Source: Cymodocea nodosa
Lineage: Eukaryota > Streptophyta > Magnoliopsida > Alismatales > Cymodoceaceae
DNA: 64,000 nucleotides
Reading direction: 5' to 3'
NCBI GenBank assembly: GCA_036874045.1
Contig: CM072338.1
Span: forward strand, 14,716,501-14,780,500
In this document: piece after piece, positions 1-64,000 of the stretch
Layout of the letters: each line of letters begins with the position of its first letter
Position numbering within the stretch: position 1 is the stretch's first letter
Position numbers and translations under genes: made by a program
The notes under the pieces: model-generated
Told to the model about the DNA's origin: nothing
Seen by the model: the letters and a program-made list of their open reading frames with translations, nothing else
Databases searched by the model: none

Positions 1-281
1 TTACAAGATCATGTGCTATATCCATATAAAACATAAGTGAAGATTGTCATTACATATTTTTTACCTCATAATTTCATTCATAAGACTAATAGAGAAGATT
101 TACTTAAAGATTTTCAAGATGAATTGGAAGAGTTAAATATTATTGATGATATACAATCAACATGAAAAGTACATGTAGAAGCAAATACATAGGTTGAAAT
201 GAATAAAAAATAAAGAAAAGAATTAGTAGATAAGATGCACTTAGATATGATGATAACAATTTAAGATGAAAAGACTATTTG
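1..281 (+). pseudogene. Harbinger transposase C-terminus, decayed
   Basis: This is the tail of a DDE (Harbinger-type) nuclease. The segment reads in register with residues of the 12055-13461 transposase from the conserved YETQVKIV region through the acidic LEDLQDELEELNI stretch to the terminal KMRxDMM..DxRTI stop. Several in-frame stops (for example TGA near 163 and TAG near 191) show it is not coding. The catalytic residues are upstream of the window, so nothing can be said of them. Confidence 0.75.
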
Positions 282-660
282 ATATTATTTATGTTGTAAT
301 TTTTTAAAATTATTTTCTAGAAAATGTCTTTGTACTTTTCAAAGGAATTTTAGGTTTTAGAATAATCTATCAATGTGTGATATTTGTATTTTAGTAATAT
401 TATAATTTTAAAATTCCAAAATAGATAGTGATGTATCAAACATTTTAGTTTAAGTAGTACACAATCCTTTTCTTTAAATTTTGACTTTTCGAACTTTTTT
501 AATGTATACTAAACCTTCCATGAATTCTAACGTTCTAAACTCTTTGACATGTACACTAAACTCCACTAGGAATTCAAACTTTTTAGACATTTCATTTCTA
601 ATAATTCTAAACTTTTCATTTCTTTTTCATTTGAACATTCCAACATACACTAAGAAACCC
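1..660 (+). mobile_element. 3' remnant of a PIF/Harbinger transposon (copy 1)
   Basis: The left edge matches the 3' end of the complete Harbinger element at 8877-15239. Bases 1-281 align with the last ~270 bases of its transposase, and the end near 660 resembles its terminal repeat (reverse complement TTAGTG then GGAA). TAA at 661-663 would be the target duplication. This copy is older, with several stops and substitutions. Only ~380 bases separate transposase stop and end, against ~1,780 in the other copy. The 5' half lies outside the window. Confidence 0.7.
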
Positions 661-1029
661 TAACTCTCCTACCAAAATCTTTGAGAACCACATTGTTTTT
701 TATGTAGAAATCCATAACTCCTATCTTTGAATCCCAAAATTAGAGTTGTAATCAAATGTAGTCTAAAAGTCAATTTATCATACTTGTTACATGTTGTTAC
801 TAGTAGTTTGTAATGGTCTTTAAATAATGAAAATATGATTTGTGAGCTTCTTATGGAAGACATCTTTAACATTTTCCCTACTATGAGTCATTCCTCGTAA
901 CCCTAGATTTTACTATGTCGTAGCTAGTGAGTTGTTGCCTATTCATCTTCCTCTGTGCATTGCACATCACCTTAGGAAGACATCTGATCTTCCTTTCTTA
1001 CTATCAGAGCAATCATATCTCAACCTACA

Positions 1030-1720
1030 CAATGTCTAGTAGCTCAAGCTTTACAAGTAGTGGAAGAAGTGATCGTCTCTAGGTATTATTTGTATCTTCT
1101 TCTCGATGCTTTCTTCTTACTATGCCAAATATCTCTAATCTTATTCTAGTAAAGTTGGACAAGACTAACTTCCTAATGTGGAAGGCATTATTCGAAACAA
1201 TACTTAGAAGTTATTAGTTAATGTCATATATTAATGACACAACTAGTGCCCTAATTGTTAGTCTATAGAGTATGTAGACTAGTTCAAATGTTTTGGATAA
1301 ATGCTTCTTTATCAATGTTGGCTCTTCCCTATGTTGTGGAGCTAGAACTACCAAGGAAGCTTGTTTGGGACAATCTTGTTAGTAGATTTAGAACATTTAG
1401 ACCTACTTATGTTATGACTTTGAGAAGAAAATTGCTACACATCAAAATGGGGGAACGTAGTATGCAAAATTAGTTGCACAAGATTAAAGTTCTTGTAGAT
1501 CAACTAAGGGCAAGTGGCTCAATGGTCTATGAAGAGGAGCTTTAGATGCACATTTTAAATGGGCTACTATAGTTTTATCATGTTTTTGCTTCATCCATTT
1601 GAGTTGGAGGTACTCCGATTAATGTTATTGAACTTCAATCTCTTTTTATTTATGAAGAAATTAATATGAATGAAGAAGTTGTCAAGGGTGAAGGGATGAT
1701 TGCTTTTGTTAGATAATGAC
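1030..1720 (+). pseudogene. copia gag remnant
   Basis: Broken reading frames resemble plant copia gag (UBN2/retrotran_gag type): an N-terminal serine-rich leader, then KLDKTNFLMWKA near 1150, then LPRKLVWDNLVSRF and LRRKLLHIKMGE (1350-1450), then IKVLVDQLRASG near 1490. In intact elements gag forms the virus-like particle that packages the RNA. Stops at several points and the missing zinc knuckle show it is dead. It lies just downstream of the PBS-like site, as expected. Confidence 0.6.
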
Positions 1721-1740
1721 ACATGACAATTCCTATCATG

Positions 1741-3560
1741 TCAGCCGCCACACTAATTGTCACCCTCCCTCCCCTACTTTGTCGGAAAGCTTAAGCTCTG
1801 GTTTGATGTAACAGTCCAAATCAATTTCATCAGAAAGTGTAGATTGAATCTCATCCGACGATCAAGGATTTTTGTGCTTTTTATCTAACGGACCATGATT
1901 TCTCTACTTTTTAATCTAACAGTTAGGATCAAATTTGATAATCAACGGCGAAGATTACATCATTTAGAACACATTAGATGGGTTGGATCGCATCTGATCG
2001 TTCGGATCCAATGGTTGTGTTTTAATAACTAGATTTGGTGAGTCACGGTCATCTGATCACTGTTAGTTTGCCCAACCAGCTCAACCTCGTTGCCTACAGA
2101 TAGCTAAAACTAATGGGAACATTGAATCTACTATAGCTTTAACGAACCTTGAATAAAACTAAACATTCTCATTGATTCGTGACATTGGCTATCAACACCT
2201 CCAACCTCTAAACATTCTTCTTGAGCTCGCATAGTATCTCCAACACCTTCAATCATGACTTTTCCTCTTTTACGGTTGTTGCACACCACTGCACATTGCA
2301 GTCGTTCTACCCATCTTCCCTGGTGTCATTTCCTGCTTGACTCATGACTTTAGACTTTCGAAAGCCTTTACTGCATTCAGATGAACCCTTCAGCAATCTC
2401 CAAACCTAAACTCTACCCGGTACTTACGTAGAATTGTCGTTGTGCCCCATCGCAGCTCTATTCCAGAAACTACCTCCCCTATTTTGCCAATTGCCGATTG
2501 CTCATCTGTTCTGTTGAATTCGTGCACAGAAGATGCCGGTTGCACCCCCTTCGCTGTGGAAGCTACTCACTACTCTCTAGATGAACCCCTTTCATCATCG
2601 TTGCTCCTTCCGTACAAGTGAGTACCTCGCTGATATTGGAACAAGGAATGGAATATGATGGTCTATTTCCATTATTCCTTTATTTTTGTCTCTTTTTCTT
2701 GATTATGAGGGACGGTGAATAACTTAGATCGAAGCGCATCGCTCCCTTTTGATGATAATATTTGTTAAATTGCATGCTTGAGATTAACTATTTATAGCTT
2801 TAGATCAGACCATTTGATTTAGCTAAAATTTTAAGCTTTCCAACTAGCTAAAGATTAGAAAAGTCCAATCTCTAGATGGAAAGTTATTAAGTTCTAATCA
2901 TGCGGCTATTGTTTGACCTAAATTTGTTTATGTTATATATATGTTTAGCTTTTCATTTTAGATCTAACCATTGGATTTATACCATCTTGTAGTATACTCA
3001 CTTATTTAGCTTTCCAACACATATTTTAGATTTGATATCTATCTAGTGGATGGAAAGTTCTGAATCTAAGTATATTACCCTATGTTGTTGCCTGTTTGAA
3101 TTGCATGCTTTCTAGAAATTAATTTTTTCTTGCAATTCATCTACAATGATTTTTATCTAACATTTTTTTTTGTTGAAATACACTTGCTAAGCTTTCAAAC
3201 ACATATCATACTATTCCAATTTGTATGTTGAGGGCTATAGCTTTTCAAAGTAAGCTATGTGTTTCTGTTTTTCTCGTCTATTGTTTCGACACTACTTTGC
3301 ATTCGATCATGCTTTTAGTATTTGTAAACTTTTGAATATATAGTTTACATATTTTCTACATGTAAATTGCTTATGAATCTTTCATTTGCAGGTTAAATTG
3401 TATGATTTCATTGAGTATTTAGGAAGATTTGAATTTGTGAACTTAGCTCTAATTACAAACAGATTTTCTACCTCAAAGCATACATACTAGACTTGTAGTA
3501 GTAGTTGTAGTACAAATAGACCTTAACTATTTTGTTTCACATTAGATTGAAGTACTTCAA
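1741..3560. repeat. unclassified repeat-like insert within copia A
   Basis: This segment sits where the copia protease and integrase core should be. It has no open frame above 60 residues on either strand. It contains short phrases repeated with variation, such as ATCTAACGG/ATCTAACAG near 1885-1925 and TTTAGCTTTCCAAC or similar with GGATGGAAAGTT near 2830-3060. The look is that of a decayed LTR or non-coding transposon, but I see no paired ends and cannot name a family. Confidence 0.35.
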
Positions 3561-3579
3561 TCTAGAAGTGATTTCCCAA

Positions 3580-5480
3580 AATACTAAATCTCCATGTAAA
3601 GTCATGTTTTCTCAACTTGATTATGATTACTTATATTCATTTGGATGTCATTCTTATCCTTAGACTAGACTATATACAATGTATTTAAACTTGAAAATTG
3701 TTTTGTAGAATGCATCTTTGTTGGTTATAGTACACAAAATAAAGAATATAAGTGTTTTGATCCCATATCAAAGAAAATTTTCATATCTAGAGATGTTTTA
3801 TTTTTTGAAGTTTTCCCATATGATAACATTTTAGAAAGACATGGTAGGTAAATAGGTGGCAATAACAACTGGAATATGAACATAATTTGGGATCAAACAT
3901 CATATGGTGGATATGAATATCAAAATCTAACAGAATTTGGGTTTAGTGATAATGCAGGAACTGAAAATGAAAATAGAATGATCTCTCCTGTACCTAAAGA
4001 AGAAAATGAAGAAAGTAAAGGATCCAGTAAAGATAAAACACGAAATGATAAAGGAGAACAGCTAGAACTTGTTGAGCCCATCGAGCAGCAGAATTTAGAA
4101 AATCAAGAAACACCCATTGAATCCTTAATACCGGTCAATGTTCATCTTATGCAAATGAGGGCTAAATATGGAGTCTTTAAGAAAAAGTTACTAATCTTCA
4201 AACACACTTTACCTGATATCGATGAAGAATTATTTGGACTAAGAAACTTTACACAAGCACAAAATTTTCTAAAGTGGAGAGAGGCTATGGATAATAAATA
4301 CAACTCATTATTAAATTAGAAAATTTGGACACTTGTTCCTTACAATCTAGGTATGAATTTAATCAATAATAAATAGGTCTACAAAATTAAGAAAAATGCT
4401 AATAAGACTATAAGTCATCACAAGGCAAGTCTAATGACAAAAGGGTATCTTCAACAACCTAAAATTGACATGTTTGAGACGTTTAGCTCAATTTTGAAGC
4501 ATATTATGATTAAAACAATTCTTTCCACTGTAGTCAGCAAAGGATGGAACTTAAGACAACTTGATGTTAAATGTACATTCTTACATAGAGAAGAGTTAAG
4601 GGAGTCTGTTTATATGAGACAACCTCCTAATTATAGAGATAAGGAATATTTAAATTATATATGTAAAATGATTAAGGCAATATATGATTTAAGACAGGCT
4701 CCTAGAATGTGGTATGAGAAATTTTATTCTATTTTACAAGAAATAGGTTTTATAACTTCTTCATCAGACTTTTCATTACTTTTATATTATTATAACAATA
4801 TCATCATTTATGTTCTTTTATATGTTGATGACATAGTTATTACTGGTTTCAATGATAATTTCATCAAGATATCATTAATATTTTGAGCAATTATTTTAAG
4901 CTTAAGGATCTTGAGAAGTTATCTTACTTTTTGGGCATTTTCATAAATTATAATGACAGTTATTTTTCCTTAAATCAATCTGGGATATATAGCCTAGTTG
5001 TCACATAAAGCTGGACTTAGTGACAGCAAGTTGATTGGCTCACCTGCAAAAATCAGTAAACTATGTAAGGATGAAGGTAAGTTGCTTGATAATCCCACAA
5101 AATACTGTCAATTAATAGGTGCTTTGCAATATGTCACTTTATCACATTCGGACATTGCCTTCAGTGTCAACCAGATATGTCAATTTTACAAAACTTGATG
5201 GAAGTTCATTTTACTGCTGTTAAAAGAATTTTGAGCAATCTAAAGGAAACAATTAATGATTTCTTAATTTTGACAGAGGTTGAGTATTGCAGCTTTGCAT
5301 CAACAATTGTAGAGATATGTTAGATTTTATCTCTTTTAAAAGAATTATATTTACCAATATTATTTGTACTATTATAACTCATGGGCAATTTCATTAACTT
5401 TGAATCTAATTTTTCATCTCAGGACTAAACATATTGAATTGGACTTCTACATTGTAAGGGAGAAAGTGGTACAAAGATAG
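3580..5480 (+). pseudogene. copia pol remnant (integrase tail, RT, RNase H)
   Basis: Order and motifs are those of Ty1/copia pol. The integrase C-terminal part (YLYSFGCHSYP near 3630, then DPISKKIFISRDVLFFE near 3760) is followed by an acidic linker (3876-4319). Reverse transcriptase follows, with LRQLDVKCTFLH near 4555, AIYDLRQAPRMWYEKFY near 4680 and the catalytic LLYVDDIVITG at about 4815. Next come the connection region (IGALQYVTLSHSDIAFSVNQ, 5118-5177) and RNase H traces (RTKHIELDFY near 5425). Multiple stops and frameshifts make it non-functional. Confidence 0.8.
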
Positions 5481-5849
5481 CTCAATATAGAATATATCTC
5501 AATAGAAATGCTTTCACAAAGAGTTTGCATTCTTGTCGTTTGCAGCAATTGAAGCACAAAAGCTTCGCATTCTTAAAAATCATGCTGAGCTTGCGGTGGA
5601 TGTTTAGAGCTCAAGATGTCCAGATCAGTCCAATCCAGTGTGCAGCCCAGCCCAATTGCAGCCCAGTTCTGCAGTCAGAATGTTAGGTTAATCTGATTCC
5701 AGAATCAGCATTAATATTGTTACGTCTGTCGTGTAGAGTTTGCTAAAATCTCTTTTGCTGTTAAGCGTCAGTTTGTTACTGGTAGTTCGTAATAGTCTTT
5801 AAATAATGAAAATATGGGTTATGGACTTCTTGTGGAATAACTAGGTTTG

Positions 5850-5985
5850 CTAGTCCAGCCCGACCCACAAGTCGATATTACACATTTCTATGGTCCAGCC
5901 TGATCCGATTTTTTAAATCAGATCGGATCAAACTAGCCCATTACGGACCGGGCCGGCTCATCTGACATCTCTACTCTTAACCCAA
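5850..5985. repeat. possible hAT-type transposon end
   Basis: The stretch is rich in CCAGCCCGACCC, GATCCGAT/GATCGGATC and GGACCGGGCCGGCTC and ends ...CATCTGACATCTCTA. Many plant hAT and hAT-like MITE termini look like this (TAGAGATGTCA followed by GGGCCGG). No partner end or 8-bp duplication was found, so this is a weak call. It lies just downstream of the 3' end of the 6203-7975 gene. Confidence 0.3.
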
Positions 5986-6202
5986 AAATAAACGGAACGC
6001 GCTCAGAAAATGCCACTGCTAAAACTTTTTGTTTACGTGATGAACGATCGTCACAAGCAGAGGAATTGAATAAGATTTTTTTGGTTGTTCAGTCATCAAC
6101 GACTTTGTTGGTTACTTCTCCAGATCACAACACCGACCGAGACCGGAAAATTGTCCTGGACTCGAGGAATCAATCAATCTATGGAATTCTACAACAATCC
6201 TC

Positions 6203-7975
6203 CTACGCCGGGGGACAGCAGCGATCCTTCTTCACCTTGGACGGCGGCAGCTCCAGGCTTCCCTTGCAATCGTTGGGAACGAGCACGTCGAAGTCGCTGA
6301 GGCTCCACTCGGCGATTTCGTCCTTCTCGCTGACGAATATCTCGGTTCCGACGTCGATCGACGTCCAGATTCTTCTCGCCGGGACGGTGCCAGGATCCTG
6401 CACGATAGATGGTAGGATTGGTCTGGTGGTGGTATCAAAATTCAAGTCCAAGTACAAAAATCACACCAACCTGGTAGAAGTAGAGCCGACCGGAGAGGCC
6501 ACCCACATCGAGCTTCCAGGTCCTGGAGTCCCCGATCCAGCCGTCCCCCTTTCTGGTCGGGTAACCGTAGGCTGCCCACGCCGGGTGAGGCAGTATCTGG
6601 ACCAACTCCTGCGCCTGAGGATTGCTGTAGGGGTCGCAGACGCTGTATGGTTTCTCGGCGTGCTTCGCGTTCCCGGGGACGCAGTAGTAGTGGTAGGCGG
6701 CGTACGGGAACCGGCTCGTGTCGTTCCGGTGTATCACCTTGCCGGTGTGGTCGACGTGGTAAGGCGGGCAGTTCTGCAGTCCCCTGGGGCTGCACCAAGC
6801 CTTTGTCTGGGGGTTGATGATCATCTCGCAGTATCTGGTCACGTCCGTCAGCACGTTGCCGTCGCAGGGAGCGCCGTCGTTCTTCCAACAGCTCCCGATG
6901 TCCATCAGGTAGAACTGGCTCTTCGGCCCTCCGCCATTTTTCACATCCAGCGTCAGTCTCACCTTGAAGTGCGGCGATTCCGGGAGCTGGGGGAAAAACA
7001 AAGGTTACCTGAGTTTGACGGCGGAGAGAAAGAGGGAAATCCATTTGTAATGTGACGTGGTTACAATTTTGAGCATCCCTCTGGTGTCGTAATGGTATCC
7101 GCCGGAGAATCCTTTGGTTGCGTCGGCCCTGAGGTAGAGCATCAGCCATGGATACCTCTTGGTGGTCTTCAGCTTGTGCCTGAAAACCCACCTCCCACCT
7201 CCCACCTTTTCATTCTTCTTCTCCCACACCACCTCGTAAAAGGACGAGTTCCCAATCCCACCACCGCCGTCCAGATCGTACGTCCCCTTGAACCACCCTC
7301 TCATCGCTCCCGTGTCCGGGTCACGCTCCGTCTTCCGGTGGTAGAGAAGGGGCTGGTTCATGCATCCACTCCCGAAGCACGGGAACCTTCCCGTCTGCGG
7401 GAAGGGGCCAACCTTCTTGCCGTTCTCAGGGCACAGCCCAGATGTGGTGTCGAAGTTGCCGTTCTTCAACATCACCATCCAGTACTGCCACGGCCTCGGC
7501 TCGTCTTCCACCTCGCAGAGGGAACCCAAATACACCTCCTTCTCCGCCGCATAGAGGTCGACATCATTCAGCGCCTCGTCGGTGATGCCGGAGAATGGCT
7601 CCCCGACACGCAGCTCGTTGTCGGAGTCTTTCACCTTGTGGACCAGACCTTGATCTAATAATAATACATGGACAATGCACGATTTCAGAAGCACGAGCAT
7701 CAAAAGGCGGAAGGAAGGGGACAATGTCTACAGCTCATCTCACCCTTGAGATCGAAGCAGTCGGCGGCTCTGGGGCTTCCCATTCCAGGTGCCTCGGAGC
7801 CGACCTCATTGCAGAAGTTCCAGGCCTCGAAGGCCACCCTCAGGCCGTTGCTTCTCATGCCAGGGTCACCCACGGCCGAGATGTAGTGTGGCTGCGATGG
7901 GGTGTGCGCCGCCATGTGCATTAAGAACAGCAGGAAGAGGAAGAAGGAGAAGATGGCGGCAGCTCCGTTTCCCAT
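6203..7975 (-). CDS. secreted plant protein of unknown function (DUF7705-like)
   Basis: A complete four-exon gene: exons 7744-7975, 7065-7654, 6471-6986 and 6203-6397 join in frame to 510 residues. All three introns (89, 78 and 73 nt) are GT-AG. Residues 1-24 form a hydrophobic signal peptide, so the product probably enters the secretory pathway. The body has many cysteines (CFGSGCMNQP, GSCWKNDGAPCDGN, WCSPRGLQNCPPYH), aromatic-rich stretches and an NSS N-glycosylation site. DPGMRSNGLRVAFEAWN after the signal is the most recognisable block. I recall a conserved land-plant family with this block, annotated as a domain of unknown function (I believe DUF7705). No catalytic motif is evident. No frameshift or stop is seen, so it is likely a live gene. 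The long plus-strand frames over it are antisense shadows. Confidence 0.85.
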
Positions 7976-8043
7976 GGGAAGAAGCGGAGGTGCGAGAGCC
8001 GTTGGGGACGTTTGACGATGGGCGTGGGAAAGAGTGTTTTATT

Positions 8044-8051
8044 TATTTATA
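8044..8051 (-). promoter_or_regulatory. putative TATA box of the 6203-7975 gene
   Basis: TATAAATA on the minus strand, about 70 bases before the ATG at 7975. The spacing gives a short 5' leader of about 35-40 nt, which is plausible for a plant gene. Confidence 0.45.
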
Positions 8052-8873
8052 TTTAGATAGGAAGCGTAAACTTTGGAGTCAGAATCTGGTAGATATCCTT
8101 TATTATTGTTAAGATATACCTTAAGTGCATGGCGTAGCAAAGAATTTTCCTAAATATATATATAATGAGTCGATCAAAATGCTTTTTCTTTATTCTTAAT
8201 AAATACTACTCTTTTTTGGATGGTTTTAAATTGGACTATTTAAAAAAAAATGCTTATGTAAGTAAATAATGGTAGCCATGTTAAATGAATCGAACTAATT
8301 GTTTTGACTATGTTGGTCATCCATATGCAAAATAGAATGGAAATGTATCTAACCTATTATTTCTAACGGTTTACAACAAAGTATTGTTAGTTGACAAGAG
8401 TTACTTCGAGGGTAGGAAAATAAAAATAAAATTCATTTAAGTTATTCTCTGAATTCCAATCAAATACAACAAGATCTAGTGTAGTAGAATATGAACTGGC
8501 GATCTGATGTACAATAGAATTGTGTTGTGTTCACTCAATGCAATCTGATCTTATGTGATAGTTCGACACAAAGTACTAGAGGCACACCATGTAAGCACAA
8601 GTGGATCGGTAAAATCATAGAGAGCCAAAAGATTGGTTGTCTACCACTGATAAGTAATAAACTTACAATCATCAAGTTCTGCATGTGCAAATGATTCTAA
8701 TGTGGACATCGACCCAAACATAATTGAATCAAGTTTAGGGTTTATAGATGAAGGTAGAGCGGCAAATGATAATCAATTCTAATTATTTAGGCCTCAGGGT
8801 TTCATTTGCTCACCCCAACAACTTGGTTGGCACCTTGGTTATTTCCTCATGTTTGTCCTCACCTATGTGTGAT
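8052..8873. other. upstream intergenic DNA of the 6203-7975 gene
   Basis: AT-rich sequence without open frames or recognisable element ends. It should hold the rest of the gene's promoter. It ends at the Harbinger insertion site (TTA, 8874-8876). Confidence 0.5.
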
Positions 8874-8899
8874 TTAGGGGGGGTTAGTGCACACCGGAA

Positions 8900-10671
8900 T
8901 TCATGAAAAGTAAAGTAAAGTTCAAACTTTTCTTTTGTAAGTCGTTAGTGTGCATGTCAATTGATGGAAATGAATTCTACACATTTCCGTCTATATATAA
9001 GATTCAATTTCCATTTCCGGCTCAAATTTTCCCACCCTCGCGCACGCGATTTTTGCCTAGAGGGCACGCGATTTTCACCCTTTGGCGCACGCACTCACCC
9101 TCCCTCACGCTCGCCGTTGCCGTCGCACTCACAGTTGTGCTCGTCGTCACGCTTGCCGCTCACACTCACCGTCACAGTCGTCGTCGTACTCGCACTGGCA
9201 CTCGCGCTCACTATCGTGCTCACTGCTCGCCCTCACGGAAGTCTCCTACGTGTAGTACCGTCAAAACCTCCTCACACCGAAACCACCCCTACCCTCACTG
9301 TCACCTGAAGCCGCCGCTGTCACCTGAAGCCTCCACTATCACCTGAAGCTGCCGCTATCGCTTGAAGCTGTTGTCGCCCGTCGTTGCCCACCCAATAGGT
9401 TTGGCCTAAAGATATAAATCTTTATTCACTTTCAATAAACTCGAAGTGCCGTTGTTTTTTGCACTATAATAGCATATGATACACGAGTGCGATGGAAGAA
9501 TATTTTTTTCCCCAATTTTATTGCATGCTTTACTGATGCACGAAGGTAATAAACTAGATCTCATGTTTATAATACTAGTCGAACATGTTTAAGTGGAAAG
9601 AAAGTGTTGACTCTGTCATGTTTGACTGGTGAAAATCTAAATAGATTGTTGTTGTTAACCAAGGGATCTGCTAATGGTGATGTTTGCTTGAGCCAGCAAC
9701 AAGTTGATGCTAAAAAACGTCTTCTTGAGTTGGTAAGTTTCTGTGTACTTCTGAACTAGTATTACATATATTTTGTAGGTCAATTTTCCCTTGGAACAAA
9801 TCAATTAAAAAGTTACTTTGATGACAGTGTATGAGTTATCAGCCACATTTTTCAGCATACACCTTTTTGCATAATTATACTGCTACCTATAGTATGTAAT
9901 CAAAATTTCTCTTTTGATTGGTAGCCTTTTATCTTGTGAATGGTTAACTTAGTTTTGATTCGTTAATATGAAAATTTGTAAATTTACTTGCAAAATGGTT
10001 TTCTTGCACATGTTACAAATTTTAATCCCAACATTCCTGATTTTCACCTATACTTTTTACATTTGTGAAGTTATTTCATAAGCAAGTAGGTCCTTTTCTT
10101 ATTTGCTGGATTTGTACATTTGATGCTAATTTATTATATCTAATTTTCATTGATGATTGAAAGTAGCATTAATTTATGGAATCTGTAGTATGTGTGAGAA
10201 AGATGAAACATTGCTTGATAGCTGGGTATTCTTAACTACCACCTTTGCAAGAGCTTGGATTTTAATTTGTTATGCTGCTTTGAGATATGGGAAAAAAAAT
10301 TCTAGTCGAACATTTGTTTCCATTATAAATAGTTTATAATACTATTTTCTTCCTTCATGTTATGAGTTTCAAATGTCACTTTGTTCAATAGATGCACATT
10401 AGTTATAAGAATCAATTAAACCTTTGTCAAACATCACATAGAAGATTTGACCAATCTTTTGTATAGAACTCACACAAATTTCATTTTACATGACGTGTGT
10501 AGCATGTCTAATGATTAATTGTTTTACTTTGTTTTTACTTTTGCAATTCTCTTATATGATTTTGACAAAAATATGAATGTAATGGTATTTGCAAATGCAT
10601 ATGAATATTTTTATTATTGTTGTTATTCCATATGTTTTATTGTAGTTGTTGAAACTGTGCTTGTGTAGAAA
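8900..10671. other. 5' non-coding part of the Harbinger element
   Basis: Subterminal sequence, then a GC-rich low-complexity stretch (about 9030-9390) of CACTCAC, CTCGC and GTCGTCGT-like words, then AT-rich DNA. The frames at 8903-9346 come from the low-complexity words and resemble no protein. The part just before 10672 (TGTTATTCCATATGTTTTATTGTAG) may be the end of a leader intron. I see no further gene. Confidence 0.5.
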
Positions 10672-11706
10672 ATGAGTACTCCTGATAAGGGAAGGACAGG
10701 TGGAGGTAGAAGTTACATTAGTTGGAATGCTGAAGCAGATGCGTATTTCTTAGATATTTTAGCAGAAGTATTGAATGAAGGAAATAAGAAAACTCATGAT
10801 GGAAATATCAAAGGTAGCACTTGGGATGAAGTAATTGAAAAATACAATACTAGAAGAAACACAGGTATCACAAGGAAGAATGTAGAAAGTCGCTTAAAAA
10901 CTTGGCGACTAATGTATCGAAATTACTCCAAAATTGCCAACCAGAGTGGATGGGGTTGGAATTTCATCCAAGGTTACACTGACATTGATGATGAGATTTG
11001 GAAAGAGTTCGTTAAGGTTAATTTTTTAATCACTTATGACTTATAAAATATTGTAATATTTATCTTCTTTCATTTGACTACAATTTCCTTTTTATAGGCA
11101 CATCCAGAGTGTGAAAGCTATAAAGGCAAACCATGCTTGATATTTGAGCAATTGCAACAAATATTTGAAGGTAGTATGGCCACTGGGAATATGGCTAAAC
11201 AAGGTGATGAGGTAGAGTTTGTACCAAACACGCAAGATGTGGAAATGAACACTTTCAATACCACTCAGGAAACAATGGACATGGATTCTGATTTACCTCC
11301 TTCATTAGGAGGAAGTTCAAGGGTGGCAATTGAGAAGAAGAAGAGACGAGCAAGACCTCATGCAGTGTCCCATCAAATTATAGCAGATTCATTTAAAGAT
11401 GCATAAAAAGCCATTATGCATATGTGTGAAATAGATCAACAAAATTAAGCTACACAGAACGAACAATTTAAAGAGTTGGTTGATACAAAAAAAAAATTAG
11501 TTGAAGTACAGGAAAGGTTGGTTGATATTAAAGAAAAGACTAAAAACTATTTAGATCATGCTGTTGCAGCGTTACTTCAGATTGAAGGTCTTTCTACAGA
11601 AGAACAATATGAAGCTATGGAGTTATTCCAAAAGCCAGAATTTTGTAAAATGTTCTTAAGTTTACCAGCAGAAATGCGTTATGGATGGTTGAGGTTTAGG
11701 AAGTAA
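10672..11706 (+). pseudogene. Harbinger ORF1, Myb/SANT-like DNA-binding protein
   Basis: In PIF/Harbinger elements this partner protein binds the element ends and helps the transposase enter the nucleus. Exon 1 starts at ATG 10672 and encodes a Myb/SANT-like domain (SYISWNAEADAYFLDILAE, then STWDEVIEKYN, KNVESRLKTWRLMYRNY). An intron with donor GT near 11015 and acceptor AG at about 11098 joins it to HPECESYKGKPCL. The second exon has a basic KKKRRARPH stretch (about 11331-11360) that could be a nuclear signal. The frame then continues to TAA 11704-11706 but is cut by two in-frame stops, TAA at 11404-11406 and 11446-11448. Both look like CAA to TAA changes. After them the frame is intact, with a helical VDTKKKLVEVQERLVDIKEK segment, so inactivation looks recent. 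Confidence 0.82.
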
Positions 11707-12054
11707 GCATATGGTTACAATGGATGAAATGTTTGTTTTGTGCATGAATTCACTTTCTTTCCAATCTTGAACTTCTTGTGTTTATGAAGTGTTTTCGTGA
11801 ATGTAATCTTTTATGGATGAAATCTTTTTGTGGAAGGTCATATATGGATGAAATGTAAAATGGATATTATATATTGAAATGTGAAATGACTTATCATTAT
11901 GAAATGTAAAATGATTTTTATTAGTTGAAACATCGAATGTCTTTTATTTTCTTAAAAATGTGAAATGTCTTTTATTTTCTTAAAAATGTGAAATGTCTTT
12001 TATTTTCTTAAAAATGTGAAATGGTAAATTCGTAATATTCTTGTTATTTTGTAG

Positions 12055-13461
12055 GTGAGGATGAATCCCAGTGACATGTTTACTACTACAGTTGATAATG
12101 CAATTTCATTCATACTGGATGAAGAAGAAGTGGCTAGAAGAAGGCGACTACGTCTATTAATGTCATGGATAATTTTAGTAAAAATGGCAAGTACGTCACT
12201 ATTACTATACAATAACACAAGTTGTATATATAGTAAAGAAGGTGCAGATTACATTAAGAGATTACTAGATCCTTGTCAACCTCATCAAGCTTACAATTGT
12301 CGGAAGATTTATAGAATGAGTCAAAGTGTGTTTAAAAGTTTTTGTTCTTTAATGAGAAATGAAGGAGTTATTGCTGATACCAACAACATTAGTGTAGAAG
12401 AGAAATTTGCCATGTTCCTTGTCACAGTAGGGCAAAATCAAAGGTATGGAGTAACAGTTGAGCGATTTAGTCGTTCAAGTTGGAGTGTTAGCAAATACTT
12501 TAATGAAGTATTAAATGCTATAATACGTCTACATCATGTGCTTATAGCAAGACCTTTATCTTCAACACCAAGTCGAATTGCAGATGATGTAAATGTTTAT
12601 CCATATTTTAAGGTATGTATTCACTTTTGTAATGTCCTTGTAGTTTTTATCTTATTTAAGGAATTAAATGATGTTTAATATGTATAGGATTGCATTGGAG
12701 CTATTGATGGTACTCATATCAAAGCAACTATTTTTGGACAAGAAACAGCTAGATTTAGAAATAGGAAAGGTGAATTGTCTCAAAATGTGATGGCAGCATG
12801 TAATTTTGATATGAGATTTACATATATTTTAGTTGGTTGAGAAGGATCAGTAGCTGATGCTCGTATCCTTCAAGATGCAATTAGTAGACCTAATGGTTTC
12901 AAAGTTCCTCCAGGTAAATGCAATTAGTATATTTTCAAGTAATATGCACATTATCATACTAATTTCTATTATTCTATAGGTAAGTTTTACTTGGTAGATG
13001 CTGGATATCCCAATCGACCAGAGTATATTTGCCCATTTCGAGGTGTACGCTATTATTTATCTGATTATGTTAATGATAGACTTCCTAGTAATGCTGTAGA
13101 AAACTTTAACTACAGGCATTCACAACTAAGAACAGTCATTGAGCGTACATTTGGAGTTGTGAAACATCGTTTTTCAATCTTACGAGGTCAGATACCATAT
13201 CCATATGAAACACAAGTGAAGATTGTGATCGCATGTTTTTTACTTCACAATTTCATTCGATTGGCTGATAAAGAAGATTTACTTGAAGATTTGCAAGATG
13301 AGTTAGAAGAATTAAATATTACTAATGATATACAACCAACAGGAGAAGTGCATATGGATGGACATTCACAGGTTGGAACGAGTCAAGAACAACGAAAAGA
13401 ATTAGTTGATAAGATGCGTGAGGATATGATGATGGCAATGTGGGATGGAAGGACTATTTAA
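12055..13461 (+). pseudogene. PIF/Harbinger DDE transposase
   Basis: This is the enzyme that cuts and re-inserts the element. There are three exons, 12055-12612, 12688-12913 and 12980-13461, with short GT-AG introns of 75 and 66 nt. The N-terminal part has the helix-turn-helix region of plant PIF transposases (FAMFLVTVGQNQRYGVTVERF). The catalytic residues are all present: D in CIGAIDGTHI (about 12700), D in YLVDAGYPN (about 12996) and E in TVIERTFGVVKHRF (about 13141). One nonsense codon is visible: TGA at 12838-12840, where the family has Trp (VG-W-EGS.AD). It is consistent with TGG to TGA. Everything else reads through to the natural stop. The ATG at 12061 is an alternative start. Confidence 0.88.
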
Positions 13462-13654
13462 GTCCATTTATATTATACCTTTGGATCTTAATAAGTAATA
13501 AGTAGAATGCTTTGTATCTTTGGACTATTGTGTAGATTGATGTTGTAAAACTTTGAATGCTTTGTACTTTTAGACTACTTTTTAAATTTATGTTGTAATA
13601 AGTAGAGCATGTATACTTTTTCAAGTCATTAATATTATTTTCATTTTTAAAAAT

Positions 13655-13883
13655 AAAATTACAGATTGATGTATTAATTACACAATTTTAGGTAGTGTTT
13701 TATAATATATTTTGGTTGAAATCTTAAATCTATTAGTTCAAACCATAGATTATAAATTATTCTTATTATTTTAATCTTTAAATACAATTTAGTTTAAAAT
13801 ACATATACATATATACATACATATACATATATATATATTTATTTATATATATATAAAGTATCGGTTTTCCCGAACAACCAATT

Positions 13884-13926
<43 letters not shown>

Positions 13927-15041
13927 AAAATTATCGGTTGAATCGAACATGTTCGGTTCAACCGATACAAATATATATATTTATATATATAAAAAGTATC
14001 GGTTGAACCGAACATGTCAATTCAAAAAATATATATACATATATATATATTTATATATATAAAAAGTATCGGTTGAACCGAACATTATCGGTTCAACCGA
14101 TGCAAATATATATACATATATATATTTATATATATAAAAAGTATCGGTTGAACCGAACATGATCGGTTCAACCGATAGAAATATATATACATATATATAT
14201 ATATATTTATATATATAAAAAGTATCGGTTGAACCGAACATGTTCGGTTCAACCAATTCAAAAATATCATAAAAAATTACAAATATGCAAAGCCCTCTCT
14301 ACTCAACCGATTAATATATATATATATAAAACATAAATTATCGGTTGAACCGAAAGATCATCGATTCAACCATTTTCAATATTAATAAATATTAATAGTT
14401 TATAATCTATCGGTTGAACCGAAAGATCATCGATTCAACCGTTTTCAATATTAATAAATATTAATAGTTTATAATCTATCGGTTGAACCAATATATTTAC
14501 GGTTCAACCGTTTTCCAATAAGTAAATATGTAAATAATAATAATATATCAGTAAATATTTTATTCTTCTGCTCAACAAAGACATTCTCGCTTTTGCCAAG
14601 TTAAGTAAATATACATACATATATATTAAAATAATAATGGTAAACAATGGATTAATAATGATATAACATCTTTATATTATTTTAAAAAAAATTATAAATA
14701 CACATAAAATATAATGTAATAATTAAAATAATATAAAAAATTTAAGAAAAAGAGAGAATAATATTAGACATATATATCTAAGAATTAATAATAAAAATAA
14801 TAATAAAATTTAATTTACAAAGAAAAAATGAAGATGTAGATTTTTAATGGTAAAAGTATGCTTATCTTTTAGGGACCTTTTGCATTTTGATGATTTTTAT
14901 TCTATATTTCCTAATGTACAATTAAAAACATTTAATGTACATAATTATATTTGAATATCAAATAAAATAATATTATTTTTAGGTGTAAATATAAAATTAC
15001 AAATTAATGTATCAATTACACAATTTTAAGTAGTGTATTAG
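13655..15041. repeat. ~1.3 kb segment bounded by ~50-bp direct repeats inside Harbinger copy 2
   Basis: About 49 bases at 13655-13703 recur at 14993-15041 with only a few differences (shared core CAATTACACAATTTTA or close). The DNA between holds the palindrome array and AT-rich filler and no gene. The Harbinger copy at 1-660 has only one such block and no array, so this segment was gained by copy 2 or its lineage. Confidence 0.7.
13850..14515. repeat. array of near-palindromic ATCGGTTGAACCGA units
   Basis: About nine units of roughly 70-80 bases. Each has an AT microsatellite part (TATATATATTTATATATATA) and a hairpin core, ATCGGTTGAACCGAACATG followed by its inverse CGGTTCAACCGAT. Units near 13933, 14067, 14139 and 14222 have almost perfect palindromes, and the last three (from 14339) have a different spacer. 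The minus-strand frames here encode only the repeat. Confidence 0.85.
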
Positions 15042-15242
15042 AATTTATTTCATTATTTTTTCAATTTCCAAACATTCTGGCGTGCACTAAAACCCCATAG
15101 GAATTCTAACTTTCTTAACTTTCCGATAGATGCACTAAACCCCTATGGAAATTCTGACATTCCAGACATTCTATTTCCTTTCCTTCTGAACTTTCCATTT
15201 CATTTCCGTCTGGACTTTCCGGCGTGCACTAACAGCCCCTTA

Positions 15243-16729
15243 GGTTCATTGCTCACCCTGTGAACTGAGGCTTGCCCACATGACCTCAACCACCCTCGAC
15301 TGTGCACAACTCTAGTCGGTAGATGCAGCTCAATGGTCAATTCATATTGAATGGTTAGGCATACACTCGATGCTTCGTACCCACCGATCATGCCCACCTG
15401 TGTTAACACAGTCATTACCAAGGCCACTTCAAGTGGTACTTGACACAACTCGAACACTATTAACATTTATAAATAATGGTAATGTTTTTATCTTCATTTT
15501 TTGGAATGTCATTACCTCAAACAAGTCAAGTTTGATTTCCTTAAAAAAATTAAAGAAGATTACACTTAAAACTACCTTCACTTTTGATCAAAGTTCAAAT
15601 TCCTTTTCTAGGTAATGTGATCAAAGTTCAAATTAGCGTCTTTATCTTTAAAAAGTTGCATTAGAATACTTCTGAACTATAGAAATCTTTGCGGAACCAT
15701 ATGATATTAAGTGTTTTAGTGATATTATGTTTTACCCTTACCTAATATGTTACTTAGCACGTACTTTTGGGCATTCCGATTTATTTTGTTTTTCATTCAA
15801 TTTACTTGGTAAAGTGAATCTTCAACATATTGCTCTTTGATTGTGGGGGTGTTTGATGCTTTGCTAATTGAGAGAGTAGAAGACTGATTAGTGGAGAGAG
15901 GTGCTCCTCCTCAATAGGGAGGGATCGAATGAGGTTACTTTCGTCTTCCTCTCTCATTTGTGATAAGTAATTAATGGTCAAACAAAGGGAAACTCCACAA
16001 TTGGATAGAAGGGTTTTGGTTATGATTGGTTGACTTTTTTATTGAATATCTCTAATCTTAGGTTTTATTGAAGCCCAAAACAGCGATGCTAAGGTTGAAC
16101 ACCTAAAATAAGCCTTGTGATTTGTTGGCTTCTCATCAAGGGAGGTCCTTCAATTTATTTGCATATTAGGCTTCATATACTTGTTAAAAGCTACATGCAG
16201 TCTTCTTCTTTGTCTATGGATTTAGAACTTTCAATTAGGGCCTTTTTAACTAATTTCACACATGAGTGATTGATAGGCTTTCTTTCCTTTGATTTGCGTT
16301 AGGGTTTCTTTTTTTTCTAGATTGATCTATTGTTAAGGTTTGAAATTAGGGTTGTTGATTAGTTTCCTTTCATCACTCTATACGTCATTGATTTCACTTT
16401 CTTCAATCATTGATTAATAAAAATTTTCACTTTTTTTGCATGAACGATATACATTAGATGGATCCCGATTGATGGACTTATGGGATATGATGTGGAGGGT
16501 TTTTGTGGGGAGCTAGGGATTTAGACCTCAATAGCTAGTCAATTTTTGAGTTGCAAGATATTTTGGAGGAGTTAGGGATAGATGGAAGCAGCATGATCTT
16601 CCATGCCTAACCAAATGAGTTTGGTCAAGTGGTCGTTACATTAAACAATGATGTAATAGACATGTTAGGTAGATTTAGACGAGAGCAACGCAAATTAAGG
16701 ATCATAACTTAATTTGAGTGTTGAAGTTA
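15243..16729. other. intergenic DNA without recognisable genes
   Basis: AT-rich sequence with short unconvincing frames (15200-15466 minus, 15370-15615 plus). No element ends or RNA genes were recognised. Confidence 0.4.
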
Positions 16730-17220
16730 TGGAAGAGGTTGGTGAAGATGAAGTTGATGGAGTACCTGATGAGGATGGTAGCGAGCCTATCCATGTGAGA
16801 GGAAATGTCAAGAAATCACTCTAGTGGTAATGGCAACGAAATCTTTGACTATAATATGTCAAATGAGGGTGGTGATGGTTGTGACAATTTCTTACTTGAC
16901 AAGTTCAAGTGAAGAGAGTGGTTTCATCCCTGACATGCCGACAGTGAATGAGGAGTTGGATGATATGGGTAGGAGTTCTTTCAACAACTACTGTGTCTCC
17001 AAACCATCTATTAAAGTAGGTATGAAGTTCTGTGACCCTACAACCTCAATTGGAGAAAATAAAGGTTAACCCTAGCTAAGATGAAAGTAGATGTTTTGAA
17101 GAAGAATATGCTAACCATTTATTCAATTATATGGGTTAGTGGTCCATTCAAGGGAATCCGCTTGAATGCTGCTGGTGTGGACCATTGGTTCTATTAGAGG
17201 CATATGTTGTTTTAGTCCTC
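16730..17220 (+). pseudogene. possible MULE transposase N-terminal debris
   Basis: Broken frames give an acidic stretch (VGEDEVDGVPDEDGSEP, about 16738-16788), then SGFIPDMPTVNEELDD and KPSIKVGMKF. Plant MuDR-type transposases often have an acidic N-terminus followed by a block like LKLGMKF before their DNA-binding region. The match is short and interrupted by stops, and no terminal inverted repeats were found, so another repeat family is possible. Confidence 0.3.
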
Positions 17221-17518
17221 TTATATTGTAGTTTTCATGATTTAATTGGCGGCAAGAGTTTATGAAGTGAGAGTGTTGTTGTACTATGAACTATACATGT
17301 AATTGATTCATCGGGGTGAGGAGATCAAACCATGCATTTGAATTCGACGTTGAAGTATGCTGAACTATGGAGTTGATGTTGTTGCATGAATATAACTGAT
17401 GAATATAATCAAAATGAATGAAATTTTTCGATAAATTATACAAATTTACCTTTGTTTTATTAGTATAACAAGACAGCAAGAAGTTCAAAAAAGAAAGTCT
17501 GCCTCCTTTTAGGGGCAT

Positions 17519-17936
17519 GTGAAGATGTCCGTTTGGTGGCCATGGCTTCTTTGCAGTGAATTCTCTGGCAAGCGTGTCCGCCTTGTTCCGTTCTGTCGTC
17601 GTCGTTCGCGTCCAACCTTTGCCAGCCGGCAAACCTCGTGTGCCTTTTGCTGGAGATGGGTACCGGAGGAAATTATCAACGTCCTCGGCTGTTTGTGTCG
17701 GAATTAAGGTCCTCCAGTCGTCACCCGTGAACGCCCCAACTCGAGAAAGTCCAAGCCCTGGCGAACCAGTGGAAGAAGAGAACATGAATGTGGCAGAGGC
17801 TACCGGAGAATTGCAGGTCTCCGGTGGCGGTAAACGAAGTCTGCGTTGGGGTTCCTTCCACCGGAGCACATCTGCTTGGTACGAATTTTTAAATGAAGGT
17901 ATATTAATACATAATAAATGTTTTTTATTATTTTAA
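17519..17936. other. unrecognised GC-rich open segment
   Basis: Base composition rises sharply here and both strands are open: plus-strand 17556-17936 (126 codons) and minus-strand 17291-17869 (192 codons). The minus-strand frame includes GLGLSRVGAFTGDDWRTLIP and the plus-strand frame ends KRSLRWGSFHRSTSAWYEF. I recognise neither. It could be an exon fragment of a host gene, perhaps captured by the transposon debris just upstream, or a small lineage-specific gene. Confidence 0.35.
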
Positions 17937-19439
17937 CATTAATACGTTGAAATGATCTGAAAGAGTCTGGAAGTTTGTTCTTGAAAGAAGAAAAAACAAG
18001 CACAAGGGGCAGACGTTTATAATTAAAAATGCTAAACATTAATTTAAAATCTAACGTGATTTTTATCATTCACGGATTTTAATTTAATGTATTTAAATTT
18101 TAAGACAAGTAATTGCGGTATTTTTAATTGGGAGTAATTAAGAAGAGTAGGTCATCGGTGGACGTTACATGAAGCCGTAAAGGCTCCAGAGAGTTAGTTA
18201 TAGAAACCAAGGGCGAGTAGGCAGGTAAGGGAAATGGTTAATTAAGATCATGCAGTCACATACAGATAGATCTTCATTGTTACGTACACTGTCTTAATTA
18301 GATTATGCAGATACAGTGTAATTTTTGATTATTCAAATCTAGAATCTTACTTCTCGTGATGGAAGAAGCACATGCATGAACTACCACAGTATTTTATATT
18401 TATCCCAGATACTTTTTCAAATGTACCATCAACATATATATATATATATATATATTATCGAATGACGGTAAGGCCGAGTGTGATGTGAAAGGAAAGTACT
18501 GGACGGCTGTGACCATCATTTACAGGCGTCATGTGCTTGCTCTTTCTCTACTATTTTTGTCCATTGGAAGGCATCATCAGTTCTTGATGGGAAAGTAGTA
18601 CTCATGGTTGTGGCAAACAAGTCCAACCATGCTTGACACTTTCTTGTCGACACTTGATTATAAGGATAGGTCTGTTGTGTTGTTTCACACTTTCTGCTCA
18701 TGATAGCTGTTGCAAATGAAGCCCTTCATCAGTTTTAATGAATTAATGAAGGTGCTAGCTAGCTTTTTGCCAAACTTGTCTCAAAGTGTATCATCCTTGG
18801 TGATTAATAATAATAATAATAATATCATTGGTTTAGTTTCCATCAAACTAGATGGATTCAATAATCTCTTATGGAAATCTCTTTTTTGGGCCAATTTTCC
18901 AAAGTTAGAATCTAAAGGACCATATCATTATAAATAGACCTACACTGTTGAAAAACTTTGTGGAATGCTTCTCACGCACTTTTGGTATGGTTTAACACTT
19001 GGCATCTCTAGTAAAGTTCTCTCCCTCTCTCTCTTATAGGATTGGAGGCAAGGGTGTTGGTTGGGAAGAGATTCCAACGACGAATTTAAGACTCCAATGT
19101 GTGGTGAGTAGGGAAAGGTTAGGTATGTTTTTCAATGAATTGATCTAACTTCGTTACCTTCTCTATTTACATGGGAACCTTCGTCACCCCTCTGTCCCCC
19201 CTCCAATGGCTTTCTGTTGGCCATTTCTTTTCTAGTCATTAACTCCATAGAGTAAATCCTACTATTTATCATGAAACTATCGACCATTTCTCTCCCTCTT
19301 TTATTTTTTGTGATCTTTAATGATCACACATACCCACATCTTCTACTTAGTCATAAAAATTGTATACAAAATTTCATGTAAGGAAATGTTTTGCTTCCAC
19401 TCTCACTATTCTTGAAATGTATGATTTCAACTTTCATTA
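17937..19439. other. intergenic DNA with microsatellites
   Basis: Contains an AT dinucleotide run near 18436-18456 and an AAT run near 18806-18823. Short frames (18516-18701 minus, 18710-18937 plus) resemble nothing I know. Confidence 0.4.
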
Positions 19440-22240
19440 TTAATATTTATGAGTATGTTCTCTATTTCTATTATTAATAGAAATATTCCTTAATCCTATT
19501 AAGTTTACAAACTTAATGAATTTTTTTGTTAAATTTTTTATTATCAAAGGATCAATAATCATATCTTCTATAATGATATAACTCAATTTTATTTCTCTTT
19601 TTATTACAATATCACAAATATAGTAATAATATATATCAATATGTTGTCCTCTTGAATTATTTTCACCATTATGTATAAAACTAATTATTACTTGGTTATC
19701 ACAATACATTTCTATTAGACTATTTGTTAAGTTGAGATTTAAATCATTTATAAATCTCTTAATCTAAATAATATGTGATGCAACTGCACTATAAATAACA
19801 TATTTAACTTTCTATATGTATTTTGTTATACATCCTTTTTTTTACTATTCCAAGATATAATTGTACCTCTAAAGATAAATAAATGTCTTGATGTAAACTT
19901 TCCATCATCTTTGTCATCACCAAAATTTGTATCAAAACAATTAAGCTCTTTCACTTGATATGTTAACTTATGATGTAAAGTTCCTTTTATATATTTCATT
20001 ATTCTCTTGACAACTTTTCAATGTTTTATTCTGAGATTACTTTGATAGCTACTTACAAAACTTACCGCATATGTCAGGTCTAGACTAATACACAACATAG
20101 CATACATTAAACTTTTAACCGCTTGGGTATAATATATTCTTAAAGGTTCATTCTCCTTTCCAATATATTGATCCTTAACCTTTTCCTATAGACATTTGAT
20201 GCAGGGGTTGAAGAACAATTATCCCTTCTAAACCTTTTTAGTAACATGCATAGCTATTTTTCCTAACTTTTACTCAATATCCTAGATTTCTGATCCCCAA
20301 GGATTCAAATTCCAAGAATATAAGATACTTCCCCCATGTCCTTTATCTCAAATTTTTGGCTAAGTTCTTCCTTCGTTTTAACCAATATGCTAGTGTCATT
20401 TCTAGCGAGTAAGATATCATCTACATACAATGGCTGTATCACAAACCTACTCCTACTTTTCCTAACATATATACAATAATCTAACATGTTTGAAACAAAT
20501 CTCATTCTGATGATCACATCATAAAACTTTTTGTATTATTGTCTTGAGGCTTATTTCAAACCATATATTGATCTATTTAACTTGCACACTTTTCTTTCAT
20601 GTCCTTTCACTTAAAAATCTTCTATGACATGTAAATCTCTTCTTACAAATTACCATTTAGAAAAATAGTTTTTACATCTATTTGATGTAATTCTAAATCT
20701 AAATGTGCAATAATAGCCAATATTATTCTTATTGAAGCAAACTTAGTCATTGCAAAAGAAGTTTCTTGAAAATCAATTCTCAACTTTTATGTATAACTTT
20801 TAACAACTAATTGAACCTTATATTTATTAATAGACCCATCAGCCTTTAACTTTTTCTAGAATATCCATTTGCATCCTATAGCTTTTCCTTCTTTAAGTAG
20901 ATCACACAATTCTCATACTTGATTCCTTTTCATGGAATCAATCTTAGCATCCAAAGCTTCAAGCCATAAATCTTTTTCTTGAGATTCAATAATATCTTTA
21001 TATGTTATCGGTTCCATGTGATTTTCCTCTATATCAACTAATAAACAAGAAGAGTCACAAGAATACAAATGATAATTATCCATTCATACTAGTTGATATC
21101 TTATTCTTTTATTGCTAACAAGTACTATTGATTCTTCTTGTTCTCTATTCCTATTAATAGTTTCGTCATTTTCATTTATAGACTTATTTTGGTTTTCTAT
21201 CACAATTTACATGGGTTTATTTACATTTTCAATTGCAATTTCCATAGGTTTATTTGTATTCTCATTATTTTGTTCCCCTTCAACTATAAGGTCATTTTCT
21301 AGGATTTTATTGAAATAGTCATCATTCATTATAAATAGTAGTTTATTTTCTATTTCATTTTACTCCTTTTCATTTAAGCTTTCTAGAAAAGTAGCATCCC
21401 TATACTTAATAATTTCCTTTTCTTTATTATAAAACCTATATCCAAAAGAATTTTCATAATAGCCTAAAACCTACATTTTATTGTTCTAGATTCTAACTTA
21501 TTCCTCAATTATCTAAGAATAAGTATATGGGTTATAGAGTCATTTCCTTAAACAATATAAGTTGGGCTTTATTTTGTTTTACAACTCATAAGGTTTATTT
21601 AGCACAAATTCGGTAAGTATTTTATTCAATACATGATTTACTACAAGTAAAGTTTCTCCTCAAAAACTTTTGAAAATACCTAAATGTGAAAACATATATC
21701 TAACAGAGTTCATGAAAGTTCTGCTCTTCCTTTTAACCACATCATTTTGTTATGATGTATAAGGAATTATAGTTTACCTTTTTATTTCATGCATTTCACA
21801 ATATAGTTCACATTCCTTTGAATTATATTCTCCACCTATATCTAACCCTAACACCTTAATTTTCCTTCCAAGTTGTTTTTCTACTTCTAACTTATATTTC
21901 TCAAAATAAGTCAATACTTCATTCTTATGACTTAGTAAATAAACACAAGTATATTAAGAAAAGTCATTTATGAAGGTCATAAAATATTCCTTGTGATTAT
22001 ATGTTTTAATACTAAGTGGACAATATACATTAGAATGAATTAAGTCTAATAATTCATTTGATCTATGTCCATTTTTGAAGGATTTCTTAGTCATTTTTCT
22101 AATCAAGCAATGTTATCACTTATCTAATTCCATGTCATTAAAATGAGGTAACAAATTCATTTTCACCATTTGTTTCATTTTATGTATATTAACCAAATCT
22201 AATCTCAATTGCCATAATTCACATTCTGATAGGCAACACA
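19440..22240 (-). pseudogene. Ty1/copia pol remnant B (integrase, RT, RNase H)
   Basis: Read on the minus strand from 22240 downward, the order is integrase, RT, RNase H. Integrase traces include LLDLIHSNVYCP, EYFMTFINDFS and a GLDIGGEYNSKE block near 21830. The integrase tail (FYNKEKEIIKYRDATFLES near 21400) leads into an acidic linker and RT (ELHQIDVKTIFLNG near 20680, catalytic PLYVDDILLARND near 20415). RNase H follows (MYCDNQVIISFIHN, 19709 downward, then a KRE.KLSYI block). Stops and frameshifts occur every few dozen codons. No gag, PBS or LTR was found, so this is a pol-only fossil. Confidence 0.82.
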
Positions 22241-22549
22241 AGGAATAATTCATCTATTGCACATGTACTTCAGCTCCTTCTCCTTCGTCTTCACCTTGCG
22301 CAACCAGTCTGAGATGGGAAAGATGTTGTAATATAATCACAATCATCAATCATCCATCCATTGTTACGACTCAACAACAAAAACTGTTACAATTAACATT
22401 TGCGTTTTTTAGGAAACCATTCATTACCCGTCGTCAGGTGAAGTGTCGTCAAGCCGTGAGCACACTATGATTTCGGTTGGCTTGGGTGCCCAACCACCAA
22501 TCATAGGTTGGTTGGAATCAACTTCCGGAAGCAATCGATTGTGGCACGC

Positions 22550-22870
22550 TTGTTTGCTAAGTTGGAATATCAAGCACTCGCACATACTCCCACAAAACTA
22601 AGTAGGGTTCAACCACTCCCTCTCCAAGCTCGGTTTCCCTACAATGTTCATTCCAATTCTGTGCGATAATGCTTCGGCGAAATCCCATGCTCTCCATGAT
22701 CAAACTAAACATGTTAAAATTTCTGTTCATTTTATCAAAAGCATGTTAATGCCAAGCTTGCCATGTGAATACACTTATCAAATCACCAATGATTGCACTA
22801 AAGGCTTGCGTACTCAACATTTGCACCCACTTAGTTTGAGGGTGGATGATAGAGCAAGTTAAATCACTAC
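22550..22870 (+). pseudogene. copia RNase H C-terminal fragment
   Basis: The plus strand reads LEYQALAHTPTKLSRVQPL near 22563 and, after a frameshift near 22650, PILCDNASAKSHALHDQTKH, then KGLRTQHLHPLSLRVDD to the stop at 22862. These match the end of copia RNase H (catalytic-site LxCDNxSA, then TKH, then the DIFTKGL region) and the usual polyprotein terminus. Sequence after 22863 may be the start of an LTR, but no partner was found. It lies opposite in strand to remnant B, so it is a separate insertion. Confidence 0.7.
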
Positions 22871-23169
22871 TAAATTGGCATTGTAGTTAAGTTAACGCTA
22901 CTGATTGACTGTTGTTATAAAACATAATCAATTTGATGTAAATGAACACACATGTAACGATTAATTATTAGAGAGCACTATTATTCTCGTTAAGGTGCTT
23001 CGCTCCCTCCGCTTCCTCTATTCAATCCCTGTTTTCTGCAAGTTGTCTTTTTCTTCCTCTCGCCGATCATCTCAGCACACTCGTCGATGCTTCACAACTT
23101 CCAGTCCCGAAATTTACGATTCCTGAATAAATAAATGGCACCAAGTGCATCTCCACTACTAGAATTGCA

Positions 23170-26100
23170 CTAGCTTTCAAAGAACCGCAGCTCCACCATG
23201 GCTTCTTTGCTCCTAGTAGAATACCAAGCAGTGGCCCTTGCAGATCCAAGAACTTGCATTGCGTATTCAATGGCAAAGATTGTGTCATCTACCTTGGCAT
23301 AGTTCCCCCTATTATTAGCGTCAAATGCAAGCCTCGACGCAGCTCGGAAGCTAAAAGGACCAGCGATCTGCATGCAGAGACACACGTCAGGACAGAAAAA
23401 GAGCTACCACTGTAGGTCTAGTATAATCTATACTATGGCAATAAAAGATGGACAGATTATTGGAAATTAACATCCAGAACTACCTGCTGCTGAAGTGAAA
23501 CTGTCACTTTTGGACAAATGGCATCAACCGCATCCATATTGAAATATCGAGAACTATAAAAATCATGTGCTAGACTACCAAAACCCTTGAGTGAAGCTGC
23601 GCCTGAAGGAAAATCTAAACGAATGTTTAACCTTGACAGATCAAATAAAAGCCTCTGGAAATGTCCATGCTGCATAGTTAAGGTTATGGATCCAAAGAAA
23701 TCTGCCAAAATGGAAGCATCGTGCTCTTTGATACGTAATCTAACTAGATTGAATGGCTGAGTTCTATCCTTTGTGAAAGATGGCACTAAATTATCACCTA
23801 AAGAGGCACTGACAACAGAACCTGCAAGGATGAGCAACTATTAAACAAAAAGAAATGCTCAAAAAACTTACATAAATCATTAAAATATAAGACGTCAACT
23901 TTACCTGCAAGTCAAATATTTGGAAAAAAAATTCTGGATGCTATAAAAGATAAGCTCCATAACTCACGGAAGATTAGACAAAAAGATCAGTGCACCGCTC
24001 GAGTGAACAGTAGCTATGCCACACTTTGACAGGTGAGGATTCTCCAATTTTTCTTTTTTTCGGGTTTTCTCCTTTTTTCAATTTCCCATTGTTTAAGACT
24101 TTTCCAATTTCTGAGATTTTAATTGAATTTTTTGATTTTCTCTTAATTTGTTTCCTTCTTTTTCGCTTTTTATAAAAAATACAGGTATGGATGCTCCAAT
24201 TTCTTGATCATGACTGACGATCATCTTGACAGCTCTTGAAAAATTCTGCAATGATCATTCTTATTGCCAACTCTGCCCGTAGAAGTTTAGTCCACAGCTG
24301 ATCTCAAAGCTTAGATAAAGGAGGTTTAACGTTAGGAAAACAACCAGCTATAAAAACCTATTAACTCCTCATGAACATAGATCTTAAAGATAATTTGTTA
24401 GAACTTAATCTTCTTAACACGTTGCACCAGACATTGTGTGCAATGAAAATAAAAACAAAAGGAAAGCATTTCATATTCTAGGTGTAACATTCTTAGGTGC
24501 ATATTATTAAGCTACATTGATGTCTAGATGTATAAGAAAATAAGAGTTCTCACACTTTATTGGATGGATATCAATAAAGAAGTTAATCTAAATATCAAAT
24601 TTAGGTAAACAACTTGGAATATAAGAGTCTTAACTGATAAGAATATGGAATTAGTTGATATAATGATAAGGAAAACTAACATATTCTGCTTGCAAAAAAC
24701 TAAATAGGTAGAACAAACTGTAAACTAATTGAAGATAATGGTTTTAAATTGTGGTATAGAGAAAAAGGTAAGTGTGGAAATGGACTTAAAATAATAATTG
24801 ATAAAAGTTTGAAAGATGAAGTTGGTGAGATAATAAGGATAGAAGATAGAATTATAATGATTAAGCTTGTGATAGAAAATGAAATAATTAATAGAATTAG
24901 TGCATATGCTTTATAGATTGATTTAGGAGAAGCTATTAAACAAAAATTTTAGAAAGATTTGGATGGTTTAGTTCATAGTCAACTTACTAGTGAAAAGCCC
25001 TTTATTAGAGAGGATTTAAATGATCATGTATTAAAGCAAAATATAAGATATGAAAGAAATCATAGAAGATTTGGTTTTGGCAATAGAAATGAAGAGAGAA
25101 ATGCAATTTTAGAATTTAACATAGCTTGTAACCTTTCAAAGGCTAACACTTATTTTAAAAAATGAGAAGAGTGTTTAATTACTTTAAAAAGTGATTCAAA
25201 TACTAGTCAAATAGATTTTTACTTACTAAAAAAAAAACTAAAGAATGTATAAAGATTGTAATGTTATTACAAAAAAAAACTTAACTACACAACATAGATT
25301 GCTAATATTAGACGTTAATATCAAGATTAAGAAAACAAGACTAAGGTGCATAAGAATCTAAAAATTAGGTGGTAAAATCTAAAAAGTAAAAAGCAAATTA
25401 TATTTAGAGATAACTTGTTAAAAGAAAAAATACAAGAACTTGTTTTAGAGAAAGTCCCTGATCTATTTATGGAGCAGAAGCTCAAAAGACAGTATTAGAT
25501 GGAGAAGTAAATAATCTTTGAAAATTAAGATAATATTAGAATCAACATCATAAAAAATAGTAACAAACATTATATGGATTGAAAATTAAAATATTTTGTC
25601 AAAAAAAGGGTTGAAACAAACATTTTTAAAAAAAATGGTGTTTGTGTGTGTGTATATACCCATTAAAAATAGGTATAAATTTAAAAAATGAATAAATATA
25701 ATGTTTTTGCAAATATTCAAGCATCAAAATAATTGAATAAAATAAATTATAATTCAATTACATGTAAAACAACTTCAAAAACATGTTTTTGTTATATATG
25801 ATTGTTCCTTAAGAATAAATACTTAAATTGAAAAAAAAAATATAGAAAAGGTACAATTAAAGTTATAAATAACAGAAAATATCAAAATAGTGAAATAATA
25901 TCGATAAACTCAAAAATGAAATATAAGAAAAAATAAAAATGGCCAAAAAGGAAAAACCACTATTATTTCTAAGAATCATTAATTTACAAAAAACTCCATC
26001 AATAAGTGAAATTTACAAAATAGGATTACTTAAATCTACAAAATTGGTTCACTTTATGATATAATGCATAAACACTTGTGATGTAGTACATTAGCACATA

Positions 26101-29100
26101 AGATTTCATACATTACCATTTATGATATGATGCATTAACATTTGTGATATAATACATAAGCATTTGTAATGATCCTCTTAAAATGATAAGGCATCATATC
26201 ACAAAGGTTATGGTATCATAACACAAATGATAATCATCATAACATAAATATGAATGCATCATATCATAAATGTTAATCATCACATCACAAAGTGGAATGA
26301 TTTTGTAAATTTGAGAAAAGTGACCTTGTTTTGTAAATTTCACTTATTTGTGGAATTTTCTTGCTAATTACATTACTAAGCATTAGAGTTATATGTATTT
26401 TTGTGTAAATGAGTGAATGGGTCATTAGTTAGATTCAATTACTATCTCATTACTATATAAACTCTATAAACACTTGTTGCTAAGGTTAATGACCTTTTTC
26501 TCCTTCCAAATCACAATGTTTAACATGGTACTAAAGTGGGTACCCTAACACTACCTTCCATTGCCACCAACATAACCTCCACCATTGTTGACACCCAATG
26601 TCTCCACCTCCCACTACCGCAACCATCACATTTTCCCCACCCTCTACCATGCTGTTGCACCAACACTACCCTTCCCACTCTCTACTATCGTAGATGACTT
26701 CATCCTTGCTCTCTACTGTTGTAGCCACCATCTTTTCCCCTCCATCTATCACCATGCCTAGCAACTGCAGGGGCACTCACCTTTCTGCCCTTTAGTACCA
26801 CAAACATCCTCACCTCTACATACTACTGTCATAGACCCCTACCTCCTACATGCCTTGTTGCACCTCCATTCTTTACTAGCTTTTCTCTCTGATCAACAGC
26901 CCTGTTCCCTACTAGGGCTACCATTTCTAGTCACAGAAGGCCTCCTCTACCTTAGTCAGCCACCTTGGTCAGCCCCTTCCCCAAACCTCAATTAGATAAC
27001 TTGTGGATCTGTAGCCTTCCACTAGTTGGTAGTCTATCCTCATTGCATAGGTACCATTTGGACACCAACCATGGGAAAGTTCAGATCAGTTTTTTGTTCT
27101 CTTCTACACATTATAGTGTTTTCAACTACAATGGCCTCCGCCTATGATTCATGGATGAAAGGGTTGACTGCTACATCCACTAAACAAAAACAACTATCTT
27201 CTTTGGCCTCCAGCCTTTGAGACCCTCTTTGGAGCACACAAAAAAAAACATCACATCGCTCAACCTTCACTGGATGCCAAAGATGCTACTTACGCAGATT
27301 GGTTGGCCAATGATTAAGCAAGTATTACATAACTTCTCAATGGTATGGATGACTACATTGCCTGCTCTGTGACGATGCTTAAGCCTACCAAGTCTATTTG
27401 GGATACCTTGCAAAGTGCATACAAAAATGACAAGAACATAGCTCAAGTTTTTGAAATTTATGAGCAAATATTTACTCAAAAACAAGGGGGCCATTCAATG
27501 CATGAATACTTCAACAACTTATGCTCCTTATTTGGTGAGTTGGAAATTTACCAAACACTTGTTGCCGACATTACCAAGATGAGATGGTATAAAGTTGAAT
27601 TAGTTGTTGTCAGTTTCTTAGTAGGTTTATAACCAAAAATTGCACACCAAATTAGAGGTCAGATTTTGGGAGCTAACATTTTTCCCATGTTGCAGTCTAC
27701 ATTTGCCCATGCCCTTTGTATATCCATTGGCATGTTTGCCACAATATCTTCCATATTGCAAAATCATTAAGCTATAGTCACTACTATGTGAGCCATCAAA
27801 TCAAAATCTTCAAAGGGAAAATCTCATGGCTGTGAAAGACATTCATGTGAATATCATGGAAGAACCAATCATCCATCCAACAAGTGCTAGGATAAATTTG
27901 GAAAGACTACAATTGGCTCATCTTGTCTCGTCCTTTGCAATGTCATCATATCAGATAATGAATATCTCACAAGTCAATTATGACGAGTAACTTCAGCTTC
28001 AAGCCACTCAATTACCTTCAACTACAGCCAGCCACGACACTACTTCATTTACCTCTATATTACTTGCTTTTGAAAATAGTGACTAGGTCATAGACATGAG
28101 GCTACTTGCCACATGTTAGGCAATTGTGACCTTTTTACATGTAATTCTCACCTATCTGGCATTAAGTTTGTTAGTATTGCTGATAGTTGAAATTGTTCTA
28201 TCATTGGGAAGGGGTTGTTTATGCCTCTTCTTGGCTTTAGATGAAGTCCTTGTTCTAGAGTCTCTAGTTAATCTCTTATCTATTGCTTCTATAACTAAAC
28301 AACTCTCTTGTTTTGCAACCCTTTACCCTTTTTCATAATAGCTTTTAGGACTTGAGGACATAGAGGAAGATTGGCTTAGGCCATAAGCACAGTGATGGTG
28401 TATACTAGCTCATTCAGGATGATATACCTTAAGATATGCGATTGTTGCTTCCATTGTGGAGTCATCCTTTCTATGGCATTGCCAACTTAGTCACCCATCT
28501 CTTCAACAAGCCATTTGTTGGATTTCCTTGGAACCTTTTTTTTATGAGTTCTGCCAATTAAGGAAGCACTATCATGCTACCTATAAAGCCTTGATCGCTA
28601 TAATCTAATAAGAGTCCTTTTGATTTAGTTCATTATAATATGTGAGATTCTGCCCATAAGACCTCCATGTTGAGTTATAAGTACTACATTATTTTCATTG
28701 ATGATTATTTTAAAGTATTTTAGGTTTATTTGTTAAAAATTTGTAAGAATGCCCTTGATGTAATCCAAACTTTCTTTATGAAAAAGAAAATTAATTTCTC
28801 TTATGCCCAAAAACTTTTTATACCAACAATACTTCAAAATTCCTACAAAATATTGTTTAGGATTTTTGTGCTTCTCTTGACATTAAATTAAATCAAACTT
28901 TTTATGCTCATATCTCTCAATAAAATGGTATTGTCAAGTATAAGCATCATCACATCTTAGAGATTGCACACACCTTTTGGTTTGAGAGATGTGTCCCAAA
29001 ATTCTTATGGTCTAATGTGGTGCTCACAACTACATATTTGATCAATAAAATGCTTTCTAGTTCTCTTGGTAGAGAGATTCCTTTAAATAGATTATGCCTT

Positions 29101-32100
29101 GATCAACAGTCCTTTGTTTTGACCCTAAAAGTCTTTCAGTGTGTTGTCTTTGTACACAACTCTACATCAAATCTTGACAAATTAGACTCTAAATCCTTGA
29201 AGTGCATTTTTGTTGAATATTCTCACACCCAGAAAGGATATTATTGTTATCATTTGCCTACACATCAATATATTACTTCAACTAATGTAACATTTTTGGA
29301 GTCAACAGGATATTTTGATTCTTCCTCATCCTCACCATCTGAAAATGTCTGTTCCACTTCCTCATCCTACAACTATTTCCTCTAAGAATAACTCCAGCAA
29401 TTGGCTTGAGAATCTACAAGTATATTAGCAATGACAAGAGACACATGCTTGCTCAAGCTCCATTTGATCCTTCTCCTTCACCTACTGGTCAAATGAAATC
29501 AAACCTTAACCTTCTTATTGCTTTATTTTGAGGTAAATAAATTACCAACCCATCACATATCTAACTGTGTTGCCTATGATAATCTCCATCCCTCTTTTTG
29601 TCACTTTGCACTTGCCATTTCCAGACCATTCTAAGATCTTATTGTGAAGCATTTCTTTGTCCTCATTGGAAATCTACTATGAACAAAGAAATGAATGTCT
29701 TGGTATCTCATGGCACTTGAGATCTAGTGACCCAACTTGTAAATGCAAGGATAGTTGGCTATTGGTCAGTATTCATTGTTAAGCATAAAGCAAATGGATC
29801 AATGACAAGTACAAAATATGTTTGGTGGCCTATGGATTCACACAGATATAAAGAGCAAACTATGAGCAAACTTTCTCTCCTGTTGCATAACTCAACTCTA
29901 TACAAGTCATCTTATCCCTTGCTATTAACAAACATTGGTTCTTGCATTAATCAGATGTGAAAAATGCATTTCTATATGCAATCCATCTGAGCAAGCATAA
30001 AACAAACTTCTAGGTATATTGCTCAAGCAGAGAATTGTGTGTTTTTTCAAAAAAGCAATTTATAAGTTAAAGTAAGCTCTAAGAGTATGGTTCCAAAAAT
30101 TCAATGATGTTGTATTGCAGGCTAATTTCCAACAATGTTCTATGAATCACTCAATCTATCAAAAAAACACTTTAGGATTTGTCTATATTGGAATATATGT
30201 TGATGATATTCTTATTACTAAAAATGACAATAGAAGTATTAAGACAATAAAGAATTATCTATCCAAACATCTTATTACCAAAGACATGAGGAAGGCAAAA
30301 AATTTCCTAGGAATAGAATTTTCTTACAAGAAAGGAAAAATGATACTCTCACAAAGAAAGTATGTTCTTGATCTTTTACAAGAAACTAATGTCCTTGGTT
30401 GCAAGCTGAAAAGTACTGTTCAAGTGGAGAACTATGTGTGTCTTTTCAAAAGGCAATTTATAGGTGAAAGCAAACTCTAAACCCTAAACCATCACTGAAT
30501 TTATGGTAGCAAACTCTAAGAGTATGCTTAAATTAGTCGCAGGATGAGGGGATTTCAAGTTAGATCTCCCAATGAAAATGCAATGTGATAACCAGTTAGC
30601 ATGTGGAAGTGAATTGCCACTATATCAATGGCCTTGTCTTGAAAAGATATGTTTGCACAGCTTATACACAATCTTCTAATTAGCTTGCTGATATTTTTAC
30701 TAAAAGACTATCTATTGGAGTCTTTAATAATCTTTGTAGTAGGGTGAGCATACCAAATATATTTGCTGCAACTTGAGAGTGTTATAGTTATATATATTTT
30801 TTGTGTAAATGGGTTAATGGGTCATTAGTTAGATCCATTTACCATGCCATGTTCATATAAACTTTGCAATCACTCACTGTTAAGGTTAATGACCTTTTTT
30901 CCTCCCAAATCACCATGTTTAACACTAAGAAATATGAAAAAAATGGTCATTCAAATGGAAAAACAGCTATATTTTGAAAATCATTTTTTCACTTTTCCAT
31001 AAAAATGAAATGGATTGGAATGAAAAATGTCTAAACGTTGTTTAAATGACCACCTTTTTTCCATTCTTACAATTGGACTTGGAGATTCGAAGATCAATTA
31101 AGAACTTAATTTTAGGTTAGAAAACCTCTTTTACCTTGGGTAGAAGTATTCATGGATATTCCCATGATAGTTGCTCAATCATGAATCTACGAGGAAAGCT
31201 GGTTGTGTCATGAGTTTTGTTCATTTAATGGTGGTTTCAACAAGGTACATGAGGGTCAGTATCTTTAATATTTCAAGTTCAACCTTGTCACATAACAAGC
31301 TTTGAGGGATTATATTTGATGAGATAGACATTGTTTAATCATACGTGCAATAGACTGATCCAATTTGTCTAACAAGTAACATTCTCATTAACCTTTATTA
31401 CCTCATATGGGAGACCTCCATTTTTTTAGGTGATTCATTGCTCATCTGCCAATGCAGCCCAAAGGACACCTTCACTCATAAGGCCAAGGATTTCCCCACT
31501 TTATAAAAGATTTAACTCTCATAAATTACGTCACTCTTCCTAGAATATTGAGTGAGCAAAAGTTTATAGAAATTTCATCAGATTCGAATTGACTGACTCT
31601 CAAGAAATTTGAGTTTGAGCAGATATGACAAGGCCACTCAATGGGGTCATAGGCATAGGAGTTTCCTAACGTGAGTCAGACAGTCAGAGTCTGATTTGGT
31701 TTTTTGAGAACAGCCCATGATTGAAGTTCAAGAAAGGTATGACATTGGTCAATCCTAGAAACCCAACTAATGAGTATGACACTCAGGAAAAAATGGCACT
31801 TTAACACATTCCATAGGGAAGAATTTCAATGACTCAAACTGAATGAATTAGAGGAGATTTTTTTCCTGATCAAACTCTTGGAAAAACCTCAAAATGACAA
31901 ACTTGGTTCAGTTAAGCTCTCTTTTTTTTTTCAAAAAACACCATAATTCAATTGGGCTTTTGGTCTTTAGAAAGTAAGCTGTGAGTATGGATGGCCCACA
32001 AAGAGAAAGGGGTAAGACAAATCTCCAAGATGCTCCATGTCATTTTAAAGATATTTTTACCTTCCCTTATCTCCCTTTTTAGTGATGTTAGTATCATTAG

Positions 32101-35100
32101 ATTTACTAGAGAGTGACCGATAGTGAAGCTTCAAATTTTACAGCTAAGTGCAACAATGAGTTGGATGACAACCAATATGAATACTTAAATTATCCATGCA
32201 ATGGACCAAAAATCTCCAAGCTCAATTTCTTCCTAGATTTTAGTAGATCAATCTACATTGATAAATTGACTTGCTTTCCATTCTTTCTCATGTATAGAAA
32301 TTGATTGTCCAACCCATTTTTGATTAGAGACTATAATGAAATGATCAATAAATTTTCTAACCAAGACTCATATGGTGTGCAACTATTCTATGACTTGTAG
32401 GGATTTCATTCTACAAGACTTAATAAAAACAAAGATGAAAACATTGACTCAAATTACAATATAAATAAATTTTTCTTTGGAAATTTTCCTAAGTTGATGT
32501 AAGTCAATTTAATAATGGTAAAACGTGTAGAGACCTCTTTCATTGCTTGATCTTCATGCTTGTGGCATACCTTTCTTATTCTCGAATCCACTTTCATTGA
32601 ATCACTTTTAGTTTTCCTTGTACATTGCTTTACACACTTATAGAATTAAATGTGATAATTATTTTTGTATGATGAGGATGACATAACAGTTAATACCAAA
32701 GTTTTTGTTAACAAAATTACGAAAATAAATAAAATACCCTACAAGAAAAGGACATAAATGGTACAGGCTATACCAACTCAATTGCATCAGAAGAACATCA
32801 AAAGTTCTATAGCATATGCAGTCAGGTAGACATTGCTAACATGCACTTGAACGTTCCTAGCTGAAGAATGTTCTACCATGTTCATAAAAACTCAAGAAAG
32901 TATGTTTCCCTTTACTTGTGGAAAACAAGTGTCCAACATTCCAATCAAAAGAAACTTATTCATTCCTACCAAAGAATAATTTGGTACAATCATATCACTA
33001 CTAATCATCAGAACCCCAAAGTTAAGTATGTTTACATAAGAGAAGTATTACTAAAGAATAATTTGATAAATATCCCTGTCCTAAAACAAGAGTATGCTTT
33101 CATAAATTCATTTGGAACTCATAAAGGCCATCTGCCTCCTACCTCTCACAAGGGTAAAGAAACAGATGCTGACTGACACATTTTGCAGAGTGCATTTTTC
33201 CATCCATAATCAACCCATTTTCAGTTGTTCCCTAGGTTTAAACTTTAAGGAGACATCTCTTTATATTGCAATTTTCATGTCAAAGGAGAAATGAACTCAA
33301 CATCAACTTATTCTTACTGAGGTAGCAGCAAAAAGAGGGCCCAAAAATACTGAAGTGAAGGAGAAGAAAAGCAAAGAAACCAAATGCAAGATAGAACTTT
33401 GTCAGTTAGTTGTCTTCCAATTCTGATAAAGACCAATTGAAGAAGATGCTTAACTCACACTGCAACTTCAGGATAGCTAAATACTGCAACTGAAAAGGCA
33501 AGGCTGACTGTATGGGTATACTTTGGTATGTGGATCCCCTCATTAACTTTTCTTCTAATCAGCATTGTAGAATTGTTGTAAAGGTGCTCCTATGAGGTTC
33601 CAAACCTATCAACTTCTCTTCTCATGTTTAGGAGGATGACAAGCTATTAGGAGGATTTGTAGATCTCCATGATGAGAGAAAATCTGAGAAAGAAAGAAGC
33701 ATCAAAGTCTAGTGGTAAAGCATCAGATGTGCGATGCTTCAAGGAAGCCCAAAAACGATGGTGGAGGTGGGTGGGAACTGTGGCTCAGTGTTGAGGGCTT
33801 TTTTATTTCCTGAAATTTTCTCCTTCATGCCACTGGGTTTCTAAGGAGGATGATGTTCCCATTGAAGATGAGCAGCAACCTTAAACTACAGACAAGCAAG
33901 CCTCATGATTTTTTTTGATCATTTTGTTTAGAAGCAACCATTCTACCATGTGACTGACTCTGGATATGCTATTATTTTGTGAAATCTTCCTATGTTTTGT
34001 CTAGATGTTGCTTGATTTAAACATTTTGGAGGGGCAGGGTCCATAACAACCCTCTCCACACAAGAAGCACTATAACAAGTCATTTGTAATTTGAGGGTAG
34101 TTCCACCCCTACATGGATCAAATATTGCCCTGTGTTTAAGGGTGGAGACCTTCAAGAGAATGGGTTCTGAGGTTTGTTAACAAGGGTTGACTTTTGAATT
34201 TTTCATGCTCTTGATTGGCAAAGATATAAATCAACAAGGAACAGAGTTTCCATGAGTTATTACTATGGACTGACAAGTAGAAAGGGGGTGCCCACAGAAA
34301 CTAAAATTAGACATTTTACATAGATAACTGATAGAATTTGAAGAATTGAGATAATTACAACTAAAAAACAAAAAATGGGTTAACAGCTTAGGGTAACCAT
34401 GTCATGCAAATATGATCCCCGAAGAGTTTTTTTAATGGTCTAGGGTCAAATGAATCAAAGAAGTTAAAAACTTGTAATCCTGAATCCTGAATTAATGGAT
34501 CAGTTCCAAGTTGCAACATGTTAACTGGTTAAAACCCATCCCATTTACCAATATTATAAATGCAAGGTACACCATTGTCTTGATCAAAAAATATCCCAAT
34601 TAATGATACGTGAAAATCGGTCAATTTACACTTTGAAATCAAAGATGATCAATATATGTTTAGAAACCATTTGAAATTATTATTGAATTTTAAGTATTGA
34701 TAGTTTTCCTCAAAGAGAAAAACAATGTGCATCTAGAAGGATAAATCCAATACAGCTTGAATTACATGATTCTCTAACCCTATTTGATATTTGATCTAAT
34801 GTTTATGATCTTAGATTACATGATTTTTTAATAGTCAAGGAACACAAGCTTATTTCACTTATAGCTTGAAACAATAAAAGGGAAAGAGTTATCAACTTTA
34901 ACAACTACAACCCTTGTTTCCATCATAAAAGAACAGGTCGTCTATGTGTACAGCCTGATGCTTTCTTTGATTGATGCCATGATCTCTTCTCTCTTTTTTT
35001 CTAAAATTTTTGTTTATTTCATGACTGCAAACATAATTCCAAAAATCTCCTAGATTTGTATGATGCAAAAAACTAAATGTCACATTTATTACTGAATGTA

Positions 35101-38100
35101 GGCATTTTTCCTGTTATCTTACTACTGCAGACTGCATTTAACTAACTAAAAGATAAAGGGTGTGGCTTACCAATCATTCCTGTCACTGAAACATGTGGAT
35201 TTGAAAGAAATATATCATATGGTTGCACCAACTTGACCTTTCCATCTTTCTTTTTCCAAATATCCAATGTCTTTTTCACAGAAATGGCAGCCTTAGCACA
35301 GAATCCGGGTATCAGACCAGGAGGTGTCTCACTGGATTCACCGCTAATATGCTTTTCTGCATGCCCACTATTATGTTGCGCACATAAATGGAAACTTGAT
35401 CCTGAATCAGAAGAATTTGAAGCAAGGTCAACAGCCATGAAGGATGGCAAGTCCCAATATCTTCCTTCATTATCAACAAAAAGTCCAGGCCAAGCTGCTT
35501 CTAGAGTCAAATTTTGATGTAGAAACTGCATGAAAAGCAAACTTATGTTCAAAAAACTCAAAAACATCAACTATGACTTAATGTCGATTGAACAAAAAGG
35601 GACAAGAGTAAAAGCACAACTTTGCAAAAACAACTTGAGGTGGTAGTTGGAATAAATCTGGAGAAGAAAAAAGCAGGCAGTCCTATTTTCTTACATGAAG
35701 AAAGAAAAAGTATTTTGCAAAATCTCCTGTAAAAAAAGGCTATGGATGTTGTCATTAGGAGCATTTTCTGGGAGCATGTAAGTTGTAACAGAAAAAACAT
35801 AAACTATACAAAATAATACAACACATGAATGCATCAAAGACTTTCAATGGTTGGAGAACAAAAGCCAAAGCACTTGGTGAATGCAACAAAGATCCAAAAC
35901 AACAACCCTACTGCAACTGATATCAAGGAGGAAAGACACCATCAACAAAATTCTTTGAAGATATAATTCTATGATAGAATTGGACATCATGTCGTGCTTT
36001 GAAGATATCCATTAGCACAAATGTTCCCATCTTAAATGGCAGATGCAAGGTGATTAGTGCACAAAATTCTATCACCATCATGCAACCAACCATAGACGAA
36101 AGAACAATATCTCTTGCATCAACAAAGCAAATGGTGACCTCACAAAAGATAATAGGGAGATCTCCAACACAATAAGCTTTTACTTTCAGAATCTCTTTCC
36201 ATCTCAAACAAATTCCACTCTTCCTAACACTAACTTTAAATCCTCTATGGGTAATGACAATGGACAACAATCACCTCCAAGCTCTACCCAATGAAAATGA
36301 AATTGAAAGCACCATCAAAAATTGCACCCTTCTAGAGCACCTAGGCCAATGAACTCCATGCAGCTTTCTATCAAGAACATTGGAAGATGATTAAGGATGA
36401 TGTGATACCTATTATGCATACCTTTTTCAATAAGAACATCACGCCTAACCATCTTCATGATACCTATATTTGCCTCATCTTGAAGAAACAAATCTCCATC
36501 CTACCCATTGGCTTCCATCTTATATGCCTCTCTAATGTTCTTTATAAGATCATCTTGAAATTCTGGTTTATAGGATCTACTCCATCCTCAATAATATTAT
36601 TACTAACATTCAAGCTCCATTTTTGCAAGGATGCAATATCACTGACAACATGATTTTGGCCAAAGGTTGCACTTCATTCACAAATACAAGGGTTGAAAGA
36701 ACTTTTTCACAATTGAGTTAGATATTTCTGAGGCATTTGATAGGCTCGAATGGTGCTTCCTTGACTGAGTCCTACAAAAGATGGGCATGGACAACAACTC
36801 TAGATCTTTGATCAACCAATGCATCACCACTGTTAGCCACTCTACCATAATTAACAAAACCTCAGGCAATAACTTCAGCAACAACAGAGGAATAAAACAA
36901 GGATAACCACTCTCCCACCTTCTCTTAGTTACTGCACTTGAATTTCTTTCTAGAATTCTTAATAACTACTTGAACATGGGGAAGATCTTAGGCATCAAGA
37001 TTTCTGCAAAAGCTCCTACTCTAATGCATCTTTTTGCAAATGACACCATCATTTTTGGCAGAGTGAACAGTGAGAGCTGAAAAACATTAGAGAAATGCTT
37101 GACAATTTTGCTCAACTCTCAGGACAAGCAGTAAACTTAGACAAATCCTCCATCCACTTCAGAACCAACTGCCTAAAAACCAAAGCAATTTATTTATTTG
37201 TGACTGATTGGGTGTCAAAGAGCTAAAGGAAAACGGCCCCTACTTGTGAACTTTTATTGTGAGTAACAGACCAATCAGAAAATCCACGACCTGTTGATCA
37301 ATGAGAAATTAAATGGAAGGAAAGAAAGAATGCTTAGCCGGGTTGGTCACATGGTTTTCATCAAGTCCACTCTCTTAGCACTCCCTGCATACTTCATGGG
37401 CACTACCAAGATTAGGAACACCTTTGTAACAAAATAGGAGGCACTCAATGACAATTCTGGTGGGAGAAAACAAAAGCAAAAAATGTTTTTCCCCCATAAG
37501 CAGGTGGAAAATAACACAACCTGCAGAAAAAGGTGGCTTGGGATCCACAATGTCAAGCTTGCTAGCAAATCAATGTTTGGAAACTTACTTGGAGAATGCT
37601 CCAACACCCTTGTACTCTCTGGGCCAACACCCTCCTTAGCACATACACCCATGATCTCAACTACTGGCAAGCCAAAAGCAAGGCAAATGACTCTCATACT
37701 TGGGCAACTGTGCTTCACTCAAGAGACTTCATCAAAGATGGCATTCACTGGCATGTGGCTAATCGTGCATAGAGGATAATTGGATGGTAAACTTCCACAG
37801 CAAACCTGGCAAGAAGCATGACAACATTCCTAACCCAAACTTGGTTGGTGACTTGTTGAAACATGACACAGGCTATGGAACATCTCCATGATTTAGTAAC
37901 TACTTGATGGCATTACAGCCTATGGCATAAACAATGTCCACATACATGGCACTAAAAGTGAGCCAAAAAAGCACAGGTCAGTATTCCACTTCCTCCGCTT
38001 ACCAGATTCTCAAAGAAACCAATGAGGAGGCCACTGTTCATCACAATGACAGAAGCACAACTCAAAGGATCTGCAGCTCAAAAGGCTTTAAATGCCTCCA

Positions 38101-39699
38101 CCCAAGGTGAAAATTTTCATTTGGAAATGCTTTCATGATCGTCTAACAACCATGAAAAAACTCCATAGCATTAAACCCACCACTAACCCCACTTGCCCTC
38201 TTTGTAATCATGTGGAGGGGGAAATGGATCACCTCCTCATGCATTGCAGGTTTACTCAAGACACTTGGAAGAAAATGGGAGTGAGGAGGACTACTTCAAG
38301 CTGCACTTTCACCTAATGGATTGGCAAGATTGTTAGCAACGAGGAAATGCTAACAGCTGCCACTATCACTGCTTGGTTACCATGAAAGAATAGCTGAAAC
38401 CAAGTCTACAAAGATCAAGTCCAATCTGTAGATAGTTTGATCATGAGATTCAAGAATTTCATGGACAATAGAAGGAAATGAGGAACCACCTAGACAGCAC
38501 TAACTCTTTACCCAGACTACAGGATAGATGAAGCCATCCTCTGACCAGCACGTACAAGAACAATGTGGACTCACAATCAGTCCATATGCCTCTACCTCAA
38601 GCATCACTGTAAGAAATGTCATTGGTGCCCATCTCTCCCTAAGAGGACTTCTCCACCTCCCTAAGATGCCAATGACGGGTGAAGCAAAAGTCATCGAAGA
38701 TGCTATCTGCAGTGAGTTGTAATCGAGAGTGATTGCTACACTGCCATCAACACTGAAAATATCATCTACCACAGGATCGTGACTGATGGTCTACCCACGG
38801 AGGCAATCAACATCCTTCATCAATGCAGAAACATGCCGCAAAATATTGAAAGACACGGAATTTGTTTTGTTCCTAGAACTTTTAATCGATGTGCCCATGT
38901 GCTAGCTAAGTACACAACTCAGACACGTGGTGCTTATCTCCTCCGAGAACAGCAAGGGTCCTGATTTTATCTCCCAGATTTTAGCTGGGAAGTTTTGAAT
39001 TAAGGAGACACATTCCATCCATCAAAAAAAGACACAACACACGAACAATGTTGCAAACGTGTTGAGAAAAGGAAAACCTACCTTTTGATGGAAGACGGCC
39101 TTTGTCCGATTGGGCTTCTTGTCGTCGTCCTTGTAAGTTTCGACGAGCAACAATGCGTCCGGTGTGACGAGGAATTCGGACCCGACCCCAACAGAGCATG
39201 CATCGACCAACCTCTTAGCCATGTTCTTCACCCATGAAAGACCCTTGGGAATGCCTGTCACTTCACTGCGCTCCTTCATCCCCTCCAAGAACTTGCGCAT
39301 GTGGAATTTCTCCATCAAAGAGACGGACCTGCGCCCTATGCCGTTAAAATACAAAACACGAGAAGAGAAAGTCGTGTGGAGAACCACCCTTTTTTCTTTT
39401 TTCTTCCATTCGTCGTTCGAACTTCCTTACCAGTTGTTGTGGAGATGGAAGGTGTGGGCGTGGTCGAAGGCGAGTCCACGGAGTGGGGAGTAGGAAGGGA
39501 CGACGGGGGAGGCCATGAAGCGGTGCATGAAGTCGAGCTGCTTAGGGCGGGAGAGGCGGAGGCCGCGGGAGAGGCCGAGGGGAAGGGGGACGGAGGGGAC
39601 GGGGCGGGCGGTGCCTTCCATGGTGGTGGGGTTCTCCATGTCCAGCTCCCAGAATCCGCTGCAGTCCATCGCCCACCGGAGCTTCCGCATTCCCCCCAT
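23170..39699 (-). CDS. TGD4: TGD4-like chloroplast outer-envelope lipid transfer protein
   Basis: Five exons, 39431-39699, 39082-39328, 35171-35525, 23484-23821 and 23170-23367, join in frame with GT-AG borders to 468 residues, near the length I recall for Arabidopsis TGD4 (about 480). TGD4 is a phosphatidic-acid-binding outer-envelope protein that works with the TGD1/2/3 ABC transporter to bring ER lipids into plastids. Family hallmarks are the start (MRKLRW..., LPLGLSRGLRLSRPKQLDF, FMASPVVPSYSP), the middle (LTLEAAWPGLFVDNEGRYWD) and the end (ICPKVTVSLQQQ, FAIEYAMQVL, AMVELRFFES). I chose the ATG at 39699 for its A(-3)/G(+4) context; 39690 is an alternative. Introns 1 and 4 are about 100 nt, but introns 2 and 3 are 3.6 and 11.3 kb and filled with transposable elements. 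No stop or frameshift is seen in the exons. Pfam-level confirmation was not possible here. Confidence 0.85.
24600..25570 (+). pseudogene. RTE-type LINE fragment, endonuclease region
   Basis: Decayed frames match the apurinic-like endonuclease of plant RTE LINEs (often annotated 'craniofacial development protein 2-like'). WNIRVLTDKNMELVDIM at 24615 is followed by TNIFCLQKTK, EDNGFKLWYREKGK, RISAYAL, FIREDLNDHV and SQIDFYLLKKK near 25210. The metal-binding E of the QETK motif is changed (QKTK) and stops are frequent. The RT half is missing; a separate RT piece lies at 40100-40900. Confidence 0.75.
25990..26365. mobile_element. MITE with long inverted ends
   Basis: The left (about 25995-26060) and right (about 26290-26360) parts are inverted copies sharing AATAAGTGAAATTTACAAAA and TTTACAAAAT-like words. 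The centre has short inverted GATATGATGCATTAAC-type motifs. It encodes nothing. A TAATTTA/TAATTA-like flank may be the target duplication, but the exact ends and superfamily are unclear. Confidence 0.6.
26381..30924 (+). mobile_element. Ty1/copia element C with both LTRs
   Basis: LTRs at 26381-26525 and 30780-30924 are both 145 bases and share phrases such as AATGGGTCATTAGTTAGAT and TTAATGACCTTTTT. The target duplication CTAAG lies at 26376-26380 and 30925-30929. The 3' LTR begins TG and both end CA; the 5' LTR's first two bases have changed to CA. A tRNA-Met-like PBS (TGGTACTAAAG) starts at 26526. Differences between the LTRs are many (I estimate 15-20%), so the insertion is old. It lies inside the TGD4 intron, antisense to that gene. 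Confidence 0.9.
27020..30770 (+). pseudogene. copia C gag-pol remnant
   Basis: Domains appear in copia order. Gag shows MKGLTATSTKQKQ near 27155, KSIWDTLQSAYKNDKN, then a zinc-knuckle-like CEYHGRTNHPSNKC near 27850. The protease/pre-integrase link has VLESLVNLLSIASITKQLSC near 28252. Integrase traces follow (FIDDYFKVF near 28700; the C-terminal VFVHNSTSNLDKLDSKSLKC near 29145 and KGYYCYHLPTHQYI). RT has WFLHQSDVKNAFLYA near 29935 and the catalytic YVDDILITKND near 30205, and RNase H has MKMQCDNQLACG near 30578 and LADIFTKRL. Many stops and frameshifts are present. The 4.5 kb length suggests internal deletions. Confidence 0.82.
30930..31085. repeat. small hairpin element next to copia C
   Basis: The ends carry inverted words (AAAAAATGGTCATTCAAA on the left, TTTAAATGACCACCTTTTTT on the right) around about 110 bases. 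It resembles a short MITE, but no target duplication could be defined. Confidence 0.3.
35526..39081 (-). other. 3.6 kb second intron of the TGD4-like gene
   Basis: Bounded by donor GT at 39081-39080 and acceptor AG at 35527-35526, phase 0. Most of it is an L1 LINE on the opposite strand (about 36240-39031). The piece 35526-36240 shows no gene. Confidence 0.8.
36240..39031 (+). pseudogene. 5'-truncated L1-type LINE (RT, zf-RVT, RNase H)
   Basis: Frames match the 3' half of plant L1 ORF2. The RT fingers are LPNENEIESTIKNCTLLE near 36278 and MIKDDVIPIMHTFFNKNITP at 36387. Later RT parts are AQLSGQAVNLDKSSIHF near 37115, the QFWWEKTKAKN block near 37455 and LWANTLLSTYTHDL near 37620. The zf-RVT domain is PKVKIFIWKCFHDRL with CPLCNHVEGEMDHLLMHC (38101-38250). 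A C-terminal RNase H follows (about 38560-38960, ending RTFNRCAHVLAKYTTQ). AAAAAAA at about 39025 may be the poly-A tail. Stops are numerous and the endonuclease half is missing, as usual for truncated LINEs. It inserted antisense in a TGD4 intron. Confidence 0.8.
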
Positions 39700-40099
39700 C
39701 TTCCGTCGGGTTCCGACCACGAGGAGGCGGAGACAGGAAGCATTCAAAGGAGTCAAAACCACAACTCCGGTGCATCGTCCCAGACCTTTCGCCCTCTCAC
39801 ATGCGTATTTTTCTGCTTACATCGGGATTGGTTTTTTTTTTTTTTTTTGTTATTGTCTGTTTCTTTAATCTCGTACAAACAATATTTAAATTATAATTAT
39901 TTAAAAAATGAATTCTTTAACTCATTAACAAAATAAACTGTTGGAAAAAACTATTAGAATAGATGATATTACTCTTTAAAGTGTGGAGGTGTACGGATTA
40001 AGCGGTTAACTAAATATTTTAATAGAATTTTAAAGACAAAGAATACATGAAAAAAATAATTCTTTAATATCTATATTTAAAAGTAAAAAAGACATACAA
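39700..40099. other. upstream region of the TGD4-like gene
   Basis: Should hold its promoter (minus strand). A T run at about 39832-39849 (A run on the gene strand) lies about 140 bases before the ATG. No clear TATA box was seen. Confidence 0.4.
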
Positions 40100-40900
40100 A
40101 ATTATAATAATTATTATAATATTAAATTAACGAAACATACAATGAAATTGTGAGAAAGCGTATAACTAAAATTATAAAAAATTGATTTAGATTTATGCTA
40201 AGTGAGTCAATAATGGAAGTTATTCGTTTGCTTAAACAGTCGATAGAAAATGTTAGAATCAAGAAAAGGGACTTCCATATGGCATTACACCAAAAGTCTC
40301 CTCGAAGATCATCTCTATTTATCTTGGTTACAGATGAAATAACCAATAAAATTTAAGACAACCATCATACAATTTACTAATGATGTAATTTTTATTGATG
40401 AAAGTAAGTTAAAAATTAATTTTAAATTATAATTACAAAGAAACACTTTAAAATTCAAAATATTTAAATTGAATAGAGCAGAAATTAAATATATAGACTA
40501 TAGGTTTAATGAAAATAGAAACAATAATAAAGGTATATGGTTAATCATGAAATCTGTAAAAATAAAACTTTTAAATATTTAGGAATATAATAAGTAACAA
40601 TAGTAAAATTACAAAGAATGTTATTCATGAATGAAGTAGAGAAATGTTTCTAGAATATTGTATAATAGTAGGATACACTTAAAAGTAAAAGAAAATTTTT
40701 ATAAAATTGTCATTCATCTAATTATACTTTATGGCACAAAATACTTAACTTTAAAATGAGTGCATTGAAAAAGTTAGTGTTATTGAGATGAATATCTTTT
40801 AACGAATAAATAGTAATACTATAAAAATAAACTAAAAAAATAGAATAGGAGTTGCACTTATTAAAGAAAAGATAAGAAAAAAATTAGCTGAAGTGATTTA
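40100..40900 (+). pseudogene. RTE-type LINE fragment, reverse transcriptase region
   Basis: Decayed frames follow the C-terminal half of RTE LINE RT: RFRFMLSESIMEVIRLLKQ near 40188, KKRDFHMAL near 40263, a frame with DDVIFIDESKLKINFKL-like sequence near 40380, then an LKVKENFYKIVIHLIILYGT block near 40680. The catalytic region is degraded and stops are frequent. It may be the same family as the endonuclease fragment at 24600-25570 but is separated from it by the TGD4 gene. Confidence 0.65.
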
Positions 40901-42426
40901 AGGTCTATTTGTGTTGCATCAAAAAGTATGGAAATTAAAGAAATAAAAAGTCAATAAAGTAAAATTTGAAGTTATTTATATCAACATTGAAAAGTTAAGA
41001 AAATTGCGTACTTTAAGGTTTAGATAAATAATTTAAACTTTAATATTAATATTATTGGCCACATAATAAATCATAAATTATTAATAATTAAACTAATTAT
41101 ATAAATAATAATTTAGTTATTAATATATAATAAATAATAAATATGATATAGATATCAACATAATTATGATAAATTGAAATATAATACTTGTAATTATAAT
41201 AAAAAATAAATAATAACGTATATAATTATAATTATAACATATATAAATAATGATAATTATAATATATAATTATATTTATAACTATAATATATATAATTAT
41301 AATTTATAACATAAATATATAATATTTATATATATATTACAATTATAATATGTTACTTTATAATTATAATTATTGATATATACTATATTACTATTTATAT
41401 TACTTTATACAAATTATAAATATTTATATCACATAATATTTAAATACTATAATGATATTTCTAATTTTCTTAAATGACATAAATGTTAGGAAAACTTTTT
41501 AAAGTTTTTAATTTTTAATTTCTAACTTTCTTAGTGACACAAACCTCGAGTTATATTTTTAGGAAATTAATGAATACACCATTTTGAAAAAAGAATTAAT
41601 TAATATAGAAGAAATTAAAAGGAGTAAGAGTAGATTGAAACCATTTGGTTAAGAATTATAAGAAAATATTTTAATCAAAAATTTGACAATAAGTAAAAAT
41701 ACTTAAAAGAAAAAGATTCATAGGAAGGCAATCAAAGTCTCAATGACTAGGTCTAGGTGTTGATCCTCTTGGGGATCGAAGGATTAAGTGTTTTTCCTTT
41801 CCTTTCCTTTAATCTATAACTTTGTCTTCTTGATGATGGAGATGGTAGAACTTTTAATCAAACCTTTCTACTATTTGTAAACAAATGATTAATAGAGAAT
41901 AGTTTTCTTCTTGCAATGTTATATTTTAAAGGAGTGGAGATCAATTGCATTATCTTATTATTTGTAACTTCAGTTTCTTTTGCCTCTCAAGTCTAGAAGA
42001 TAAAAAGAGCAAGTTACCTCAACCAAACTTTAGAAATCAATAGGTAAAGTCACAAGTAATTCTCAAATTTTCGAATGACATGCATGTAAAAATCCTCTTA
42101 TTTTCCAAACAACACAAATCAAAGATGACACAACTAAGTTGAACAAGGTGGAAAATCAGAGAGTAAAGGGTTGTTGAAGAAATAAAAAGTGTTAAATTAG
42201 GATTTTAGTTTACAATAGAGTTGATATTTATACATAGCACAAATGGGTAATTCGATACAAGAAAAAACTTGACACTACCCTCAAGTTGGCATGTAGATAT
42301 CTTGCATGCCTAACTTGCTAGAGATCGAGATCCTCAAACACCTTCTATAGGATTGTTTAAAATTTTAGCTATTTTCCCCGTTAATAAACTTTTTTTTATG
42401 ATCTCTTATCGAATTTTCTTACATAT
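40901..42426. other. very AT-rich intergenic DNA
   Basis: From about 41040 to 41460 the sequence is almost pure A/T with ATAATTATA-like repetition. After 41700 composition is normal but no frame or RNA gene is recognisable. It ends where the minus-strand Athila LTR ends (42427). Confidence 0.5.
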
Positions 42427-44182
42427 TGTTTAGGTTGGAAAACTTATTTGATTTGTTTTTATGCTTATATTAATAAATTTTTAGAAGTAAACAAATAACT
42501 TTTCACACAAATTAGATATTAAATATAATTTATATTTTTAACTGCAAGTACATAGTGTATATTGTATTTGTGTGCAAGTATAGGTCGATTCCACAAAGAT
42601 TGAGTAAGAATTGTGTACTACTTCGATTTTTATAATGGAGTTTATATGTGTTTAGTTAAGCACTTCATTGACTTACAATTAACTCAACGGACTTAGTTCG
42701 TAGAGTTACAGCTAATTCAATGGTTTAACCTTGTAAACTTAAGTTAACTCTACGAGCCTATCTTTTCAGTTAAATACTATTATTCACAAAGGAATTCGAC
42801 TATCCATTGAGCGATTCCACAAAATGTAAATAACATCAATTAAGCTTTTTAATACTAGTTAATCTGAGATTTGTCATTAAGCAACACTGGCATTTAGATA
42901 TTTCAAACAGTAACCATTAAGATTTTTAGTATTCTGTATGAATCAATTTCAGTAAACAATAAAACTATTTTCTATTTTTTGAATCAAACAAACATAAAAT
43001 ATTCACAATACTGACAGTAATATCATTAATTACGATACAAAACAAACAATACAACACTTTAATACTAAATGTAAATACAGATAATAAGCTGTTTTTGGTA
43101 TTTTTGTTTTGATATGTTCCTGAAGATGAGCGAAAGTTAAAATGTAAAAATCTCTATCGACAGTAAAAACTTCCATCACTACATGCGACACGATTACACC
43201 ACTGAAAACTTAATCACTTACAATATTGCCTTCTCTCCCTATAGAATCGTGAACCAAGACTTGTAAGTTGATCTCTTTAGCATATTGGCATCAACCCGAA
43301 ACTAAGGCTAGAAGCTTTACGATCTCTTGAGATATGAGTCGGTGCTTGATGAAAATGATTTTTCTTCTTACGACGTGATCACTTCTTACAGTGATTGTCA
43401 ATCATCATGTTTGGCTCAGAATCGACCCGACATCTAGAAAGTATCCTTATAGGCCTCTGATGGTTGGTGATTTTGGAGGTGTTATGGAGATTCAGGGAAC
43501 TTCTGACGCTTCCTACAGTTATCGTGGTTCTCCACCCATACTTCTTCATCTTTCTCCTCTTCTTTTATATTTCTTTCAGTAGTAACTGTTTCTGCTTAAA
43601 TAATCGGTTAGATTTCCTTTATTCATATCAACGATGGTGATTTCTTCTTCATTCCACAAGTTAATTCCTGTGTGATACATGCAATCGTGGTTTTCCTTTG
43701 AATTTCTTGTTTTTGCAATTGCTATAGTGGTATGTTAGAAAATAGCTGGTTCGTGGAGTTAGTGTAACTCAATGGACTTATTTCATTGACTTAACTATAA
43801 AACACGTGCAATAAAGAAATAACTTATAAGCTTATAACACTAACACAACATGTTACCTTAGTGTATATTCAAGTAACTCAATGCGTATAGTTATGCTAAT
43901 TTAATGAGTTAAACATGTGCAGCTCACGTGACATAATAAAGCATTTAATTTCAACATGTTAATAAATCTAACTTAACAAGTTCAGATGTTTCAGATAGTT
44001 ATAACTATAAATATTCAAAACTTATATGCATTTCAGATAGTTAGCACCTAACCTTCTAAAAGATAACTTAAGTCATGTTTCCAAATTGCGACACGTGTCT
44101 TCAATAAGTTTTATGATAAAAAGATATTACAGATACTCGCAAACCTAACTATCCGATGCTCAGATGCATTTTGGATAGTTAG

Positions 44183-46175
44183 TGTTTAGAATGAAAAGTG
44201 CATAATATTAACAGTTAAATGATGGTTAATTACATAATATTTAGTTTATCATATGAGAATTAAGTCATTATGTTATAATTGTACTATTATATGCTTTAAT
44301 GAAAGAATCTGCATCATTTCAGGAAATTAGCATTAAATATATTTTTGAACTATCGATAAGTTACAGGCTTTGAAATTCTTAAGTATTCAAATTTTTTATT
44401 ATTTTGGAGAGTTATATTGCATGTACTAGATAGTTATGTTTTAAACAATAAAAGAATATTTTATTATTCTCTGGAGTACACGTGTTGAGACCTTAATGCA
44501 TGACTTAAGTGGATTTTCGATAAGTTATTTGTTAACTATCCGAAATGTGTCTGAGTATCAGATAGTTAGGTTTGTAAGTATCCGAGATATCTAAACTCGT
44601 TAAGTTAGAATTATGCACGTGTTGAATTTAAATGCTTTATTATGTCACGTGAGCTGCACATGTTTAACTTGTTAAGTTAGCATAATTATATGCGTTGAGT
44701 TACTTGAATATACACTAAGGTAATGCATTGTGTTAGTGTTATAAGCTTATAAGTTATTTCTTTATTACACGTGTGTTTTAGTTAAATCAATGAAATAAGT
44801 CCATTAAGTTACACTAACTCCATGGATCATTTATTTTCTAATATGCCACTATAACAGTTGTAGAAACAGAAAATTCGAAGGAAAGCCACGATTACACATA
44901 TCACATAGGAATTCACTCATGGAATGAAGAAGAAATCACTATTGTTGATATGAATGAAGGAAATCCAATCGATCATTTAAGTAGAAGTAGTTACTACTGA
45001 AAGAAATATAAAAGAAGAGGAGAAAGACGAAGAAAAAGTGTGGGAGAGAGGTGGAGAACCGTGTTAACTGTAGGAAGCGTCAGAAGTTCCCTGAAGCTCC
45101 ACACCACCACCAAAATCACCAATCATCGGAGGTCTGTGAGGATACTTTCCAAATGTCAGGTCAATTTCGAGCCAAACATGATGATTGACAACTATTGTGA
45201 GGAGTGATTAGATCGCAAGAAGAGAAACCATTTTCACCAAGCACCGACTCATATCTTAGAAGATCGTAAAGCTTCTAGCCTTGGTTTCGGGTTGATGCTA
45301 TTATGCTGAAGAAGAGATTAACTTACAATTCTTGGTTCGCGATTTTATAGAGAAAGGAGGCAAGATTGTAAGTGATGAAGTTTTCAATAGTGTAATTGTG
45401 TCGCATGTAGTGACGAAAGTTTTTATTGTCGATAGAGATTTTTACATTTCACCTTCGCTTATTTTCAAGAACATATCAAAAAAAAATACTAAAAATAACT
45501 AATTATCTGTGTTTACATTTAGTATTATAGTGTTGTATTATTTGTTTTGTATCGTGATTAATGTTATCATTGTCAGTATTGTGAATGTTTTATGTTTATT
45601 TGATTCAAAAAATAGAAAATAGTTTTATTGTTTATTGAAATTGATTCGTTCCAGATACTTAAAGATTTTAATGATTACTGTTTGAAATATCTGAATATTA
45701 GTGTTGCTTAATGACAAATCTTATATTAACTAACATTAAAGAGCTTAATTGATGTTATTTACATTCTATGGAACCGCCCAATGGTTGGCCAAATTCCTCT
45801 GTAAATAACAGTATTTAACTGGAAAGATAGGCTCGTAAAGTTAACTTAAGTCCACGAGATTAGTCCGTTGAGTTAACCATAACTCCAAGAACTAAGTTTG
45901 TTGAGTTAACTGTAACTCAATGAAGTGCTTAACAGAACAAATACAAACTCCAATATAAAAATAAAAATAGTACATAATTCTTACTCAATCTCTGTGGGAT
46001 CGACTTGTACTTGCACATAAATACAATATACATTGTGCACTTGCAGTTAAAATACAAATTAGACTTAATATCTAATTTGTGTGAAAAATTGTTTGTTTAC
46101 TTCTAAAAGAATTTATTAATATAAGCATAAAAACAAATCAAACAAGTTTCTGATTTAACTTTTCACAACAATATA
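44183..46175 (+). mobile_element. solo LTR of the Athila-like family
   Basis: Starts TGTTTAGAATG like the full element's LTR and is collinear with it. It is flanked by GTTAG at 44178-44182 and 46176-46180, a 5-bp target duplication. Across the gap the host LTR reads continuously (CTAAC then TATCCAAAATGCATC on the minus strand). Its TATA box TATAAAAG is at 45007-45014. The last bases are AATATA rather than the expected CA. No internal sequence is attached, so it is a solo LTR from LTR-LTR recombination. Confidence 0.82.
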
Positions 46176-46515
46176 GTTAGCATCTAACTTACCAAAAATC
46201 CACTTAAGTCATGTATTAATGTTTCAACACATGTACTCCAAGGAATAATAAAATATTCTTTTAATATTTAAAATATAACTGTCCAACACATAAAATGTAA
46301 CTCTTCGAAATAACAAACAATTTGAATACTTAGGAATTAAAAAGCCTATAACTCACCGAGAGTGCAAAAATATACTTAATTAATGCTAATTCCTTGAAAT
46401 TATGTAGATTCTTTCATTAAGGCATATAATAGTGCAATTATAGCATAATGACTTAATTTTCATATGATAAACTAAATATTATGCAATTAACCATTATTTA
46501 ACCCTTAATATTATG

Positions 46516-48736
46516 TGTTTAGAATGAAAAAGTGCATATTATTAACGGTTAAATGATGGTTAATTGCATAATATTTAGCTTATCATATGAGAATTAAGCC
46601 ATTATGTTATAATTGCATTATTATATGCTTTAATTAGAATTACTACTTAATTTTGGAGAATTAATGTCAATTTAGTACATTTATGAACTATCGGTAAGTT
46701 ACAGGCTGTGAAATTCTTAAGTATCCGAATTTTCTGATATTTCGGACAGTTATGTTTAACATACCGAACATATTTCAGACAATTATATTTAACAAACCGA
46801 ACATGTATTAAATAGTTATGTTTAAATTGCCGAACAGTTATATTTTGAAAGAATAGTTTATTATTTCCGAAAGTACACGTGTCAAAACCATAATGCATGA
46901 CTTAAGTGAACTTTCAGTGAGTTATCTATAACTATTCGAAATTGCAGCTAGGCATCAAATAGTTATATGTGTAACTCTCTGAAATCTATTTTTATTTATA
47001 AAATAGTTGTGGACACGTGTCATGTTCTAGTAAAGTGACTTAAGTGGATTTTCGGTGAGTTATCTGTAACTATCCGAAATGCATCTGAGCATTGGATAAT
47101 TAGACCTGTAACTCTCCAAAATGTGTATTTCATTATTAAACTGCTGCTGACACGTGTCGAGATCTTGTAGATTTACTTAAGTTATATATCGGTGAGTTAT
47201 CTGTAACTATCCGAAATGCATCTGAGCATTGGATAGTTAAGTTTATAAGTATTCGAAATGCACCTAAGCATCAGATAGTTAAATTTATGCACGTGTTTTA
47301 TAGTTAAATCAACGAAGAAAGTCCGTTGAGTTATCTGTAACTCCACGGACTATTTATTTTCTAATATGCCACTGTAGTGGTTGTAGAAACAGGATAGTTG
47401 GAAGAAAAACCACAATTGCACGTATCACGCAGGGAGAAGAAAGCATCACCATTGATATGAATGAAGGAAATTCAACCGACCATTTAAGCAGAAATAGTTA
47501 CTACTAAAGAAATATAAAAGAAAAGAAGAAAAAGAAGAAAAGGGTGTGATCGAAGGACGACCAGTGTGTACAGAGGAGGAACACCGAGCTTTCTACAAAC
47601 AGTATCAGCAATTCTCCAAAGTACCACACCAACCATCGTTACCACGACCATAATCACCAACCATCGGAGGTCTGTGAGAATACTTTCTTGATGTCGGGTC
47701 GATTCCGAGCCAAACACAATGCATGACAACCACTATGAGGAGTGATCACGTCGCAGGAAGGGAAGCCATTTTCACCAAGCGTCGACTCATATTTCAGGAG
47801 ATCGTAAAGCTTCTAGCATTGGCTTCGGGTTGATGCCTGTATGCTGAAGAGGAGATCATCTTGCAAATCTGGACTTGCGATTCTATAGGGAGAGGAGATA
47901 TGATTGTAAGTGGTTTAATTTTTAGTGTTGTAATCGCGTTGCAAGTAGTGACGGAAGTATTTACTATCAATTGAGATTACTTTACATTTCACCTTTCACC
48001 CATTTCCATGTTCATATTAAAACAAAAATACCAAAAACAATTTATCTATGTTTGTATGTTGTATTGTTTGTGTTGTATTGTGATTAATGCTATCTTTATC
48101 AATGTTGTGATTATTTTATGTTAATTTTAATTTTACAGTTTACTGAAATTGGTTCATTCAAAAGACTTAAAGATTTAATGGTTACAGTTTGAATTATTAG
48201 AATGTTAGTATTGATTAATGATAAATCCAATGTTTATTAACATTAAAGAGCTTAATTGATATTATTTACAATCTATGGAACTGCCCAATGGTTGGCTGAA
48301 TTCCTTTGTAAATAGTAGTATTAAAAAGCAAAGACAGACTCGTGGAGTTAACTTAAGTCCACGAGGTTAGTCCATTGAGTTAGCCATAACTCAACCAACT
48401 TTGTCCGTTGAGTTAACTGTAATTCAACGAAGGACTTATTAAAGATATAAATTTGATTGTTAACAAATGGACAGTTCTAAACTCTTAAGCAATTCCCTAT
48501 GGGATCGACCTGTACTTGCACACTGATATAATAGACACTGTGCACTTGCAGTTAAAGTACAAATTGGAATTAATATCTAAATTGTATTAAAGGTTGTTTG
48601 TTTACTTCTTAAAGAAAAGAATAGGCATAAAGATAAATTAACTAAGTAAAAACAGAAGTAACAAATCCAAGTTTTTCTAGTACATTATTGGAGATCTAAT
48701 CAGATATTCTGGTGTCGTGTTGGGAAAACCCAAACA
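46516..48736 (+). repeat. 5' LTR of the plus-strand Athila element
   Basis: Begins TGTTTAGAATG and ends CCCAAACA. The U3 part holds a tandem array of ~138-bp units starting with ACACGTGTC (46875, 47013, 47150 and a partial at about 47289) and a TATA box TATAAAAG at 47513-47520, so transcription probably starts near 47545. Downstream there are hairpins such as TCCGTTGAGTTAACTG with its inverse (about 48400). Confidence 0.88.
46875..47300 (+). promoter_or_regulatory. tandem G-box repeats in the LTR promoter
   Basis: Three ACACGTGTC sites at 46875-46883, 47013-47021 and 47150-47158, plus CACGTGTT near 47290, spaced about 138 bases. Each begins a unit that also contains GAGTTATCTGTAACTATCCG or a close variant. 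CACGTG is the G-box bound by plant bZIP and bHLH factors, and ACGTGTC matches the ABA-response core. Function here is inferred. Confidence 0.6.
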
Positions 48737-48742
48737 AGTTTT

Positions 48743-48761
48743 ATAGCATCGTTGCCGGGGA
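48743..48761 (+). other. primer binding site (tRNA-Asp type)
   Basis: TAGCATCGTTGCCGGGGA resembles the TGGCGCCGTTGCCGGGGA site used by Athila-type elements. It lies seven bases after the LTR end. Confidence 0.8.
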
Positions 48762-48847
48762 ATTGAATTGAATAGATATAAGCAACTGTTAGAGATGTTT
48801 CGTTTTAATAGCTAGAGAGTTGTGTGTTTTCTTTTGTAATTGAGAAT

Positions 48848-49774
48848 ATGACATATGCTTATGCTCAAAGATTTCTGAAACTTGTAATTAGCATATGTGA
48901 ATTCTGCAATTCTGAAGCACATGACATTTCTGATTGTTTGAAACTAAGACGTTTATAGATGGTTAGATCCCATGAACACCAAATGAATTATCCTCAGTAT
49001 AATAGAGTCGAGTATGAGAATCCTATAGTTTACCCAACTGATGGTCAATATAGAATGTGTAATATGTTGAGAGACACTGAAATTTGGGATAAGTATGACA
49101 GACTGGAGTGTAGTATAAAGCAAAACTTGGACAAACTAGAATACTTTATGTGTTAGTAACAAGAAGTCAACCAATTAAACTATAAGGAAGCATATTTAGA
49201 ACCTAAAAAGGATATAATTTACGAAACTGAAAAAACCATAATGAAAATTGATCAAAAATTGAATGCAATGAGATTAGATGATCTAGAAAGAAAATTAAAA
49301 ACATTAAACGAATATACAATGAAAATACAAGTTATGCAACAGGACAATCAAAATTATAATATTATAAACCTGCATAATTTGCAAAATATACAACAAATAG
49401 AAAATACTAATGCAATAGAATTTAAAGAATGCACTCTAAAACTAAAAATAATTGAAGATCATAATCACGAAAATGATATACAAAAACATCATAAGAGTAA
49501 CAAAAATCTGGAAGATGTATGTGTAACATTAAGATCTGGAACTGATATACCACTAAGAACTCAAAATGAAAATAATATAAAGGTGGATAAGAGTAAAAAT
49601 CAAAATGATAATGAAAATGTAATAGCTGAAAATCTAAAAATTACTGAAGAACAATCTGAATCTGCTAATGAAGCTAAAAATGATCAAACAAATCAAATGA
49701 AAGAAAAAGAATCTTTTAAAACACAATCTTTAGCACCCTATCCTGAAAGATTACAACAAACAATACCTGAAAAA
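48848..49774 (+). pseudogene. Athila gag C-terminal part (zinc knuckle to protease linker)
   Basis: One frame runs through this stretch with stops at 48956-48958, 49154-49156 and 49157-49159. It starts with a CX2CX4HX4C zinc knuckle (CEFCNSEAHDISDC, about 48896-48937), continues with a charged coiled-coil region (49241-49500), then VTLRSGTDIPL near 49530 and APYPERLQQTIPEK before the stop. TLRSG and YPERLQ are landmarks between gag and protease in Athila polyproteins. The gag core that should come before them is absent here and found instead at 52699-53877. Confidence 0.7.
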
Positions 49775-50737
49775 TAAGAAAAAATCAGAGAAATTTTTGA
49801 AAAAGTATAAGTTAACATTCCTTTGTTAGATCTAGTGTAGAAAATGCCACCTTGTGCTAAATATCTGAAGGATTGGTGTACTAAGAAAAGAGAGCGAAAA
49901 GTTCTTAGAAAGGTCTTTTTAGCTGAGTAAAGTAGTTCCCTATTTCTGCCACAAATTCCTAAAAAGTTATCTGATCCTGGAATCCCTGTTATATCATGCA
50001 CCATAGAAAATACCATTCTAAAAAGAACCTTAATAGACTTAGGTGCAGGTATAAATGCTATGCCAAGTGATATATTTGCATCCTTAGGATTAGAAGGCTT
50101 AACTCCTACTAGTACGGTTACTCAATTAGCTGATAGAAGTATAAGATACCCTAGAAGAAAAATAGAGGATGTCTTAATTAAAATCAAAAACTTTATATAT
50201 CCTATTGATATTGTAATTTTGGAATCCCAATAAATTAAGCATAAAAATAGTGATACATCTTTAATTTTGGGAACACCATTTTTAGCAACATCAGAGGCTG
50301 TTATAAATTGTAAGACTGGAGTAATGAAGTTAGCATATGGTAATGAGGATACTCAATTAAATATTTTCAAACCAGAAAAGTTTGAGGAGTTAGAAATGTC
50401 CTTACATACCATAGACTTTTTAGAGGATGAAAGAGATATGTTAGATGATGTGATTCAAGAAGAATTAAATAAGCAAATCAATTCTGAAACTTTAGAGGAA
50501 AGTGAAAGCATAAATATAGAAGAAGATCTGGAAGAAATTAATTTAGAAAATGATGATGCTCAATTAGGAGCTCTAGCTTCTAATGGGCAACATTTAGAAT
50601 TAAAACCTTTACCTCCTGAATTAACCTATATATTTCTGGAAGATAAACAAACCTGTCCAATCATTATTGCTTCAGATTTAAAAGAGGATCAAATAGCTAA
50701 ATTAAAAGATGTAGTAAAAGTTATAAAGAAGCAATAG
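49775..50737 (+). pseudogene. Athila retropepsin-like protease
   Basis: Starts with the linker KIREIFEKV.VNIPLLDLV and AKYLKDWCTKKRE. The aspartic protease region follows: DPGIPVISCTIENT, then LIDLGAGINAMPSDIF at about 50033, where the catalytic Asp is kept but the usual DLGAS reads DLGAG. After that come TVTQLADRSIRYPRRKIEDV and LILGTPFLATSEAVINC. Stops at 49775, 49808, 49838, 49928 and 50231 interrupt the frame. An acidic tail (50380-50600) leads to RT, which lies in another frame after a shift near 50720. Confidence 0.75.
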
Positions 50738-52130
50738 GATGGACTATGACTGATATAAAAGGGTTAAGTTCAACTTTATGCTGTCACCACATATATTTAG
50801 AAGAGAATGCTAAACCTGTTAGAATTCCTGAGAGGAGATTAAATCCAAACCTTAAAGAAGTAGTTAGGAAGGAAATAGTGAAATGGTTAGATAATGACAT
50901 AATTTATCCGATTTCTGATAGCTCGTAGGTTAGTCCAATCCATGTAGTTCCCAAGAAATCAGGATTAACAGTTATTAGGAATGAAAGTCAAGACTTGATA
51001 CCTATTAGAATTCAATCAGGCTGGAGAGTATGTATAGACTATAGAAAGCTGAATGCTGTGACTAGGAAAGATCATTTTCCGTTACCTTTTATAGATCAAA
51101 TGCTGGAAAGGTTAGTAGGGCTAGAATATTTTTGTTTCCTAGATGAGTATTCTGGTTATAATCAAATTCCAGTAGCATTAGAGGATCAAGAGAAAACAAC
51201 TTTCACCTGTCCTAATGGAACTTATGCTTTTAAGAGAATGCCATTCAGATTATGCAATGCACCAGCTACCTTTCAAAGGTGTATGCAGAGCATATTTACT
51301 GGAATGACTAAAGATTTTTTAGAAATATTTATGGATGATTTTACTGTATATGGCAATTCATATGAAGTCTGTTTAAAAAATTTAGACTTAATATTAAAAC
51401 GTTGTGTGAAAAAAAATTTGATTTTAAATTGGGAAAAATGTTACTTCATGGTTAAACAAGGAATAGTCTTAGGGCATGTTGTTTCTAAGAAAGGGTTGGA
51501 AGTAGATAAAGCTAAAATAGAAGTAATTTCTAATCTACCAGAAGCTAAATCAATAAAAGATATTAGATCATTTCTAGGACATGATGGTTTTTATCGAAGA
51601 TTTATTAAAGACTTTAGCAAGATAGCTAGACCTTTAACTAATCTATTAAAAGATGTTCCATTTAACTTTGATAAAAATTGCAAGGAAGCATTTTTCAGAC
51701 TTAAGACTAGCTTAATTTCAACTCCTATAATTCAAGCACCTGATTGGAACTATCCATTTGAATTAATGTGCGATGCTTCTGATTTTGCTGTAGGAGAAGT
51801 GTTGGGATAGAAGATAGAAAAATCTCCTAGAGTGATTCATTATGCAAGCAAAACCTTAAATGATGCTCAAGTTAATTACACAACTACTGAAAAAGAATTA
51901 TTAGCTGTTGTGTTTGCTTTAGAAAAGTTTAGATCATATCTGATTGGAGCTAAAGTAATAGTATACACGGATCATTCAGCTCTAAAACATTTAATAAAGA
52001 AAAAAGAGACCAAGCCTAGATTGATCCGATGGATATTATTATTACAAGAATTTGATCTAGAAATTAAAGATAAAAAAGGTTGTGATAATGTAGTAGTAGA
52101 TCATTTATCAAGATTACAAATAGAAAAATC
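50738..52130 (+). pseudogene. Athila reverse transcriptase and RNase H
   Basis: RT covers about 50746-51650: WTMTDIKGLSS, then RIPERRLNPNLKEVVRKEI, WRVCIDYRKLNAVTRKDHFP, LDEYSGYNQIP, FRLCNAPATFQRCM and the catalytic FMDDFTVYG (about 51330). The thumb has IRSFLGHDGFYRRFIKDFSK. RNase H (51650-52130) has [37 protein letters not shown] and [10 protein letters not shown] with [10 protein letters not shown], so its acidic residues are kept. Only two in-frame stops occur, TAG at 50926-50928 and 51808-51810. In Athila this enzyme copies the element's RNA into DNA. Confidence 0.85.
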
Positions 52131-52698
52131 AAATATTGAAATTAAGGATAATTTTCCTGATAAACAATTAATGACCATCAACACAATACCTTGGTATGCA
52201 GACATAGTTAATTACTTAGTTACTGGTTTAACACCTAAGGATTGGAATAGACAAGATAAGAAATTATTTTTCTCAAGAGTAAAATATTACTATTGGGAAG
52301 ACCCATACTTATTTAAGAAATGTCCTGATCTGATTTTAAGGAGGTGTGTTCCAGAAAATGAATATCCGAGCATATTATCTTTCTGTCATGACCAAGCTTG
52401 TGGAGGGCATTTTGGTTCAGGGAAAACTGTTGCAAAAATTCTGCAATGTGGGTTTTATTGGCCAACAGTATTCAAAGATACTCATAAATATTGCTTAAGT
52501 TGTCAACAAATAGGAAGAATATCAAAGAGGAATATGATGCCTCTTAATCCTATTGTTGAGGTTGAAATCTTTGATGTGTGGGGAATAGATTTTATGGGTC
52601 CATTTCCTATGTCTAATCAATTTAATTACATATTGTTGGGGGTGGATTATGTATCTAAATGGATAGAAGTTATTCCTACAAAAATTAATGAAGTTTGA
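52131..52698 (+). pseudogene. Athila integrase, truncated after the first catalytic Asp
   Basis: The HHCC zinc domain is present ([13 protein letters not shown], then [10 protein letters not shown] near 52485-52515). The first core strand [11 protein letters not shown] carries the first catalytic Asp, and [17 protein letters not shown] follows. The frame stops at TGA 52696-52698. The homologous minus-strand element continues here with the rest of the core, so the second Asp, the Glu and the C-terminal domain are missing from this copy. The sequence changes abruptly to gag at about 52690. Confidence 0.82.
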
Positions 52699-53877
52699 AG
52701 TTTTTCTATCCTAGAAAAACCATTAGGAGAGATTCTGTATCCTGAATTAGTTGATGAACCTTCATGTATTCGATTGCCAAACTTTGAGGGAGATAGGTTT
52801 GAACTGAAATCTAATTATATTAGTCAATAGCTATATTTTCATAGATTAGAAAGAGAGGATACCTATTATTTCCTTAGAGAATTTAATGAAGTTTGTCAAA
52901 TGATGAAAATGCCGAACATGAGTATAGATGCTATTAAACTTAGATATATCCCTTTTTCTTTAAAAGACAGCTAAGAGATGGTTATATACTCTATCGCCTG
53001 ATTCAATTTCTACATAGACTGAATTTTGCTCTATTTTTTTGGAAAAATATTATCCAACCCATCAAACGATTAAAAAGAAATATTAATGTGTAGCCAAAAA
53101 CAGGGTGAATCATTCTGGAAATATTTTGAAAGATTTAAAGATTTACTAACTCAATGTCCACATCATGCAATGAGTAAAGCACAATTAATAAGTATAATTT
53201 ATGAAGGCATTGATGTTTCAACGAAATCTTTATTAGAATCTACTTGTCAAAATGGATTTTTAAAATTATGTAGTGAAGAAGCATGGGCATATTTAGAAAA
53301 CTTTGCAAAAAGAACTGCTTAGTGGGAAAACTCGGCTGAAGCTATTGTAGATAAAAAAATATTGCTAAGAGGAATGCATGAAATAGATTCAAGTACTATG
53401 CTTGAGGTGAAATTAACTGAATTAACAAAGAAAATAGAAGAGTTCTCATTAAATCAAAAGCTAGCAGAAAAGAATGCAAACATAAATAATTTAGATATTA
53501 TTTATGCTAGAAACCAAAGAGATAATTTGGGAAATTCTTATAATCCTAATTGGAGAAATCACCTGAATTTATCTTGGAGAAACAACAATTTTCAGGGAGG
53601 AGAAAATGTAAATGAGAAGAATATAAGTTATGAAGCATTACTGGAACAAGGATCTAGAATAGAGAAATTAGAGAAGATAATCCAACAATTAAACAATCGT
53701 TTAGATTTTGTATTTGGAAATACTGCAATTCAAAATCAGAATAGAAATATACCACTTAGACAGAAGTAACCAATGGAAGTTAGATCTACTAGAGGATTGC
53801 CAATACAAGCAATATATAACCTTGTCAATAGAACTGTTAATGAAATTGATACCTCTTCTAGGAGGGTAGCTGAATGA
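52699..53877 (+). pseudogene. Athila gag core, located downstream of pol
   Basis: The sequence reads like an Athila gag: an N-terminal leader (ELVDEPSCIRLPNFEGDRFE), then REFNEVCQMMKMPNMSIDAI, LRYIPFSLKDS and, after frameshifts at about 52970 and 53080, QGESFWKYFERFKDLLTQCP. A SYNPNWRNHLNLSWRNNN block (about 53539-53592) and a coiled coil EQGSRIEKLEKIIQQLNNRL follow. These normally sit between the 5' LTR and protease. The gag frame follows pol's frame directly after one TGA. Stops at 52828 and 53329 also occur. It ends at TGA 53875-53877, about 190 bases before the F-box ATG. Confidence 0.78.
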
Positions 53878-54067
53878 AGCAGCATATCTGAAGCAACTAT
53901 CTGTATATATATATGTTTTTATTTATAGTTAATAGTATCGTAGAGTCAGTCCTTAACTCAACGAACTTATTTCGTTGAGTTATGCCTTAACTCCACGAGG
54001 GTGTGTAGTAGTTATGTTAATTTTTTGTCTCTACTAAATTTTTGTTTGTGTTATACAGAATTAACAA

Positions 54068-55206
54068 ATGGAATTAATGCAATTACCATTGGATGCGCTA
54101 AGGGAAGTAGTGAGTAACTTGTCAGCTAAAGATCTGTGCAGGTTGTGTTGTGTATCAAAGGAAATTAAAGACTGTATTGAAGAAAAATATTTTCAAGGAC
54201 TACAAGCTGCAAAAATGACTAAGATTAGAGATGAATTCATATGGAGGTCATTTAATTGTAGTTCAATTAATCATGAATATCTTGCTATGGAAGAAACTAC
54301 TAGAATTCCACCCAATACATTAGAAGGAATAAATCATATTATGGGGATAGATGAAGGATTAATCATATATAGGACGAGACCAAGGTATGCAAGTTTATTA
54401 TTACCTGATATTTTGATAAGAAATCCTATAACAAGAGAAGAATGGAATATAGGAAGACCTAATAGATTTGAAGTACCAACTGTAAATTGTGGATCGGCTT
54501 TAATATTTTCTGATAAAAATTCTGCAATTCCTGAAAAATTATATTATTGGAGACCTATAGGAAATTAGGGTGAAGATTTATGCTTAAGTGTGTATAATTT
54601 TCTGAATAGATCTTGGAATGAAAATATTATGATATATCTAGGACAGAAATCATTAATTAACCAAACACATGTCATACTTGATGGATATATATATCTTGTC
54701 ACAGATATATCAATTGCATTTGGATCTGATTTATACATAGTGAGCATAGATAGTTATGATGAATATATAGAAATTTTACCTATACCGAGTGATATAGCTA
54801 AACCACCATTTGTAGAATTTAATAAAATTCAAATAAGAGTGTGGTATAATGAAGAAGATGATCCTACTTTATGTCTGATAAGATGGTGGGATGAATTGAT
54901 GAAATTTCAAATATGGATTATGGAAGACATTAATGAATGGAAGTGGGAAGAAGAGTTTATTGAAATAGATGTAGAAATAGAAACTACTAATTACCCTGGA
55001 ACCAAAAAGGATCCCTTTCTGCATTTCATATCATTAATGGTAATACACTTGTATTTGGAATTTATAATATATTACACGTTTACAAATTAAGAAGGAACAA
55101 GAATTGTATGAAAACAAAATTAATAGCAAGAAGAATTATGCCTAAAAAGTTTGATTGGACTGATACATTTATTCCATTAGTTCCTACTTTTCAATCATGT
55201 TCTTAA
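54068..55206 (+). pseudogene. F-box protein gene inside the Athila element
   Basis: F-box proteins are the substrate-choosing subunits of SCF ubiquitin ligases. ATG 54068 opens an F-box at residues 6-44 (LPLDALREVVSNLSAKDLCR, then CVSKEIKD). A long C-terminal region looks like an F-box-associated domain (LLPDILIRNPITREEWN, VILDGYIYLVTDIS, FQIWIMEDINEWKWEEEF). The frame is broken by TAG at 54566-54568. The likely natural tail lies one frame over after about 55020, giving NGNTLVFGIYN through FIPLVPTFQSCS and TAA at 55204-55206. The intact form would be about 380 residues, usual for the family. It has no intron, lies between gag and the 3' non-coding region, and is in transcription sense. Only two lesions in about 1.1 kb is fewer than the surrounding gag. 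A low-level functional truncated product of 166 residues cannot be excluded. Confidence 0.82.
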
Positions 55207-56938
55207 GCTGTGATTTTGTGTGTTTAATGTTGTGTGTATTCAATGTTTATTTTTAGAAAAAAATATAGTTTTCATTTTATTTTATAAAAGAAAAAAAAAA
55301 CAAAATATCAATCCAATTTGTTAGTATCTGTTCTAGGAAACCAACTGGCTTGCTTGTGAGCCACCAAAGGCATAGGAGCCTGGGTTCCACACATGACACT
55401 AATTTATTAATATCTGTTAGATGTTATTTTGTTTTATAATCTGCGTTTATCTGTGAATGAAAATTTTTTCAGAATCAAAAATCTGAATATACAGAAGGAG
55501 ATACAAACAAAACAAGGTATGTAACCAATAACTTATCCTAAATTTTAAATCAAAGAAATTGTATTCATGCCTGCTACAATTACTGTATTTATTATCAAAT
55601 CTTTTACATTGAGGACAATGCAAAATGTAGGTATGGTATGTAGCCATGTAAGTTTGTTAATTAAAGGAATTAAAATGGCACTGCAAAGTTTTGTAGAAAT
55701 TGAAAATTTTTATGAACTCGCTGTAACTATCTAATAATTGAGACTGTAAAATTTTTATAAACTGTAACTGCTTGAATGTTATATTTAGAAGGCTATAGAT
55801 GATGCTATAGAATTTACTATTTATGCTAATCTAGATATAGTATCTTATGTTTTTTTTCTGAATTTCATGAGTTTAACAGTTTCACGATTTTAAAATGAAA
55901 TCAGAATGCTTAATGAAAAAAATTTATCTGAAGTCTTAAAGGAGTTGAGATGTGAATTCTAGATTAAATGAAACATATATGATTAAAGATACATTTAATT
56001 TGACTAATTGAACTTGTAGAATGATTTATGTGTAGATCTTATTAAACTACAAAAAAAGTATGAGCTCATTGTTATGGATTCATATTTACAGTAAATGATA
56101 GAAGCAGGACTATATCAGATTGCTGATTACTGCATCTATATTAATGAAATACGTACATATACAGTATGTGATTAATGCTTTGTTTTCTGTGTATTTTGAT
56201 TGAAAAAAAATAAAATAAAATTTGAGAGTTTATTGACTTGTTTGATCACAAGCCTTTTGTACTTGAGCAGATAGGTATGTAAGGATTGTTGACCTAAAAA
56301 AGGACTCTTGAAATCTGACAACCTAAGATTTTGATCAGATCTAGGATTGTTGACTGAAAGCTCGTTACATGGGTACATTAGAAAGCTCTTGTATGATTCA
56401 AGCTTGTCAAATTAGCTTTTAAAGTACAAAAAAAAGAAAAAGAAAAAAATATACATATACTGTTATGAAAAGATACAAGTGTTTTGTGAAATACAAATAT
56501 CTTATGAATCGAGTATATTTTCTGTTATGTAGAATTGCTGTAATATGAATCTAGAATTGACTTTTGAAGTTGTTTAATGGAGATACAATTTTTTATTCTA
56601 CTTGTCTTAATCATATTGAATTGGATTGTACTTTGATTCGTATGTTGTTGAAATTTCTTCTAGAAATCTTATTGGAAAATTCAAGATGATAGATGATGAA
56701 AAGAAGAACAAATGATAATATAATTAACACCTATGTGATGATGATATACTTTGTATGTAATTTACATATATTCTAAGTATATTTGCAAGTTGATTACTGA
56801 AACATACAGAATATATATTTTTATGCTGAATAGAAGAAAAAAAAGAGAGAGGAAGAATTAATTCTGGCACTTTTAGAAATACCAATTAATTAGATCTTAG
56901 TTTGCTAAGGGACTAGCAAAATTTAGGTATGGGGGAAG
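55207..56938 (+). other. 3' non-coding region and polypurine tract of the plus-strand Athila element
   Basis: No protein is encoded. A block with GAGCCACCAAAGGCATAGGA (about 55359-55378) and the stretch near 56220-56350 (inverse of TACATACCTATCTGCTCAAG) are conserved in inverted form in the minus-strand sister (59640-59720 and 58600-58740). The polypurine tract AGGTATGGGGGAAG at 56925-56938 primes plus-strand DNA synthesis. Confidence 0.7.
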
Positions 56939-57972
56939 TATTTAGAATGAAAAGGTGCATATTATTAACGGTTAAATGATGGTTAATTGCATAATATTTA
57001 GCTTATCATATGAGAATTAAGCCATTATTTTAGGAGAACATAAAGCTTCTAGCCTTGGCTTCGGATTAATGCCTATATGTTGAAGAGGAGATCATCTTGC
57101 AATTCTGGACTTGCGATTCTATAGGGAGAGGAGATAGGATTGTAAGTGGTTTAATTTTTAGTGGTGTAATCGCGTTGCAAGTAGTGACAGAAGTATTTAA
57201 TATCGATTGAGATTACTTTACATTTCACCTTTCGCCCATTTCCATGTTCATAATAAAACAAAAATACCAAAAACAATTTATCTATGTTTGTATGTTGTAT
57301 TTGAGTGTTGTATCGTGATTAATGTTATCTTTATCAGTGTTGTGATTGTTTTATGTTAGTTTTAGTTTTACAGTTTACTGAAATTGGTTCGTTCAAAAGA
57401 CTAAAAGATTTTAATGGTTACTGTTTGAATTATCTGAATGTTAGTATTGATTAATGATAAATCCAATGTTTACTAACATTAAAGAGCTTAATTGATGTTA
57501 TTTACAATCTATGGAACTGCCTAATGGTTGGTCGAATTCCTCTATAAATAGTAGTATTAAAAAGCAAAGATAGGCTTGTGGAGTTAACTTAAGTCCACGA
57601 GGTTAGTCCGTTGAGTTAGCCATAACTTAACGAACTTTGTCCGTTGAGTTAACTATAATACAACGAAGGGCTTATTGAAGATATAAATTTGATTGTTAAC
57701 AAACAGACAGTTCTAAACACTTAAGCAATTCTCTGTGGGATCGACCTGTACTTGCACACTGATACAATAGACACTGTGCACTTGCAGTTAAAGTACAAAT
57801 TGGAATTAATATGTAAATTGTATTAAAGGTTGTTTGTTTACTTCTTAAAGAAAAAAATAGACATAAAGATAAATTAACTAAGTAAAAACAGAAGTAACAA
57901 ATCCAAGTTTTTCTAGTACGTTATTGGAGATGTAATCAGATATTCTGGTGTCGTGTTGGGAAAACCCAAACA
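56939..57972 (+). repeat. 3' LTR of the plus-strand Athila element, internally deleted
   Basis: Starts TATTTAGAATG (TG changed to TA) and ends CCCAAACA. Compared with the 5' LTR it lacks about 1,186 bases corresponding to 46606-47791, joining ...AGCCATTAT to TTTAGGAG. The lost part includes the G-box array and the TATA box. Confidence 0.85.
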
Positions 57973-57996
57973 TTATGCATATTTTCTTTCTAAACA

Positions 57997-59905
57997 TTTC
58001 CCTCATACTTAACTTTTGCTAGTCCCTTAGCAAATTACTAAGATCTAACTAGTTGGTCTTTCTAAAGTGCTAGAACTAATTCTTCATTTTGTATCTTCAA
58101 AATACATAGATTAGATTAATATAAAGATATTCTGTATTAATTCAGTAATCTAATTTAACATTATTTTCTCCTCTCCAACTTGCAAATATATTTAAAACAT
58201 ATGTAATTTACATACAAAATATATTAGCATCACATAGGTGGTAGTTATATTATCAATTTTTTCTTTTCAAACATTTATTATCCTGAATTTTCCAATATGA
58301 TTTCCAGAATAAATTTCAACTACATACAAATCAAAACATAATTCAACTCACTATGATTAAAACAAGAAGAATAATGAATTGTATCTCAAATAAATAACTT
58401 CAAAAGTCTAATCTAGATTCATACTTCAGTAATCATAGATAATAGAGAATATACTCGATTCAAAAGATATTTGTATTTTTACAAAATACTTTTATCTTTT
58501 TAGAACAGTATATGCATATTTTTACTTTAAAAGTTAATTTGAAAAGCTTGAATCATACAAGAACTTGCTAATGTACCTATGTATTGAGCTTTCAATCAAC
58601 AATCCTAGATCTAATAAGCATCTTAGGTTGCTAGATTTAAAGAGTCATTTTTCAAGTCAACAATCCTTACATACCTATCTGCTCAAGTACAAAAGGCTCA
58701 TGATCAAACAAATCAATAAACTTTCAAAGTTTTTCTTTTTTTTTTCCTCTTTTTCCTTTTCAACATAGTATATATACGTATTTCATTAATACAGATGTAA
58801 TAAAATACAAATCTCATATAATCTACTTCTATAATTTACTGAAAATATGAATCCATATCAATAAGCTCATACCTTTCCTGTAGTCTAATAAGATTTACAC
58901 ATAAATCATTCTACAAGTTTAATCAATTAAATTAAATGTATACTTGATCATATGCATTTCATTTAATCCAAAAATCAACATTTCAGCTCGTTTAGAATTT
59001 CAAATAATTTCTTGAGTTATAGTTAAGTATTTTGATTTTTTTTTAAATCGTGAAACTGTTAAATTCATAAAATTTAGTAAAAACATAAGATACTATATCT
59101 AGATTTGTATTAATAGTAAGATTGTGTAGCATCTTATATAAGATTTTAAATATAACATTCAAGTAGTTACAATGTTTTTTTATAGTTTCAATTATCAAAT
59201 AGTTATAGAAAATTTCGGTTAGTTACAGTAAATTCATAATAAAAAAAATTTTCAATTTCCACAGAAATTTGCAGCACAATCCTAATTTCTCTAATTAACT
59301 AGATTACTTGGATTTTAATCTAATTACCTCTCCCCATACCTACATTTTGCATTGTCCTCAATGTAAAATTTTTTACAGTAAATATACTAAATGTTAGTAG
59401 GTATGAATATTATTTCGTTGACTTAGCACCTAATTCAACGAGCTTAATTCGTTGAGTTAATGAATAACTCCACAAATTGAGCTTGAATGTAAATTCAAGA
59501 TAAGTAATCAATTACATACCTTGTTCTTTTGTATCTCCTTCAATATCTTCCAACTTTTGATTCTAAAAAACTTTTCATTCACAAATAAAATCAGAATATA
59601 TAACAAAATAACAACTTAACAACAAAATATAAATTATTAAATCAGTGTCTTGTGTGGAGCCTAAGCTCCTATGCCTTTGGTGGCTCACAAGCAAGCTAGT
59701 TGGTTTTTTAGAATAGATACCAATAAACTACATTGATATTTTGTTTGTTTTTTTCTTTTCTAAATAAAATAGAAAATAAAAGTTGGCTTTTTGTTTTTTT
59801 TGTTTTCTTCTTCTAAAGATAAATAAAACAGAAACTTAAAAATTTTCTTTTTTTCTTAAAAATAAATGCAGCATACACACAACATTAAAAGTATAAAATC
59901 ACAAT
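57997..59905 (-). other. 3' non-coding region and polypurine tract of the minus-strand Athila element
   Basis: Homologous in inverse orientation to 55207-56938 and without coding potential. The polypurine tract is at 57997-58010. Near 59415-59470 it carries TTCGTTGA/TCAACGA hairpin words of the family. Confidence 0.7.
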
Positions 59906-60896
59906 TTAAGAACATGATTGAAAAGTAGTGATAAATGGAATAAACATGCCAGTCCAAGTAAACTTTTTAGGCATAATTCTTTTTTGCTCTTACTCTTCTT
60001 CTTATTCTTCAAATAATAAATCTACAAAAATGGGCTCTTTATGCCCTACTATATACATTATAGGCTCAAATTTAATTTCTTCTTCTACCGTCTCAAATAC
60101 ATTTTCTTTTTCTTTTCTTCTTCTAAATAGTTATGCCTGATCTTCTTCTTCTTCTGATAATAAATCAACAAAAATGGGCTCTCTAGGCCCTCAAGCCATA
60201 GGTGCTGGCTCTTCCTATTTCACATTCTCTATAGTTGCTGGTCTCGAAGGACCAACCTTAATTTCTCTTATAATAGGTATGGTAGTGGCTTCTTGGTGCT
60301 ATTCAACTTTAACTTTGTATTGGACCTTCAACTTTTCTGTAGCCCTCCTTTTGTGAAGTGCATCAAACATTAGATGTGCTTTAGCTACTACCAAATCTTC
60401 TGGTTCTCCTTGATTTTTCCCAACTCAAACCAGTTCTTCAAACTCTCTCAACTCTTCTTCAGTAGAAGGCCCCATAACTATCACCCTTTCTAGTGGTTTA
60501 GGTGATGGAATTGAAGGTCCTGCTTGTTGTGCTGCTGTAGCTGTCATTTTAACTTGCTCTCTTAGTTGTTGTTGTGAAAATTCCGGCTACTGCTCTTGTT
60601 TTTCCTACTCTCTCTGTTCTTTAAATTGTTGATAAGCTGCTTCTACAGCTATCTTCCTTATAAACCATAGCCATGATTTCCTACTTATAAGTTTTAGGGC
60701 AACTTCATTGTACAACCTGATTTTTCCTTCTCTATTGACAATTGTTTCTATAGCTACTCATATTCTTGTTTCCATTATTTGAGATATTCTAACATTTAAA
60801 TTTACAAGTTTTCTAATAAAGAAGAATATATCATCCTCTACATTTTCAAGTTACTTTTCTCTCATGGTGTTTCTGATCTTCTGCCATGAATGTCAT
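59906..60896 (-). pseudogene. acidic accessory ORF of the minus-strand Athila element
   Basis: Read downward from an ATG at 60896, with at least one early frameshift and several stops, this gives a protein of about 330 residues that I do not recognise. It has RKLVNLNVRISQIME, NEVALKLISRKSWLWFIRK, a Gln/Ala-rich and Pro-rich middle (SIPSPKPLERVIVMGPSTEE) and VVAKAHLMFDALHKRRATEK. Then come two acidic copies of a PIFVDLL motif (REPIFVDLLSEEEEDQ and KEPIFVDLLFEE). The last ~25 residues (MPKKFTWTGMFIPF, TTFQSCS) are clearly homologous to the tail of the F-box protein at 54068-55206 in the sister element. It occupies the same place between pol and the 3' LTR. No env or known domain was seen. Confidence 0.6.
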
Positions 60897-61059
60897 TCCT
60901 TTGATTATTTGAGGAATTTCGTAGTGTCAAACTGATCCTAGAAGTTTTGCTCTATCTTTGTCTTCGTTGCGTTACGGAACGGAACAGAATCACTTTGACT
61001 TTTACTATTCTAAGTTCTAAATGATTTCTATGGATAATGCCTCCAAATCTTAAGTTTTA

Positions 61060-61330
61060 ATATAAATAAACCCTAAGTTATTGGCGGGTAATCAGGTCAT
61101 TCCTTACGCAAACTATCACTATTCACATATACTACTCCGTGGAGTTACGATTAACTCCACGGACTAAGTTTGTGGACTTATGTTAAGTACTTTGTTAAGT
61201 TACAATTAACTCAATGGAGTAAATTCTTTAACTTATCCTAGACACAATAGAGTAAGTTCGTTGAGTTAAGCTTAACTCAATGGACCTCTTGTAAAGTTAT
61301 AACTAATAAAAATAAATAACTATAATAAAT
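61060..61330 (-). promoter_or_regulatory. hairpin cluster and TATA-like site upstream of the acidic ORF
   Basis: Contains palindromes CCGTGGAGTTACGATTAACT with its completion (about 61137-61162) and TTCGTTGAGTTAAGCTTAAC (about 61258). On the minus strand TTTATATTAAAA lies about 165 bases before the ORF's ATG. A separate promoter for the accessory ORF is inferred only. Confidence 0.35.
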
Positions 61331-61399
61331 TTTTACTTGGTCAACATCGAAGAATCTCTAGTCTGACTAACTCTTAATTTTTTTATTTGCATAACTTCA

Positions 61400-61670
61400 G
61401 TTAAACTGTTGCTTTTCCTCGGTCGAACCGAAATTACAGAATTTTTTCTTTTTCTGCCGATTGAATCGATACCATGCTTCGGTAAAATCGACATTTCTAC
61501 TTAATAATATATATATATATATATATATATTTATATTTTTTTATATTTCGATTAAATCGATTGATCCTTTCGATGTGACTGTAACAATATTTTTTGTTTT
61601 AATATATGTTTTAGTAAAACCGATAATTTCTTTCAATTGAACCGTTACTATATTTAAAATAAGTTTTTTT
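61400..61670. repeat. decayed CGGTT..AACCG hairpin repeats with AT run
   Basis: Words such as TCGGTCGAACCGAAATTACA, CGATTGAATCGATACCATGC, CGATTAAATCGATTGATC and AGTAAAACCGATAATTTC surround an AT dinucleotide run (about 61509-61531). They resemble the palindrome array inside the Harbinger element (13850-14515). Confidence 0.5.
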
Positions 61671-61719
61671 TATATATAAACAATAACAAACATATATATA
61701 TATCTACTTAATAAAGCTC

Positions 61720-62650
61720 GAGTAGTCCTCTACTCTTACTTCTTCTATAATTCCAAATGAACTTTTTGGAAATTTCAGAATAGGTCTAAGTCTTTGTCCA
61801 TTTACTTTCAATATATTCTGATTTTTAGGATTTTCAATTTCAATAGCTCTATAGGAATAAATATTTCGAATTATGTAAGGTCTTGCCTATTTAAATCTTA
61901 ATTTTTCTAGATGGTTATGAAGTACTTCTTGTCCTATTTCAAAAGTTTTTGAAATAATTTTCTTGTCACGCCAACACTTCATTTTCTCTTTTTCTTTTAT
62001 AGTTTTCGAATAAGTTTCATTCCTAAATTCTTCTAACTCAATTAATTACATTTTTCTATTTTCAGTACCTTAATTTAAATTAGTGTTTAGAGTTTTTAAT
62101 TCCCAATAAGCTTTATGTTCAATTTCACCTAGTAAATGACAACTTTTTCCATATACTGTCCTAAAAGGTGACATACCTAAGCTTGTCTTATAAGCAGTTC
62201 TATAAGCCCAAAGTGCATCTATTAATCTATTAACCCAATCTTTTCTAGTAGGATTTACTACTTTTCTAAGATTAACTTAATTTGTTTGTTTACACTTTCT
62301 ACTTATCCACTTATTTGCGGATGATATGATGTTGCAATTTTGTGATTTACTCCATATTTCTTCATTAAGGCTTCAAAACTTCTATTACAGAAATGAGCTC
62401 CTCTATTAGTAATAATAACTTTAGGTATTCCAAATCTAGCAATTATATTAGTCCTGATAAAATGTATTATCACTTTGTTGTCATTAGTTTTTGTAGGAAT
62501 AACTTTTATCTATTTAGATATATAATCCAACCCCAACAATATATAATTAAATTGATTAGACGTAGGAAATAGACCTATAAAATTTATTCCCCACACATCA
62601 AAGATTTCAACCTCAACAATAGGATTCAGAGACATCATATTCCTCTTTGA
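61720..62650 (-). pseudogene. Athila integrase core and C-terminal region
   Basis: On the minus strand: [20 protein letters not shown], then VWGINFIGLFP where the first catalytic Asp is Asn, NIIARFGIPKVIITNRGAHF where the second Asp is also Asn, and [12 protein letters not shown] keeping the Glu. The region continues with [17 protein letters not shown] and a C-terminal part ending near GQRLRPILKFP. Both Asp to Asn changes fit GAT to AAT. Stops and a frameshift are present. The zinc domain is cut off at about 62650 by the next insertion. Confidence 0.82.
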
Positions 62651-62654
62651 TATT

Positions 62655-64000
62655 TGTTGAGTATTTTTGTTTTGATGATGTGTGTTGAATGAAAATAATC
62701 ATATTTGCTCAATTACTATTGCTTGTGAAAAGAAATTAAAATCATCAATTAATACAGAAAAAGCTTACTGATATAAATACTTGTCTGTATTGGATCTGAA
62801 GTTAATAACTAGTCATTTCGTTGCATTAATTTCTCATTTAGCTAAACATTAAGTTAACGTGTGGTTTTATTGAAAAGCATGATATGTTTTAAAGTTATAT
62901 CTTCTGTATCATGAATAGTGCACGCTTAGACAACTCGTTAAGTTAGAGTTTTGTTTATATAGAGGTCACGTGAGAAGTCGTTAAGTTAGAGGCTTAAAGG
63001 TTAAAATAGGTCACGTGATAACTCGTTAAGTTAGTGAGTAAAAGAAGAGACAAACTCGTTAAGTTAGTGTTATACACGTGGTGAAATTATAAGTTACGAA
63101 TGCTGTATTGTATCACGTGAGGTGCACATGTTTAACTCGTTAAGTTAACATAACTAAACATGTTGAGTTGCTATATTGAACACTAAGGCAACGCGTTAGG
63201 TTAGCGTTATAAACTTAAGTTGTTATTTTTGCACGTGGTAAAATTATTATTATAAAAACATTTGTTTATTACTGAATTAGTGAGTTAAAGTTTTTCGGTG
63301 ACTTACATCTGTAACTATCCGAAACTTAAACTGTTTTCGGTGAGTTATCGTTTAACCTTCTGAAAGAAAGGTTAAGCTGGTTCGTTGAGTTATCATAACA
63401 CAATGGAGATGGTTTGTTGAGATAGCATAACACCACAGACTTAGTTCGTTGAGTTAGCTACAGTACACGTCACGTGAAATGGCACATGATGAACTCGTTA
63501 GGTTAGAAATGTTAAGTTATATATATATACTTGTGTTACTCGTTTAGTTAACATTAAAGTAACGACTTCTTATTACACTGATGAAAAATTTTTGGACGAG
63601 AAAGTTTATTTTGCAGGAAATTTTTCAGAGATCAAAGACTGATGATTAAAGGAAATTCGAAATATAAACATGAGTTAGAACGTGTGTGTTTCGATGAAGG
63701 AAAAAGAAAAGACGTGGAGAAGTGGAAAACTAGTAGTGATTAAACGTGGAGGATATGCATGAAATGAAGATACCGTATAAAAGACATAGAGTTCTCGTTG
63801 ATCAAACCATCCTTGCACACAAAAAGAAAAATCTTTTCAAGGATCAAACCATCCCTGCACACCAAAAGAAAAATCTTTTTCAGGGATCAAAAACACCTTC
63901 TCGGGGAAAATCTCTCAAGTGGAAGAAAATTCAGTGAAGCATAAAAAGGTAAGATTTTCGTCACTGAAGATTTGAAGTATCATAAGAAAGCAAATTTGGT
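62655..64000 (+). mobile_element. LTR-like sequence of a related family, runs off the window
   Basis: It begins at about TGTTGAGTATTTTTGTTTTG (62655), directly after the integrase remnant. Its middle (63050-63250) resembles the mid-part of the Athila LTRs (GCACATGTTTAACTCGTTAA, ACACTAAGGCAACGCGTTAG). It repeats CGTTAAGTTAG about five times (62936-63150) with interleaved CACGTG sites (about 62967, 63010, 63074, 63115, 63234 and 63470). A TATA-like GTATAAAAG lies near 63775. No gene is seen and the far end is not in the window. Confidence 0.6.
63800..63890 (+). repeat. two tandem ~42-bp units
   Basis: GGATCAAACCATCCCTGCAC followed by an A-rich AAAAGAAAAATCTTTT part occurs twice (from about 63797 and 63839), and a third unit begins at about 63883. 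It lies about 25 bases after the TATA-like site, so it would be in the transcribed leader. Confidence 0.65.

Follow-up and report, generated by a model that had tools for sequence, protein, structure and literature searches.

An F-box reading frame occupies positions 54068-55206 of the plus strand in the 64,000-nucleotide stretch of Cymodocea nodosa DNA analysed here (the window), and the question raised by this locus is whether the frame is a regular gene of the LTR retrotransposon in which it lies, a passenger of that element, or a separate insertion within it. A first-pass annotation, made from the sequence alone, had placed the frame inside an element bounded by LTRs and a TTATG duplication. 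This placement held: the insertion is a Ty3/gypsy-type element on the plus strand with direct LTRs (46516-48736 and 56939-57972), and the frame within it matches the Pfam F-box domain PF00646 (E 3.2e-10 over 54068-54565). The features of this element, and those of a second element on the opposite strand, are as follows.

46511-46515, unstranded: left TTATG target-site duplication (direct reading)
46516-48736, plus: 5' LTR, TGTTTAG...AAACA (self-comparison, ends read)
48743-48761, plus: primer-binding-site-like stretch, ..GCATCGTTGCCGGGGA (direct reading)
48896-48937, plus: presumed zinc knuckle C-x2-C-x4-H-x4-C in the NC-like 5' part (by eye)
49241-49777, plus: 5' gag remnant, linker to the protease, ..LRSG.. 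(sequence reading)
50267-52691, plus: PR-RT-RNaseH-IN region, broken, ending inside IN (Pfam, comparison of copies)
52691-52712, unstranded: internal-deletion junction (comparison with L030/L015 and L031/L019)
52712-53877, plus: gag2, the capsid gag ORF located after pol, broken in the window copy (homologous ORF in L015)
53903-54058, plus: intron, GT..TTATACAG, in the interval between gag2 and F-box (equivalent stretch exactly absent in L026)
54068-55206, plus: F-box ORF (Pfam, translation)
55207-56938, plus: 3' untranslated region and purine tract, the tract at about 56926-56938 (direct reading)
56939-57972, plus: 3' LTR (self-comparison, ends read)
57973-57977, unstranded: right TTATG target-site duplication (direct reading)
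59906-60000, minus: tail of the F-box ORF in the opposite-strand element, the rest of the ORF not being seen there
62654-61705, minus: IN fragment of the opposite-strand element, followed by an extra-ORF remnant, the F-box tail, the 3' region and the LTR

The 5' LTR of the window copy has TG..CA ends, and the initial bases of the 3' LTR are decayed. The 5' LTR is followed by a stretch resembling TGGCGCC..TTGCCGGGGA, a candidate primer site of the Athila tRNA-Asp type. RT, RNase H and the integrase zinc-binding domain lie upstream of the F-box on the same strand (PF00078, E 1.1e-28; PF17917, 1.7e-26; PF17921, 8.2e-11). Pfam returned no protease match in the window pol region, where we assume a protease from its position, and no gag domain in either the window's 5' gag piece or the corresponding stretch of another copy (L031, 1465-2217). 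Relative to the copies L030/L015 and L031/L019, the interval from IN to gag2 is shorter by about 4.7 kb. Between the F-box and the 3' LTR lies a 3' region of 1.7 kb, with the purine tract immediately preceding the LTR. This arrangement is not due to chance, as it recurs in the other copies that were read. The 5' LTR also holds about 1.2 kb that is absent from the 3' LTR and is partly repetitive (repeat unit of about 137 bases); because the two LTRs belong to one insertion, this stretch was lost or gained by one of them after insertion.

The identity of the ORF as an F-box gene is certain. Its N-terminal F-box domain exceeds the Pfam cut-off in the window copy and matched PF00646 in three intact copies as well (E 2.5e-10, 2e-10 and 1.1e-7). 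The window frame runs to 55206 and is interrupted twice, by a stop at 54566 and by a frameshift near 54990, in agreement with the two lesions that had been read from the sequence, and intact copies of the ORF are present elsewhere in the genome. The F-box half of the predicted domain structure was thus borne out by the HMM scan; the FBA-like C-terminal region was not, since FBA_1 stayed below threshold in the window copy (E 0.002, 18.5 bits against a cut-off of 21.1), neither FBA_1 nor FBA_3 rose above its cut-off, and two of the three intact copies scanned gave no FBA match. A search of the genome for FBA_1 likewise gave no match, but its controls were equally silent, making it uninformative. 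No relatives were found in protein databases, and solved structures gave no credible match. A host source gene was not found among the 150 genome matches scored as the best of 5214 candidates, all of which are near-identical to the query.

The surroundings of the element contain further mobile DNA. Positions 57978-64000 (minus) and 42440-46515 belong to another element of this family, on the opposite strand; the F-box element has inserted close to where the 3' LTR of that element starts, and the remainder of this LTR appears to continue below 46515. At 44181-46149 there is a plus-strand, solo-LTR-like copy, apparently inside this opposite LTR (inverted arms about 83-86%); one family has therefore probably inserted here three times, in nested fashion. 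Ty1/copia reverse-transcriptase fragments were seen at 4434-4886 and 30115-30480 (PF07727). A DDE transposase of the PF13359 type, presumably PIF/Harbinger, accompanies a Myb/SANT-like ORF (PF12776) 2 kb away (12991-13461 and 10672-11046). Two adjacent DUF7705 frames (PF24804, E 7e-105 and 4e-88) at 6435-7724 on the minus strand are likely exons of one host gene.

Whether the F-box travels with the element was evaluated in the whole genome assembly (374.6 Mb, 28 contigs). A pattern of 39 bases at the F-box start, allowing at most three mismatches, was found at 1217 places (604 + 613), and its reversed control at none; this number counts F-box starts, possibly including fragments, rather than whole elements. 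When the first 166 residues were used as a protein query, the best 150 of 5214 candidates were scored and all 150 showed 90-100% identity; by hand count, 114 of them were free of stops over the 166-residue query stretch and 36 of these also had an open frame of at least 373 residues. In a set of 20 other copies read with about 10 kb each (the long-flank set, selected partly for the length of their open frames), the F-box had its C-terminal tail in all 20, and the common gag ORF lay about 300 bases upstream in 19, the exception being L013. Both ends of the 3' region followed the F-box in 20/20 and the LTR start in 19/20; the exception, L022, has a 3' region that is cut at its end, and no LTR start was found there. 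A second set of 20 copies, hand-picked from pattern matches irrespective of frame, had the end of gag2 and the intron upstream of the F-box in every case (L052 and L053 with only the last gag part), and 19 of them retained the acceptor AG. No nested-insertion border between F-box and element was seen in the copies read. The F-box is a regular gene of a high-copy family, with about a thousand copies, and the earlier suggestion that it is mobile with its element is supported by these counts and by the constancy of its neighbours; the search that the first-pass annotation had recommended, for further copies between pol and the 3' LTR, returned very many.

The order of genes in the family was read from copies with longer flanks, a further 6 kb upstream being examined for 4 of the 20 long-flank copies. 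Adjacent coordinates joined L030 to L015 and L031 to L019, giving two copies that span from the 5' LTR into the 3' LTR. Both have the order 5' LTR, zinc-knuckle leader, capsid-less gag remnant, protease region, RT, RH and IN, followed by an extra ORF, the capsid gag (PF03732 in L015, E 8.6e-15), F-box, 3' region and LTR. The capsid gene is therefore downstream of pol in both copies able to show the order. Consistent with this, the 5' ends of L029, L030 and L031 have no space for a capsid gene ahead of the protease, that of L029 belonging to a different, opposite element. The extra ORF is broken in both spanning copies, and its counterpart in L013 gave a weak PF20167 match (E 0.004). Across 17 copies gag2 is almost gap-free over about 600 aligned bases (L019, 4351-4950), as against up to 20% gaps in upstream windows. 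The F-box does not stand in place of an env-like ORF, as had been proposed; in the longer copies it follows both the extra ORF and the post-pol capsid gag. Two other structures were seen. In L032/L013 pol and the F-box are present, gag2 is missing and the leader is truncated. In the pol-less L012 (7900-9898, reverse) an LTR, primer site and short leader piece are joined to the region preceding gag2; we rejected a spliced leader-gag RNA as its source, there being no GT on the leader side, and it is probably a non-autonomous derivative formed by deletion.

The RT-RNaseH-IN order of pol, the LTRs and the 5-bp target duplication are those of Ty3/gypsy elements. A capsid GAG upstream of PROT-RT-RH-INT was not found, the capsid being located only downstream of IN (L030/L015, L031/L019), and the family is therefore Ty3/gypsy by its pol and not by its gene order. 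The Athila ORF-1 domain PF03078 was absent among the Pfam matches of the ORF pieces, where the weak PF20167 match of L013 appeared instead. In the accessible sections of a large survey, PF03078 is present in 16% of Athila elements (PMC6317226); it is not a required feature.

The reading frame of the F-box is intronless, as had been stated; the gene is not, because an intron precedes the ATG. This intron has GT-AG borders with GT(ATGT) donors and is T-rich before the acceptor. Donor 1, GGAAAGCTTCAGACTG/GTATGT, lies ahead of gag2 and was recognisable in 17/20 long-flank copies, its GT being lost in one of these 17 (L011); donor 2, GCAACTATCT/GT, lies at the end of gag2, and AT replaces GT in several copies. 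The shared acceptor, ..TTTGTGTTATACAG/AATCGACAA, lies ahead of the F-box ATG and kept its AG in 18/18 unspliced long-flank copies. The junctions predicted for F-box RNAs are CTTCAGACTG/AATCGACAAATG and GCAACTATCT/AATCGACAAATG. L013 lacks exactly the stretch from donor 1 to the acceptor, and L026 exactly that from donor 2 to the acceptor; with at most three mismatches allowed, the type-1 spliced junction was found at 202 places genome-wide (96 + 106; control 0). As these DNA copies have exact spliced junctions, spliced RNAs were reverse-transcribed. A 388 nt gap in L013 was considered as a further intron and rejected, since it is bounded by a short repeat and lacks GT-AG ends.

On a tree of 41 F-box sequences, with 19 rows of the spliced form and 21 of the gag2 type, the spliced form required five changes (shuffled mean 13.4, 0/500 shuffles as low), of which at least two are forced by well-supported branches in this shallow tree, whose bootstrap is not fully settled. 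Seven of the 19 spliced rows form one group (96/73), and the spliced L013 and L033 lie inside a clade with 19 of the 21 gag2-type rows. We read this as more than one origin of the spliced form together with the apparent amplification of one intron-less form. Among 16 spliced-junction copies not chosen for frame, four were open to the native end and 12 were not. The intron-less copies (L013, L033-L050) have no capsid gene at the F-box junction and keep the F-box start, and such a lineage would have to borrow a capsid in trans for its movement. An acceptor-like sequence, TTTTCATTGCAG, also lies just 5' of the capsid-gag ATG in L015 (3725-3745) and in L019, which suggests that gag2 may likewise be expressed via splicing.

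Selection on the ORF was evaluated against its wrong frames. The dN/dS comparison among element-borne copies, which had been put forward as a check, gave a low value for the F-box domain and none of use for the ORF as a whole. In 14 intact copies whole-ORF dN/dS was 0.53, lower than in any of 100 neutral simulations, and in 17 copies it was 0.52; the wrong frames of the same region gave comparable values (0.45 and 0.67), so the whole-ORF value is not evidence of selection and was dropped. In the F-box domain dN/dS was 0.15, the lowest among 42 frame-windows. Additionally, in 37 copies (L036, L037, L039 and L050 being dropped for long indels, and L007 already excluded) the F-box domain had 22N:5S among singletons and 10N:16S among variants shared by at least three copies (p 0.002, or about 0.03 after correction for twelve tests, namely four regions in three frames), with wrong frames at p 0.78 and 0.23. 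The same test showed no selection outside this domain (51-166, p 0.63; 167-379, p 0.097), and for the whole ORF the in-frame p of 0.011 was matched by wrong frame 1 (p 0.017). Only one shared stop variant occurred in frame over the whole ORF, compared with 24 and 19 in the other frames, although many rows had been picked as open-frame copies, which lowers stop counts. Pairwise divergence was 0.050 for the F-box, 0.053 for gag2, 0.071 for the interval between them and 0.080 for the 3' UTR; the copies had been taken from a ranking by similarity of the F-box, so that the F-box figure tends to come out low. These results show amino-acid constraint on the F-box domain among shared variants.

The LTRs of the window copy are 93.8% identical over 948 aligned bases, which at plant substitution rates of 0.7-1.3e-8 per site and year corresponds to about 2.5-4.6 million years. 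Identity in the part compared was about 94.2% for L030/L015 and 94.7% for L031/L019; a value of 90.7% was obtained for L010 against the opposite neighbour in L029, two LTRs that may not form a pair. By LTR divergence the copies are millions of years old, and many are broken.

Our preferred reading, to which we assign a probability of about 0.6, is that the ORF encodes an SCF adaptor of the element, captured and kept as a regular gene, that directs a target. An Athila-type Ty3/gypsy element would have acquired a plant F-box gene in the interval separating its existing genes from the 3' LTR; over about a thousand insertions this gene would have been passed on as a regular component of the element, with the capsid gag encoded beside it downstream of pol. 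A single genomic RNA would serve NC and pol, and alternative splicing to acceptors ahead of gag2 or the F-box would yield separate mRNAs, of which the F-box mRNA has left spliced DNA copies and the capsid mRNA would presumably be made likewise. The F-box protein translated from the spliced RNA would most likely dock onto host SKP1-CUL1 via its conserved domain, its C-terminal part most likely directing a protein to ubiquitination and degradation with benefit to the element. By analogy with viral F-box proteins, of which P0 removes AGO1, our first guess at a target would be a host restriction or silencing factor. More tentatively, and at less than even odds, we propose that the family follows a genome plan of its own, in which NC-pol would be read from unspliced RNA and the capsid and the ubiquitin-ligase adaptor from spliced RNAs, the F-box would act in counter-defence like viral silencing suppressors, and an intron-less, capsid-free sub-lineage would borrow its capsid in trans while retaining its F-box in cis.

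The F-box could instead have been captured once and have hitch-hiked with a successful element without any service to it. Most of the ORF has no selection signal beyond the wrong-frame controls, and three quarters of the spliced-junction copies not chosen for frame are not open to their native end, as would be expected of such a passenger; however, the constraint on shared variants of the F-box domain, the near absence of shared in-frame stops and the conservation of the acceptor in both sets of copies argue against it, and we consider it rather unlikely. A protein that acts on the element itself, for example by timing the cycle through turnover of capsid or integrase, would be in keeping with the position of gag2 within the intron removed from type-1 F-box RNA, from which it follows that capsid and type-1 F-box message are made alternatively. 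Yet the gag2-less copies, namely the 19 spliced-type rows, keep the F-box (whole in four of the 16 not chosen for frame), and a self-directed role seems to us doubtful.

The clustering of the spliced-type copies on the tree would also arise if the history were reversed, that is, if the ancestor had pol, the extra ORF and F-box, the capsid gag was inserted later, and the "spliced" copies are the older form. Against this order of events stand the boundaries of the missing stretch (GT(ATGT), T-rich, AG), the joining of one acceptor to two different donors, the position of L013 and L033 within the gag2-type clade with its at least two forced changes, and the 5' ends of L029, L030 and L031, which leave no space for a capsid gene before the protease; we regard it as improbable. 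Many plant F-box genes lack introns, and an intron-free frame might for that reason be a processed pseudogene of a host gene, or a separate nested insertion, in an unrelated element. The first-pass annotation had itself named an F-box insertion with its own ends as the finding that would overturn its reading; no such ends were seen, and the constant position and neighbours of the F-box in the 20 long-flank and 20 upstream copies (exceptions L013 for gag2 and L022 for the LTR start) refute this explanation, to which we give practically no weight.

The reading of the F-box as a gene of the element sets this family apart from several known cases. Maize Bs1 is a low-copy chimera of several gene fragments, whereas the present family is of high copy number and has one complete ORF. 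The two are alike in that an LTR element carries pieces of host genes, as Bs1 is cited in the accessible part of a review (PMC7264820). According to that same part, host genes taken up by transduction are found as a single copy or a few, and spliced expression is known for the env-like ORF of barley Bagy2; the additional or env-like ORFs that it covers resemble the F-box gene in being sense ORFs between pol and the 3' LTR in most copies, and the available text has no occurrence of "F-box" (PMC7264820). An LTR element containing an F-box has been described before. In flax a Ty1/copia element has an F-box protein between its LTRs, described as gene capture (transduplication), and shares with the present case an F-box gene in an LTR retrotransposon; it is presented as one "particular example" from Ty1/copia, compared with about a thousand F-box copies in a Ty3/gypsy family here, and the passages on it are silent on copy number, conservation, splicing and the place of gag (PMC5142383, in the excerpted text). 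In Thlaspi arvense, an "LTR-gene" in the F-box family is, in the portion of the report at hand, a single host gene duplicated through LTR elements, unlike a gene of an element family (PMC8764390).

The closest well-studied case is that of Ty3/gypsy elements from orchids that encode an AlkB (2-ODD) domain, for which a role against host surveillance was suggested in a study that screened 121 angiosperm genomes (PMC9289625, in the sections available). As here, an additional ORF in a plant Ty3/gypsy family codes for a regulatory enzyme of host type; AlkB is an RNA demethylase, in contrast to a ubiquitin-ligase adaptor, and in the main text as available F-box has no occurrence and is not among the extra domains named in section 12 (PMC9289625). 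Plant viruses code for F-box or F-box-like proteins that meet SKP1/SCF, namely polerovirus P0, nanovirus Clink and crinivirus p22 (PMC3588083, PMC6784205, in their accessible parts); these are likened to the element's protein by role and not by sequence comparison, SKP1 binding being only predicted for the latter. In Ogre elements an intron between the gag-pro and RT ORFs is spliced, such that splicing decides which element protein is made, as it would here, while the Ogre gag stays upstream of pol (PMC6317226, in the sections available). Among the matches listed by an exact-word literature search, which covered few subscription papers, none described a spliced and conserved F-box gene in an element family of high copy number, and none a capsid gene after pol.

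For plant retroelements, the family bears on the order of genes and on the relation to the host. A capsid gene after pol that would be reached by splicing breaks the GAG-PROT-RT-RH-INT rule, and since a large survey discarded elements whose domains stood in an unexpected order, treating them as probable mispredictions (PMC6317226, section 6, as accessible), elements of this kind may have escaped notice. Natural DNA records of spliced RNAs are a further asset of the family. Its F-box gene has a constrained domain predicted to dock onto SKP1 and is fixed across about a thousand copies of the family; it offers a concrete protein with which to ask whether plant retroelements actively counter host control by means of proteins stolen from the host.
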